DNA of 47,196 bases from Phycisphaerae bacterium (GTDB taxonomy: Bacteria > Planctomycetota > Phycisphaerae > Phycisphaerales > UBA1924), in NCBI GenBank assembly GCA_016793195.1, contig JAEUJA010000201.1:1-47196 (forward strand), given 5' to 3'. The translations under genes and the position numbers were made by a program. Of this stretch, positions 1 through 47,196 are shown piece by piece. How positions within the stretch are numbered: position 1 is the stretch's first letter; each line of letters starts with the position of its first letter. The notes under the pieces are model-generated. The model was not told where the DNA came from, ran no database searches, and was given only the letters and a program-made list of their open reading frames with translations.

Positions 1-348
1 CATCAAGTCGCACGCGACCTCGCGATCGATCGTCCCCGCGGTCTCGATCGTGATGTGAAAGCCGCGCGATCGCAATCCCGCGGCCAGGGCGACGATCCCG
101 TCGAACATCATCGGCTCGCCGCCCGTCAGCACCGCGTGCGAAACCCCCGACGCCGTCGCTTCGTTCAGCAGCGATTCGATCGACCGCGTCGTCTGCTCCG
201 GCTTCCAGCTCGCATACGGCGTGTCACACCATGCACAACGCAGGTTGCACCCGCTCACGCGCACGAAGAACGACGGCATGCCCGCGAGCATCCCCTCGCC
301 CTGCACGCTCGTAAACGTCTCGCTGATGGGGAGCGACTCGGGCTTCAT
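1..348 (-). CDS. queE: 7-carboxy-7-deazaguanine synthase QueE (partial, 3' end outside window)
   Basis: Radical SAM enzyme that converts 6-carboxytetrahydropterin to 7-carboxy-7-deazaguanine in the queuosine/preQ0 pathway. The minus strand reads open from an ATG at 348 to the window edge (116 codons, no stop). The N-terminus has the family landmarks: SVQGEG near residue 14, the three-cysteine cluster motif [10 protein letters not shown] (C-x3-C-x2-C) near residues 34-43, and LTGGEP further on. The start is supported by a GGAG Shine-Dalgarno. Its ATG overlaps the stop of queC as ATGA, so translation is probably coupled. The open frame, the motifs and the neighbouring queC make the identity very secure. 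Confidence 0.95.
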
Positions 349-1172
349 GTGCCCGAGCTCCGGCCCGGATGGCGCGAGTGCGCGCCGCCCTTGGTCGCGC
401 ACTCTGTTTTCTCGACACCGCCGCCAGTGCTCGGCGCATACCGCGTCGGATCCGCAACGCCGGCTTCGGAAAAGCCCCGCCGCCTGATCTGGCAACTATC
501 GCAGCGCCCGCACGCGCGCCCCGCCGCGTCCGGGTCATAGCAACTCGTCGTCAGCGAAAAATCCACGCCCAGCGACACGCCCAACCGGATGATCTCGGGC
601 TTGGTCATCATCATCAGCGGCGTGTGGATCTCAAATCCTCGCGATTGCGCGTCGTGATCCTCCACACCCGCCTTGGTCGCAAGGTTCGCCGTCTGCCGGA
701 ACGACTCGATGAACTCCGGGCGGCAGTCGGGATAGCCCGAGTAATCCACCGCGTTCACGCCGATGTAGAGATCGCGCGAGCCCAGCACCTCGGCATAGCC
801 GAGCGCGATCGAGAGAAACGTCAGGTTTCTCGCCGGCACATACGTGATCGGAATGCCGTGCGAAAGCTCGTCCGCGTCGCGGTCCTTGGGCACATCGATC
901 GCGGCCGTGAGGGCCGAGCCGCCCACCGCGCGCAGGTCGATCGAGATCACGCGGTGCGTCGCGCCCATCGACGCCGCGACCCGGCGCGCCGCCTCGAGTT
1001 CAACGCGGTGCCGCTGCCCGTAATCGATCGAGAGCGCGTGCAGCGAGCCTTCCCGCGCCTTGGTCCGCGCGCCGGCGCCAGCTTCTGATGCAGCGCCCAC
1101 ATCCCGCCGCGCCACCGCCAGCGCCACCGCGCTGTCAAGCCCGCCCGAAACCAGGACGACCGCGCTCTTCAT
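345..1172 (-). CDS. queC: 7-cyano-7-deazaguanine synthase QueC
   Basis: ATP-dependent enzyme that makes preQ0 from 7-carboxy-7-deazaguanine, the step after QueE. The 275-residue protein starts [14 protein letters not shown], which carries the SGGLDS PP-loop of N-type ATP pyrophosphatases. The C-terminal zinc ligands are present as a Cys in TTSCYDP followed by CGRCDSC. YVPARNL and [12 protein letters not shown] are typical internal blocks. A longer upstream reading frame exists but overlaps trmB in another frame. The ATG at 1172 overlaps the trmB stop as ATGA and gives normal family length. The C-terminal tail beyond the zinc site, about 30 residues, is longer than usual and looks low-complexity. 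Confidence 0.95.
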
Positions 1173-1954
1173 GCCCGCTTCACCAGCGTCACCGCGTGCG
1201 GCCGCTTCTCCTCGCCGCACATCTTGCGTTCGTAGTTGGTGCCGACGAGCGACCCCTCGGTCACCCATGCCGCCGGCGTGAACGCCCGGCGCTCGAACGG
1301 TGCGCCCGTGCGCCCGACCAGCGCTTCGCCGTTCCCCGTGCCGTTCGTCGTGTCGGTCCAACGCGAAAAATACGTCTCCATCCACGACCAGTATTCGTCG
1401 TGATCCGTCACGATCCGCAGCTCGCCCCCCGGCACCAGCACGCGCCACGCCTCGAAAAGAAACCGGTCCTGCACCACGCGCCGCTTGTGGTGCCGCGTCT
1501 TCGGCCAGGGATCGCTGAAATACAGATGGATCACGCCCGCGATCGCGCCCGGGACGCGCCAGCGGAGAAACTCCACCGCGTCCGCGTGCAGCACGCGAAC
1601 GTTTGGCCGCACCGCGCGCCGGATTCGGTCGGCGGTGTACGCAAAGAACTCGCCGGCCCACTCGATCGCCAATAGGTTCACGTCGGGATACGCGCGCGAT
1701 TGCTCGAGCGCAAACGACCCCTTGCCGCAGCCGACCTCGATCTCGAAGGGCTGCTCTGGCCGCGGAAACCACGCGCGCGGGTCGACGCGCAGCCGCTCGC
1801 GTGCCTCCGGCGAGGCCAGCGCTTCGTCGGGCAGGGGCGGAAGCTCCCGCTCGGAGACCCCGACAACTCCCGGTGCTACGTCCAGCGGGCGATCATGTCC
1901 AAGGTTGAATGACACGGAGGATCGTAGGAAAGCCCGCGCATCGCGGTGAGACAA
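1169..1954 (-). CDS. trmB: tRNA (guanine-N7-)-methyltransferase TrmB
   Basis: SAM-dependent enzyme that forms m7G46 in the tRNA variable loop. The sequence shows the SAM-binding motif IEVGCGKG near residue 72, the family signature [13 protein letters not shown], a [10 protein letters not shown] block and the C-terminal TNYERK block. The start is uncertain. The frame opens with TTG at 1954; a GTG at 1915 would remove 13 unconserved residues and neither has a strong Shine-Dalgarno. It is the first gene of a three-gene overlapping set with queC and queE, so a tRNA-modification operon is likely, although TrmB and queuosine act at different tRNA positions. Confidence 0.93.
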
Positions 1955-2013
1955 GCTCGTCCCGCGACCTGTCGTCCGGTTCGCGCTTCGGCAGGTGAAA
2001 CCCGCTGTCTTCC

Positions 2014-2043
2014 CGAATGCCGAATCACGAATGCCGAATGCCG
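2014..2043. repeat. GAATGCCGAAT-type micro-repeat between genes
   Basis: The spacer between trmB and rpiA carries about three imperfect copies of a 10-11 base unit built on CGAATGC/CGAATCA. The reverse complement of the same unit recurs at about 5731-5760, downstream on the other side of the sugar kinase gene. I see no coding potential in it. Confidence 0.6.
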
Positions 2044-2048
2044 GTCCT

Positions 2049-2747
2049 CTACGCCCTGACCTCGCTCCGCGTCATGCGCCGCACCGTGGTGTCGCCGGTG
2101 TGGACCAGCACCTCGTCGGCCTCGGTCAGGAACAGGCCGTGATCGATCACGCCCGGGATGTGGTCGAGCGAGTCGGCCAGTTCCTCGGGGTCGCGGTCGC
2201 CGACCATGACGTCGAGGACCAGCTGCGCGCCGTCGGAGATGAACAGGCTCCCGTCCATCGTGCGCCGCACCACGCCGTTGAGCCCCATGTCGCGCAGGTC
2301 GGCGCGGATGGAGGCCAGGGCCCAGGGCATGACGGCGATGGGGAGCGCCGCGCGCTGCCCGAGCTTTTCGACGAGCTTGTTCTCGTCGATGATGTAGACG
2401 CGCTTCTGGGATGCGCGGGCCACCAGGCGCTCGCGAACGAACGCGCCGTGCTGCCCCTTGATCATGCGCATCTGCCCGTCGACCTCGTCGGCGCCGTCGA
2501 AGGAATAGTCGACGCGCTCGATAAGCGTGAAGTCGATCAGATTCAGGCGGTGGGCGCGGGCGAGCGTGTCGGTGACGTGGCTGGTGGCGACGCAGTTGAT
2601 CTCGAGGCGCTCGTCGCGCACGCGATCGGCCAGCGCCAGGATCGCGCGCGACGCCGTCTTGCCGGTGCCCAGGCCAACGACCATCCCGGACTGGATCGGG
2701 GCGACGGCCTCCCTGGCGAGCTCGTCGTTCAGTCTTGGCTCATTCAA
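2049..2747 (-). CDS. rpiA: Ribose-5-phosphate isomerase A
   Basis: Interconverts ribose 5-phosphate and ribulose 5-phosphate in the pentose phosphate pathway. Visible RpiA blocks are GLGTGKTA near the N-terminus, TSHVTDTLA, the active-site region DGADEVDGQMRMIKGQHGA, and IIDENKLVEKLG. The frame continues upstream to 2915, but that part overlaps the aldehyde dehydrogenase and gives low-complexity Arg/Ala sequence. The best start is TTG at 2747, with AGGGGA five bases upstream, which gives 232 residues, normal for the family. This start overlaps the upstream gene by 8 bp, so the two are probably translationally coupled. Confidence 0.93.
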   Translation of the reverse strand: MNEPRLNDELAREAVAPIQSGMVVGLGTGKTASRAILALADRVRDERLEINCVATSHVTDTLARAHRLNLIDFTLIERVDYSFDGADEVDGQMRMIKGQHGAFVRERLVARASQKRVYIIDENKLVEKLGQRAALPIAVMPWALASIRADLRDMGLNGVVRRTMDGSLFISDGAQLVLDVMVGDRDPEELADSLDHIPGVIDHGLFLTEADEVLVHTGDTTVRRMTRSEVRA

Positions 2748-4260
2748 AGCGAATCCCCTGTGCAAGCGAGAGCTCCCTACCCCCGTTGATCGTAGCCGTC
2801 TGGCGACGCATGTACGCCTTCCACGAATCCGACCCGGACTCGCGTCCGCCGCCGGTTTCCTTCTCGCCGCCGAACGCGCCGCCGATCTCCGCGCCGCTGG
2901 TGGCGAGGTTGACATAGGCCAGACCGCAGTCGGTGCCGGCCGGCCCGACGAAGCGCTCCATCGAGCGGACGTCGTTGGTGAGGATGGCCGAAGAGAGGCC
3001 CTGGTCCACGCGGTTGTTCATGGCGATGGCGTCGTCGAGGTCCTTGTACGTGAAGACATACAGGATCGGCGCGAAGGTCTCGTCGTCGGAGATCGGCAGG
3101 CGATTGCTGGCGGGCGCGCGGATGATCGTGGGCTCGACGAAGTGTCCGCCGAGGCCCGTGGGTTTGGCGAGTTTTCCGCCGCACACCAGCGTGCCGCCCT
3201 GCTTGATCGCCTCGGCGACGGCGTGGTTGTATCCCTCGACGGCGCGGGCGTTGATGAGCGGGCCGACGAGCGTGCCCTCGGCGAGCGGGTCGCCGATCTT
3301 GATGGTCTTGTACGCCGCGGCGAGGCGCGCGACGAAGGCATCGGCGATCGATTCGTGGACGATCATGCGGCGCGTGGTCGTGCAGCGCTGGCCGGCCGTG
3401 CCGACCGCCGAGAAGGTGATCGCGCGCAGGGCCAGATCAAGATCGGCGCTGGGCTCGACGATGACGGCGTTGTTGCCGCCCAGTTCCAGCAGCGTGCGAC
3501 CGATCCGCTGCGCGACCGCGGCGCCCACGGCCTTGCCCATGCGGCACGAGCCGGTCGCGGAGATGAGCGGCACGCGCTTGTCGGCGACGAGGCGATGGCC
3601 GACCACATCGTCGGTGCCGATCACCAGGCGGAAGACGCCGGGATGTCCCATCGACTCGGCGACCTGGGCCGCGATCGAGTTGGTCGCGATCGCGGTGAGC
3701 GTCGCCATGAGGCTGGGCTTCCAGAGGATCGTGTCGCCGCAGACCGCCGCGACCATCGCGTTCCACGCCCACACGGCGTTGGGGAAGTTGAAGGCGGTGA
3801 TGACGCCGACCGGTCCGAGCGGGTGCCAGGTTTCCTGGATGCGGTGGCGCCGGCGCTCGCTGGGCATCGTCATGCCGTAGAGCTGGCGCGAGAGGCCGAC
3901 GGCAAAGTCGGCGATGTCGATGGACTCCTGCACTTCACCAATGCCCTCGGCGAGGATCTTGCCGACCTCGAGCGAGACCAGCGCGCCGAGCGCCTCGCGC
4001 TTGGCGCGGAGGGCGTCGCCGATGGCGCGGACGACCTGGCCGCGCACGGGGGCGGGGACCTCGCGCCAGGCCTTGAAGGACTCGACCGCGCCGGCGGCTT
4101 CCTTTTCATAGGCCGCGGCGTCGTCGAGCTTGACCCAGGCCAGAGGCTCGCCTGTGGCGGGGTTTTCGGTCATGGCGTAGCCGGCGCCGGGATCGCGGGC
4201 GAGGGCGACGCGCGGGTGCTTGTCCAGCCCGAGGGATTCGAGGATGTGCTTAGCGTTCAT
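2740..4260 (-). CDS. ALDH7-type aldehyde dehydrogenase (probable L-aminoadipate-semialdehyde / piperideine-6-carboxylate dehydrogenase)
   Basis: A 506-residue NAD(P)-dependent aldehyde dehydrogenase. The catalytic cysteine is C293 in GQRCTTTRR and the general base is E259 in LELGGNNA. The nucleotide-binding region has GPVGVITAFNFPNAVW and SATGSCRMGKAV. GQRCTT followed by arginines and the C-terminal SGAEIGGAFGGEKETGGG block fit the ALDH7 (antiquitin/AmaB) group, whose members oxidise alpha-aminoadipate semialdehyde in lysine catabolism. That substrate is inferred from family resemblance. No other lysine-degradation gene lies beside it. The ATG at 4260 is the only good start. It overlaps rpiA by 8 bp at its 3' end. 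Confidence 0.88.
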   Translation of the reverse strand: MNAKHILESLGLDKHPRVALARDPGAGYAMTENPATGEPLAWVKLDDAAAYEKEAAGAVESFKAWREVPAPVRGQVVRAIGDALRAKREALGALVSLEVGKILAEGIGEVQESIDIADFAVGLSRQLYGMTMPSERRRHRIQETWHPLGPVGVITAFNFPNAVWAWNAMVAAVCGDTILWKPSLMATLTAIATNSIAAQVAESMGHPGVFRLVIGTDDVVGHRLVADKRVPLISATGSCRMGKAVGAAVAQRIGRTLLELGGNNAVIVEPSADLDLALRAITFSAVGTAGQRCTTTRRMIVHESIADAFVARLAAAYKTIKIGDPLAEGTLVGPLINARAVEGYNHAVAEAIKQGGTLVCGGKLAKPTGLGGHFVEPTIIRAPASNRLPISDDETFAPILYVFTYKDLDDAIAMNNRVDQGLSSAILTNDVRSMERFVGPAGTDCGLAYVNLATSGAEIGGAFGGEKETGGGRESGSDSWKAYMRRQTATINGGRELSLAQGIRFE

Positions 4261-4474
4261 TGAAACTCCTTGGGCCGGGATTGTTGAAGATTATTCACCA
4301 CGGAGCGACACGGAGAAGCACTGAGCGGAAGAGGAGAGGAGGAGAGGAGAAGAGGAGAAGAGGAAGGACAGGATGGGGCAGGATCATGGATAGACGACCG
4401 TGTGTTGACGAGGCGGAACGAGTCAACGTGTCTTGAATCGCGACGCATTCCAATTCCGTGACTCCGTGACTTCT
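4261..4474. other. Intergenic spacer with CACGGAG micro-repeat and 42-base purine run
   Basis: This 214-bp spacer separates the kinase gene from the aldehyde dehydrogenase. It holds an imperfect repeat of CACGGAG units at about 4296-4325, then an uninterrupted 42-base run of purines on the plus strand at 4327-4368. In the leader of the aldehyde dehydrogenase mRNA this run would be all pyrimidine. No gene is supported here. Confidence 0.6.
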
Positions 4475-5665
4475 TCATTCTTTCTCCGGTTCCGGCAGTT
4501 CGCGAAGGAACCCGGTGAGGCGTTCCAGGGTAGGTGAATCGGCGTCGCGGACATAGGCGCCGCTGACGGCGCAGCCGACGGCCAGGCACTGATCGAGCGG
4601 GAGGTTGATGGACTGGGCGAAGCTGAAGCCGGCGTTGAAGTGATCGCCCGCGCCGGTGGAGAGGCGGGGCGTGAGGGTGAACGGGCCGTCGAACCACGCG
4701 GAGTTGCCGGTGCGATCGGCGGCGGCGGCGCCTTCTCGCGGGTGGATGGTGAGGCACTCAAGGCCGGTGGCGTGCTGGAGCAGTTCGGCGGCGTGGCGCA
4801 CGGCGGCGCCGAGGCTCTGGTTGGAAGGGCCGGTGAAGGCGTCGACGCGGAGAACGCCGGCGATTCGTTCGGCCTCGGCGAGATTCAGGCCGAGCGTGAC
4901 GGGAACGAGGTCGTTCATCTCGCGGAGGAGCGAGAGCGCGCGGGTGATGTCGGCGTCGAGGCGCTTGGCGGGGTCGCAGAGGTCGATGAAGACTCGGCGG
5001 GTGATGCCCTTGGCGCTGCGTGAGGGCGAGATGGAGGGGAAGACCTCGCGCATCAGGCCGCGCCAGATGGTTTCCGCGCCGCCCATCATGACCCAGTTGA
5101 CCATGCCCAGGAGCGAAGCGCGATCGAGGGTTTCGCGGAGGGCGGCGAGGCCGATGCGCTCTTTGAGCAGCTCCCAGGTGACGGATTGGATGTTGCGGGT
5201 CTTGCCGAGCATGATCTTGCCGTCGCGGAATTCGAGGGCGTCGGTGTGCGCCGGCGGCGCGACGGGGACGACGCGGTCGCAGCGGCGGGCGAGTTCGGCG
5301 AAGAGCGGATGGAGCGTGGTGGGGGAGGATTCGGCGCCGACGGCGCCGATGTAGGTGACGCGGGGGCCGAGGCGGGCGATGCCGCTGGCCAGGAGCGGGC
5401 CGTTGCCGCCGAAGCGATCTTCGGTGTCGACGAGCTCGATGTTGGTGCTCTTTCCGGCGGCGGCGGCGGCGCGGAGGGCGAACTGCTCGATGGTGTCGAT
5501 GGGGGTGTAGTCGTCCATGGCCATGGTGCGGCGGCGATCGACGACCTTGATGATGGTGTCGATGAAGCCGTCGAAGCCCACGACGCAGGAGAGGGAGGAG
5601 AGCTCGCCGGAGCGGCGGGCAAGCTGCGAGGCGGCGAGGCGGGCGATGTCGTGGCGTGTGGTCAT
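4475..5665 (-). CDS. PfkB-family carbohydrate kinase
   Basis: Predicted cytoplasmic sugar or nucleoside kinase of the ribokinase/PfkB fold, 396 residues. Near the N-terminus are GFDGFIDTI and the RFGGNGP block, the sugar-binding glycine pair region. The ATP-site signature is STGAGDHFNAGF with catalytic base D341. The reading frame extends upstream to 5743, but the extension is proline-rich. The ATG at 5665 (MTTRHD) starts just before conserved sequence and is preferred, without an obvious strong Shine-Dalgarno. The substrate cannot be read from the sequence. Family length is usually 300-330, so the roughly 70 extra residues may form additional lid or oligomer segments. Confidence 0.85.
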   Translation of the reverse strand: MTTRHDIARLAASQLARRSGELSSLSCVVGFDGFIDTIIKVVDRRRTMAMDDYTPIDTIEQFALRAAAAAGKSTNIELVDTEDRFGGNGPLLASGIARLGPRVTYIGAVGAESSPTTLHPLFAELARRCDRVVPVAPPAHTDALEFRDGKIMLGKTRNIQSVTWELLKERIGLAALRETLDRASLLGMVNWVMMGGAETIWRGLMREVFPSISPSRSAKGITRRVFIDLCDPAKRLDADITRALSLLREMNDLVPVTLGLNLAEAERIAGVLRVDAFTGPSNQSLGAAVRHAAELLQHATGLECLTIHPREGAAAADRTGNSAWFDGPFTLTPRLSTGAGDHFNAGFSFAQSINLPLDQCLAVGCAVSGAYVRDADSPTLERLTGFLRELPEPEKE

Positions 5666-5848
5666 GCGGGTGAATTGCAGGCGGGGGGGAGGGGGAAGGC
5701 AAGAAGGGCGGGGGTGGGGAGGCCAAGACGCGGCATTCGGCATTCGGGATTCGGTATTCGAGGAACCTCAGGCATCGGGTATCGGGAAAGGCAATTGCAC
5801 GCGCTCGGCGGACGTCCTTTGGTCGACACGTTCTCTACCCAATGGGCG

Positions 5849-5916
5849 GACGGACACATTGGTGCGCTCTGGCGCGGTGGTAAGCAGGCACTAGGCACTG
5901 GGCACTTGGCACTAGG
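5849..5916 (+). repeat. 68-bp direct repeat, copy 1
   Basis: It aligns without gaps to 6007-6074, with 60 of 68 positions identical by hand count. The first 19 bases are identical. The 3' half is itself a sliding repeat of GGCACTA-like units. Confidence 0.75.
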
Positions 5917-6006
5917 AATGGGCGGAAGGCAAGGCCGTGGAGGGGGTTGCGCGCGGGGTGGAGGAGCGTGAAGATTTTTTTCGAGAATCCGAGAAGAGGG
6001 GAAAAA

Positions 6007-6074
6007 GACGGACACATTGGTGCGCACAGACGTGGTTGTAAGCAGGCACTAGCCACTAGGCACTCGGCACTAGG
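6007..6074 (+). repeat. 68-bp direct repeat, copy 2
   Basis: Second copy of the element at 5849-5916, starting 158 bp further on. Differences cluster in the middle of the unit and at single positions in the GGCACTA-like part. Confidence 0.75.
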
Positions 6075-6362
6075 GAAGTGAAGAAGAACTCAGAGGAATC
6101 AGAGGGGCGCCGAGGAACTCAGAGGGAAGAGGAGAATGGGGAGTTGGGGGAGAGGCAGACGGAACGCAGTGGAACCAGAGGACAGCAGAGGAACTCAGAG
6201 GAAGGAGGGGAGGGGGAAGAGGAGAATGGGGAGTCGGGAGCGGTGGAAGAAGAAAGGGAGTGAACGGCAAGACACGCCCTCCCTCACGGTCGGGCTGCTG
6301 ATGAGGTAGGCATGAAGTGGTCGAGTGGCGGAGTGGTCAAGTGGTGAAGTGAAAGACAAGGC

Positions 6363-6387
6363 GCGTGGTCAACAGGGTTGACCACGC
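6363..6387. repeat. Perfect 11-bp inverted repeat (hairpin element, copy 1)
   Basis: The arms GCGTGGTCAAC and GTTGACCACGC flank the 3-base spacer AGG. An identical palindrome lies 132 bp downstream at 6495, and the flanks CACC are shared. It could be a protein-binding operator or a dispersed palindrome. No poly-T follows, so a classical terminator is unlikely. Confidence 0.75.
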
Positions 6388-6494
6388 CACCCGGAGCGCA
6401 TGACGGCATGTCACGGGGCGCGTGGCATCACGCATGTGGGAGCGTGGATGGTCGTGTCGAACGCAGCACGCGTGACGTGAGGGCGGAGAAGGGC

Positions 6495-6519
6495 GCGTGG
6501 TCAACGGGGTTGACCACGC
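6495..6519. repeat. Perfect 11-bp inverted repeat (hairpin element, copy 2)
   Basis: Same arms as the element at 6363, with spacer GGG instead of AGG. It lies 37 bp beyond the stop codon of the DinB-like gene, so it would be in the 3' region of that transcript. Confidence 0.75.
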
Positions 6520-6556
6520 CACCCTGGGCACGTGCTTGATTTGTGAGGCGCGTTGT

Positions 6557-7150
6557 TTACGACATGACGCCGGGGAGGCCGAGGGAGCGGCGGAGGGTGG
6601 AGAGCTGGCCGCCGTGCCAGCCTTCGTGCCAGACGGCGAGCTGGGCGGCGTGGATGGTGTCGCTGACCCAGTCGGCCATCTGCTGGGGCTTGGCGAGCGG
6701 GTCTTTGGGCGAGGTGAGGGCCTTCTTGAGGCGGGCCATGCCCTGGTCATAGAGCTTCATGGTGTCGGCGAGCGAGGGGTAATCGGCGGCGTTGGCGGAG
6801 GGCTTGGACTTTCCGCCGTAGGTCGCTTCGAGCTTGGCGTCGACGGCGGGCTTGCCGTCGTAGAGGCTGGCGAACCAGTGGTTGGAGACGCCGAGGTGTC
6901 CGAGGGTCCAGAGGGGGTGGTTGTCGGTGGGCGAGTCCTGGTGGGCGAGCTTGTCCTTGGGCCAATCGGCGACGAGCTTTTTGTTGATGCCGGCGGCGAA
7001 GTCGAGGGTCTTCAGGACGTGGGCACGGGCGGCGACGGCGTCGAAGGGTTTCTTGGTTGCGGGCTTGGCGGTTTTCTTGGTGGCCTTCTTGGGGGCCGCT
7101 TTCTTGGCTGATTTCTTGGGGGCGGCTTTCTTGGTCGATTTCTTGGCCAT
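6557..7150 (-). CDS. DinB-fold protein with lysine/alanine-rich histone-H1-like N-terminal tail
   Basis: 197 residues starting MAKKSTKKAAPKK, with GGAG seven bases before the ATG at 7150. Residues 2 to about 37 are almost only Lys, Ala, Pro, Ser and Thr in KKAAPKK-type repeats, like bacterial histone-H1-like proteins. The rest resembles the DinB/YfiT four-helix fold: LWTLGHLGVSNHWF supplies one histidine and HEGWHGGQLSTLRR supplies the typical C-terminal metal-binding HxxxH with GQ. Many DinB-fold proteins are divalent-metal-dependent thiol transferases. Here the basic tail suggests nucleic-acid association, which is inference. A longer frame to 7216 lacks coding character. Confidence 0.78.
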   Translation of the reverse strand: MAKKSTKKAAPKKSAKKAAPKKATKKTAKPATKKPFDAVAARAHVLKTLDFAAGINKKLVADWPKDKLAHQDSPTDNHPLWTLGHLGVSNHWFASLYDGKPAVDAKLEATYGGKSKPSANAADYPSLADTMKLYDQGMARLKKALTSPKDPLAKPQQMADWVSDTIHAAQLAVWHEGWHGGQLSTLRRSLGLPGVMS

Positions 7151-7349
7151 GATGATGCTCCGGGGGAAATGGTGTGCGTGCGGAGTGTGAATGGAGAGAT
7201 TGCGTGGGCGCGGCAAGCGTATCAGGCTTCGCGGGGGGCGGCACGGGCGCTATCCTTCACCCCTCGTTTGTTCTGGGTTTCTTGAACGGTTTTCCGCGGC
7301 GTTCCGGGCGAGTTTCGGGCCTGGGCGGCGGGTGATATGGGGTGTGGCG

Positions 7350-8849
7350 ATGTCGGACAGTCTGCGGATTGCGTTGGCGGCGGGCGATGGGATCGGGCCC
7401 GAGATCATGGAGGCGACGCTGGCGCTATTCAAGGCCGCGGGCGTGATGGAGAAGTTGGAGTTTGTGCCCGTGGAGATGGGCGGCTCGGAGTTTCTGAGGG
7501 GCAACACGCGCGGGATGTCGGACAGCGCGATCCGGACGGTGGAGGACTGCGGGATTCTGTTCAAGGGCCCGATGGAGACGCCCAAGGGGAGCGGGGGCAA
7601 GTCGATCAACGTGACGGCGCGGAAGCTGTGGAACGCGTACGCGAACTATCGGGTGTTCAAGACGCTGCCGGGCGTGGAGACGGTGTATTCCAAGGCCGGG
7701 ATCAACATCGACATGGCGATCGTGCGCGAGAACATCGAGGACACCTACGGCGGGGTTGAGCATCGCCTGTCGAACGACATGATCCAGTGCAAGCGGCTGA
7801 TTTCGGCGCCGGGGTGCGACGAGGTGCATCGCTTCGCGTTCCAGACGGCGCGGAAGCTGGGCCTGGACAAGATCCACTGCGGGCACAAGGCCAACATCAT
7901 GAAGATGACGGACGGCCTGTTCCTGGACCGGTTCCGGGCGATCGGGCGGGACTTCCAGGAGATCAAGCAGGAGGACGTGATCGTTGATGCGCTGTGCATG
8001 AACCTGGTGATGAGGCCGCAGCAGTATGAGATGGTGGTGCTGCCGAACCTGCAGGGTGACATCGTGTCGGACCTTGTGGCGGGGCTGGTGGGGGGGCTTG
8101 GCTTTGCGCCCAGCGCGAACATCGGGAACAACATCTCGATCTTCGAGGCGGTGCACGGGACGGCGCCGGACATCGCGGGGCGCGGGATCGCGAACCCGAC
8201 GAGTTTGATCTTGTCGGGGCTGATGCTGCTCCGGCATGTGTGCCTGGTGAAGGAAGCGGCGGCGATCGAGAACGCGCTTCTTGCGACGCTGGAATCGGGC
8301 GTGCGGACGGGGGACTTTGGCGACAAGAGCAGGGCGGCGGTGGGGACGCGGGAGTTTGTGGGCGCGATCGAGAAGAACCTGGGGAACAAGCCGACGACGG
8401 TGGCGTGTGCGCACGAGGCGCATGTGGATGAGAAGACGGGGCCGCTGAAGTTTGTCAGGCCGCACAAGCCGGTGTCGCAGCGGGTGATGCGGACGTTCAA
8501 GAACGTGGTGACGCAGGTGGTGGGGTGCGATATTTATCTGGACACGCCGCTGTCGCCGATCGCGTTGGCGGAGGAGATGAACCGTTCGTGCGTGGATACG
8601 CCGTTCCGATTGACGCTGATTTCGAACCGCGGGACGCAGGTGTGGCCGACGGGGTCGGTGTATACGGAGTGCGTGGATTACTACCGGGTGCGGTTTGAGC
8701 TGAAGGACGGGGTGTCGCCGGGGAGCTTCGGTCAGTCGCGGTGCGTGGCGCTGATGGACAAGATCGCGGAGGCGTTCACGGTGTGCAGCTATGAGCTGCT
8801 GCGGACGTTTGATGGGGTGAAGGGGTACAGCCTGGCGCAGGGGCAGTAG
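7350..8849 (+). CDS. icd: Isocitrate dehydrogenase, long form with C-terminal extension
   Basis: Catalyses oxidative decarboxylation of isocitrate to 2-oxoglutarate in the TCA cycle. 499 residues; start ATG at 7350 (MSDSLRIALAAGDGIGPE), because the upstream extension of the frame is unconserved. The isocitrate/isopropylmalate dehydrogenase core runs to about residue 340: GDGIGPEI, the substrate loop ENIEDTYGGVEH, GHKANIMKMTDGLF, VLPNLQGDIVSDL, and EAVHGTAPDIAGRGIANP. A further 140 residues or so follow (TFKNVVTQVVGCDIYL onward), as in the Thermus/Rickettsia-type enzymes of about 480-500 residues. NAD versus NADP preference cannot be decided safely by eye. Confidence 0.9.
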   Translation: MSDSLRIALAAGDGIGPEIMEATLALFKAAGVMEKLEFVPVEMGGSEFLRGNTRGMSDSAIRTVEDCGILFKGPMETPKGSGGKSINVTARKLWNAYANYRVFKTLPGVETVYSKAGINIDMAIVRENIEDTYGGVEHRLSNDMIQCKRLISAPGCDEVHRFAFQTARKLGLDKIHCGHKANIMKMTDGLFLDRFRAIGRDFQEIKQEDVIVDALCMNLVMRPQQYEMVVLPNLQGDIVSDLVAGLVGGLGFAPSANIGNNISIFEAVHGTAPDIAGRGIANPTSLILSGLMLLRHVCLVKEAAAIENALLATLESGVRTGDFGDKSRAAVGTREFVGAIEKNLGNKPTTVACAHEAHVDEKTGPLKFVRPHKPVSQRVMRTFKNVVTQVVGCDIYLDTPLSPIALAEEMNRSCVDTPFRLTLISNRGTQVWPTGSVYTECVDYYRVRFELKDGVSPGSFGQSRCVALMDKIAEAFTVCSYELLRTFDGVKGYSLAQGQ

Positions 8850-8948
8850 GGGCGGCGTCTCACGTCGGCGCGGCGAAGCGGTTGGCGTGGGCGGCGAGGC
8901 AACTTCGCGGAGGCCGGTGGCGTGGGCGTGATCGGAATCGGCGCGCGC

Positions 8949-8980
8949 CGCGACGCCCCCGCCGGAGCGAGGGCGTCGCG
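8949..8980. terminator. GC-rich stem-loop between convergent genes
   Basis: 10-bp arms CGCGACGCCC and GGGCGTCGCG flank a 12-base centre that can pair further to leave a CGGA tetraloop and one C-A mismatch. It lies between the convergent icd and secreted-protein genes and could serve both strands. No T-tract is present. Its core matches the stem-loops at 15952 and 29059. Confidence 0.5.
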
Positions 8981-9022
8981 GGCCGAGTGTCGTCGGCGCG
9001 GCTCGGCAGAGTCTTCTTGGTC

Positions 9023-10027
9023 TCAGCGGCGACGGCGCAGCGCCGCCAGCACACCGATCGAGGCCAGGGAGATGGGTCCGCCGGACGGGACGGCGTAGGT
9101 GAAGATCTGCGAGATGACGGCGCCCTTGTAGGGCCCGCTGTCGAAGGTGAGGCCGTCGGCGGCGAGCTTGACGGTGGAGTAGTACTTGTCGATCGAGGCC
9201 TGCTTGGTGACGTCGGGGACGGGGAGCGCGTCGGTATCGGTGTAGCGGTGATCGAAGGCGGCCTGGTAGCCGGTGTCCCAGCCCCCGCCGTGGAAGGTGT
9301 CGTCGGGGTCGGCGTAGATGATGGAGTTGTTGGCGAAATCGACGCCGGCGCCGGTGATCACGTGGAAGCTGTTGGACTTGCACCACCAGGCGGTGGTGTT
9401 TGTTCCGGCCTTGATGTGCACGACGACGGAGCGGTTGGACTTGATGCCCGCGTTGAAGACCGACAGGAAGGTCGAGAAGCCGGAGTCCTTGACGTTGTCG
9501 TCGGCGTCCTTGACCTTGATCTTGCCGCCGCCGGTGTAGTAGGTGTCGATCGCGGGCTTGGCGTAGCCGGCGTTTTTGGTGTAGGTGACGATATCGTCGC
9601 GCCAGGCGACGGCGCCGTCGGTTCCCCCGTAGTTCTTGCCGGCGATGATGGCCAGGTCCTCGTTGGCGTAGTTGAAGCGGTCGAGCCAGCCCTTGCCCTT
9701 GTGGGAGGCGTCGGCGCCCTTGCGTTTGGAGTTGTCGAAGACGCCGTTGAAGCGGGCTTCCTGGGCGTAGATCGCGTTGACCCAGGCGGTGGTGCCGCAC
9801 CATCCGCCCTTCTGCTCCCACCAGTTCTTGCTGTCGTAGGCGGGCTTGAGCGGGTTTGGGATCCAGGTGCCGTCGGCCTTGGGGTCGGATTTCTGGTGCT
9901 GGTAGAAGTCGGCCGGGAGCTGGCTCGACCAGGTGACGCCGGCGTGGGCGGCGCCGGCGAGGCCAGCGGCGGCGAGCAGGGCGATGGATGCGAGGGGGCG
10001 CAGGGACGTCGTGGAACGGGTGTTCAT
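9023..10027 (-). CDS. Secreted protein with papain/C39-like Cys-His-Asp arrangement and C-terminal PEP-CTERM-like anchor
   Basis: 334 residues. The start ATG at 10027 has GAGGAG six bases upstream. Residues 1-30 are a signal peptide (hydrophobic stretch ending GAAHA). The mature part has GGWCGTTAWVNAIY (C77) and later SFHVITGAGVD (H222) followed by IIYADPDD (D240). This spacing and order resemble C39-like papain-fold peptidases (Cys in the first helix, His then Asp on adjacent strands). The protease assignment is an inference; I recognise no exact family. The C-terminus, PSGGPISLASIGVLAALRRRR, is a short hydrophobic segment followed by arginines, like PEP-CTERM-type sorting tails. Confidence 0.72.
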   Translation of the reverse strand: MNTRSTTSLRPLASIALLAAAGLAGAAHAGVTWSSQLPADFYQHQKSDPKADGTWIPNPLKPAYDSKNWWEQKGGWCGTTAWVNAIYAQEARFNGVFDNSKRKGADASHKGKGWLDRFNYANEDLAIIAGKNYGGTDGAVAWRDDIVTYTKNAGYAKPAIDTYYTGGGKIKVKDADDNVKDSGFSTFLSVFNAGIKSNRSVVVHIKAGTNTTAWWCKSNSFHVITGAGVDFANNSIIYADPDDTFHGGGWDTGYQAAFDHRYTDTDALPVPDVTKQASIDKYYSTVKLAADGLTFDSGPYKGAVISQIFTYAVPSGGPISLASIGVLAALRRRR

Positions 10028-10232
10028 GGCAATCTCCTCAAGCAAGGGTGTGCTCTGGTTTCCGGGTCCTGCGGGTCTCTGGTCCGCACGGGCCCGGGAT
10101 GGTCAACGGAGCTTGGCCTGTCGGCTCACGCGCTCCGCGAGAAATTTCGGCGCGTGTGGTAGACTGCGGGGCGTGCGGCGCGCGTGAGGGGGTCGCGTCG
10201 GTCTTCCTGTGTCGGAAGGGCGGGGACACCCC

Positions 10233-10865
10233 ATGGCCGAGGCATCACGCCAGGACGAACTCTTGAAATCGGCGTTGCTGGGGGATCGGGCCGCGCTGGT
10301 CGAGCTGCTGCAGGAGGTTTCGCCCCCGATCCGGGCGCGGATCGAATCGAAGGTTCCCGGGGCGCTGCGACCGACGCTCGACGCCGACGACGTGATGCAG
10401 GTGACGTACAGCGAGGCGTTCTTGCGTCTGAAGCGATTCACGAGCGGGGGCGCGGGCGCGTTTGCGGCGTGGCTGAGCCGCCTTGCGGAGAACAATCTGA
10501 TCGATGCGGTGCGCGCGATGGAAGCGGCCAAGCGTCCCGACCCGCGCCGGCGTGTCGGGGCTGGGGGCGATACCGAAGCTTCCATGGTCCAGTTGGTCGA
10601 GATGCTCGGGGTGGCCAGCGCGACGCCGAGCCGGGCGGCGGCGCAGGGGGAAGCGAACCGGGCGCTGATGCAAGCCATCGACTCGCTGCCGGAGCCATAC
10701 GCCAAGGTGGTGCGGCTCTTTGACCTGGGCGGGCGGAGCATCACGGAGGTTGCGTCGGAGATGGGAAAATCGGACGGCGCGGTCTACATGCTCCGGGCGC
10801 GGGCGCACGAGCGGCTGCGGGAACTGCTCGGTCCGGGCGGGCTGTATTTTTCGCGGGCGGAATGA
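10233..10865 (+). CDS. ECF-type RNA polymerase sigma factor
   Basis: 210 residues from the ATG at 10233; an in-frame GTG at 10209 is an alternative start. Region 2 appears as DADDVMQVTYSEAFLRLKRF and AFAAWLSRLAENNLIDAVRA, and region 4 as LPEPYAKVVRLFDLGGRSI followed by the helix-turn-helix MGKSDGAVYMLRARAHERLRE. This form, with a region 2 helix reading DADDVMQ, is common in planctomycetes. It is followed 100 bp downstream by a protein kinase gene on the same strand. In related genomes such sigma factors are thought to be controlled by the neighbouring kinase, and I infer the same here. Confidence 0.92.
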   Translation: MAEASRQDELLKSALLGDRAALVELLQEVSPPIRARIESKVPGALRPTLDADDVMQVTYSEAFLRLKRFTSGGAGAFAAWLSRLAENNLIDAVRAMEAAKRPDPRRRVGAGGDTEASMVQLVEMLGVASATPSRAAAQGEANRALMQAIDSLPEPYAKVVRLFDLGGRSITEVASEMGKSDGAVYMLRARAHERLRELLGPGGLYFSRAE

Positions 10866-10965
10866 GCACGATTCCGGCGTGCGGCGTGAGTTCGCGGCTT
10901 GGGCTTCGTTGAAGATGCGGGGCCGGGGAATCCACGCAGTCCGGAACCCTGAGGAGTGGCGCGGC

Positions 10966-13581
10966 TTGAGCAACGATCCCCTCGACAATCCGCCCGGCGC
11001 CGGCCCGGCGTCGGACCCCGCGGCCAGGCAGCGCGAGCGGGCGCTCATCGAAGGGGCTCTGGAAGGGGTTACGCCGCTCGACGAGGCTTCGGCCCGCGGA
11101 CGAGACCCCTTGCCGGCGGACGTGTTCCCGGGGTATGAGCTGATCCGCGAGGTCCACCGCGGGGGGCAGGGCGCGGTGTACCTGGCGATGCAGAAGGCGA
11201 CCAAGCGCCGCGTCGCCATCAAGCTCATGCACTCGGGCCCGCTGATCGGGTCGGCGGGGCGAGCCAGGTTCGAGCGTGAGGTGCAGATCCTCGCCCAGCT
11301 CAACCACCCCAACATCGTCAAGATCCACGACAGCGGCACGACCATCGCGGGCTCGTTCTTCTATGTGATGGACTATGTGTCGGGGCGTGCGCTGGACGAC
11401 GTGATCTCCGAAGGCGCACGACCCTTGGTCGAGTCGATCCGCCTCTTCGTCAAGATCTGCGACGCCGTCAACGCGGCTCACCTCAAGGGCGTTATCCACC
11501 GCGACCTGAAGCCCTCGAACATCCGCGTTGATCCGTCGGGTGAGCCGATCGTGGTGGACTTCGGGCTGGCGAAGCTGAGCGCCGGCGACGTGAGCACGCC
11601 GGAGGGCGAGGGCGGGCCGCCGGTGATGACCATGACCGGCCAGTTCGTCGGGAGCCTCCCATGGGCGAGCCCGGAGCAAGCCCAGGGTGCGCCCGGCGGG
11701 GTCGACGTGCGGACGGATGTCTACTCCCTGGGCGTGGTTCTTTACCAACTGCTGACGGGCCGGTTCCCATACGAGGTTGTGGGCAACATGCGCGACGTGC
11801 TGGAGAACATCCTGCGCGCCCAGCCCGCGCGCCCCAGCACCATCCGACGCCAGATCAACGACGAGGTGGAGACGATTGTCCTGAAGTGTCTGGCCAAGGA
11901 GCGCGAGCGTCGGTATCAGAACGCGGGGGAGCTGGCGCGTGACCTGAAGCGCTATCTCTCGGGCGAACCCATCGAGGCCAAGCGCGACAGCGGGTGGTAC
12001 GTGGTGACCAAGACGCTCAACCGCCACCGCCCGGCGGTGGTCGTGTCGGGGGCCGCGTTGCTGGCGATCGTGGGGGTGGCGGTCTGGATGTCGGTGCTCT
12101 ACAAGCGGGCCGAGGGCGAGCGGATCAACGCGGAGGTCGAGCGTGGGCGCGCCTCGGCGAACTTTGACGCGGCGCGCGGGATGGCCCGCACGCTCATGTT
12201 CGATTTCGCCGACGAGGTCCGGAACCTTCGCGGCGCGACGCGGGCGCGGGAGCGGGTGCTGACGGAGGCGGCCGCGTATATCGAGAAGCTGACGCCCCAG
12301 GCCGCGGGCGATACCGCGCTTCGGATCGATCTCGCGGACGCGCACGATCGCCTTGGCGACCTGCGCGGCGGGCTGTACCTGGCGAGCACCGGCACCGCGA
12401 AACTGGCGCAGGAGAACTACGCGCGGGCGTACGAGATTCGGGTGGCGCTGTCCGCGGTCCCGGGCCTGGACGCCGACGCGCGCTGCGCGGTCGACGCCGG
12501 GCTGGGGCGGAGCCTGTACCGCCTGGCGGCGACCAAGATCGAGCGTCTGGACTTCGAGGGGGCCGAGTCCGACGCGTCGGGGTCGGTCGCGAGGTTTGAC
12601 GCGGCGATCGCGGGCGCCGCGGCGCTGGGGACGGCGACGCCCGGGGGCGTGCTCCCGGAGCGCGCCAAGCTGGGGGTGTCTCGGGCGTGGGCGAGGCTGC
12701 GTCTGGGCGACACATGGTTCCGGCGCGCCCAGCGAGCGACCGACGACACCAAGGCCGCGGAATGGCTCGCCAAGGCCGACGCGGAGTACCGCGCCGTGAG
12801 CGCGGACCTGGAAGCGCGGGGCCCGGGGGACCCGGAGATCGCGCGCCTGGGTGGCGTGGCCGGCGACAAGGTGTCGGCGGCGATGCTGGTCGGCGCCTCG
12901 AGGGCCCGGCGCGCGGGAGAGAAGGCGCGGCGCGAGGGCGCCGACGCGACGGACGCGCTGGCCAAGGCGGCGGACCTGGCGCGGCGAGCGCAGTCCGAGG
13001 CCGAGGGCGCGGGCGAGCGGTTTGCGTCGCTGGCCGCGGCCCATCCCGAGAACGGCCAGCTGGCGCGCGATCGTTGGCTGGCGTTGCACAACACGGGGGC
13101 GGCGCTGATGGAGCTGGCGTTGGTCCGCCAGGCCCAGTCGCTCGGGGAGGCCGCGGAGGATTGCCGACGCCGGGCGTTGGATTACTTCACGCGGGCGTTG
13201 GAGATCGCCGAGGGTCTGGCGCGGAGCGACGAGGCGGACGCCGAGGCGCAGCGCGACGTGGCGCTGTGCCTCAACAAGGTCGGGAACATGCAGCGCGACC
13301 TCAACATGCTCGATGCATCGCTGGAGACGTTCCGGCGTTCGCTGCGTCAGCGGGAGCTTGTGTGCCTGTCCGACCCGATCCAGCAGCACCAGCTCGACCT
13401 GGCTCGCGGCCACTACAAGGTTGGGGAAGTCCTGGCCCGGCGCGGTGACAATCCCGGGGCGGCGGAGCAATTCAGGAGGAGCCTGGCGGTATTCGAGGCC
13501 CTCCGCGATCAGGGCGCGATGGAAAACGACTCAGACGACATGGCCACGGTCCGAAAGTCGCTGGCGGAAGTTGGCGGATGA
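10966..13581 (+). CDS. Membrane-anchored Ser/Thr protein kinase with long C-terminal helical sensor region
   Basis: 871 residues. I chose TTG at 10966 because GAGGAG lies nine bases upstream; an ATG at 10915 lacks one. The kinase domain (about residues 57-330) shows the glycine loop HRGGQGAVY, VAIK with K86, the catalytic HRDLKPSN with D180, DFG with D198, and the activation/APE region SPEQAQG. The first glycine of the loop is a histidine, a common planctomycete variant. A single transmembrane helix lies near residues 355-378 (VVVSGAALLAIVGVAVW). The rest is Ala-rich and helical, possibly degenerate TPR repeats. The kinase is cytoplasmic by topology. It probably phosphorylates the adjacent sigma factor or a partner. 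Confidence 0.9.
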   Translation: MSNDPLDNPPGAGPASDPAARQRERALIEGALEGVTPLDEASARGRDPLPADVFPGYELIREVHRGGQGAVYLAMQKATKRRVAIKLMHSGPLIGSAGRARFEREVQILAQLNHPNIVKIHDSGTTIAGSFFYVMDYVSGRALDDVISEGARPLVESIRLFVKICDAVNAAHLKGVIHRDLKPSNIRVDPSGEPIVVDFGLAKLSAGDVSTPEGEGGPPVMTMTGQFVGSLPWASPEQAQGAPGGVDVRTDVYSLGVVLYQLLTGRFPYEVVGNMRDVLENILRAQPARPSTIRRQINDEVETIVLKCLAKERERRYQNAGELARDLKRYLSGEPIEAKRDSGWYVVTKTLNRHRPAVVVSGAALLAIVGVAVWMSVLYKRAEGERINAEVERGRASANFDAARGMARTLMFDFADEVRNLRGATRARERVLTEAAAYIEKLTPQAAGDTALRIDLADAHDRLGDLRGGLYLASTGTAKLAQENYARAYEIRVALSAVPGLDADARCAVDAGLGRSLYRLAATKIERLDFEGAESDASGSVARFDAAIAGAAALGTATPGGVLPERAKLGVSRAWARLRLGDTWFRRAQRATDDTKAAEWLAKADAEYRAVSADLEARGPGDPEIARLGGVAGDKVSAAMLVGASRARRAGEKARREGADATDALAKAADLARRAQSEAEGAGERFASLAAAHPENGQLARDRWLALHNTGAALMELALVRQAQSLGEAAEDCRRRALDYFTRALEIAEGLARSDEADAEAQRDVALCLNKVGNMQRDLNMLDASLETFRRSLRQRELVCLSDPIQQHQLDLARGHYKVGEVLARRGDNPGAAEQFRRSLAVFEALRDQGAMENDSDDMATVRKSLAEVGG

Positions 13582-13670
13582 ACCTTGGGAACGAGGCGGC
13601 GGCGTGATAGGCTGGTGGATTGTGTGGGAGCCCGTTCCGCGGGCTGGTTGCAAGCCGGGGAGAGACAGGC

Positions 13671-15911
13671 ATGAAGCGTCGAACGATCGGGATGGCCGCG
13701 CTGGCCGCGGTCGGCATTGTTTCGTGGACCCAGCGAGCACACGGGCAGACGGAAGTCTCCTGGGCTTCGCCCGCCAGCGGTGATTGGTCCAATCCGCTGA
13801 ACTGGTCTCCGAACGAGGTCCCCAACAACGCCGGCCCCAACACCTACAACGCCACCATCGGCGTCGCCGGGGTGTACACGGTCAACCTTGATCTCGATGT
13901 GACCATCGAGAAGCTCACGTTCAACGCGACGGGCTCGGTCCTGCAGCTGGCCGACAACGCCGATCTCACGCTCAACACCGATTGGCTGATGGGGGGCACG
14001 GAGTTCAACGGGCGGCGCGACCTGGGAGGCCTGGGCACGCTCACCGTGCTGGGCGACATCACCTTCAGCGACGCGCGGCTCCGCCACACCACGCAGGTCG
14101 TCTCGTCCGGCACCTGGACGTTCAACAGCGCGATCGGCGACGAGATATGCGACACCGGCGTCGATCACGGCGGCAACGCCGCGTGGCAGGGGTCCGGCGA
14201 CATCCTCCTGGGGCGGGGCGCGACCTTCCGCACCGGGATCAGCAGCGTGTTCTCCGTCCAATCCGCCGCCACGTTCGGATTCAACGGCATGGGCGCCGAG
14301 GGCGCCTTCATCAACCGCGGGACGTTCCGCAAGGAGAGCGCGGGGCTTACCAGGTTCGACCGGTGCGCCCTCGACAATCAGAGCACCGGCGTGGTCGAGG
14401 TCACCACCGGTCAGCTCAGGGCCAACCGCGTCAACAACCTCGCCGGCGGGACGCTCACGGGCGGCTTCTGGAAGGTCTCCGCGGGCGCGGCGCTTTCGTT
14501 CGTCGACCTGGCCGATGTCGTCGAGAACGTCGCCACCAACGCGGCGGACGTCACGCTCGACGGCGCTGGCGCGCTCTTCGATTCGCTCGACGCCCTCGGC
14601 GTCAACGACACGGCGGGCGTCCTCACCATCAAGAACGGACGCAATTTCACGACCCTCGACGACTTCACCAACAACGGGAGGCTCTCGATCGGCCCCGCCA
14701 CCGAGTTCAAGGTCGCCACCGGCAAGAACCTCACCAACCTCTCGGGCGGCGTGCTCAGCGCCGGCGTCTACGAGATCGGCGGAACGCTCCGCGTCGACAA
14801 CGCCGCCGTCTCCACGCTCAACGCCTCGCTCACGCTCGACGGCGCCGCCTCGGCGCTCCTCGACCAATCCGGCGGCGACGCCCTGACGACCCTGGCCACC
14901 ATCGACAACGCCGGTTCGATGACCATCAGGAACTCACGCAACTTCACGACCGGCGGCGATTTCACCGTCAACCCCAGCGGCGTGCTCAACGTCGACGCCG
15001 GGACGCTCTTCCGCGTCAAGCCGGGGAGCTCCCTCACCAATTTCAGCGGCGGCAGCCTGACCAGCGGTGTCTTCAACGTTCGCGGAACGCTCCAGGCCGA
15101 CAACGCACAGGTCCAGATCATCGACAACAACCTCACCATCGACGGCTCCGGGTCGTCGATCATCGACGCCGACGGCAACGACGCCTTCAGCGTCCTTCGC
15201 ACCGTGCAGACCAACGGGAACTTCACCGTCACCGGCGGGCGCAATCTCACCGTCGCCAACCCCGACGGAAAGCTCAACACCGTGACCGGGAGCACGATGA
15301 AGATCGGGGCGACTTCATTCCGCACCCCCTCCGTCGTCACCGTCCTCGGCGACTTTGAGCAGGAGCCCGGGAGCGAGCTCACGCTCGCGGGCGGCCGCCT
15401 CGACACCACCGGACTCATCACGCTCTCAGGCCTGCTCTCGGGCAACGGGACGATCAACGGGCGCACGGTCGTCGACGGCGAGATCTCCCCGGGAAACTCT
15501 CCGGGCTCGCTTTCCTTCCTGAAGGTGCTCCGCCTCGAAGACTCCGCGCTCTTCACCATGCAGATCGAAGGACCCTCGGGCGGGAGCGCGTTCGACACCA
15601 TCCGCTTGTCGGAATCCCTGCAGTTCACGGACCAGAAGGCCGGCCTGTTGCGCGTGGTCCTCGACGCCGCCTATCGCCCAGGGGTCGGCGAGGCCTACGA
15701 GCTCATCACCTTCGCCGGTGGACGCTCGGGCGTCTTCTCGTCATTCGAGGTGCTCGGCCTCCCGCCCGACATGACCGCGTCGCTGGTCTATTCCTCGACG
15801 AGCATCGGCGTGCGGTTCGGGATCGTCCCAGCGCCGGGCGCGGCCCTGGGCCTGCTGGTCGGGATGCTCTCGTGCGTTCGATCGTGCCGCCGGCGCCCGG
15901 GGCGCGGGTGA
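13671..15911 (+). CDS. Secreted beta-helix-like repeat protein with PEP-CTERM-like tail
   Basis: 746 residues; start ATG at 13671 with GGGGAGA upstream. Residues 1-25 or so are a signal peptide. The mature protein is rich in Gly, Asn, Thr and Ser. It contains about three tandem copies of a unit of roughly 95-100 residues (DNA about 14544-15306) marked by LTLDG, a TI.N.RNFTT block, LTN.SGG and GTLRVDNA-like strands. Near the end, GNGTINGRTVVDGEISPGNSPG is the passenger/adhesin-type motif seen in many planctomycete and autotransporter-like proteins. The tail VPAPGAALGLLVGML followed by Cys/Arg residues is a sorting-signal look-alike. A surface or extracellular role is likely; no catalytic motif is seen. 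Confidence 0.82.
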   Translation: MKRRTIGMAALAAVGIVSWTQRAHGQTEVSWASPASGDWSNPLNWSPNEVPNNAGPNTYNATIGVAGVYTVNLDLDVTIEKLTFNATGSVLQLADNADLTLNTDWLMGGTEFNGRRDLGGLGTLTVLGDITFSDARLRHTTQVVSSGTWTFNSAIGDEICDTGVDHGGNAAWQGSGDILLGRGATFRTGISSVFSVQSAATFGFNGMGAEGAFINRGTFRKESAGLTRFDRCALDNQSTGVVEVTTGQLRANRVNNLAGGTLTGGFWKVSAGAALSFVDLADVVENVATNAADVTLDGAGALFDSLDALGVNDTAGVLTIKNGRNFTTLDDFTNNGRLSIGPATEFKVATGKNLTNLSGGVLSAGVYEIGGTLRVDNAAVSTLNASLTLDGAASALLDQSGGDALTTLATIDNAGSMTIRNSRNFTTGGDFTVNPSGVLNVDAGTLFRVKPGSSLTNFSGGSLTSGVFNVRGTLQADNAQVQIIDNNLTIDGSGSSIIDADGNDAFSVLRTVQTNGNFTVTGGRNLTVANPDGKLNTVTGSTMKIGATSFRTPSVVTVLGDFEQEPGSELTLAGGRLDTTGLITLSGLLSGNGTINGRTVVDGEISPGNSPGSLSFLKVLRLEDSALFTMQIEGPSGGSAFDTIRLSESLQFTDQKAGLLRVVLDAAYRPGVGEAYELITFAGGRSGVFSSFEVLGLPPDMTASLVYSSTSIGVRFGIVPAPGAALGLLVGMLSCVRSCRRRPGRG

Positions 15912-15951
15912 CGACGGCGAGCACGGCCCGGCGGCGACGGGTCCAAAGACA

Positions 15952-15977
15952 ACGCCCCCGCGTTTCCGCGAGGGCGT
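15952..15977 (+). terminator. Stem-loop with TTTC loop downstream of the beta-helix gene
   Basis: The arms pair six bases, then a C-A mismatch, then four bases, closing a TTTC loop. It starts 41 bp after the stop at 15911 and is followed by GGTAACTCCCC. Same architecture as 29059-29084, with one base pair exchanged. No T-run is present, so termination is inferred from position. Confidence 0.55.
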
Positions 15978-16952
15978 CGGTAACTCCCCGAGCGGAGCGG
16001 TTTCAAACGCGCTCTCTGCCCTTCGGAGACGGGGGCTTGTTCCTGGAATGCCCGGTAAACTGGGGGAGTTTCGGGGTGAATCGGACAACATCGGGCACAG
16101 CACCCCGCGGTCGATCTCAAATCGCCCCCGCGCAGCGGTGGTGCTCATTGGTTGACGGCTTTTCATCCAAACCTGCGCAATCGGCGCAGGTGAGTGTGCG
16201 CGGCCCGTCGGGATTAGGCGTCAGGGTGAACCGGTCAAGGAGCATCGCTTCCCACGGCGCCTCCCCAGGTCGCTGGAGGTCGGAGCCGTGGGTCCGGGCC
16301 AAGGCTCGTGGTGATTTGGAATCGCCGCCTTGGCATCGAGTCTCAGAGTTTCACGCATCGGCGCCCTCCGCGCGGTCGATGCCGCGCCGCTGAGGTTGTC
16401 TGCTCGGTGGCACGTCGAACCAGGCTTGGCCGCGTCCTGGGGCACCCTGGCCGGCGGACTGGGTGGCTCTCCATGCCGCGCCGACTCCACTTTACCGGGC
16501 GCGATTTGCGCGCCCGGCCTCGAACGCGGCGGCTGTTTCTTTAATCATCGCCTCCACGTCGGCGAGGTCATCGCCGAACCCGCAGCGGATTCGCGGACAG
16601 CTTTGGAAACGGCTCGGACTCGGGGCAAGAACGCGCCGGCCCACTTCTGGCCGCTCTTTTCTTGACACCGCTTCGAAGTCTCCTCGGCCACCGCTCACAT
16701 GCTGTTGCACGGCCGCTCCTCGTCCAAACCGATCTCGTTCACGTAGTTCGTGCCAACCTCGATGTAGTGCAGGACGAGGTCGATGGAGCCGCGGATGTCG
16801 AACCCGCCGAGCATCTCGGGGGCCGTGTTGACACGACGACACTCCTTGATCAGGCGGCGGCACACCCCGAAGCGTCGCAACGAGCGACTCCGCGATGCCC
16901 GAGCCGCTCCTGGAATACTCAAGGCACGCGATCGGAGACCGGCGTCACAGCA
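15978..16952. other. Intergenic region, possibly a decayed gene on the minus strand
   Basis: Almost 1 kb without a full gene. On the minus strand, short stretches in different frames look protein-like: a 48-residue stretch ending GLDEERPCNSM (stop near 16695), one containing GFGDDLADVEAMIKETAAAFEAG (near 16500-16600) and a 61-residue frame at 16117-16302. Base composition is less GC-biased than in the neighbours. This could be a frameshifted remnant or chance. I recognise no family. Confidence 0.35.
16117..16302 (-). CDS. Possible small hypothetical protein or remnant (61 aa)
   Basis: An ATG-to-stop frame that reads as plausible protein (LDRFTLTPNPDGPRTLTCADC and a C-terminal HHRC). It therefore has a possible CxxC...HxxC metal site, but there is no clear Shine-Dalgarno and no family match I can name. 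It sits inside a spacer with other broken-looking frames, so it may be the 3' end of a decayed gene. Confidence 0.22.
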   Translation of the reverse strand: MARTHGSDLQRPGEAPWEAMLLDRFTLTPNPDGPRTLTCADCAGLDEKPSTNEHHRCAGAI

Positions 16953-19421
16953 TCAGCACCCCGCGTCGAAGGCCGACGCGAACTCATCGTAGTCATTGCC
17001 GTTGACGAACCCGTCCCCGTTGAAGTCCGCCGCCATGTCCGCCACATCGAACGCCGACGCGAACTCGTCGTAATCGTTCCCGTTGACGAAGCCGTCCCCG
17101 TTGAAGTCCGCGGGGCACCCGCCGCACGACGGCGGCGTAACTCCCGCGACCATTCCAGGCGAGGCGATGTCGAACCCGTTGAAGATCGGCGTCGTCAAGT
17201 TGAGGAACGCGCCATCGATGCCCTGCAGGCTCCCGGCCCAATTGGTGCCGAGGTCGTTGGCGCTCGCCGAGTAGAAGCCCGGCTTGAGAGAGATGCTCCA
17301 CGCGGTGCCCAGGCCGGGCGGCGCCGTCGCGGCGTCGGCGGGCCAGTTCACGCCGTCGTCGTCGAAACTGACGACGTCAACAACGGTGCCGTCGCCCTTG
17401 CGCAGGGTGAGGATTTCGTTGCCGGGGTTCGGACTGTTGGCGAGGTTGCCGATGTTGGGGATCACTTCTTGATCTGACCATCCCGTGACCGCGACCACGT
17501 TGCAGATGTCGCCCCAGGCGGCCCGGAAGTCCGATTCCGCGACCGACGACGACGCGGCGGTCCCGCGCGGCAGCAGCACGATCGTTCCGTTGGCCTTCAA
17601 GGTCGTCCCGTTCGGAACCACGCCGGTCCGGCCGTCCTCGTCGCGAAGGTACCAGCCGGTAAGGTTCAGCGTGGTGCTTCCGGCGTTGAAGACTTCGATC
17701 CATTCGTTGCGGGTGCCGTCGCCGCTGTTGCTGTTGGGGTTGTACATGATCTCGCTGATGACGGCTTCGCCCGTCGGGGTTTGGTGGGCCGAAGTCCAGA
17801 CCAGGCCTGGGGAGCCCGTCGAGCCGGTCGCGCGTGCATCGGTGTAGAACCCGGACTGAAGGCTGTCATACGCGCCGTCGATCTTGGTCATCGACCGTCG
17901 CCAGCTTGCGCCGGAGTCGTTGGCGGACTTGTTCAGAGTCGACGGGAGCAGGGTGAGGCTTGACACGCCGTCGTCCTGCGGCCAGATGCTGCCCGTCGTG
18001 AACTCGAGGTTTTCGTAGTTGACGACGTCCACCGGCTCTCCGCTGGAATCGACGACCGCGAGGACCTCTTCGATCGACGTGGCCTGCTGGGCGCGATCCT
18101 GCCAGGGGCTAACGCCCAGCACTCGCACGTTGGCGGGAATCTGCCAGGCGGCCCTGAACTGGGCGACGTTGTCGACCGGCACGCCGGGGCCGGTGGCACC
18201 CATGACGATCACGACCTCGCCGGGTTGCAGGATCGTCGACGATGGGATCGCGCCGGTCGCGGGGTCGCCCTCGATGTCCCTGAGCTTCCAGCCGGAGATG
18301 TCGACGGGCGTCGCGCCGGCGTTGTAGAGTTCAACAAACTCCTTGCCGTCGTCCTCGCCCGCGGGGTTGTACAGGATTTCGGTGATGACGATGTTGGGCT
18401 TGTTCTCGAAGGAGTCGAGGATGCCGTTGGCATTGGTGTCCTTGGCGCCGCCCACGCCGCCCGACCCTCCGGCGCTGTTGATCTCGCACCAGTCCAGCAG
18501 GGCGTTGGCGTTGCGGTCCTTCTTCCAGTCCAGCGCGATCTCGGTGAGGTCGCCCACGGCGTTGACGTTGCAGTCGCCCTCGCACGAGTCGGGCTTGTTG
18601 TTGTAGGGGTAGGCGTCGGCGCTGGTCCCATTCACGATATCGACGCAGTCGTTGATGCCATTGGAATTGCAGTCGATGAAGACGAGCGTGGCGAGCTGGC
18701 CGGGCGTTCCGTAGGAGACCAGCCCGGGAAACGCGGGGAGCGCGGTGTTGGCCAGGCGTGAGCCAAGGCCGTCGCCGGGGCCCGAGAGACGCCACGCCGC
18801 GCCGTTGTTGTTCTGGGTGAAATTGCCGGTGAAATCGCGGAGGAGCTGGATCGAGCCGCTGTCGTTGTCGTCGGGCCAGTGCGTCACGACACCCTCGTCG
18901 TCGTCATAGCTCGCCTGGTCGATGATCGTCCCTTGGCTGTCGATCAGACGCAGCAGCTCGTTGGTCGCGCTGGGCGAGTTCGACAGGCCGTCCAGCGTGC
19001 CGCCCACCGGGTTGGCGTCCCCCGGATAGTTCCAGAACGATTCCACCCAGATCACCTGAATCCCCGGTCCCCACGCCGCGTCCACCGACGCCTGCGTGTT
19101 GACATAGGTCGACATACGGGCCGTGCCGTTCCCGCTCACCCCGCCCCGACGGGGCACGATGATCGCAAGCGAGTGCGCCCCCAGCGTCGTGCCCGGCGCG
19201 AACTCATCGGTCTGGCCGTCGTCGTCCTCGAGCGACCACGCGGACAGGTCGATGGCCACCCCCGACGGATTGTAAATCTCCACCCACTCCTGCCCCTGGT
19301 CCACCCCGTGAGGGTTGTACATGATCTCCGTGATCACCACGGGGCCAAACTCCTGCGCCTGCACAGAGCACGCAAGCCCCGCGGCGGCGACGATCGATGC
19401 GATACTCGGACGCATTCTCAT
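16953..19421 (-). CDS. Secreted lamin-tail-domain protein with duplicated C-terminal dockerin-type EF-hands
   Basis: 822 residues; ATG at 19421 with AGGAGAG upstream. A signal peptide covers about 1-23. Three lamin-tail (LTD) modules start with VITEIMYNPHG, VITEILYNPAG and VISEIMYNPNS, each followed by EW.E.YN/FN and a GW.LRD-type strand. Between modules 1 and 2 lies a calcium-loop-like linker (DCNSNGINDCVD, DTNANGILDSFE). The protein ends with two identical 22-residue dockerin-type EF-hands (DFNGDGFVNGNDYDEF), the last followed by a GC terminus typical of planctomycete GC-type dockerins. LTDs in bacteria are thought to bind DNA, nucleases or polymers; the ligand here is unknown. Calcium-dependent surface anchoring is inferred. 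Confidence 0.88.
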   Translation of the reverse strand: MRMRPSIASIVAAAGLACSVQAQEFGPVVITEIMYNPHGVDQGQEWVEIYNPSGVAIDLSAWSLEDDDGQTDEFAPGTTLGAHSLAIIVPRRGGVSGNGTARMSTYVNTQASVDAAWGPGIQVIWVESFWNYPGDANPVGGTLDGLSNSPSATNELLRLIDSQGTIIDQASYDDDEGVVTHWPDDNDSGSIQLLRDFTGNFTQNNNGAAWRLSGPGDGLGSRLANTALPAFPGLVSYGTPGQLATLVFIDCNSNGINDCVDIVNGTSADAYPYNNKPDSCEGDCNVNAVGDLTEIALDWKKDRNANALLDWCEINSAGGSGGVGGAKDTNANGILDSFENKPNIVITEILYNPAGEDDGKEFVELYNAGATPVDISGWKLRDIEGDPATGAIPSSTILQPGEVVIVMGATGPGVPVDNVAQFRAAWQIPANVRVLGVSPWQDRAQQATSIEEVLAVVDSSGEPVDVVNYENLEFTTGSIWPQDDGVSSLTLLPSTLNKSANDSGASWRRSMTKIDGAYDSLQSGFYTDARATGSTGSPGLVWTSAHQTPTGEAVISEIMYNPNSNSGDGTRNEWIEVFNAGSTTLNLTGWYLRDEDGRTGVVPNGTTLKANGTIVLLPRGTAASSSVAESDFRAAWGDICNVVAVTGWSDQEVIPNIGNLANSPNPGNEILTLRKGDGTVVDVVSFDDDGVNWPADAATAPPGLGTAWSISLKPGFYSASANDLGTNWAGSLQGIDGAFLNLTTPIFNGFDIASPGMVAGVTPPSCGGCPADFNGDGFVNGNDYDEFASAFDVADMAADFNGDGFVNGNDYDEFASAFDAGC

Positions 19422-19468
19422 GGACTCTCTCCTGCGCCGCGTCACGCGGCCTGGATTGGACACTCCGG

Positions 19469-20143
19469 TCAGGGCTTCGCCCCGACCAGCCTGGGATTCA
19501 TTCTCGCCGCAAACTCGCGCAGCACCGCGATCTCTCGCGCCGACAGTTGCACACTCACGACGCCCGCTTTCAACGACGCGGCCTTCGAGCTCGCCAACTC
19601 GATCAGGTCCTTGGTCGAGACACGAAACTCCAGCGACTCGCCCCGACCACCCCTGCCCTTGGCGGGCTCGTAGCCCGACGATCCGTCCGACGCCCCGCGT
19701 GCCGCCAGCACCTTCCCGTTCACGTTCAACTCTGCCACCGGCGAAGAGGGCGCCAGCGCCCCGGGAGGCGACGACTCGATCAAGAGGTCCACCCGCACCG
19801 ACAGCTCCCCGCGATCCTCTCGCCGGCGCTCGCCCGTGAACTCAGAGCGCACCCGCATCGTCGCTGTTGACAGCCGATACCCCGCCGGCGCACTGGCCGA
19901 GAGCGCCGCGAGCTCCGCGCACATCTGCGTGCGGTTCTTCCCCGCGTCGTAGGTCACGGTGATCGCCTCGGGCAGCGGGCCGGACGAGTCCGGGTACGCC
20001 AGTTCCGCCGCGGCCCTCTGCTTGGCGCTCGGCGCGCTCGTCCGCGACCCCGGCCACGCGTACGCCGCGACGCCGACACCCAGCGCCAACGCGCCGACAG
20101 CCAAGCCTGCCCAGACCCGAGGTCTTCCGATTCGTTCGAGCAT
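19469..20143 (-). CDS. Hypothetical membrane-anchored protein
   Basis: 224 residues from the ATG at 20143 (MLERIGRPRVW); an in-frame ATG at 20167 would add eight residues. There is one N-terminal transmembrane helix (VWAGLAVGALALGVGVAAYAW). The rest is outside the membrane, with VTYDAGKNRTQMCAELAAL and a mixed strand/helix pattern with conserved-looking ELSVRVDLLIE. I do not recognise the family. It lies 63 bp downstream of the pseudopilin gene on the same strand and 47 bp upstream of the lamin-tail gene, so it may belong to a surface-protein operon. Confidence 0.65.
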   Translation of the reverse strand: MLERIGRPRVWAGLAVGALALGVGVAAYAWPGSRTSAPSAKQRAAAELAYPDSSGPLPEAITVTYDAGKNRTQMCAELAALSASAPAGYRLSTATMRVRSEFTGERRREDRGELSVRVDLLIESSPPGALAPSSPVAELNVNGKVLAARGASDGSSGYEPAKGRGGRGESLEFRVSTKDLIELASSKAASLKAGVVSVQLSAREIAVLREFAARMNPRLVGAKP

Positions 20144-20182
20144 GGACACCGCCTGACCTCCCGCCATCGCGCCGCCGCCGAC

Positions 20183-20224
20183 GCACGCCGCACGCCGCTC
20201 GCCGCTCGCCGCTCGCCGCTCGCC
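20183..20224. repeat. Six tandem heptamers (GCACGCC x2, GCTCGCC x4)
   Basis: Exact 7-base periodicity over 42 bases in the spacer between the pseudopilin stop and the next gene. The first two units differ from the others at one base. A slippage-prone microsatellite; on the coding strand it reads GGCGAGC. Confidence 0.8.
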
Positions 20225-20230
20225 CCCGAT

Positions 20231-21166
20231 TTACCTCGGGTGCCAGTCACGATCCGTCGCCTTGTTGGCCCAACGCGTCATATCGCCCATCTGCTCCAGC
20301 GAGAGCCTCTCGGCGTGGGTGTCGAAGCTCACCGCGACCGTCTTGCCGTCGTGCCGAAAGTCCAGATGCCCGTACGTCGTCGTCGGCAAGTCCGCGTCAA
20401 AGCGGCTCGGCGCGTTCCACTTCACGAACGCCGGCACCGAGTTCGACGTCGGTGTCGCTCGCCACGGCCCGTCGAGCCGGTGGTACCCCGGCACCTTCTG
20501 CCCGCCCGAGTCCCGCAGCACGCCCCGGCTCGACGCGAACACCATCAGCCGGCTGGGAAAGATCACCTGATCGAGCCGCGTGACATAGAACGCGCCCCAG
20601 CGCGCCAGCGACGGCGCGTAATACGCGCCCCGGTGCGCATCACCCCCGACGTAGGTCGAATTCAGCCCGAAGCTCGGGTGACGCGCCATCACGCGATGGA
20701 ACGCCCGCCCGTCCTTCTTGCCGTCGCTCGCCGACTGCGCCGTGGCGAGCAGCGCCTTGTCCACGATTACCGACGGGTACGCGTAGTTCATATACGGCAT
20801 CAGCCGCCACGGATACGGCCGGATCACCGACCCCGTCAGACGAGATTCCTCGCTGGCGTTGTTGGGGTTGTCGTACACCATGAACTTGCGCCGATCCGCC
20901 CTCGCCCACGAGCCGCGCAGATACCCCGGCAGAAGCGCGCTCTTGTTGTCCTGCGCGTACAGCGTGTACGCCGTCCCCAGTTGCTTGACGCCCACCAGTT
21001 CCTTGGCCGCCTGCGCCGTCCGACGCGCCGACGCCAGCGTGGGCAGCAGGATCCCCATCAGGAGCGCGATCACCGCGATCACCACCAGCAGCTCGATGAG
21101 CGTGAAGCCGCGACGCCCGCACGCCGCGAAGTGTTGACATGAAATGTGCCGGTTCGAGTTCCTCAC
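20231..21166 (-). CDS. Type II pseudopilin-like protein (prepilin-type N-terminal domain)
   Basis: 311 residues. Start GTG at 21166 with GGAGGT five bases upstream. The N-terminus has the prepilin peptidase site and hydrophobic helix GRRGFTLIELLVVIAVIALL, cut after the glycine. The C-terminal part (YGHLDFRHDGKTVAVSFDTHAE) matches the H-X9-DG type region of the large planctomycete pseudopilin families. The product is probably an inner-membrane-assembled pseudopilin or a protein sorted through that pathway. It begins 36 bp after the KamA-like gene on the same strand and could be co-transcribed with it, or that proximity may be incidental. Confidence 0.9.
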   Translation of the reverse strand: MRNSNRHISCQHFAACGRRGFTLIELLVVIAVIALLMGILLPTLASARRTAQAAKELVGVKQLGTAYTLYAQDNKSALLPGYLRGSWARADRRKFMVYDNPNNASEESRLTGSVIRPYPWRLMPYMNYAYPSVIVDKALLATAQSASDGKKDGRAFHRVMARHPSFGLNSTYVGGDAHRGAYYAPSLARWGAFYVTRLDQVIFPSRLMVFASSRGVLRDSGGQKVPGYHRLDGPWRATPTSNSVPAFVKWNAPSRFDADLPTTTYGHLDFRHDGKTVAVSFDTHAERLSLEQMGDMTRWANKATDRDWHPR

Positions 21167-21202
21167 GCGACACCTCCGCTTCTTGACGCGCCCCTGCGCC
21201 GT

Positions 21203-22384
21203 TCACCTCGCCGACTGCCCGAACTCCACATGCGTCGGAACAAACGACCCCGCCACCGGCTCCAGGTGATCCAGCCAGTACGCCTCGTCGTTCCGCTTGC
21301 ACACGAACACCTTGCCCTGGTTCTCCGCGTACTTGCTCCGGTGATACCGCAGGTACATCCGCTCGTCGTCGACCCCCAGAACCTCAACCTTGCCCGACGC
21401 GTGCGACATCGCAAACCGAGCCCGACCCGCCAGCCCCGACTCCCGAACCACCGCGTCCGAAAAAATCTCCCACGCCCGCACCAGCGGCATCTCGAACGGC
21501 TCGTTGCCCGCCGTCGGCCGCCCCTGGAACATGTAGTACTGCGGGCACCCGATGTACGACAGCTCCCGGAACAACTCCGCCAGCACGTCCGGGTCGTCGT
21601 TGATCCCCCGGATCATCGGGCACTGATTCACGCAGATCACCCCGCACTCCAGCAGCGCTGCGATCCCCGCCCGCGCCTCGGGCGTGAGTTCCCGCGGATG
21701 GTCGAAGTGGCACATGAGATAGAGCCGCTTCTCCGCCGTCGAGTAGCGCCGGAACGTCGCGCGGAGTTCCGCGTCCTCCAGCACCCGGTACGGATTGAAC
21801 GCCGGCATCTTCGAGCCGATGCGGATGATCTTCACATGGTCGATCTCGCGCAGGGCTCCGATGATCTCCGACAGCCGCTTGGTTCCCATGATGAGCGGGT
21901 CGCCCCCCGTCAGGAGCACGTTCGACACCTCGGGGTGCTCACGCAGGTAGGCCAGCCCCGCCGACACGTCCTTGCTCACCTCTTCGTTGTCGTTCATGAA
22001 CAGACGCTTGCGGAAGCAATAGCGGCAGTACGCCCCGCACACCTCGTTGCACAGCAGCAGCACCGTGTCGGTGTACTTGTGCTGCACCCCCGACTCGACC
22101 GTGTTGGCGGCCTCGTTGCTCGCGTCCAACTTGCCCCAGTCGTTCAGCTCTTCCTGGCGCGGGATGATCAGCTGCCGGATTGGGTCCTTCGGGTCCGACC
22201 AGTCGATCAGCCGAAGGTAATAGTCGTTGGCGCGGAACACATACCGCTCGGAGACCTTCTTCATCAGCTCGCGATCTTCCGCGGAGATGTTGGGAAGCTG
22301 GTCCAGCGAGTTGAGGTACTTCACGCGCCGGGGTGCGGCGTCCGCCGGGGGAACCACGATCACAGGAAGGCTCTGGGAAACCAT
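21203..22384 (-). CDS. KamA-family radical SAM aminomutase with altered substrate-binding residues
   Basis: 393 residues; ATG at 22384 with GAGGTG six bases upstream. The radical SAM cluster motif is CGAYCRYC (C116, C120, C123), preceded by the family's YTDTVLLL and followed by RKR. LLTGGDPL and MIRGINDD are further KamA-family blocks. The PLP lysine of lysine 2,3-aminomutase aligns with K332 in SHASGK. The two aspartates that hold the lysine side chain in the Clostridium enzyme (D293 and D330) align by eye with R289 (in FQGRPTAG) and A325. The enzyme is therefore probably a 2,3-aminomutase for a different, perhaps acidic, amino acid. It lies 81 bp downstream of an ATP-grasp gene. Confidence 0.85.
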   Translation of the reverse strand: MVSQSLPVIVVPPADAAPRRVKYLNSLDQLPNISAEDRELMKKVSERYVFRANDYYLRLIDWSDPKDPIRQLIIPRQEELNDWGKLDASNEAANTVESGVQHKYTDTVLLLCNEVCGAYCRYCFRKRLFMNDNEEVSKDVSAGLAYLREHPEVSNVLLTGGDPLIMGTKRLSEIIGALREIDHVKIIRIGSKMPAFNPYRVLEDAELRATFRRYSTAEKRLYLMCHFDHPRELTPEARAGIAALLECGVICVNQCPMIRGINDDPDVLAELFRELSYIGCPQYYMFQGRPTAGNEPFEMPLVRAWEIFSDAVVRESGLAGRARFAMSHASGKVEVLGVDDERMYLRYHRSKYAENQGKVFVCKRNDEAYWLDHLEPVAGSFVPTHVEFGQSAR

Positions 22385-22465
22385 CTCATTCACCTCGCAA
22401 CAAACCAGCCGACACCGCCGAATCCCCGCACGCGGGCACCACCAACGCTCAAACAACCGCCACGC

Positions 22466-23488
22466 TCAACCGACCGTGACCCCGGCGCCACGCGGCGCTG
22501 GCACGTTGAAATACCGCCGGTGAGCCGAATCCACGATCTCGCCCGCCAGCTCACTGAAGCTCAGACCTTCCTGACGCGCCGCCATCACATACGCGCCGCC
22601 CCAGCCCAGCGACGCCATCGAGTTGATCTCCAGCACGAACGCACGACCCTGGGCGTCCACACGGATGTCCACCCGCGCGTAGTCGCGGCAGTGGCACGCC
22701 CGGAACGTCCCCAGAGATATCTCACGCAGACGCGCCGCCAGTTCGTCGTCCACCGGTGCCGGGCACACACGCTGAGGCTCCTCCTCGCTCTTGTGAACCT
22801 TGTCCGCGTGCGTCATCATCGCCATGTGACGCCCACCGAACGAGATCTCAACCAGCGGCAGGCACCGCGAGGGATTCCCCAGCATCCCCACCGCGATCTC
22901 TCGACCCTCGATGTACTCCTCCACCAACGCTTCCTGTTGATACCCCTCGACCACCGCCACCACCGCTTCATCAAGCTCCGCCTGCGTCCGCACCAGGCGC
23001 AGACCAAAGCTCGATGACTCGTGCCGCGGCTTCACCACCAGCGGGAACTTCAACCTCGAGACGTCGCCGCCCGGACCGCCCAGCACCGCGAACGCGGGCG
23101 TCGGAATCCCGGCGTCGATCATCAGGATCTTCGTAATCACCTTGTCCAACGCCAGCGTGTGGCCGAGCGGGCTCGACCCCGTGTACGGGATCCCCGCCAT
23201 CTCCAGCATCGCCGGCACATGCGTGTACCGGCAGTCGCCCTGCACGCCGTACGACATGTTGAACACCAGGCCGCCCGGCCGTCCCGTCGTGGCGTCGGGT
23301 GGCATGAATTCCTTCAACGCCGCCAGCATGGTCATGTCGCCCTCGAAACACGCGACCTCGTGCCCGACCTCGCGCAGCGCGTCGATCACCCGCTGCACCG
23401 ACTGCTTCCCGTACACCTCGGGGCTCGCACGCCCGAACGCGCCGATGATCCCCGCGTTGTCCCTGTTCCGCACCACCGCGATACGCAT
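22466..23488 (-). CDS. D-Ala-D-Ala-ligase-like ATP-grasp enzyme
   Basis: 340 residues; ATG at 23488 with AAGGAG upstream. The fold is visible: FNMSYGVQGDCRYTHVPAML and GIPYTGSSPLGHTLALDK in the N-terminal domain, the ATP-binding strand FPLVVKPRHESSSFG, VEEYIEGREIAVG, and the metal-binding end DYARVDIRVDAQGRAFVLEINS. It resembles D-alanine--D-alanine ligase but lies in a non-peptidoglycan context, beside an aminomutase and a 7TM protein. ATP-grasp ligases join a carboxylate to an amine through an acyl-phosphate. I infer that it ligates an amino acid, possibly the aminomutase product. The true substrates are unknown. Confidence 0.85.
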   Translation of the reverse strand: MRIAVVRNRDNAGIIGAFGRASPEVYGKQSVQRVIDALREVGHEVACFEGDMTMLAALKEFMPPDATTGRPGGLVFNMSYGVQGDCRYTHVPAMLEMAGIPYTGSSPLGHTLALDKVITKILMIDAGIPTPAFAVLGGPGGDVSRLKFPLVVKPRHESSSFGLRLVRTQAELDEAVVAVVEGYQQEALVEEYIEGREIAVGMLGNPSRCLPLVEISFGGRHMAMMTHADKVHKSEEEPQRVCPAPVDDELAARLREISLGTFRACHCRDYARVDIRVDAQGRAFVLEINSMASLGWGGAYVMAARQEGLSFSELAGEIVDSAHRRYFNVPAPRGAGVTVG

Positions 23489-23686
23489 TGCCGAACTCCT
23501 TCGCTCATCCGACGCTGCCCATGCGCCGTCGACCGCGCCGTCCTGTCACGATCTCCCCGCCCAAGCGACTCCCAAAGCCAGTACCCCCCGCCCCGACCAC
23601 GCCCCCCCCGGAGCGCAATCACCCACGCCGACACCCTCGCAGGAGCCGCGCCTTCAAGCCCAGATACATCAAAAGTGCTGTTTGAT

Positions 23687-24577
23687 CTACAACGACGCCG
23701 CCGGAGCCGAAGCATCGCCCGCGCCTGCCGCCCTCCGCCGCTTCTTGCGGACGGGCACCGGATTCCAGCGCTCGAGCAGCCGCCATTTCATGTGCCGCGC
23801 CGACAGGATCACGCACGCCACGACCGCCAGGAGAAGCTCCGGGAACCGCACCAGCGCGACCTGAAGTTGTTCGATCGACGAGATCGCCGTGATAGCCAAC
23901 GCCGCGCCCGCCGTTGCCACCGCCCGCCACACCGCCGATCGAGCGCCCTCCCGCCGCAGTGTCACCGCGAACGCATCCCCGCTGAGCGCCAGCACCACCA
24001 CCGGAAAATACGCCACCCGCTCCACGCCGGGAACACCCATCGCGATCCCCACCAGCATCGCCGCCACGATCATCCCCGCCACCGCCGAAAGCAACGCCGC
24101 CGATCGGGCGAAATACGCCAGCCGAAGACGCTTGATGAGCGGGCGCAGCACCGTCACCGCCCCAAGAACCAACGCAAAGAACACAATCCCCACCAGCGCG
24201 CCCGTCACCTGAAACGCCACCGCCAGCAGCACCGATCGGAACGGACCTAGAACCCGCAGGCCCAGCGTCAGCCGGAACATCACCACCACCAGCGCGCCCA
24301 GAGGCACAACCAGCAGGTGCAAGGTCCGAGAGCGAAGCTCGGGAGACAACCGCCCGAACGACAGCCACTCCGACAGCGCCGCCGATCCCGCAAGCCCCGA
24401 TAACTTGTACGCCATCAGGGCCATCGGCACCAGAAGCAGTACCGCCACCACAACGCGCCGACGACGACGCCTCGCTGCCGCACGCGCCTGCGCCGCGGGC
24501 GAGTCCACGCGATCACCCGTCCGCGGCCGTCCCGCCGCAGGGTCGATGTGGTCGGGTGTCGTTCCGTTGGACTTCAT
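23687..24577 (-). CDS. Seven-transmembrane protein resembling the 7TM domain of inactive-transglutaminase fusions
   Basis: 296 residues; ATG at 24577. A basic cytoplasmic N-terminus (RRRRRR near residue 36) is followed by about seven hydrophobic helices and ends with RKKRRR. The blocks TLGLRVLGPFRSVLLAVAFQ, TGALVGIVFFALVL, VLRPLIKRLRL, YFPVVVLALSGDAFAV and FPELLLAVVACVI match my recollection of the 7TM domain usually fused to an inactive transglutaminase (UUP1-type membrane proteins), which occurs with ATP-grasp ligases. No transglutaminase-like domain is present here. The gene lies 198 bp upstream of the ATP-grasp gene. Transport, export or sensing of the ligated product is possible but unproven. 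Confidence 0.72.
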   Translation of the reverse strand: MKSNGTTPDHIDPAAGRPRTGDRVDSPAAQARAAARRRRRRVVVAVLLLVPMALMAYKLSGLAGSAALSEWLSFGRLSPELRSRTLHLLVVPLGALVVVMFRLTLGLRVLGPFRSVLLAVAFQVTGALVGIVFFALVLGAVTVLRPLIKRLRLAYFARSAALLSAVAGMIVAAMLVGIAMGVPGVERVAYFPVVVLALSGDAFAVTLRREGARSAVWRAVATAGAALAITAISSIEQLQVALVRFPELLLAVVACVILSARHMKWRLLERWNPVPVRKKRRRAAGAGDASAPAASL

Positions 24578-24708
24578 GCCGCGGCTTCAATCCTCGTGAA
24601 CAAGAGCCGCGACAACCGCCGCGGATACATCAACCACGCCCGGGCGCGCACTCGACAACTGCAACCCCCGCGCACACGTCCCCATGCGACGGTCGATCGG
24701 ACCACCCC

Positions 24709-26355
24709 TCACGAATCACGCACAAACGCCGCGCTCGCGCCGTCACGCCGGGGGTCCGCCGCGCCAACCCGGCGACCGGCTTGGTCCCAATAGATCGCCT
24801 GCACCGCCCCCATCTTGTAACTCTTCGGCGGGCGCGGCCGCACCTTCCGAAACCCCGCGCGTAACGCGTCCAGCACCTCCGACCCCGCCGACTCCTCCGC
24901 CCACACGCCCCCGCCAAGGAGCGCGTGCGCCCGCGCCATGCCCAACGCCGCTCCCACGCTCAGCCCGCGATCAACCACCGCGCTCACCACCTGAACCACC
25001 GACGACGCAATCCGCCGACTCCCGGCCGATCCAAGCGCCAGAAGCGGCTCGCCCGACGCCCGCAACACCAGCGTCGGCGCCGCGTTCGACTGCGGCAGGC
25101 ACCCCGACCCCAAGCGGTACGGATGCGCACGACGCGGGCAGGTGCTCAGGTAATTGTTGTACACGAACCCCAGCGTCGGGTGCACCACTTTCGCCCCGAA
25201 CACCGACTGGATCGACTGGGTCAACGAAACCACCCGACCCTCGTCGTCCGCCGCGCACAAGTGCGTCGTGTTCCCGGATTCCCCGCCGCCCGACCCCGAG
25301 TCACACGCGCCGCCCATGCTCCCAGGACCACCGATGTCCCGCGACTCGCCCATGTCGCGCGCGATCCGCTCCGCACGCCCCCGGCTCACCAGCCACTCCG
25401 ACAGCGACGCCCCCATGTCACCCGGATGATCCGCCCATCGTTCCCGCTCGCGGAACGACGCCAGCGTCACCCGCGCGAGCGCCGAATACCACGCCGGCAA
25501 CTCCACCACGCCCGGCATCACGATCTCGAGCAGACGCAGCGCCAGCAGCACCTGCACGCCCCCGCCCGGCGGCGGAATCGAGAGCACCGTGTTCCCCCGA
25601 TACTCGATCCGCAGCGGCACGCGATCCACCGGGAGCGACATCCCTCGAAGATCGCGCGCCCGGATCAGCCCGCCACGCTCGCGCATGTCACGCACGATCT
25701 CGTCCGCGATCCCGCCCTCGTAGAAATCCCGCACGCCTTCGCGCCCGATCCGCTCCAACGCCGCCGCCAAGGCCGGTTGCCGGAACACATCGCCCACGCG
25801 CAGCGCCACGCCGCCCCCGGGGAAGTGCCGCGCCTCGGGCGATCCCGGGCGAAAATGCCGAGCCGTCCAGGCGAAGATGCGCCGCTGCAGCCGCGTGATC
25901 CGATACCCCTCGCTCGCGATCCCGATCGCCGGCGCCAGCACCTCGCGCAGCGCCAACCGACCGTACCGACGCTGCGCCTCGCCCAGCACCAGCGGCGTGG
26001 AGGGCACCGTCGTCGCGCGCAGCCCCCGCGACTGCTGCCTCCTGTTCACCTTCGCCCGCGTCAGCGACGACGGCGCGTGCGAGTGCCCGTCCAGCACCAC
26101 CGCGGAGCCATCCCCGTGCCGAATCAGCATCGTCGTCTGCCCGCCAAGCCCGGACTCACCCGGCTCGCACACCGACAACGCCCACGCCGCCGCGCACGCC
26201 GCGTCGATCGCGTTTCCGCCAAGGGCCAGCACCCGCGCCCCGGCCTCCGCCGCGTCCGGGAACGCGGCCACCACCGTGCCGCCGATTCCAACCGCTCCGG
26301 CTCCTCCCTCGCGCGCTCGTTGGTCGACGCTCATCATGGACTCGTTCAGCATCAT
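24709..26355 (-). CDS. ggt: Gamma-glutamyltranspeptidase-family protein
   Basis: 548 residues from the ATG at 26355 (MMLNESMMSVDQ); a nearby ATG at 26337 is possible and the frame to 26532 is unconserved. Family features are VLALGGNAIDAACAAAWAL, EPGESGLGGQTTML, the autocatalytic cleavage/nucleophile site GNTTHLCAADDEG with T363, and NNYLSTCPRRAHPYRLGSG toward the end. These enzymes self-cleave and transfer or hydrolyse gamma-glutamyl groups. No signal peptide is evident, which is unusual because most family members are exported. The gene is first in a same-strand run with the 7TM, ATP-grasp and KamA-like genes (131 bp to the next). A functional link is possible. Confidence 0.88.
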   Translation of the reverse strand: MMLNESMMSVDQRAREGGAGAVGIGGTVVAAFPDAAEAGARVLALGGNAIDAACAAAWALSVCEPGESGLGGQTTMLIRHGDGSAVVLDGHSHAPSSLTRAKVNRRQQSRGLRATTVPSTPLVLGEAQRRYGRLALREVLAPAIGIASEGYRITRLQRRIFAWTARHFRPGSPEARHFPGGGVALRVGDVFRQPALAAALERIGREGVRDFYEGGIADEIVRDMRERGGLIRARDLRGMSLPVDRVPLRIEYRGNTVLSIPPPGGGVQVLLALRLLEIVMPGVVELPAWYSALARVTLASFRERERWADHPGDMGASLSEWLVSRGRAERIARDMGESRDIGGPGSMGGACDSGSGGGESGNTTHLCAADDEGRVVSLTQSIQSVFGAKVVHPTLGFVYNNYLSTCPRRAHPYRLGSGCLPQSNAAPTLVLRASGEPLLALGSAGSRRIASSVVQVVSAVVDRGLSVGAALGMARAHALLGGGVWAEESAGSEVLDALRAGFRKVRPRPPKSYKMGAVQAIYWDQAGRRVGAADPRRDGASAAFVRDS

Positions 26356-26494
26356 ACACCACCGTCCGATCACCTCATCCGCTCTCGGTCGGAGAGGGCG
26401 TACGTCCGGGGGTCCCCGAGTTGTGACCTGCCCTCCTCGACCAGTCCAGTTTCCGATTCTGTAGTCTCGGATTGGACCAAGGAGGGCATCGTCG

Positions 26495-26571
26495 ATGGCG
26501 GGCCGCGAATCAGCGCGGAGCAGATCATCCACAAGCTGCGGGAAGTCGACGGCGAGTTGGCCAACCGAACC
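26495..26571 (+). pseudogene. Remnant of an IS3-family orfA (transposase helix-turn-helix)
   Basis: GGAGG is followed nine bases later by ATG GCG GGC, and after a one-base frameshift the reading continues RISAEQIIHKLREVDGELA, the start of IS3-family OrfA proteins (compare RFTPEQIIAKLREAE). Homology ends after about 25 codons and no OrfB is present. It is a short, frameshifted fragment; no terminal inverted repeats or target duplication could be seen. Confidence 0.65.
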
Positions 26572-26674
26572 GAGAGTTTGCCATCGTCGCCGAGCGCGAG
26601 ATTCGATCGGCCAATCGCGGGGCGTTCGTCGATCCGCCCGCTGGCCGGGGTCTGGCCGGGCCGTAAAGCAGAAA

Positions 26675-26694
26675 CGCCACGCTATCGCGTGGCG
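26675..26694 (+). terminator. 8-bp perfect stem with TATC tetraloop
   Basis: The arms CGCCACGC and GCGTGGCG are flanked by CCGTAAAGCAGAAA on the left and CTCTAAAGCTCC on the right. The flanks resemble those of the stem-loop at 29059. It lies in the gap between the divergently placed ggt and lipoprotein genes, just upstream (in plus coordinates) of the lipoprotein stop at 26716, so it could terminate that minus-strand transcript. Confidence 0.5.
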
Positions 26695-26715
26695 CTCTAA
26701 AGCTCCCCCTGAGAC

Positions 26716-27411
26716 TCAGTTTCCTGTCGGGATCACGCGAAGGTTGTCGAACGAAGTGACCGCATCCGCCTTCGTCCACAGGCCCACGCCGCCGGCTTCT
26801 GGCAGAGCGCTGTCGGTCGCTTCGATCCTCGTCGTTCCGTTCAGCGTGCAGACGATGTGGTGACCGATATGCTCAATCTCGATGGTGTGCCACCCGCCGG
26901 AAGCTACTTCGACGGATGCGGTCGCCAGTTGCTTCCTCGTGCCATCAACAACCTTGTAGACACGGAAGTTGCTCTCGAGCGGGTTTGCCCGGCAGATGTA
27001 GTAGTTGTCGGCGTCGCGGACGCGCCAGATCGGCCCGCCGCCCTGGTCGACCTCGCCGGCGACCGACTTGAACCGGACGCTGATACGCCCGTCGCCGAAC
27101 CGGATCGAGTCGGTCCAGCACAGGTTGTACGTCTGATCCTGGCCGTGGCCGGAAGCCGTCAGCGCCAGCGCGTTGGGCGGGGTGGGGGCGGTTGGGTCCG
27201 CGATCACCCGCCATTCGGCCAGCGGGCCTTGGCCCTGGCGCGTGCCCCCAATCCTCCATCCGGGCGGCACGCTCCCCACGGCGCGATCGTCAAACGAGAT
27301 CGCATCGGGCGACTTTGGTGATCGCTCCGGCTGGTCGCGATTTCCGCCGGCGCAGCCCGCGACAACCAGAGGGAGCAGCCCCATCGACGACCTGAGCGTG
27401 AAAGATTTCAT
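26716..27411 (-). CDS. Lipoprotein with concanavalin-A/LamG-like domain
   Basis: 231 residues; ATG at 27411, preceded by an in-frame GTG. The signal has a lipobox LVVAGC (Cys near residue 20). The rest reads as a jelly-roll domain: ISFDDRAVGSVPPGW, IRFGDGRISVRFKSVAGE, GPIWRVRDADNYYICRANPLE, NFRVYKVVDGTRKQL, WHTIEIEHIGHHIVCTLNG and a closing FDNLRVIP. This pattern is common to DUF1080/LamG-type domains that bind sugars or polymers on the cell surface. The ligand is unknown. It is 56 bp downstream of another lipoprotein gene on the same strand. Confidence 0.78.
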   Translation of the reverse strand: MKSFTLRSSMGLLPLVVAGCAGGNRDQPERSPKSPDAISFDDRAVGSVPPGWRIGGTRQGQGPLAEWRVIADPTAPTPPNALALTASGHGQDQTYNLCWTDSIRFGDGRISVRFKSVAGEVDQGGGPIWRVRDADNYYICRANPLESNFRVYKVVDGTRKQLATASVEVASGGWHTIEIEHIGHHIVCTLNGTTRIEATDSALPEAGGVGLWTKADAVTSFDNLRVIPTGN

Positions 27412-27469
27412 CACGGATCATCATACACGACGGCGAGTCTGGTAGTCCGGCACACCCAGTCGCGCATGC

Positions 27470-28708
27470 TCACTCGCGATCGACCGCAGTCCCGGGCAGG
27501 ATGCCGTATCCCGGCGGACGAGCCAGCATCACCACACGCTCCGCGTAGCCGCACAGCAGGATCTCGTCCGTCACGTTCCGCCCATCGACCTCGCCAACGG
27601 CCAGCCAGTGGCCCTTGTCAGAGTCTTCGAAGATCGTTTCGATGCGCCAGCCATCGCTCGCGCGGGTCAGCAGCTGAACCTTCTTTGAGTAGCCGAACAG
27701 TGCGACCGACTCGACGCCCGGGTCCTCGTGGAACCGGCCGGCCACCAAGCCGCGCGGCCCCTGCGGGCCGACGTAGATATCGGCGGCATCGAGCTCCCCG
27801 TCGGCACGCTGCTCGAGGCGCACGACCCGCCCGTCATCACAGGTGACGTAGAGGACGAGCGGCTCGCCGGTGCGGCTGGGCTTGACCGCCAGGCGGCCCA
27901 GCCCCATCTCGGTCCGGTAGAGCGTGGTCCAGGCCGGGGTTCCGCCCTCGAGCCGCAGAAGTCTGACCTCGCCCGTGCGCGAGACCGTGGCAACTCCAAT
28001 CATCCGGCCGTTCGGGTCCTGCAGTACGACCGCGTCGCGCACGCGACCGGGCAACTCCTCGAGGAGTTGGCTTGTGAACGACCCGGGCTCCGGGCCAGGC
28101 GAAAGGAGGTAGAGCCCGCCGGGGTGGGTGAAGGCTAGCAGTTCGACGCCGTCGCGCGAGCCGTCGATCTCCGCCGCGGCGAGCGTGTGGATCTCCTTTC
28201 CGGGCAGGTAGGCGATGACATTCGAATCGAACCCGCCCTGGGGGTGGGGGCACAGTTGGTAGAGATTTCCCCGCTTGCCCCCGACGTAGAGTTCCCGGCC
28301 CGGTCGGCGCGGGTCCACGTCCGCGTGAGCGATGCCGCCCAGCCAATCGCCGTCCTGCACGGCAACCCACGGGGTCCACTTTCCGCTGTAGGAGTTGAGC
28401 ACCGTGCAACGCCCCTTGTCATCGAGGGCAACGATTTCGGGGCAGCCGAAACGCTCGAACACGGGTAGGCATTCGACGGTCCACACGCCCACGTCGCTCT
28501 GGTGCACGAGATAGGCGTCGAAGCCGGATTGGGATGAAAGCCGGACTTCGGCCGCTGTGGGGTCCGGGGCGGGTGCACGCAGGGGAGGAGCGGAAGTGCA
28601 GCTCGCCAGTACTGCCCCCGCGGCGGCGCACAAGACCCGCGGGCACCCACGCCTCGTTTCAGCAGCGGAGTCTTGCCGGGCACAATCTGAGTTCAAGGGT
28701 CGCTGCAT
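27470..28708 (-). CDS. Lipoprotein, probable beta-propeller (FG-GAP/VCBS-like)
   Basis: 412 residues; ATG at 28708. A long charged N-terminal region is followed by VLCAAAGAVLASC, a lipobox with the lipidated Cys near residue 37. The mature protein has repeated blades with Asp-rich turns: IVALDDKGRCTVLN, IAHADVDPRRPGRELYVGGKRGN, LAAAEIDGSRDGVELLAF, VAGRFHEDPGVESVALFG and LAVGEVDGRNVTDEILLCG. This resembles FG-GAP/VCBS propeller repeats that record ordered values along a blade. I recognise no precise family or ligand. It probably forms a two-gene unit with the LamG-like lipoprotein downstream. Confidence 0.75.
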   Translation of the reverse strand: MQRPLNSDCARQDSAAETRRGCPRVLCAAAGAVLASCTSAPPLRAPAPDPTAAEVRLSSQSGFDAYLVHQSDVGVWTVECLPVFERFGCPEIVALDDKGRCTVLNSYSGKWTPWVAVQDGDWLGGIAHADVDPRRPGRELYVGGKRGNLYQLCPHPQGGFDSNVIAYLPGKEIHTLAAAEIDGSRDGVELLAFTHPGGLYLLSPGPEPGSFTSQLLEELPGRVRDAVVLQDPNGRMIGVATVSRTGEVRLLRLEGGTPAWTTLYRTEMGLGRLAVKPSRTGEPLVLYVTCDDGRVVRLEQRADGELDAADIYVGPQGPRGLVAGRFHEDPGVESVALFGYSKKVQLLTRASDGWRIETIFEDSDKGHWLAVGEVDGRNVTDEILLCGYAERVVMLARPPGYGILPGTAVDRE

Positions 28709-29058
28709 GACCTAACATTATGCCAGCTCGCGTCGAGCGGACCAAACGGCCTCAACTAATCGACGTCACCGCCCAGGCGGCAATGTCGAACTCGAGAGGC
28801 TCCGAGAGCAACCCCGCAGCCAATAAGCTCAGGCCACCCGTCAACCAGAGAGCGCGAAAGTCCGAGTGGGTTGCCGCCGGTGGGGCGAGCAACCGTGGGG
28901 GTCGCCGTCGGACCCCGAGATTCGGTTTCAAGACAGAGAGCGCGACGGTCCGACCGGGCTCCCGCCCCGGCGTCGGAGACCCCCGTCCTGACGGGACTTT
29001 CCGCGCGTCGTCCCCGCCACGGCCCGACGCGTCCAAAACGCCCGAGCCGTAAACCAAA

Positions 29059-29084
29059 ACGCCGCCGCGTTTCCGCGACGGCGT
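29059..29084 (+). terminator. Stem-loop with TTTC loop, covarying with 15952
   Basis: Six base pairs, a C-A mismatch, four base pairs and a TTTC loop. Relative to 15952 one pair is changed from C-G to G-C, so pairing is kept. It is flanked by CCGTAAACCAAA and CTAAAACTCC, like the element at 26675. Confidence 0.55.
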
Positions 29085-29225
29085 CTAAAACTCCCTGTAC
29101 AAGACCGTTTCGGAGGGTTGGCGGACCACTCTCGGGGTGGCCCGATGGGTGTGCGATTGAAACGGGTCGTTAATGGGGACAGCGGAAACCGCGTTTTCAA
29201 GGCCGCTGGTGGGGTACAAATACTC

Positions 29226-29255
29226 CAGCCCCGCCCGTTGGGATTTGCGGGGCTG
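29226..29255. terminator. 9-bp GC-rich stem-loop
   Basis: CAGCCCCGC and GCGGGGCTG flank a 12-base loop. No T-tract follows on either strand. It is isolated in the spacer before the metal island; termination is only one possible role. Confidence 0.35.
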
Positions 29256-29654
29256 CCTTCGGGCGGCTCGGCCGGGACGATCCAGACGGCGTCGAAATGC
29301 TGCCGATCGCGGCCCAGCCCGGTAGTCTCACGAGGGCGGCAGGTGAGACTGGATCAGGAATGGCGGAATGGCCTGAATTTTCACAGCGACCGGGGCCGAG
29401 TCTCAATATCTCACTATTTCGCACTCTGCCCACCGTATCCACAATCTCGGTGAACCGTTTCTCACGGGTGACCTGGGGCTTGTGGGCCAATGTTGCCGGT
29501 TGAACCGCGACAAGACCCCCTCAATAACGAAGAGTATCCACCCGTTCTGGCGGAATGCTCCCTGAACCGATCGCCCGGAGCCAACCGCCCGGCGAAAATC
29601 GAACCCGCGGGTCCGCAACGTCGTACCATGACCACCGATATACTCCAAGGAAGC

Positions 29655-30140
29655 ATGCTCCATCGCGACAGTCCATTCCGGCTTCTGGTGACCGTGCTGC
29701 TCGCGGTAGCGGTGCCGTTTTGCTGCTGCAACTTCCACTCGTGGTTCAGCGGATGCATCCCGTGCCAGGCTCCTGCTTCGGATCGCCAAGGCGAGAGGCT
29801 GGCCCATGTGCACGCCGACGGGTCGAGTCATGATCACTCCTCCCACCACGAGCACCAGGATGGGCCTGCGTCCAACAACGGGGACGATCACGCCCCCAAG
29901 CCGTGCGCGCCGGGCAACGACAAGCACGACTGCGACTGCGGCAAGAACAGCGGGATGATGCTCACGGTCGAAAAGTCGACCGTCGAGTTGCCTGCTCCCG
30001 TGGTCATCGCCGTTCTCGACTGGACCCTCTCCGTTGATGTGCTTCCGACAGCCCTTTTCCGGGGTTTGGACCGGGAGCAGCGCGTCGTCGAACGACTGCA
30101 GACATCGCTTCTGCGCCTGCACTGCGCGCTCATCGTGTAG
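29655..30140 (+). CDS. Small exported His/Cys-rich protein at the head of the metal island
   Basis: 161 residues from the ATG at 29655 (AAGGA just upstream); ATG at 29628 is an alternative. The hydrophobic signal FRLLVTVLLAVAVPF is followed by a CCC cluster and later Cys residues (SGCIPC). A His-rich tract reads VHADGSSHDHSSHHEHQDG, then CAPGNDKHDCDCGKN. The C-terminal half is ordinary. I recognise no family. Cys and His density and position as first gene of the efflux island suggest periplasmic metal binding or sensing, which is inference. Confidence 0.65.
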   Translation: MLHRDSPFRLLVTVLLAVAVPFCCCNFHSWFSGCIPCQAPASDRQGERLAHVHADGSSHDHSSHHEHQDGPASNNGDDHAPKPCAPGNDKHDCDCGKNSGMMLTVEKSTVELPAPVVIAVLDWTLSVDVLPTALFRGLDREQRVVERLQTSLLRLHCALIV

Positions 30141-30298
30141 CAATTCGGCCCGTACCGACGATTCCCAGTCGCCGAAGCGCTGAAAGTGCGCTTGCAGACA
30201 CCGGAATCGTCGCCGGGCTGCCGCGCGCCCCCAACGCGCTTCGGCGCACCCCATCCATCTGACTGACCTGTTCTTGCACCCCTCACCGGAGGTCTCGC

Positions 30299-31696
30299 AT
30301 GGCACGCTCACGCGCGGCTGTGGGGCTGAGCGCACTAGCGCTCGCTACCGCGGCGATCTTGATACCTGTCTACGCCCACGAAGGGCACAACAAGCCAGCC
30401 GGGGCAACGTTCGACCCGAATGCGCCAAAGAGGGTCTCGGAGGCGACGGCCGCGGCGATTGGCCTTGCCACTGCCGAGGTGGACTTCGGGCAGGTCGAAG
30501 ACGTCGTCCGCCTGACCGGTATGGTCCGGGCGCGTCCGGACGCGCTGGTGGCCGTCTCACCGCGCTACGCGGGCGTGGTTCGCCTGGTCGCCGTCCAACC
30601 GGGAGACTTCGTTGAGAAGGGCGCGACGCTGGCCGAAGTTGATTCGCCGGAGATGGCCAAGCTGCTCTATGACGTCCGCCGGCTGGAAGGAGAAACCGAG
30701 CGGCTGGACGCTGAGCTGAAGCGGGCTGAGTCGCAGGTGCAGTCGCTTGAGATCGAGCTGCCCGCCCTCACGCAGGGCGCGGAGCTGCTCGAGGCCGAGG
30801 TGCAGAGACTCACGAGTGCAGGCGAAAACGTCTCCGCCAACCTGCTGACTCAACGCAGATCCGAAGCGATCAAGCTGCGGGCCGACGCCGGTCTGCGCGG
30901 GGTCGCCCTGGAACAGGCTCGGGCGGAGCTCGTATCGCTGAGGAAGCAGGTCGCAACCACACGGGCTTCAGCCGAGGCCCTCAGGGGAACACTCCCAGCC
31001 GAGAGCGATCCGCACGCGGTCGAAGTGCTCGCCGACCCCACTCGGCCGGGCTTGATCCGCTTCCTGGCACCGATCGACGGCGTGGTCACCACACGCAGCG
31101 CGGCGGTCGGCCAGGGCGTCGAAGCCGGTCAGCCCCTGCTGACGATCGGGGACTTCGCCCGGGTTCAGATCGAAGGAGAGTTGCCCGAAGGCCTCGTCGA
31201 CCGCCTCACTGCTGCCAGCGGCAGCAAGGTCCGCATCCGACGCGGCGTCGGCGCGGCAAGCGATGTGGTCGCGGAAGGAACGGTCCGCTTCGTCAGCCCG
31301 GTGATTGACGCCACCAAGCGCACCGCGCACGTGCTGGTTGAAGCGGAGAACGCGAAAGGGCTGCTCCGCCAGGGCCAGTTCGTGGACCTGTCGATCGTGA
31401 TTGCCGCCAACGACTCGGCGGTGGTGATCCCCGCGTCGGCCATCGTCAAAGACGGCCCCCTCCTGTACGTGTTCGTAAGGGAGGGGAAGGGTGACGACGT
31501 CATCTACAAGAAGCGCGACATCGCCGCGGGCGTCCGTGATGATCGGGTGGTTGAGATCAAACTAGGTCTGGTGCCCGGCGACGTGATCGCTGTGAGCGGC
31601 GCGTTCAGCCTCTCGCAGCTTCGCGGCTTCGTCCCCGGCGTGCCGGAGCCGACCTCGCCCGTGCAGAGCTCCGACGGCCACGGCCATTCTCACTGA
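30299..31696 (+). CDS. czcB: RND efflux periplasmic adaptor, CzcB-like
   Basis: 465 residues; ATG at 30299 with GGAGGT upstream. A signal peptide (ALALATAAILIPVYA) is followed by HEGH. Lipoyl/barrel halves (YAGVVRLVAVQPGDFVEKGATLAEVDSPE and IRFLAPIDGVVTTRSAAVGQGVEAGQPLLTI) flank a long alpha-hairpin rich in Glu/Leu (about residues 115-235). The membrane-proximal domain follows. The C-terminus is SDGHGHSH. This is the membrane-fusion protein that links the inner-membrane RND pump with a TolC-type channel. The following gene is its pump, 42 bp on. Confidence 0.9.
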   Translation: MARSRAAVGLSALALATAAILIPVYAHEGHNKPAGATFDPNAPKRVSEATAAAIGLATAEVDFGQVEDVVRLTGMVRARPDALVAVSPRYAGVVRLVAVQPGDFVEKGATLAEVDSPEMAKLLYDVRRLEGETERLDAELKRAESQVQSLEIELPALTQGAELLEAEVQRLTSAGENVSANLLTQRRSEAIKLRADAGLRGVALEQARAELVSLRKQVATTRASAEALRGTLPAESDPHAVEVLADPTRPGLIRFLAPIDGVVTTRSAAVGQGVEAGQPLLTIGDFARVQIEGELPEGLVDRLTAASGSKVRIRRGVGAASDVVAEGTVRFVSPVIDATKRTAHVLVEAENAKGLLRQGQFVDLSIVIAANDSAVVIPASAIVKDGPLLYVFVREGKGDDVIYKKRDIAAGVRDDRVVEIKLGLVPGDVIAVSGAFSLSQLRGFVPGVPEPTSPVQSSDGHGHSH

Positions 31697-31738
31697 TCGA
31701 CGCTTCCGCGCTTCGGCCCCGAAGAAGAGGACTCTCCC

Positions 31739-34700
31739 TTGCTCAACTGGATCATTCGATCATCTCTGAACAACCGCGTGCTGGTGCTGATCGCCGCGCT
31801 GCTCGTCTCCGTCTATGGGATGTACGTGACGCTGCGGACGCCCACGGACGTTCTGCCTGACCTCAACCGTCCGGTCGTGACCATCATGACCGAGGCTGCG
31901 GGGCTTGCTCCGGAGGAGGTCGAGGCCCAGGTCACGTACAACATCGAAACCGCCGTCAACGGCTCACCGGGCGTCGAAAGGGTGCGGAGCGTTTCATCAC
32001 TTGGGCTCTCGATTGTCTTCGTCGAGTTCCAGTGGGGCACGGATCTCAAATACAACCGCCAGGTCGTCACCGAGCGGATGGGCACCATCACAGAGAAGTT
32101 GCCCCCCGGCGTTGTGCCGGTCATGACGCCCGCCACCAGCATCATGGGCGAGATCGCTTTGATCAGTGTTTCCAGCAAAACACTCACGCCGATGGATGTA
32201 CGCACGGTCGCGGAGTTCACGCTGCGCCCGGCGATCCTCTCGATCCCCGGCATCGCCCAGGTAACGGCGATGGGTGGCGATCTCAAGCAGTTCCGAGTGC
32301 AGGTCGATCCCGACAAGCTCCGCTTGTTCGATCTCACCATCGAGGACGTCGAGAAAGCCCTCGCCGCCGCCAACCAGAACACCGGTGGCGGCTTTGTGGT
32401 CAGCGGTTCGCAGGAACTTGTCGTCCGCAACATCGGGCGGGTGCAGACCGCCGATGACATTGCACTCTCCCTCGTCGCCACCAAGCCTGGCGACCATGTC
32501 AGCCCGCCGCGGGCGGTGCTGGTGCGCGACGTGGCGACGGTCATCGAGGCGGGGCCGACGATCAAACGAGGCGACGGGTCGGACAACGGCACGCCCGCTG
32601 TCATCATGGCGATCCAGAAGCAGCCGGGGGCGGACACGATCACGCTCACCCGGGCACTCGATCAGACGCTGGAACAGATCAGGCCCACGTTGCCCAAGGG
32701 AATCGAGATCAACGCCGATGTGTTCCGTCAGGAACACTTCATCAAGTCATCGATCGGCAACGTCTTTGAAGCCCTTCGAGACGGCGCAATCCTGGTCGTC
32801 ATCGTTCTGATCCTCTTCCTCATGAACGTGCGGACGACGATCGTCACGCTCACTGCGCTGCCGCTCTCGATCATCACGACGTTCCTGGTCTTCCACTGGC
32901 TGGACCTGAGCGTGAACACCATGACTTTGGGTGGCCTGGCAGTTGCCATCGGCGAACTCGTGGACGACGCGGTGGTCGACGTGGAGAACGTCTACCGCCG
33001 CCTGGGTGAGAACCGCCGCACTGCCACCCCCAAGCCGATCGCGCAGGTCGTCTTCGACGCCTCCAGCGAGATCCGCAATCCGATCATCCTCGGCACGATC
33101 ATCGTCAACCTGGTGTTCTTGCCGACGTTCTTCCTCCCGGGCATCGAAGGTCGGCTCTTCGCGCCGCTCGCCACTGCGTACATCGTGAGCATCTTCGCGT
33201 CGCTGCTCGTGGCGCTCACTGTCACGCCGGTGCTGGCGTACTACCTCCTACCTGGCATCAAGCGCATGGAGCATGGCAAGGATGGCGCGTTGCTGCGGGC
33301 CTGCAAGTGGCTGGCGCTCAAGTCCTACTCGATCTCCATGCCACGCCCGGTCGCGGTGCTGGGAACGCTCGGCGCTCTGGTCACGGTGGCGTTGTTCGTC
33401 GTCACGCGCCTGGGCTCGGAGTTCCTGCCGCCCTTCAACGAAGGAACGGCCGTCGTCTCGTTCTTTGGCCAGCCGGGCGTGTCACTGGACGAGTCCAACA
33501 AACTTGGCACCAAGGCCGAGGAGATGATCCTCTCGATTCCCCAGGTCAAGAGCACGGCCCGCCGCACCGGCCGCGCCGAGCAGGATGAGCACGCGCTTGG
33601 CGTGAATGCCAGCGAGATCGAGGTCGATTTCTGGACAAGGGAAGAGGCGAGGTATCCACACAAGCACACCACACCCGGGGGCAGAAAACCACCGCCGGTC
33701 AAGGACATCCTCCCGCGCGAAGAAGTCTTCTCGATGATCGAGGAGAAGCTGGCGGCCTTCCCAGGCGTCGCTACGGGCATTGGCCAGCCCATCAGCCACC
33801 GCATCGAGCACTTGCTCTCGGGCGTCCGCGCGCAGGTCGCCATCAAGATCTTCGGCGACGACCTCGGCACGCTCCGCACCCTCGCGGAGCAGACCAAGGC
33901 CGCGATGGAAGGCATCCCCGGCGTCGCCGACTTGCAGGTTGAGCAGCAGGTGCTGATCCCTCAGCTGCACATCAGCGTCAACCGCGCCGCGGCGGCCCGC
34001 GTCGGCTTCACGCCCGCGACGCTCACCGATGCGATGGAGACGGCCACCAAGGGCAAGGTCGTCGGCCAGGTGCTCGACGGCCTCAAGGTATTCGACATTA
34101 CCCTGACCCTTGACGACCACCACCGCACCGATCCGACGGCGCTGGGCCTCGTGCGGCTGGTGTCTCCGACGGGCGCGATCGTGCTCGTGCAGGACGTCGC
34201 CGAGATTGTTGAGAGACTCGGCCCCAACGAGGTCCAGCGCGAGAGCCTGCGTCGCCGCATCGTTGTCTCCGCCAATGTCCGCGGGCGCGATCTGGGCTCG
34301 ACGGTCGAGGAGATCAAGAAGTCCATCGGAATGGACGTCCAACTCCCGCAGGGGTACACGATCCAGTACGGAGGCTTGTACGAGGCCCAGCAGGAATCGA
34401 CCCGCCTGCTGCTCGCCTTGGGCGCGGGCTCGCTCATCGCGATCTTCGTCATTCTTTTCACGCACTACCGCTCGGGCATGGTCGCCATCCAGATCATGCT
34501 CAACGTCCCCTTCGCGTTCCTGGGGAGCGTCGCCGCGCTTGCCATCACCCGCGAACCCTTCAGCGTGGCCTCGCTCGTGGGCTTCATCAGCCTCACCGGC
34601 ATCGCCACCCGCAACGGCGTGCTGATGGTCAGCCACTACATCCACCTCATGACCGAGGAACGCCGCCCCTGGAGCAAGGAGCTCATCATCCAGGGCAGTC

Positions 34701-35095
34701 AAGAGCGAGTCGCCCCGGTGCTCATGACCGCCGTCACGGCGGGGCTGGGCCTGATACCGCTGGTGCTCAGCAAGGGCGAGCCGGGCAAGGAGATCCTGTA
34801 CCCGGTCGCGGTCGTCATCCTCGGCGGGCTCATCACCAGCACGCTGCTGGACTTCTTCGTCACACCGGCGGTCTTCTATCGCTTCGGCAGGCATAGCGCA
34901 GAGCGTCTGGCGCGGGAGCACGCCGAGAAGCATGGGGAGAGGTCGCCGAGCCACCCCGCACCAGTCATAACCGACAATCCTGTCAAGCCCACCGTCGCCG
35001 CGTCAGCAGGGGCGAACGACCGTGGAAGCGACGCCGCCCCTGCATTGCCCGAACCCGGCCGCTCAGCGGCCTCAGATCAAGGAGATCGCTCATGA
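31739..35095 (+). CDS. czcA: Heavy-metal efflux RND pump, CzcA-like
   Basis: 1118 residues; TTG at 31739 with AAGAGG upstream. Twelve transmembrane helices are expected; two large periplasmic loops are visible. The proton-relay motif reads AIGELVDDAVVDVEN (D409, E416). The porter-domain segment HRIEHLLSGVRAQVAIKIFG has no methionine at the CusA copper site and is closer to CzcA-type (Zn/Co/Cd) pumps. Which metal it moves is not proven. The extra C-terminal tail is Ala/Pro-rich. The stop overlaps the next gene's start as ATGA, so the pump is co-translated with a metal-binding protein. Confidence 0.92.
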   Translation: MLNWIIRSSLNNRVLVLIAALLVSVYGMYVTLRTPTDVLPDLNRPVVTIMTEAAGLAPEEVEAQVTYNIETAVNGSPGVERVRSVSSLGLSIVFVEFQWGTDLKYNRQVVTERMGTITEKLPPGVVPVMTPATSIMGEIALISVSSKTLTPMDVRTVAEFTLRPAILSIPGIAQVTAMGGDLKQFRVQVDPDKLRLFDLTIEDVEKALAAANQNTGGGFVVSGSQELVVRNIGRVQTADDIALSLVATKPGDHVSPPRAVLVRDVATVIEAGPTIKRGDGSDNGTPAVIMAIQKQPGADTITLTRALDQTLEQIRPTLPKGIEINADVFRQEHFIKSSIGNVFEALRDGAILVVIVLILFLMNVRTTIVTLTALPLSIITTFLVFHWLDLSVNTMTLGGLAVAIGELVDDAVVDVENVYRRLGENRRTATPKPIAQVVFDASSEIRNPIILGTIIVNLVFLPTFFLPGIEGRLFAPLATAYIVSIFASLLVALTVTPVLAYYLLPGIKRMEHGKDGALLRACKWLALKSYSISMPRPVAVLGTLGALVTVALFVVTRLGSEFLPPFNEGTAVVSFFGQPGVSLDESNKLGTKAEEMILSIPQVKSTARRTGRAEQDEHALGVNASEIEVDFWTREEARYPHKHTTPGGRKPPPVKDILPREEVFSMIEEKLAAFPGVATGIGQPISHRIEHLLSGVRAQVAIKIFGDDLGTLRTLAEQTKAAMEGIPGVADLQVEQQVLIPQLHISVNRAAAARVGFTPATLTDAMETATKGKVVGQVLDGLKVFDITLTLDDHHRTDPTALGLVRLVSPTGAIVLVQDVAEIVERLGPNEVQRESLRRRIVVSANVRGRDLGSTVEEIKKSIGMDVQLPQGYTIQYGGLYEAQQESTRLLLALGAGSLIAIFVILFTHYRSGMVAIQIMLNVPFAFLGSVAALAITREPFSVASLVGFISLTGIATRNGVLMVSHYIHLMTEERRPWSKELIIQGSQERVAPVLMTAVTAGLGLIPLVLSKGEPGKEILYPVAVVILGGLITSTLLDFFVTPAVFYRFGRHSAERLAREHAEKHGERSPSHPAPVITDNPVKPTVAASAGANDRGSDAAPALPEPGRSAASDQGDRS

Positions 35096-36999
35096 AACGT
35101 TCACGGCTTTCGGTTCTGTCAGTAGCTATCGCTTCTGGACTCGCGCTCTCGACCGCTCCGAGCGCGCTCGCGCAGCACGGCCACGGGGATCAGCCCGGGC
35201 ACAAGGACGACGGCCACTCGCACGGGGAGGTGACCAAGGCGGGGTCGTTCGCCGACGCGGCGAATCGCATCGCCGTCGATGTGAAGGCGATGGACGCCGC
35301 CCTCGCCGGCGGCTCCATCGCGGGCGTCTCGGACAAAGCCAACGCCGTCGCCACGCTCGCCAAGACGCTGGGGGCGCTCGCGCTCGCCAAGGACAGCGGC
35401 GTGCCGCGCGAGAAGGTGAAGGACATCAACCTCGCCAGCAAGGAACTCGCCGAGGCGGCGGACAACCTGCACAACATCGCCGATGCCGGTGATCTCGCCA
35501 AGAGCAAGGCGGCGTTCGCGCCCGTGAAGGCGGCGGCGGCCAAGGTCGCGGCGCTGGCCCCGGCGATGGCGGACGGCCACGATCACGGCCACGGCGCGGA
35601 GGCGGCCCCGGTCACGCACACCGTCACGGTTGCTGCCGAGGGCGGCAAGGCCATCGAGGCGGGCAAGGCCGCGGCGATGGTCTTCACGCTCAAGGACGCC
35701 AAGGGCGTGCCCGTCAAGGATCTGGACACGGTTCACGAAAAGGTGCTGCACCTGCTGGCGGTGAGCAAGGACCTCTCGTGGTTCGCGCACGAGCATCCCA
35801 CGCGCCGCGCCGACGGCGCGTTCACGATGCCCATGACCTTCCCGGCGGGTGGCGAGTACACGCTCTACTTCGACTTCACGCCCAAGGGCACGCCGCAGCA
35901 GGTGGTGCCGGTGAAGGTGACGGCGAGCGGCACGCCAAAGGCCGCCGTGTCGCTGACGGTCGATGCCGACAAGCCCAAGACCATCGACGGCTTCACGGTC
36001 GCGCTCGACACTGAGGGGGCGATCACGGCCGGTGGCAAGGCCCACATGTCCTTCACGATCACCAAGGACGGCAAGCCCGTGACCACGCTCCGCCCGTACC
36101 TGGGCGCGATGGGGCACCTGGTCATCATCAGCCAGGACGGCACGCAGTTCGTCCACGCGCACCCGCATGAAGGGGGCGAGCACGGCGAGGGAGGACATGA
36201 TGCTCACGGCGGGCATGGCGGACACGGTGCCGATGCGAAGAAGGATGATCACGCGGGGGGGGCGGGGCATGGTGGCGCAGCGCCGAAGGCTGCCGCGCAG
36301 GTTGGCGGCCCCAAGGTGGACTTCGAGGCCCACTTCAAGGAGCCGGGCACTTACAAGGCGTGGGGCCAGTTCAACGTCGGCACCACCGAGAAGGAGCAGG
36401 TCTTGACCGTGCCCTTCACGTTCACCGTCGAGAAGGGCGGGGCGGGCGGCCACGGGGAGAAGCACGGCGCGGCCCCGGCCAACACCGTCTGCCCCATCAC
36501 CGCCGATGCGGCGGATGCCAAGATCACCCGCGACTTCAAGGGCCAGGCCGTCGCGTTCCACGATCCGGCCTCCGCCGCCGCGTGGGAGAAGTTGAGCGAG
36601 ACCGAGAAGATGAGCAAGTTTGTCGCGGCGATCGCGGCCTCGTCCGCCAAGGGCGGGCATGACGGCGACGATTCCATGCCCACGGGCGTGAGCGCAGACG
36701 ATGAGCGGGCGCTCTACCTGACGCCCGGCGGCGTTTACACCGAGGCCGACATCAAGGCCAACGGCTCGGTCACGGCGGGCGACAAGTACAAGGGCAAGAT
36801 GGCCAAGCACGACATGAAGCCCAAGGCCGGGGACAAGGTCTGCCCGATCACGATGACCAAGGCGAACCCCAAGTTCACCTGGATCATCGGCGGCAAGACC
36901 TACGAGTTCTGCTGCCCGCCGTGCATCGACGAGTACGTGCTGCTCGCCAAGACCTCGCCCAAGGAGGTCCTCGACCCGAGCGAGTACATCAAGAAGTAA
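35092..36999 (+). CDS. Large periplasmic metal-binding protein with His tracts and two YHS/TRASH-like modules
   Basis: 635 residues; ATG at 35092 overlapping the pump stop, AAGGAG upstream. Signal peptide 1-27 is followed by HGHGDQPGHKDDGHSHGE. A helical region (about 50-155), then HDHGHG, precede two similar beta domains; the first has VHEKVLHLLAVSKDLSWFAH plus HP, the second LGAMGHLVIISQDGTQFVHA plus HPHEGG. A very His/Gly-rich linker (about 360-400) follows. Two Cys modules end the protein: VCPITADAADAKI (degenerate) and VCPITMTK with TYEFCCPPC, like YHS/TRASH metal-binding domains. A periplasmic metal buffer or chaperone for the adjacent pumps is likely. No enzyme motif is seen. Confidence 0.78.
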   Translation: MKRSRLSVLSVAIASGLALSTAPSALAQHGHGDQPGHKDDGHSHGEVTKAGSFADAANRIAVDVKAMDAALAGGSIAGVSDKANAVATLAKTLGALALAKDSGVPREKVKDINLASKELAEAADNLHNIADAGDLAKSKAAFAPVKAAAAKVAALAPAMADGHDHGHGAEAAPVTHTVTVAAEGGKAIEAGKAAAMVFTLKDAKGVPVKDLDTVHEKVLHLLAVSKDLSWFAHEHPTRRADGAFTMPMTFPAGGEYTLYFDFTPKGTPQQVVPVKVTASGTPKAAVSLTVDADKPKTIDGFTVALDTEGAITAGGKAHMSFTITKDGKPVTTLRPYLGAMGHLVIISQDGTQFVHAHPHEGGEHGEGGHDAHGGHGGHGADAKKDDHAGGAGHGGAAPKAAAQVGGPKVDFEAHFKEPGTYKAWGQFNVGTTEKEQVLTVPFTFTVEKGGAGGHGEKHGAAPANTVCPITADAADAKITRDFKGQAVAFHDPASAAAWEKLSETEKMSKFVAAIAASSAKGGHDGDDSMPTGVSADDERALYLTPGGVYTEADIKANGSVTAGDKYKGKMAKHDMKPKAGDKVCPITMTKANPKFTWIIGGKTYEFCCPPCIDEYVLLAKTSPKEVLDPSEYIKK

Positions 37000-37113
37000 T
37001 CGTCGCCGCCGCGCCGGGCGAGAGCCGTCGCGACGGCATCCTGCGTGCCCAACCCGACGGGCCATCCGTCATCCGTTCAGCCGTCCCATTCCAAGTTCCC
37101 CGGAGTCCATCCC

Positions 37114-37899
37114 ATGAAGAAAGCCCCCACCGTGTTCATCCGTTCATTCGCCGCGCTCGTGCTCGGCACAGGCATCGTCAGTGCCGCCGCCCGGGCGGCG
37201 CAGCCCCAGCCGCCCGCCGAGACGGCGCAGGCCCAGCCCACGCTCAAGCCCGTCAACAAGCTCTGCCCGATCATGGAGAACGAGGTAGACGCAGAAGCGC
37301 CCACGCGGCAGTTCAGGGGCGTCACCATCGGCTTCTGCTGCCCCGGCTGCGACCGCAAGTGGGACCGCAAGTCCGACGAGGCGAAGATGGCGCTCCTGAC
37401 CAAGGCCGCTCCGGAGGCCGTCGCGGCGATCAACGCGGCGAGCAGCCCGGCCCTGAAGGTCGCCCGCGAGTACCTCACCGCGTGCGGCAAGGCCGATGTC
37501 GAAGCCCTCAACGCACTGTTCCTCGACAAGGGCCGCGCGACCGTGAGCGAGAACGCGGGCGATGAGGGTACGTGGGAGACCTACCGCGACCACCACCTCC
37601 TGCCCGAACTCAAGGAGATGCCGGGCTTCGTCATGACCATTGCGAAGGAGGACGTGCAGACCTTCGGCACGACCTCGATCGTGCGGCAGATCGGCTCGTT
37701 CACCGTCCCCGACCCCAAGCACCCCGATGCGTCGAGGAAGTTCCTGGCCGCCGTGACCTATATCGTGGTGGACGACGGCGGCACGCCCAAGATCGCGCAC
37801 CTGCACTGGTCGAGCCGGGCGGAGAAGAAGCCCGCCGCCGACGCCACGGCGAAGCCGGATGCCCCGCATGGCTCAAGCGGCGGCCACGGGCACAAGTAA
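37114..37899 (+). CDS. Exported protein with YHS/TRASH-like Cys module and NTF2-like domain
   Basis: 261 residues; ATG at 37114 (upstream frame not conserved) with CGGAG upstream. Signal peptide about 1-28. KLCPIMENEVDAEA then FCCPGCDRKW forms a Cys module like that in the preceding protein. From about residue 110, AREYLTACGKADVEALNALF and later TYIVVDDGGTPKIAHLHWS resemble an NTF2/SnoaL-like (DUF4440-type) fold. The C-terminus is GSSGGHGHK. Metal handling in the periplasm is inferred from Cys, His and neighbours; the role of the NTF2-like domain is unknown. Confidence 0.75.
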   Translation: MKKAPTVFIRSFAALVLGTGIVSAAARAAQPQPPAETAQAQPTLKPVNKLCPIMENEVDAEAPTRQFRGVTIGFCCPGCDRKWDRKSDEAKMALLTKAAPEAVAAINAASSPALKVAREYLTACGKADVEALNALFLDKGRATVSENAGDEGTWETYRDHHLLPELKEMPGFVMTIAKEDVQTFGTTSIVRQIGSFTVPDPKHPDASRKFLAAVTYIVVDDGGTPKIAHLHWSSRAEKKPAADATAKPDAPHGSSGGHGHK

Positions 37900-38007
37900 C
37901 CACAACCACGGTCTCGCTCCGCCGACGCGGCGCGGGCCGATTGCACGAGCCGAGGCTCGCCGAAAGGCTCGGCGGGCCGAAGCAGTGTTCTTTCAGGAGA
38001 TTGTCCC

Positions 38008-38346
38008 ATGATGTCCGCACGTCCTGTCGTTCTCGCCTCCATCCTCACCCTCACCGCCGTGTTCGTCGCGGGCGGCTGCGCCAGCGACAAGCACACCATG
38101 ACGTCGGCGCAGCCGGGGCAGGTCTCGGTCTGCACCAAGTGCTATGACGAGATCACCAAGGTGCGCGGCACGTACCACCCGCGGACGGGGTACACCGGCG
38201 ACCGTGTCATCAAGACGCACCGGTGCGACGACTGCAAGAGCGACATGAGCGTCTACGAGCAGGACGGCGTGCTCAAAGTCCGCTGCGCGTCGTGCGCACC
38301 CGAGGGTGTGGACTGCGACCGGTGCGCACCGCGCGCTGCTAAGTGA
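38008..38346 (+). CDS. Small Cys-rich lipoprotein with four CxxC pairs
   Basis: 112 residues; ATG at 38008 with AGGAGA upstream. Lipobox VAGGC (C24). Four CxxC pairs: C42/C45, C73/C76, C93/C96 and C103/C106, arranged like two zinc-ribbon-type sites. Anchored outside the cytoplasm, it could bind copper, zinc or silver. I recognise no family. It lies between the YHS protein and the TolC gene on the same strand; the preceding spacer (37900-38007) contains short inverted repeats around GCCGAG/CTCGGC. Confidence 0.75.
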   Translation: MMSARPVVLASILTLTAVFVAGGCASDKHTMTSAQPGQVSVCTKCYDEITKVRGTYHPRTGYTGDRVIKTHRCDDCKSDMSVYEQDGVLKVRCASCAPEGVDCDRCAPRAAK

Positions 38347-38394
38347 GTGCCGCCGTCCCGCTGCTCTTCCGCCGCTTTCCCGGAGACTTCGTTC

Positions 38395-39873
38395 ATGACC
38401 AGACATGCTCGCCATCTCATGCATCACGTCTCGCGCGGAGTCGCCACCGCTACGCTCGCACTGGTCGCGCTCGCGGGCGGGTGCGCCTCGCTTGATCCGA
38501 AGGCGGACATCGACCGCGCCGCCCACACGGTCAATGACCGATCGGGCGTTGCGCCCGGATGGGATGGTCCCTGGGATGTGTCGCTGTCAACGTGGGACGG
38601 ACGCTCGCACCTCACGGTTGAGTTGGCCCTGGGGATGGCGCTCAGGAACAACCGCGACATCAGATCGAAGGTTGAACTGATCGCGGCTTCGCGGGCAGAC
38701 CTTGTGCAGGCGGGTTTGTTGCCCAACCCCGTGGTCGGGCTGACGCTGCGATTCCCGTTTGACCCAGTGAGCGGGGGCACGTTTGTCGGGGCGCAGGTTG
38801 TTCAGTCCTTCGCGGCTCTCTGGCTCCGGGGTGGAAAGATCCGGGCAGCCGATGCGCGGCTCAACCAAACCGTGCTGGACGTCTCTGACCAGGCCCTCGC
38901 GCTGGTCGCGCAGGTGAAGGCCTCGCATACGCGCATCGCCTTTGGCCAGCGTGCGGTTGGGCTTGCAGAACAGAACCTCGCGACCATCCAGAAGTCGATC
39001 GACTCCCTCGACGCCCGAGTGCGAGGCGGCGAGGGGACGACGCTGGACGTCAACCGCGCCCGTCAGCAACTCGCGAAGGCCGAGGCCGAGCGGGTCGTGG
39101 TGATGCGAGAGCTGGCCAAAGAGCGCCGCCGGATGCTCGAACTGATTGGCTTTGCGGCAGAGAACGCGGACTGGGCCGTCGACGAAGGCGCGTTGGAGTC
39201 TGCAACTCAGACGCTCGATGAGGCCACCGTGATCGCGCTGGCGGGGTCGCAGCGGCTGGATGTCGCGGCGGCGCGGTCGGTGGCGCTCGCCCAGAGCGCG
39301 GACCTCTCGGTCGAGCAACGGAGCCACCTGCGGGACTTGGGACTCGGTGCCGACTTCGAGCGGTCGGAGTCCGGCGACAAGTCCATTGGTCCGGTGGTCG
39401 AACTGGCAATCCCGATCTTCGACACCAACGAGGCCCAGATCGCCAAGGCCGGATCGATCGCCCGCGCGGCCTTCGGCAGCTACGAGGCGGCGTCGCAGCG
39501 TGCCGTGCGCGAGGCCCGCGTCGCGTGGATCGAGCTCGACAGCGCATCGCGGCTGGTCGAGCAGTACCGCTCGACGGTGCTGGCGCTCGCGGAGCGGAAC
39601 CTGACGCTCGCGGAGGCCTCGCTCAGGTCCGGCCAGGCCGATGTGACGGTGCTGCTGGAGGCTCAGCGTGAGGTCACCGACGCACGGGCGCGGCTCAACG
39701 ACCTGGAGCAAGCCGCGGCGCTCGCCCGAATCGAACTGGAGTACGCGGTGGGCGGTGTTCTGGCATGGCCCCCAACTCCCGGCCCTGATCCGCTGGACCG
39801 AGGCCCTTCAACCATTGGAGCGGGGACGCCACCCAAAGGTCTGGATGAAGTGCCTTCTGGAGCACGCCAATGA
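38395..39873 (+). CDS. TolC-family outer-membrane efflux lipoprotein (first)
   Basis: 492 residues; ATG at 38395 with GGAG upstream. Signal with lipobox-like ALAGGC (Cys near residue 30). Helical barrel repeats are visible: LTVELALGMALRNNRDIRSK in the first half and LTLAEASLRSGQADVTVLLEAQ in the second. It is one of two TolC-type channels in the island, and may pair with the CzcA-like or CusA-like pump. Its end overlaps the next gene as ATGA. Confidence 0.88.
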   Translation: MTRHARHLMHHVSRGVATATLALVALAGGCASLDPKADIDRAAHTVNDRSGVAPGWDGPWDVSLSTWDGRSHLTVELALGMALRNNRDIRSKVELIAASRADLVQAGLLPNPVVGLTLRFPFDPVSGGTFVGAQVVQSFAALWLRGGKIRAADARLNQTVLDVSDQALALVAQVKASHTRIAFGQRAVGLAEQNLATIQKSIDSLDARVRGGEGTTLDVNRARQQLAKAEAERVVVMRELAKERRRMLELIGFAAENADWAVDEGALESATQTLDEATVIALAGSQRLDVAAARSVALAQSADLSVEQRSHLRDLGLGADFERSESGDKSIGPVVELAIPIFDTNEAQIAKAGSIARAAFGSYEAASQRAVREARVAWIELDSASRLVEQYRSTVLALAERNLTLAEASLRSGQADVTVLLEAQREVTDARARLNDLEQAAALARIELEYAVGGVLAWPPTPGPDPLDRGPSTIGAGTPPKGLDEVPSGARQ

Positions 39874-41240
39874 ACAGATACCAACGAATCACCCCGCTCG
39901 GGATCATTTTTCTTGCAGGTATCGGCGGCTGCACGGGTGCTCCGACTGCCTCCGAACGGCAGGCCCGATCGGACGTTGACACGGTGCGTTCGATGTACCG
40001 CCCGGGGGAGGCGAAGCCGACGCTCCCGAACCTATCGAAGGACTCGCCCCTCGCCGATTACCTGCGCTTCGCCATGCTCAACAACCCGAGGGTCGAGGCC
40101 GAGTACTACGCGTGGGCGGCGTCGGTCGAGCGGATCACGGGAGCGAGGTCGCTACCCGACCCGCGAATCACCTTCGAGGCCGACATTACGAGCGTGATTG
40201 AGACGGTCATGCCGGGCTTGATGATTGACCTTCCCGGCCCCGGCAAGCTCCGCGCCGCGGGCGATGTCGCGGCGGGAGAATCCCGCGCGTCATACTTCAA
40301 GTTCGAGATCGAGGTGCTCAGGACCGCGATGGCGCTCAAGTCCGCGTACTTCCGCCTGCACTTCCTCGAAGACACACTCCGGGTGCAGCGGGACACATTG
40401 ACCCTCTTGGGAGACCTTGAGACTCAGGCCCAGCAGCAGGTCGCGGCGGGCCGCAGCGGCATCCAGGATGTGCTCCGCGCCCAGATCGACCGGGAGCAGC
40501 TCACGACGCAGATTGCGAACCTTGAAGACTCCCGTGGTGTTCTGCTCGCGGAGTTCCGCTCGGCTCTGGGTTTGCGCCCCGACGACCAGACCGTGCCGGT
40601 CCCAAGCACCTTTGAAGCGTCGCCACCTCCGCCGCCAGCGGACCAGATCCTCGCCCTCGCCGCGACCCATAATCCACAACTCCGGCAGATGGAGGCGGAA
40701 GTGCGACGCGGCGAGGCGATGATCGACCTCGCAAGGACCAGCCGTGTGCCGGACTTCTCGATCGGCATCGAGGCCGATGTGAAGGCCAGCCCGGTGATGT
40801 GGCGTCCCACGGGGAGCGTCACCCTCCCGATCTGGCGCGACAAGATTGCTGCGGAGATTGCTGCGGCGCAGTTCGAGAAACGGTCCTCCGAAGCGAGGCT
40901 CTCCGCCGAGCAGATCGGAGTGGCCGCGGACCTGGCGTCGATGCTCTACATGTACCGCGAGAGCACGCGGAACAGCGACCTGTACGCCACGACGCTCCTG
41001 CCCAAGGCCCGTCAATCGCTCGACGCTGCACGTTCGGGCTATACGGTCGGGCGATCGTCATTCCTCGATGTCATCGACGCTGAGCGTCAGTTGCTGGTCT
41101 TCGACCTCTCGCTTGTCGAGGCTCGCACGCAGCGCGAACTGTCTCTAGCGTCGCTCTCGCTGCTCATCGCCGGCACCGCGCCCGAGGGTGCTCCCATCTT
41201 GCCGACCGCTCCTGCCCCGTCAAAGGAGGCCAACCCATGA
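39870..41240 (+). CDS. TolC-family outer-membrane efflux lipoprotein (second)
   Basis: 456 residues; ATG at 39870 overlapping the previous stop. Lipobox AGIGGC (Cys near 21). Family blocks are LADYLRFAMLNNPRVEAEYY, LRTAMALKSAYFRLHFLEDT, and near the C-terminus YTVGRSSFLDVIDAERQLL. It overlaps the CusB-like gene as ATGA, so this channel is more likely the partner of the Cus-type pump; the order TolC-CusB-CusA matches known cus operons. Confidence 0.9.
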   Translation: MNRYQRITPLGIIFLAGIGGCTGAPTASERQARSDVDTVRSMYRPGEAKPTLPNLSKDSPLADYLRFAMLNNPRVEAEYYAWAASVERITGARSLPDPRITFEADITSVIETVMPGLMIDLPGPGKLRAAGDVAAGESRASYFKFEIEVLRTAMALKSAYFRLHFLEDTLRVQRDTLTLLGDLETQAQQQVAAGRSGIQDVLRAQIDREQLTTQIANLEDSRGVLLAEFRSALGLRPDDQTVPVPSTFEASPPPPPADQILALAATHNPQLRQMEAEVRRGEAMIDLARTSRVPDFSIGIEADVKASPVMWRPTGSVTLPIWRDKIAAEIAAAQFEKRSSEARLSAEQIGVAADLASMLYMYRESTRNSDLYATTLLPKARQSLDAARSGYTVGRSSFLDVIDAERQLLVFDLSLVEARTQRELSLASLSLLIAGTAPEGAPILPTAPAPSKEANP

Positions 41241-42958
41241 ATCGTCGCACCGCCCTCGCTCTCGTATCGCTCATCGTCCTCGTCGCGGTTGGGGCTGGAT
41301 ACCTCCTCGGCTCTGCCCGCTCGGGCTCAGGCGGACGATCCAACGTCCCTGGAGCCTCCGGAGGTGTGGCCGATGCTCCACCGATGGCCAAGCAGGTCTA
41401 CACGTGTTCTATGCACCCGCAGGTGCGGCTCGACCAGCCGGGTAACTGCCCGATCTGCGAGATGCCCCTGATCCCCGCGGCGTCGGCCACCACTGCGGCC
41501 GGAGAGGCACCCATGCTCCAACTCTCGGAGCACGCCGTGTCGATGGCCAGTGTCGAGACCGTCGCCATCGAGCGCCGGCCGCTGTCCCGTGATCTTCGTG
41601 CCGTCGGCCGCATCGAGTACAACGAGTCGTCGCTCGCGACCATCACGCCGCGCGTTGACGGCTTTGCCGAGCGGCTCTTCGTGAGTTTCACCGGCGTTGA
41701 GATCCGTAAGGGCGATCACCTCGCAGAGGTCTACAGCCCGGAGTTGCTCGTTGCGCAACAGGAACTCCTCATCGCCCTGCAGGCCGGCGTGGGGGGGGGC
41801 GGCAACTCGCTCGCCGAAGTGGCCAAGACCAAACTGCGACTGCTGGGATTGACCGAGCAGCAGGTGACGGACCTGGTCGAGAAGAAGCAGACCACCGACC
41901 GGGTGACGCTGTATTCGCCCATTAGCGGCACCGTGATCGAGAAGAGCATTGTCGAGAAAGCCTCGTTCAAAGCCGGCGACGCCCTTTACCGCATTGCCAA
42001 TCTTGACAGCGTGTGGGTCTACCTCGAGATCTACGAGTACGACTTGCCCTGGGTGCGCTACGGACAACAGGTGCGGATCACAGCCCAGGCGATCCCCGGG
42101 CGGACGTTCGATGGAGTCGTGACGTTTGTCCAGCCGGTCGTCAATGAGCAGTCCCGCACCGTTCGAGTGCCGGTCTATGTGGACAACAAGGACCATGCCC
42201 TCAAGCCGGGAATGTTCGTGACAGCGCTCATCGCCGCGGAACTTACCAGCGAGGGACGGGCCGCGCCGACGGGCGTCGAGGGACGCTACTCGTGCCCGAT
42301 GCACCCTCAGGTGCTCGCGGATGTGGCGGGTGCCTGCCCGATCTGCCAGATGCCGCTGGAGAAGATCCCGGGTGGCGCGGCCGTCTCAGCAGTGCCGGAC
42401 CAACACGCCGCCCACGACACACCTACGCCCGCTACGCCCATTCCGGCCGCTCCTAAGTACTACTGCCCCATGAAGTGCGAGGGCGAGAAGACCTACGACC
42501 AGCCTGGGCGCTGCCCGGTCTGCAACATGAAGCTCAAGGAGGTGCCGATCGTGCCCGCCGCTGCCGCCCAAGGCGCGGGGGTGCTGGCCGTCCCCGTCTC
42601 CGCGGTGCTGGACAGCGGCACGCGGCAGATCGTGTACATCGAGAAATCGAGAGGTCTCTTCGAGCCGCGAGAGCTCGTGCTTGGTCCCCGCGCGGGCGAG
42701 TACTTCGCGGTGCTGGCTGGGCTTGTCGAGGGGGAGCGGGTGGTCACGCGGGGGAACTTCCTGATCGACAGCCAGTTCCAGGTCACGGGGCACCCCAGCC
42801 TTTTCTATCCCGGCGGGTTGCATGCGTCCATGGGCCACCAGCACGGAGCGACCGCCGCGCCCGGCGGCCCGAACGCTTCGACGCCACCGGCTCCGTCGGC
42901 ACCATCGGGCGATAAATCACCTCAGCCCGTGCAATCACCGGCTGGCCACAAGCACTGA
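41237..42958 (+). CDS. cusB: CusB-like RND adaptor with three heavy-metal-binding modules
   Basis: 573 residues; ATG at 41237 with AAAGGAGG upstream. An N-terminal membrane helix (LVSLIVLVAVGAGYLL) is followed by three copies of a short Cys/Met/His module: YTCSMHPQV with CPICEMPL (about 55-78), YSCPMHPQV with CPICQMPL (about 350-375) and YYCPMKCEG with CPVCNMKL (about 407-433). Between modules 1 and 2 lie the adaptor's barrel and hairpin (ATITPRVDGFAERLFV, VTLYSPISGTVIEK, DSVWVYLEIYEYDL). The C-terminal part is GQQ-like with HASMGHQHG. In E. coli CusB the N-terminal methionines bind Cu(I); here extra modules sit inside or after the core. The C-terminus is HKH. Confidence 0.9.
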   Translation: MNRRTALALVSLIVLVAVGAGYLLGSARSGSGGRSNVPGASGGVADAPPMAKQVYTCSMHPQVRLDQPGNCPICEMPLIPAASATTAAGEAPMLQLSEHAVSMASVETVAIERRPLSRDLRAVGRIEYNESSLATITPRVDGFAERLFVSFTGVEIRKGDHLAEVYSPELLVAQQELLIALQAGVGGGGNSLAEVAKTKLRLLGLTEQQVTDLVEKKQTTDRVTLYSPISGTVIEKSIVEKASFKAGDALYRIANLDSVWVYLEIYEYDLPWVRYGQQVRITAQAIPGRTFDGVVTFVQPVVNEQSRTVRVPVYVDNKDHALKPGMFVTALIAAELTSEGRAAPTGVEGRYSCPMHPQVLADVAGACPICQMPLEKIPGGAAVSAVPDQHAAHDTPTPATPIPAAPKYYCPMKCEGEKTYDQPGRCPVCNMKLKEVPIVPAAAAQGAGVLAVPVSAVLDSGTRQIVYIEKSRGLFEPRELVLGPRAGEYFAVLAGLVEGERVVTRGNFLIDSQFQVTGHPSLFYPGGLHASMGHQHGATAAPGGPNASTPPAPSAPSGDKSPQPVQSPAGHKH

Positions 42959-42973
42959 ACGGAGGAGCGACTC

Positions 42974-45900
42974 ATGGTGAACGCCATCATCCGTTGGTGC
43001 ATGAAGAACACGTTCCTGATGCTCCTGATCATCATGGGCATCTGCGCAGCGGGCTACTGGGCGGTGACGCGCACGCCCGTTGATGCGATCCCCGACATCG
43101 GCGAGAAGCAGGTCATCGTCTACGCCGACTGGGAGGGCCGCAGCCCGCAGGATGTGGACGACCAGGTCACCTACCCGCTGACGACCAGCCTCACCGGGAC
43201 GCCGGGCGTCAAGTCCATCCGCTCTATGTCCGGCTTCGGCTTCTCAATGGTGTTCGTGATCTTCGAGGACAAAGCCGATTACTACTGGGCCCGGTCGCGC
43301 GTGCTCGAACGCATGAACGTGGCGCAGCAGCGGTTGCCTGCGGGTGTTACGCCGGTGCTCGGGCCCGATGCGACTGCGCTCGGACAGGTGTACTGGTACA
43401 CCGTCGAGGGTGAAGGGTTCGACTTGGCCGAGCTGCGCTCGATCCAGGACTGGTACGTTCGGTATCAGATGCAGTCCGTTCCGGGCGTCAGCGAAGTGGC
43501 CAGCATCGGCGGCTTCGTCAAGCAGTACCAGATCGACCTGAACCCGGACAAGATGCGGGCCCACCGCGTCACGATGATGGATGTGTACGACGCTGTCCGC
43601 AAGAGCAATATCGACGTGGGTGCGAAGGTCGTCGAGAAGAGCGGCGTCGAGTTCTTCATCCGCGGCCTGGGCTTCATCAAGTCCATCGAGGACCTTGAAC
43701 GGGTCGTCATCCGTCAGGAGGGCGGCACGCCGCTCTACCTCAAGAGCGTGGCCACGGTGCAGCTCGGCCCGGACTTCCGGCGCGGTGCGCTAGACAAGGG
43801 CGGCGTCGAGGCCGTGGGCGGCGTGGTGCTGATGCGCTACGGCGAGAACCCGCGGGAGGTAGTCGCCCGCGTCAAAGACAAGATCACCCAGTTGGAGGCG
43901 GGTCTCCCCTCCAAGAAACTAGCGGACGGGCGAATCTCCAAGGTCCGCCTGGTCCCGTTCTACGACCGCACCACCATCGTGCGAGAGACGATCGACACGC
44001 TCAAGGAGGCGCTCTTCGAAGAGGCGATCATCGCGAGCCTGGTGGTCGTGTTCTTCCTGATGCACCTGCGCACGACCGTCACGGTGCTTCCGACACTCCC
44101 GCTGGCCCTCGCAGGCTCGTTCATCCTCATGTACTCCTTCGGCATCGACAGCAACATCATGTCGCTGGCCGGCCTGGCGATTGCCATCGGTGATGTCGCC
44201 GACATGGGCATCATCATGGCCGAGAACATCTACCGACGCCTCGCCGCCGCCACCGAGGAGGAGAAGCGCGAGAAGGGGCATTTCGGGATTGTCTACGAAG
44301 CGGCGACCGAGGTCGGCGGCGCGATCATCACCGCCGTCACCAACACCATCGTGTCGTTCATCCCCGTTTTCTTCCTCACCGGTCAAGAGGGGAAGATGTT
44401 CGGACCGCTCGCGTACGCCAAGACCTTTGCCATCGGCTCGTCCGTCGTGCTCGCCGTCACCGTCGTTCCCTTCCTGTGCTACCTGCTCTTCCGCCCGGTG
44501 AAGTGGAAACACCACATCACGCTGCTCGTCGCGGCGAGCGTCGGCGTGCTGGCCATGTTCTCCACGCACCTCGCGTTTATGTGGGGTTTGGGGGGCGGCC
44601 ATGACCGTGGGTGGCTTGTTGCAGCAGCCGTGGGCGTCGCGGTCGGCCTTTGCGTCGTTCGCATGACCCGCGAGAAGTTCATCCCGCTGGACCGCAACCC
44701 GGTCTCGCGCATCATCGCCAGGGCATATGTGCCGACGCTGCGATGGGTGCTCTATCACAAGAAGACCTTCATGATCGTGCCGTTGCTGATCCTCTTCACC
44801 GGTCTGACGGTGTGGCTGGGCATCCACCGCACGCTGCAGCCCGTGGAGTGGGTGGTCAACATCCTCGCGAGCGAGAAGGCATCGCCGGAGCTGAAGAAGG
44901 CGATGTACGCCGACGCAAACGCGGATCTCACACGCCCGCTCCTCGAACTCGACCAACTCCGCTGGCAGACCGTCCGCGACTCCGACGGCCGCTCGCGCAA
45001 CCGGCTCCTCTGGCGGAGGCAGGACCCCGCCGAGCGCATCGCCGAGACCGCATCGGGCCTTGCCGTGCTCAAAGAAGGCCGAATCCTCCCCGGCCTCGGC
45101 CGCGAGTTCATGCCGCCGCTGGACGAGGGTTCTCTGCTTTACATGCCCTCGCTTCTGCCGCAGGCGTCGTTGTCGCAGGCCGTGGAAGTCAACAGCAAGC
45201 AGGACCTGGCGATCGCCACCGTGCCTGAAGTTGAGAGCGTGGTGGGCAAGATCGGCCGCGCCGAGTCCGCCCTCGACCCCGCGCCCATCGGCATGATGGA
45301 GTCGATCGTGATCCTGAAGCCCGAGAGCGAGTGGCGTACCAAGAAGGTCGAGCGTTTTTTCTCAGACTGGCCCGGCTTCCTTCGCACGCCGCTCTCGTGG
45401 ATCTGGTCCGAGGAACGCCGCTTCACCAAGCAGGAAATCCTGGCCGAACTCCAGGAACGCACCGCCATCCCCGGCGTGCTCCCAACATGGCTCCAGCCGA
45501 TCCAGACCCGGTTGGTCATGCTCCAGACCGGCTTCCGCGCCATGATGGGCGTCAAGATCTACGGCAGCGACCTCCGGGAGATCGAGAAGATCGGCCTCCA
45601 GATCGAGCAGCTCCTCCGCGAGGTGCCGGGCGCCACCGACATCGTCGCCGACCGCATCGTGGGCAAGCCCTACATCCAGATCCAGATCGACCGCGAGCGC
45701 ATCGGCCGCTACGGCGTCAACATCCGCGACGTGCAGGACGTCATCGAAATGTCCCTGGGCGGCATGAACCTCATGGACTCAGTCGAGGGCCGCGAACGCT
45801 ACCCCATCCGCATCCGCCTGGCCCGCGACTTCCGCGAGGACATGGAGGCCATCCAGCGGATCAACGTTCACTCCTCCACTGGCGCGCAGGTGCCGCTGGC

Positions 45901-46645
45901 CCAGCTCGCCGACATCTCCACCGTGCTCGGCCCGCAAGAGATCAAGGGCGAGCGCGGCCTGCTCGTCGGCTATGTCACCATGAACACCCGCGACCGAGAC
46001 GAGGTCTCCGTCGTGCAGGACGCCGAGGCCGTGCTGCAACAGGCCCTCAAGGAGGGCCGGCTCACGCTCCCGCCTGGTTACTACTGGGAGTGGTCCGGCC
46101 AGTTCGAAAACCAGGTCCGGGCCACCAAGCGGATGCAGGTGCTGGTCCCGATCACCTTGGGCATCATGTTCGTGATGCTCTACCTGGGCTTTCAGCGCTG
46201 GTGGATCGCCCCGGTGATCTTCTTCGGCGTCCTGGTCTCGGCGTCGGGCGGTTTCATCATGCTCGCGCTCTGGGGCGCGAACCTGTCGGTGGCGGTGTGG
46301 GTGGGGTTCCTGGTGCTCTTCGGCGTGGTGGACGACGACGGCGTGGTGATCGGAACCTATCTCGAGGGCGTCTTCAAGGACCGCGAGTTCAAGTCCGTCG
46401 CGGAGATCCGTGAGGCCGTCATCGACGCGGGGCTCAAACGCATCCGCCCGTGCCTCATGACCATCGCCACGACGGTCCTGGGCCTCATGCCCATCTTCTG
46501 GGCTACCGGCCGAGGCTCGGACGTGATGCAGCCGATGGCGATCCCGTCGATGGGCGGCATGGCCATCAGCCTGATCACGCTCTTCATCGTGCCGTGCGCG
46601 TTTTCCGCGGTGGAGGAATGGAAGTGGAAGCGCTCAATGAAATGA
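42974..46645 (+). CDS. cusA: Cu(I)/Ag(I)-type RND efflux pump, CusA-like
   Basis: 1223 residues; ATG at 42974 with GGAGGAG upstream. Typical N-terminus (TPVDAIPDIGEKQVIVYADW) and proton-relay motif AIGDVADMGIIMAEN. In the copper path, methionines equivalent to E. coli CusA M573 (LLYMPSLLP) and M623 (RLVMLQTG) are present, while the M672 position (RYGVNIRDVQ) is valine. The family length is about 1040. The excess is an insert of roughly 170 residues around SEKASPELKKAMYADANADL to the PLDEGSLL region and a longer loop near EWRTKKVERFFSDW. It forms the last efflux component of the CusCBA-like set, 15 bp downstream of cusB. Confidence 0.92.
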   Translation: MVNAIIRWCMKNTFLMLLIIMGICAAGYWAVTRTPVDAIPDIGEKQVIVYADWEGRSPQDVDDQVTYPLTTSLTGTPGVKSIRSMSGFGFSMVFVIFEDKADYYWARSRVLERMNVAQQRLPAGVTPVLGPDATALGQVYWYTVEGEGFDLAELRSIQDWYVRYQMQSVPGVSEVASIGGFVKQYQIDLNPDKMRAHRVTMMDVYDAVRKSNIDVGAKVVEKSGVEFFIRGLGFIKSIEDLERVVIRQEGGTPLYLKSVATVQLGPDFRRGALDKGGVEAVGGVVLMRYGENPREVVARVKDKITQLEAGLPSKKLADGRISKVRLVPFYDRTTIVRETIDTLKEALFEEAIIASLVVVFFLMHLRTTVTVLPTLPLALAGSFILMYSFGIDSNIMSLAGLAIAIGDVADMGIIMAENIYRRLAAATEEEKREKGHFGIVYEAATEVGGAIITAVTNTIVSFIPVFFLTGQEGKMFGPLAYAKTFAIGSSVVLAVTVVPFLCYLLFRPVKWKHHITLLVAASVGVLAMFSTHLAFMWGLGGGHDRGWLVAAAVGVAVGLCVVRMTREKFIPLDRNPVSRIIARAYVPTLRWVLYHKKTFMIVPLLILFTGLTVWLGIHRTLQPVEWVVNILASEKASPELKKAMYADANADLTRPLLELDQLRWQTVRDSDGRSRNRLLWRRQDPAERIAETASGLAVLKEGRILPGLGREFMPPLDEGSLLYMPSLLPQASLSQAVEVNSKQDLAIATVPEVESVVGKIGRAESALDPAPIGMMESIVILKPESEWRTKKVERFFSDWPGFLRTPLSWIWSEERRFTKQEILAELQERTAIPGVLPTWLQPIQTRLVMLQTGFRAMMGVKIYGSDLREIEKIGLQIEQLLREVPGATDIVADRIVGKPYIQIQIDRERIGRYGVNIRDVQDVIEMSLGGMNLMDSVEGRERYPIRIRLARDFREDMEAIQRINVHSSTGAQVPLAQLADISTVLGPQEIKGERGLLVGYVTMNTRDRDEVSVVQDAEAVLQQALKEGRLTLPPGYYWEWSGQFENQVRATKRMQVLVPITLGIMFVMLYLGFQRWWIAPVIFFGVLVSASGGFIMLALWGANLSVAVWVGFLVLFGVVDDDGVVIGTYLEGVFKDREFKSVAEIREAVIDAGLKRIRPCLMTIATTVLGLMPIFWATGRGSDVMQPMAIPSMGGMAISLITLFIVPCAFSAVEEWKWKRSMK

Positions 46646-46660
46646 CTCGGTCCATCGAAG

Positions 46661-47196
46661 ATGAACAAGACACATCACAATCCGCAAATCGCAACTGGTG
46701 ATTGCACTTCACCGGGCCCGGCATGGCACGGGCTGAGCGCGGACGATGCGATCCGCACGCTGGGCTCCGATGCGCGGGCCGGGTTGTCCGCGGCCGAAGC
46801 CGCGGCGCGGTTGCAAAGTGTCGGGCCCAACACGCTCACAGCGCGCGAAGGGCGGTCGTGGTGGGCGGCGTTCGGCTCGCAGTTCGCCGCGGTTCTGGTG
46901 TGGCTGCTGCTGGTCGCCGCGGGCGTGTCGGCGGTGCTGGGGGAGTGGGTCGATGCGGGGGCGATCGCCGCGATCATCGTCATCAACGCCGTCATCGGGG
47001 CCTCGCAGGAGCACAGCGCCGAGCGCTCCATCGCGGCCCTGCGCGGAATGACCGCGCCCAAGGCCCGCGTGGTGCGCGACGGTGTTGTGACCGTTCTTCC
47101 CGCCGCCGGCATTGTGCCCGGCGATGTGCTGGTGCTGGAAGCCGGCGACCTGGTGGCCGCCGATGCGCGGCTCATCGAGTCGGCCTCGCTCGCGGC
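46661..47196 (+). CDS. Cation-transporting P-type ATPase (partial, 3' end outside window)
   Basis: The frame from ATG at 46661 is open to the window edge. It begins with a cation-ATPase N-terminal domain: WHGLSADDAIRTLGSD, AGLSAAEAAARLQSVGPNTL. The first membrane pair is WWAAFGSQFAAVLVWLLLVA and AIAAIIVINAVIGASQE. The actuator region starts with ARVVRDGVVTVLPAAGIVPG and DVLVLEAGDLVAADARLIES. These features place it with the P2/P3-type ATPases (Ca2+/Mg2+-type) rather than with the CPx copper group. The metal is undetermined. Start uncertain: no clear Shine-Dalgarno; an overlapping ATG at 46642 belongs to another frame. The gene lies 15 bp after cusA. Confidence 0.85.
   Translation, partial: MNKTHHNPQIATGDCTSPGPAWHGLSADDAIRTLGSDARAGLSAAEAAARLQSVGPNTLTAREGRSWWAAFGSQFAAVLVWLLLVAAGVSAVLGEWVDAGAIAAIIVINAVIGASQEHSAERSIAALRGMTAPKARVVRDGVVTVLPAAGIVPGDVLVLEAGDLVAADARLIESASLA

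Follow-up and report, generated by a model that had tools for sequence, protein, structure and literature searches.

The window analysed here is the whole of one contig (G000:C305; 47,196 nucleotides) of a Phycisphaerae MAG, G000, which has 3.6 Mb in 342 contigs and is 84% complete. Four consecutive genes on the minus strand occupy positions 21203-26355. In 5′ to 3′ order they encode a gamma-glutamyltranspeptidase-like protein (GGT), a 7TM membrane protein, a Ddl-like ATP-grasp ligase and a KamA-like aminomutase. The original prediction had named the same four, and Pfam and NCBIfam matches showed all of them to be real. The features of the locus are as follows.

24709..26355, minus strand: GGT-superfamily (Ntn hydrolase) protein (PF01019, E 2.4e-98), with the TTH catalytic Thr kept and an ATG start at 26355
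23687..24577, minus strand: stand-alone 7TM_transglut-family membrane protein, 296 aa (PF14402, E 1.1e-26)
22466..23488, minus strand: Ddl-like ATP-grasp ligase of a separate subfamily, 340 aa (PF07478, E 5.9e-32)
21203..22384, minus strand: KamA-like radical SAM aminomutase (best NCBIfam match TIGR03822, E 1.7e-63)
26716..27414, minus strand: candidate accessory gene, 3-keto-disaccharide-hydrolase/lectin-like (PF06439, E 4.8e-07)

For the KamA-like gene, the ATG at 22384 is the more likely start; the TTG at 22456, to which the ORF stays open, is doubtful. Gaps of 131 bp and 198 bp separate GGT from 7TM and 7TM from the ligase gene, respectively. A homologue of the PF06439 gene was also found just upstream of GGT at one other locus (L154; loci in other genomes carry L numbers) and was not seen at the remaining cassette loci.

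The locus was not found in members of the window's own genus, so the cassette likely reached this lineage by horizontal transfer. Misbinning of the contig into the MAG is possible.

A conserved and sometimes fused gene set

We scanned 84,980 species genomes with an alignment of the Ddl-like ligase as the only seed and retained the best 80 loci. These were picked on ligase similarity, with the neighbouring genes playing no part, and were then searched with the other cassette proteins. A 7TM gene lay directly upstream of the ligase gene on the same strand in 18 loci, 17 among the best 80 and one (L139) from the phylum survey described below. Many of the cassette loci come from MAGs. They are carried by four phyla: Planctomycetota, Acidobacteriota, Pseudomonadota (alpha and gamma) and Zixiibacteriota.

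Within this set (the best 80 loci and L139), GGT was adjacent in 10 of the 18 loci and all four genes were present in 9. The order GGT-7TM-Ddl-KamA, identical to that of the window, was seen in 6 of the 18, and KamA-GGT-7TM-Ddl in 3. The others had 7TM-Ddl-KamA (4/18), GGT-7TM-Ddl (1/18) or 7TM-Ddl (4/18). The survey proposed with the original prediction concerned the co-occurrence of KamA-like, Ddl-like and 7TM genes; beside the 7TM-Ddl pair, KamA was adjacent in 13 of the 18 loci. The prediction would have failed had the gene pairs not been neighbours in related genomes, but they are neighbours in other genomes. The idea that the genes form a system is thus borne out by an order conserved across lineages and by fusions.

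The fusions were of two kinds. A single ORF encoded 7TM and Ddl in four genomes (L139, L158, L160 and L168), and a single ORF encoded Ddl and KamA in two (L154 and L156). Both domains were verified by Pfam in L158, L168 and L154. One 7TM-Ddl fusion is encoded in a Thiohalocapsa MAG. Because the 7TM part precedes the ATP-using ligase in fusions of this kind, the C-terminus of the 7TM protein should face the cytoplasm. An HlyD-type gene was seen upstream of the 7TM-Ddl fusion in L139 and L158.

In a survey of 294 genomes of the phylum, the Ddl subfamily was present in 7 genomes other than that of the window (45-58% identity, full length). A close stand-alone 7TM protein was present in 4 other genomes, all of them among these 7 (hypergeometric P 1.2e-7 for 293 other genomes, ignoring phylogeny). 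In 3 of the 4, the 7TM and Ddl genes lay at separate places in the assembly. Viral contigs searched with the Ddl-like query gave no match.

GGT, 7TM, Ddl-like ligase and KamA-like aminomutase therefore form a conserved, sometimes fused, gene set. Their neighbourhood is not due to chance, because the same gene types are found again in other phyla with their order preserved, and also as fusions. We found no prior description of this four-gene combination among the openly accessible papers searched.

Features of the four proteins

The KamA-like protein of the window aligned with lysine 2,3-aminomutase 2A5H at E 1e-47 and kept the CxxxCxxC motif. It scored below every NCBIfam equivalog cut-off, including those of TIGR03822 and TIGR00238, with 197/525 bits for TIGR03820 and 199.5/650 bits for glutamate 2,3-aminomutase (TIGR04368). 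It has Arg at the position of Asp293 in 2A5H and Ser at that of Asp330, the latter located through lysine-type alignment rows; we take these two Asp to be the lysine-binding residues. Every aligned cassette KamA kept CxxxCxxC and the PLP lysine and had Arg for Asp293 and, with the exception of Ala in L156, Ser for Asp330. Arg and Ser were also found in KamAs encoded elsewhere in the genomes of L159 and L167, which have no adjacent KamA, and in the KamAs of L158 and L160, which belong to another KamA family. Lysine-type KamAs adjoining Ddl-Ddl pairs kept both Asp. Glutamate 2,3-aminomutase presumably has Lys and Asn at the two positions, and L239, a protein near this enzyme (570/650 bits for TIGR04368), had Lys at the Asp293 position. 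Since the lysine-binding Asp pair is replaced in the cassette KamAs, and by comparison with glutamate 2,3-aminomutase, their substrate is probably acidic; our best guess is conversion of glutamate to beta-glutamate. The cassette KamAs share the radical SAM cysteine motif and PLP lysine with KamA/AblA (2A5H), EpmB and glutamate 2,3-aminomutase, but differ in their partner genes and in having Arg/Ser for the Asp pair.

In the KamA tree, the cassette KamAs were split over two clades. Those of the window, L153 and L168 fell in a planctomycete clade whose other members are free-standing; the remaining cassette KamAs fell in a second clade. This split suggests that the KamA of the window lineage was probably replaced by a relative from another clade. 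Both clades have the Arg/Ser-type pocket. None of the KamA relatives nearest in sequence (L076-L088) lies near Ddl, 7TM or GGT, which was considered as evidence against the cassette; the Ddl-seeded genome scan nevertheless showed it, mostly with the different KamA clade.

A planctomycete Ddl-Ddl-GNAT-KamA operon (L094; L095 is similar, with GNAT established for L094) also places KamA beside Ddl-like ligases. It has two ligases and an acetyltransferase and lacks 7TM and GGT. We rejected it as an instance of the same system because its KamA retains the lysine-type Asp pair.

The ligase was below all NCBIfam cut-offs (163/243 bits for PRK01372; 146/246 bits for TIGR01205). Its closest solved relatives are D-Ala-D-Ala, D-Ala-D-Lac and VanA-type ligases, with which it shares the ATP-grasp fold, the ATP and Mg ligands and the N-terminal Glu position. 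R272, D274, E287 and N289, in the RVD and LEIN motifs, were invariant in the ligase group A1 and aligned with solved Ddl. The columns for ATP, Mg, catalysis and the N-terminal Glu were kept, and the equivalent of Tyr216 was not; the roles of these residues, that of Tyr216 included, are those we take Ddl active-site residues to have. The cassette ligase differs from the Ddl/VanA family in being a separate subfamily that coexists with a canonical Ddl and has 7TM, KamA and GGT as neighbours or fusion partners. As a counter-case, the original prediction had named a cassette ligase acting as the only Ddl of the cell. This is not what the genomes hold: a separate canonical Ddl is encoded on contig C15 of G000, with a higher score (151 bits, compared to 112 for the cassette ligase), and another Ddl is encoded in 17 of the 18 cassette genomes.

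In a quick maximum-likelihood tree with SH-aLRT support only, the 7TM-linked and rhizobial ligases formed one group (SH-aLRT 99). Two further sets were separate from it: other Ddl-like proteins encoded by relatives of the window, and a second group (SH-aLRT 94) whose partners, across about ten phyla, are GGT, N-formylglutamate amidohydrolase and an M20-like domain. The loci of this second group, which we call type B, resemble the cassette in their sister Ddl subfamily and related GGT. They have no KamA or 7TM and add the peptidase-like domain and the amidohydrolase.

The 7TM protein of the window matched the RloB model only at positions 284-498 of 508, its C-terminal 7TM part (70.9/900 bits). 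The inactive transglutaminase domain is therefore absent, and the protein is, as originally predicted, a stand-alone relative of the transglutaminase-fused kind. It has one N-terminal TM helix, preceded by a basic flank, and the 7TM unit; by hydropathy, the 7TM proteins had 6 to 8 hydrophobic segments. A fold search with an AlphaFold model (pLDDT 85) gave no match above the expectation for helical bundles, the best being RnfA/NqrD/NqrE chains (Z 7-8, about 120 residues). No papers naming PF14402 were found among those searched.

Of the systems described so far, the rlo operon, which encodes the retropepsin-like protease RloA, the inactive transglutaminase-7TM protein RloB and the ATP-grasp protein RloC (PMC12239564), is closest to the cassette; both combine a 7TM_transglut protein with a cytoplasmic ATP-grasp protein. 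In contrast to the rlo operon, its 7TM protein has no transglutaminase domain, it has no retropepsin-like gene, its ligase is Ddl-like and not RimK-like, KamA and GGT are added, and some of its 7TM proteins are fused to the ligase. RloA and RloC had no match in L153-L169, and no retropepsin was seen among the scanned window neighbours. As two defining features of rlo are missing, we do not regard the cassette as a member.

The GGT of the window scored 250/358 bits for TIGR00066. The TTH catalytic Thr motif was kept in the cassette GGTs. The positions of E. coli Arg114, Asn411, Gln430 and Asp433, presumably the gamma-Glu binding residues, were changed in 11 of 11, and no hydrophobic N-terminus indicating a signal peptide was seen in the 6 inspected. 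The type B GGTs, which have no KamA partner, were likewise changed at the canonical gamma-glutamyl-binding positions, so this change is not specific to beta-glutamate.

A putative pathway and its alternatives

From the linkage of the genes and the features above we infer substrate, product and direction, and give a probability of about one half to the reading that the cassette is a dedicated beta-amino-acid ligation module. The radical SAM aminomutase would act on an acidic amino acid and shift its amino group, most likely turning L-glutamate into beta-glutamate. The 7TM protein would dock the Ddl-like ligase on the cytoplasmic face of the membrane, and the ligase would turn the carboxylate of the amino acid into an acyl phosphate and form an amide with a partner molecule. 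The 7TM protein may also export or sense the product. The GGT-like Ntn enzyme, in the cytoplasm, would hydrolyse or transfer the acyl group of that product, for recycling or trimming.

Parts of this scheme were in the original prediction. It had the KamA product passed to the ATP-grasp ligase; we infer the same route, with the ligase at the membrane, but with an aminomutase pocket that is not of the lysine type. It had the 7TM protein handle the product at the membrane. This is a membrane protein, but its fusion to the ligase in four genomes points to more than handling. Removal or transfer of a glutamyl group by GGT is only a guess because the canonical gamma-glutamyl-binding residues and the signal peptide are missing.

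The genes could also serve in tagging of the Rlo/RimK-like kind. The ligase, working at the membrane, would then attach a (beta-)amino acid to a protein or peptide terminus, from which the GGT-like enzyme would remove it. The 7TM family does partner ATP-grasp proteins in the Pseudomonas rlo operon (PMC12239564), and RloA-like, 7TM-transglutaminase and ATP-grasp genes are adjacent in L152. We consider tagging unlikely, since the ligase belongs to the Ddl family and not to the RimK type, its closest solved relatives use small substrates, the transglutaminase domain is missing from the 7TM protein, and no small gene for a substrate was seen to be conserved next to the cassette. Osmolyte synthesis, in which the beta-amino acid made by KamA would serve as a compatible solute and a neutral derivative would be made, exported or recycled by the remaining genes, appears slightly less likely again. 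Beta-glutamate and N-acetyl-beta-lysine are known solutes (PMC1224877) and rlo genes affect hypo-osmotic tolerance (PMC12239564). However, a GNAT partner as in the AblA/AblB pathway to N-acetyl-beta-lysine had no match in L153-L169 and none was seen among the scanned window neighbours, and the named cassette carriers, judged by eye, showed no obvious halophile bias. Methanogens give no precedent, because glutamate aminomutase activity was ruled out for their beta-glutamate according to a review (PMC1224877).

The nearest solved relatives of the ligase would suit a cell-wall variant, in which the ligase makes a modified D-Ala-X or a peptidoglycan stem peptide containing a beta-amino acid. This is the least probable of the three biochemical alternatives given the other Ddl in G000 and in nearly all cassette genomes, the loss at the Tyr216 position (with the role we assume for it) and the finding that no mur genes were recognised at cassette loci. 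Chance neighbours or an annotation artefact might be suspected from a fragmented MAG whose own genus lacks the locus, but are very improbable given six fusion genes and an order and strand that stay the same across several phyla.

The cassette is of the known 7TM/ATP-grasp kind, with a real chance that its chemistry is new. The standard annotations of its genes as 'lysine 2,3-aminomutase', 'D-Ala-D-Ala ligase' and 'gamma-glutamyltransferase' are probably misleading. In the ligation module, three such genes and an as yet unexplained 7TM family would belong to a single pathway that can be tested. A direct assay becomes possible because 7TM proteins are here fused to an ATP-grasp ligase from a tractable family and an amino-acid-making enzyme lies alongside.

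Rhizobial loci and nodule data

The cassette occurs in Bradyrhizobium, which is culturable and genetically tractable, and relatives of its KamA and ligase are on plasmids of many rhizobia. On plasmid pBb323S2b of Bradyrhizobium barranii, genes annotated as lysine 2,3-aminomutase, gamma-glutamyltransferase, 7TM and ATP-grasp are adjacent, and the ORF ends of GGT and 7TM, and of 7TM and ligase, overlap. Ligase homologues were found on 13 plasmid records, all rhizobial, and KamAs 72-86% identical to that of B. barranii on 26 further rhizobial plasmids. At some rhizobial loci the ligase has no 7TM and GGT nearby, so not all parts of the cassette are obligatory. In the ligase tree these ligases nest next to those of the Bradyrhizobium cassettes, a placement suggesting that the rhizobial lineages lost the 7TM and GGT partners. 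The KamA of Rhizobium tibeticum forms a fusion in which it follows an NRPS condensation domain. Several other rhizobial KamAs have ATP-grasp genes annotated as biotin carboxylase subunits nearby (one in L177 is of the LAL_C2 type).

A list of 164 genes that change in soybean nodules includes bll8232 ('L-lysine 2,3-aminomutase'), bll8231 ('gamma-glutamyltranspeptidase') and bll8230 (no COG) (Table 2 of PMC8632152), and bll8229 (hypothetical) is in a bacteroid proteome table (PMC6320959). By annotation and order alone, bll8232-bll8231-bll8230 of B. diazoefficiens match KamA-GGT-7TM, and bll8229-bll8232 are a putative cassette. A broader form of the preferred reading, which we hold only tentatively, is that planctomycetes, acidobacteria and nitrogen-fixing nodule bacteria share a membrane-docked pathway in which an acidic beta-amino acid (beta-glutamate or similar), made by the radical SAM aminomutase, is ligated by the Ddl-like enzyme, and that in the nodule bacteria it acts in symbiosis. 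A lysine 2,3-aminomutase and a D-Ala-D-Ala ligase, whose family link to the cassette is putative, are among the most abundant proteins of pea bacteroids and were undetected in vegetative cells (PMC7950203).

Genes flanking the cassette

Past the KamA-like aminomutase gene, the window and L153, its closest relative, carry the same two genes, and synteny there therefore reaches beyond the cassette. The RND-type efflux sets of the window, of the metal-efflux type by eye, are outside the cassette. In two loci, an HlyD-type membrane fusion protein gene lies upstream of a 7TM-Ddl fusion.

Window 19469-21166: prepilin-like gene and uncharacterised gene
L153:12341-13897: prepilin-like gene and uncharacterised gene
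Window 30299-46645, plus strand: two RND-type efflux gene sets
L139:7251-8480: HlyD-type gene, planctomycete
L158:7612-8775: HlyD-type gene, Thiohalocapsa MAG

Loci with related Ddl-like ligases

The sister system (type B), found in about ten phyla, consists of consecutive genes for a Ddl-like ligase, an M20-like domain, GGT and an N-formylglutamate amidohydrolase (L144, L145, L179, L183, L185, L188, L192, L202, L221 and others). The M20-like domain was frequently fused, and the gene order followed two arrangements, one in Bacillota and the other elsewhere. Planctomycetes also carry a double-ligase operon.

L094:1404-5274: two Ddl-like ligases, GNAT acetyltransferase, lysine-type KamA
L095:9389-12982: both Ddl-like ligases and KamA
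L066:7450-10003: Ddl-like ligases and GNAT, without KamA

KamA genes in other arrangements

A free-standing planctomycete KamA clade (L076-L088) has the pocket of the cassette KamAs, Arg and Ser at the positions of lysine-binding Asp293 and Asp330 in 2A5H; no common neighbour genes were seen across these loci. The KamA of a GGT-containing cluster in genome G065 belongs to a third KamA family. The Arg/Ser pocket was also present in a Rhizobium tibeticum fusion protein.

L148:6447-13264 (G065): GGT, 7TM, KamA on the opposite strand, second GGT
L178:2883-5579: single ORF, NRPS condensation domain fused to KamA

On rhizobial plasmids (L251, L252, L253 and others), relatives of the cassette KamA have ATP-grasp genes with a biotin carboxylase annotation in their vicinity, together with ectoine-synthase-like genes and regulators of the MurR/RpiR type. 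The KamA/ATP-grasp/ectoine-synthase-like neighbourhood is likely a hitherto unrecognised biosynthetic locus.
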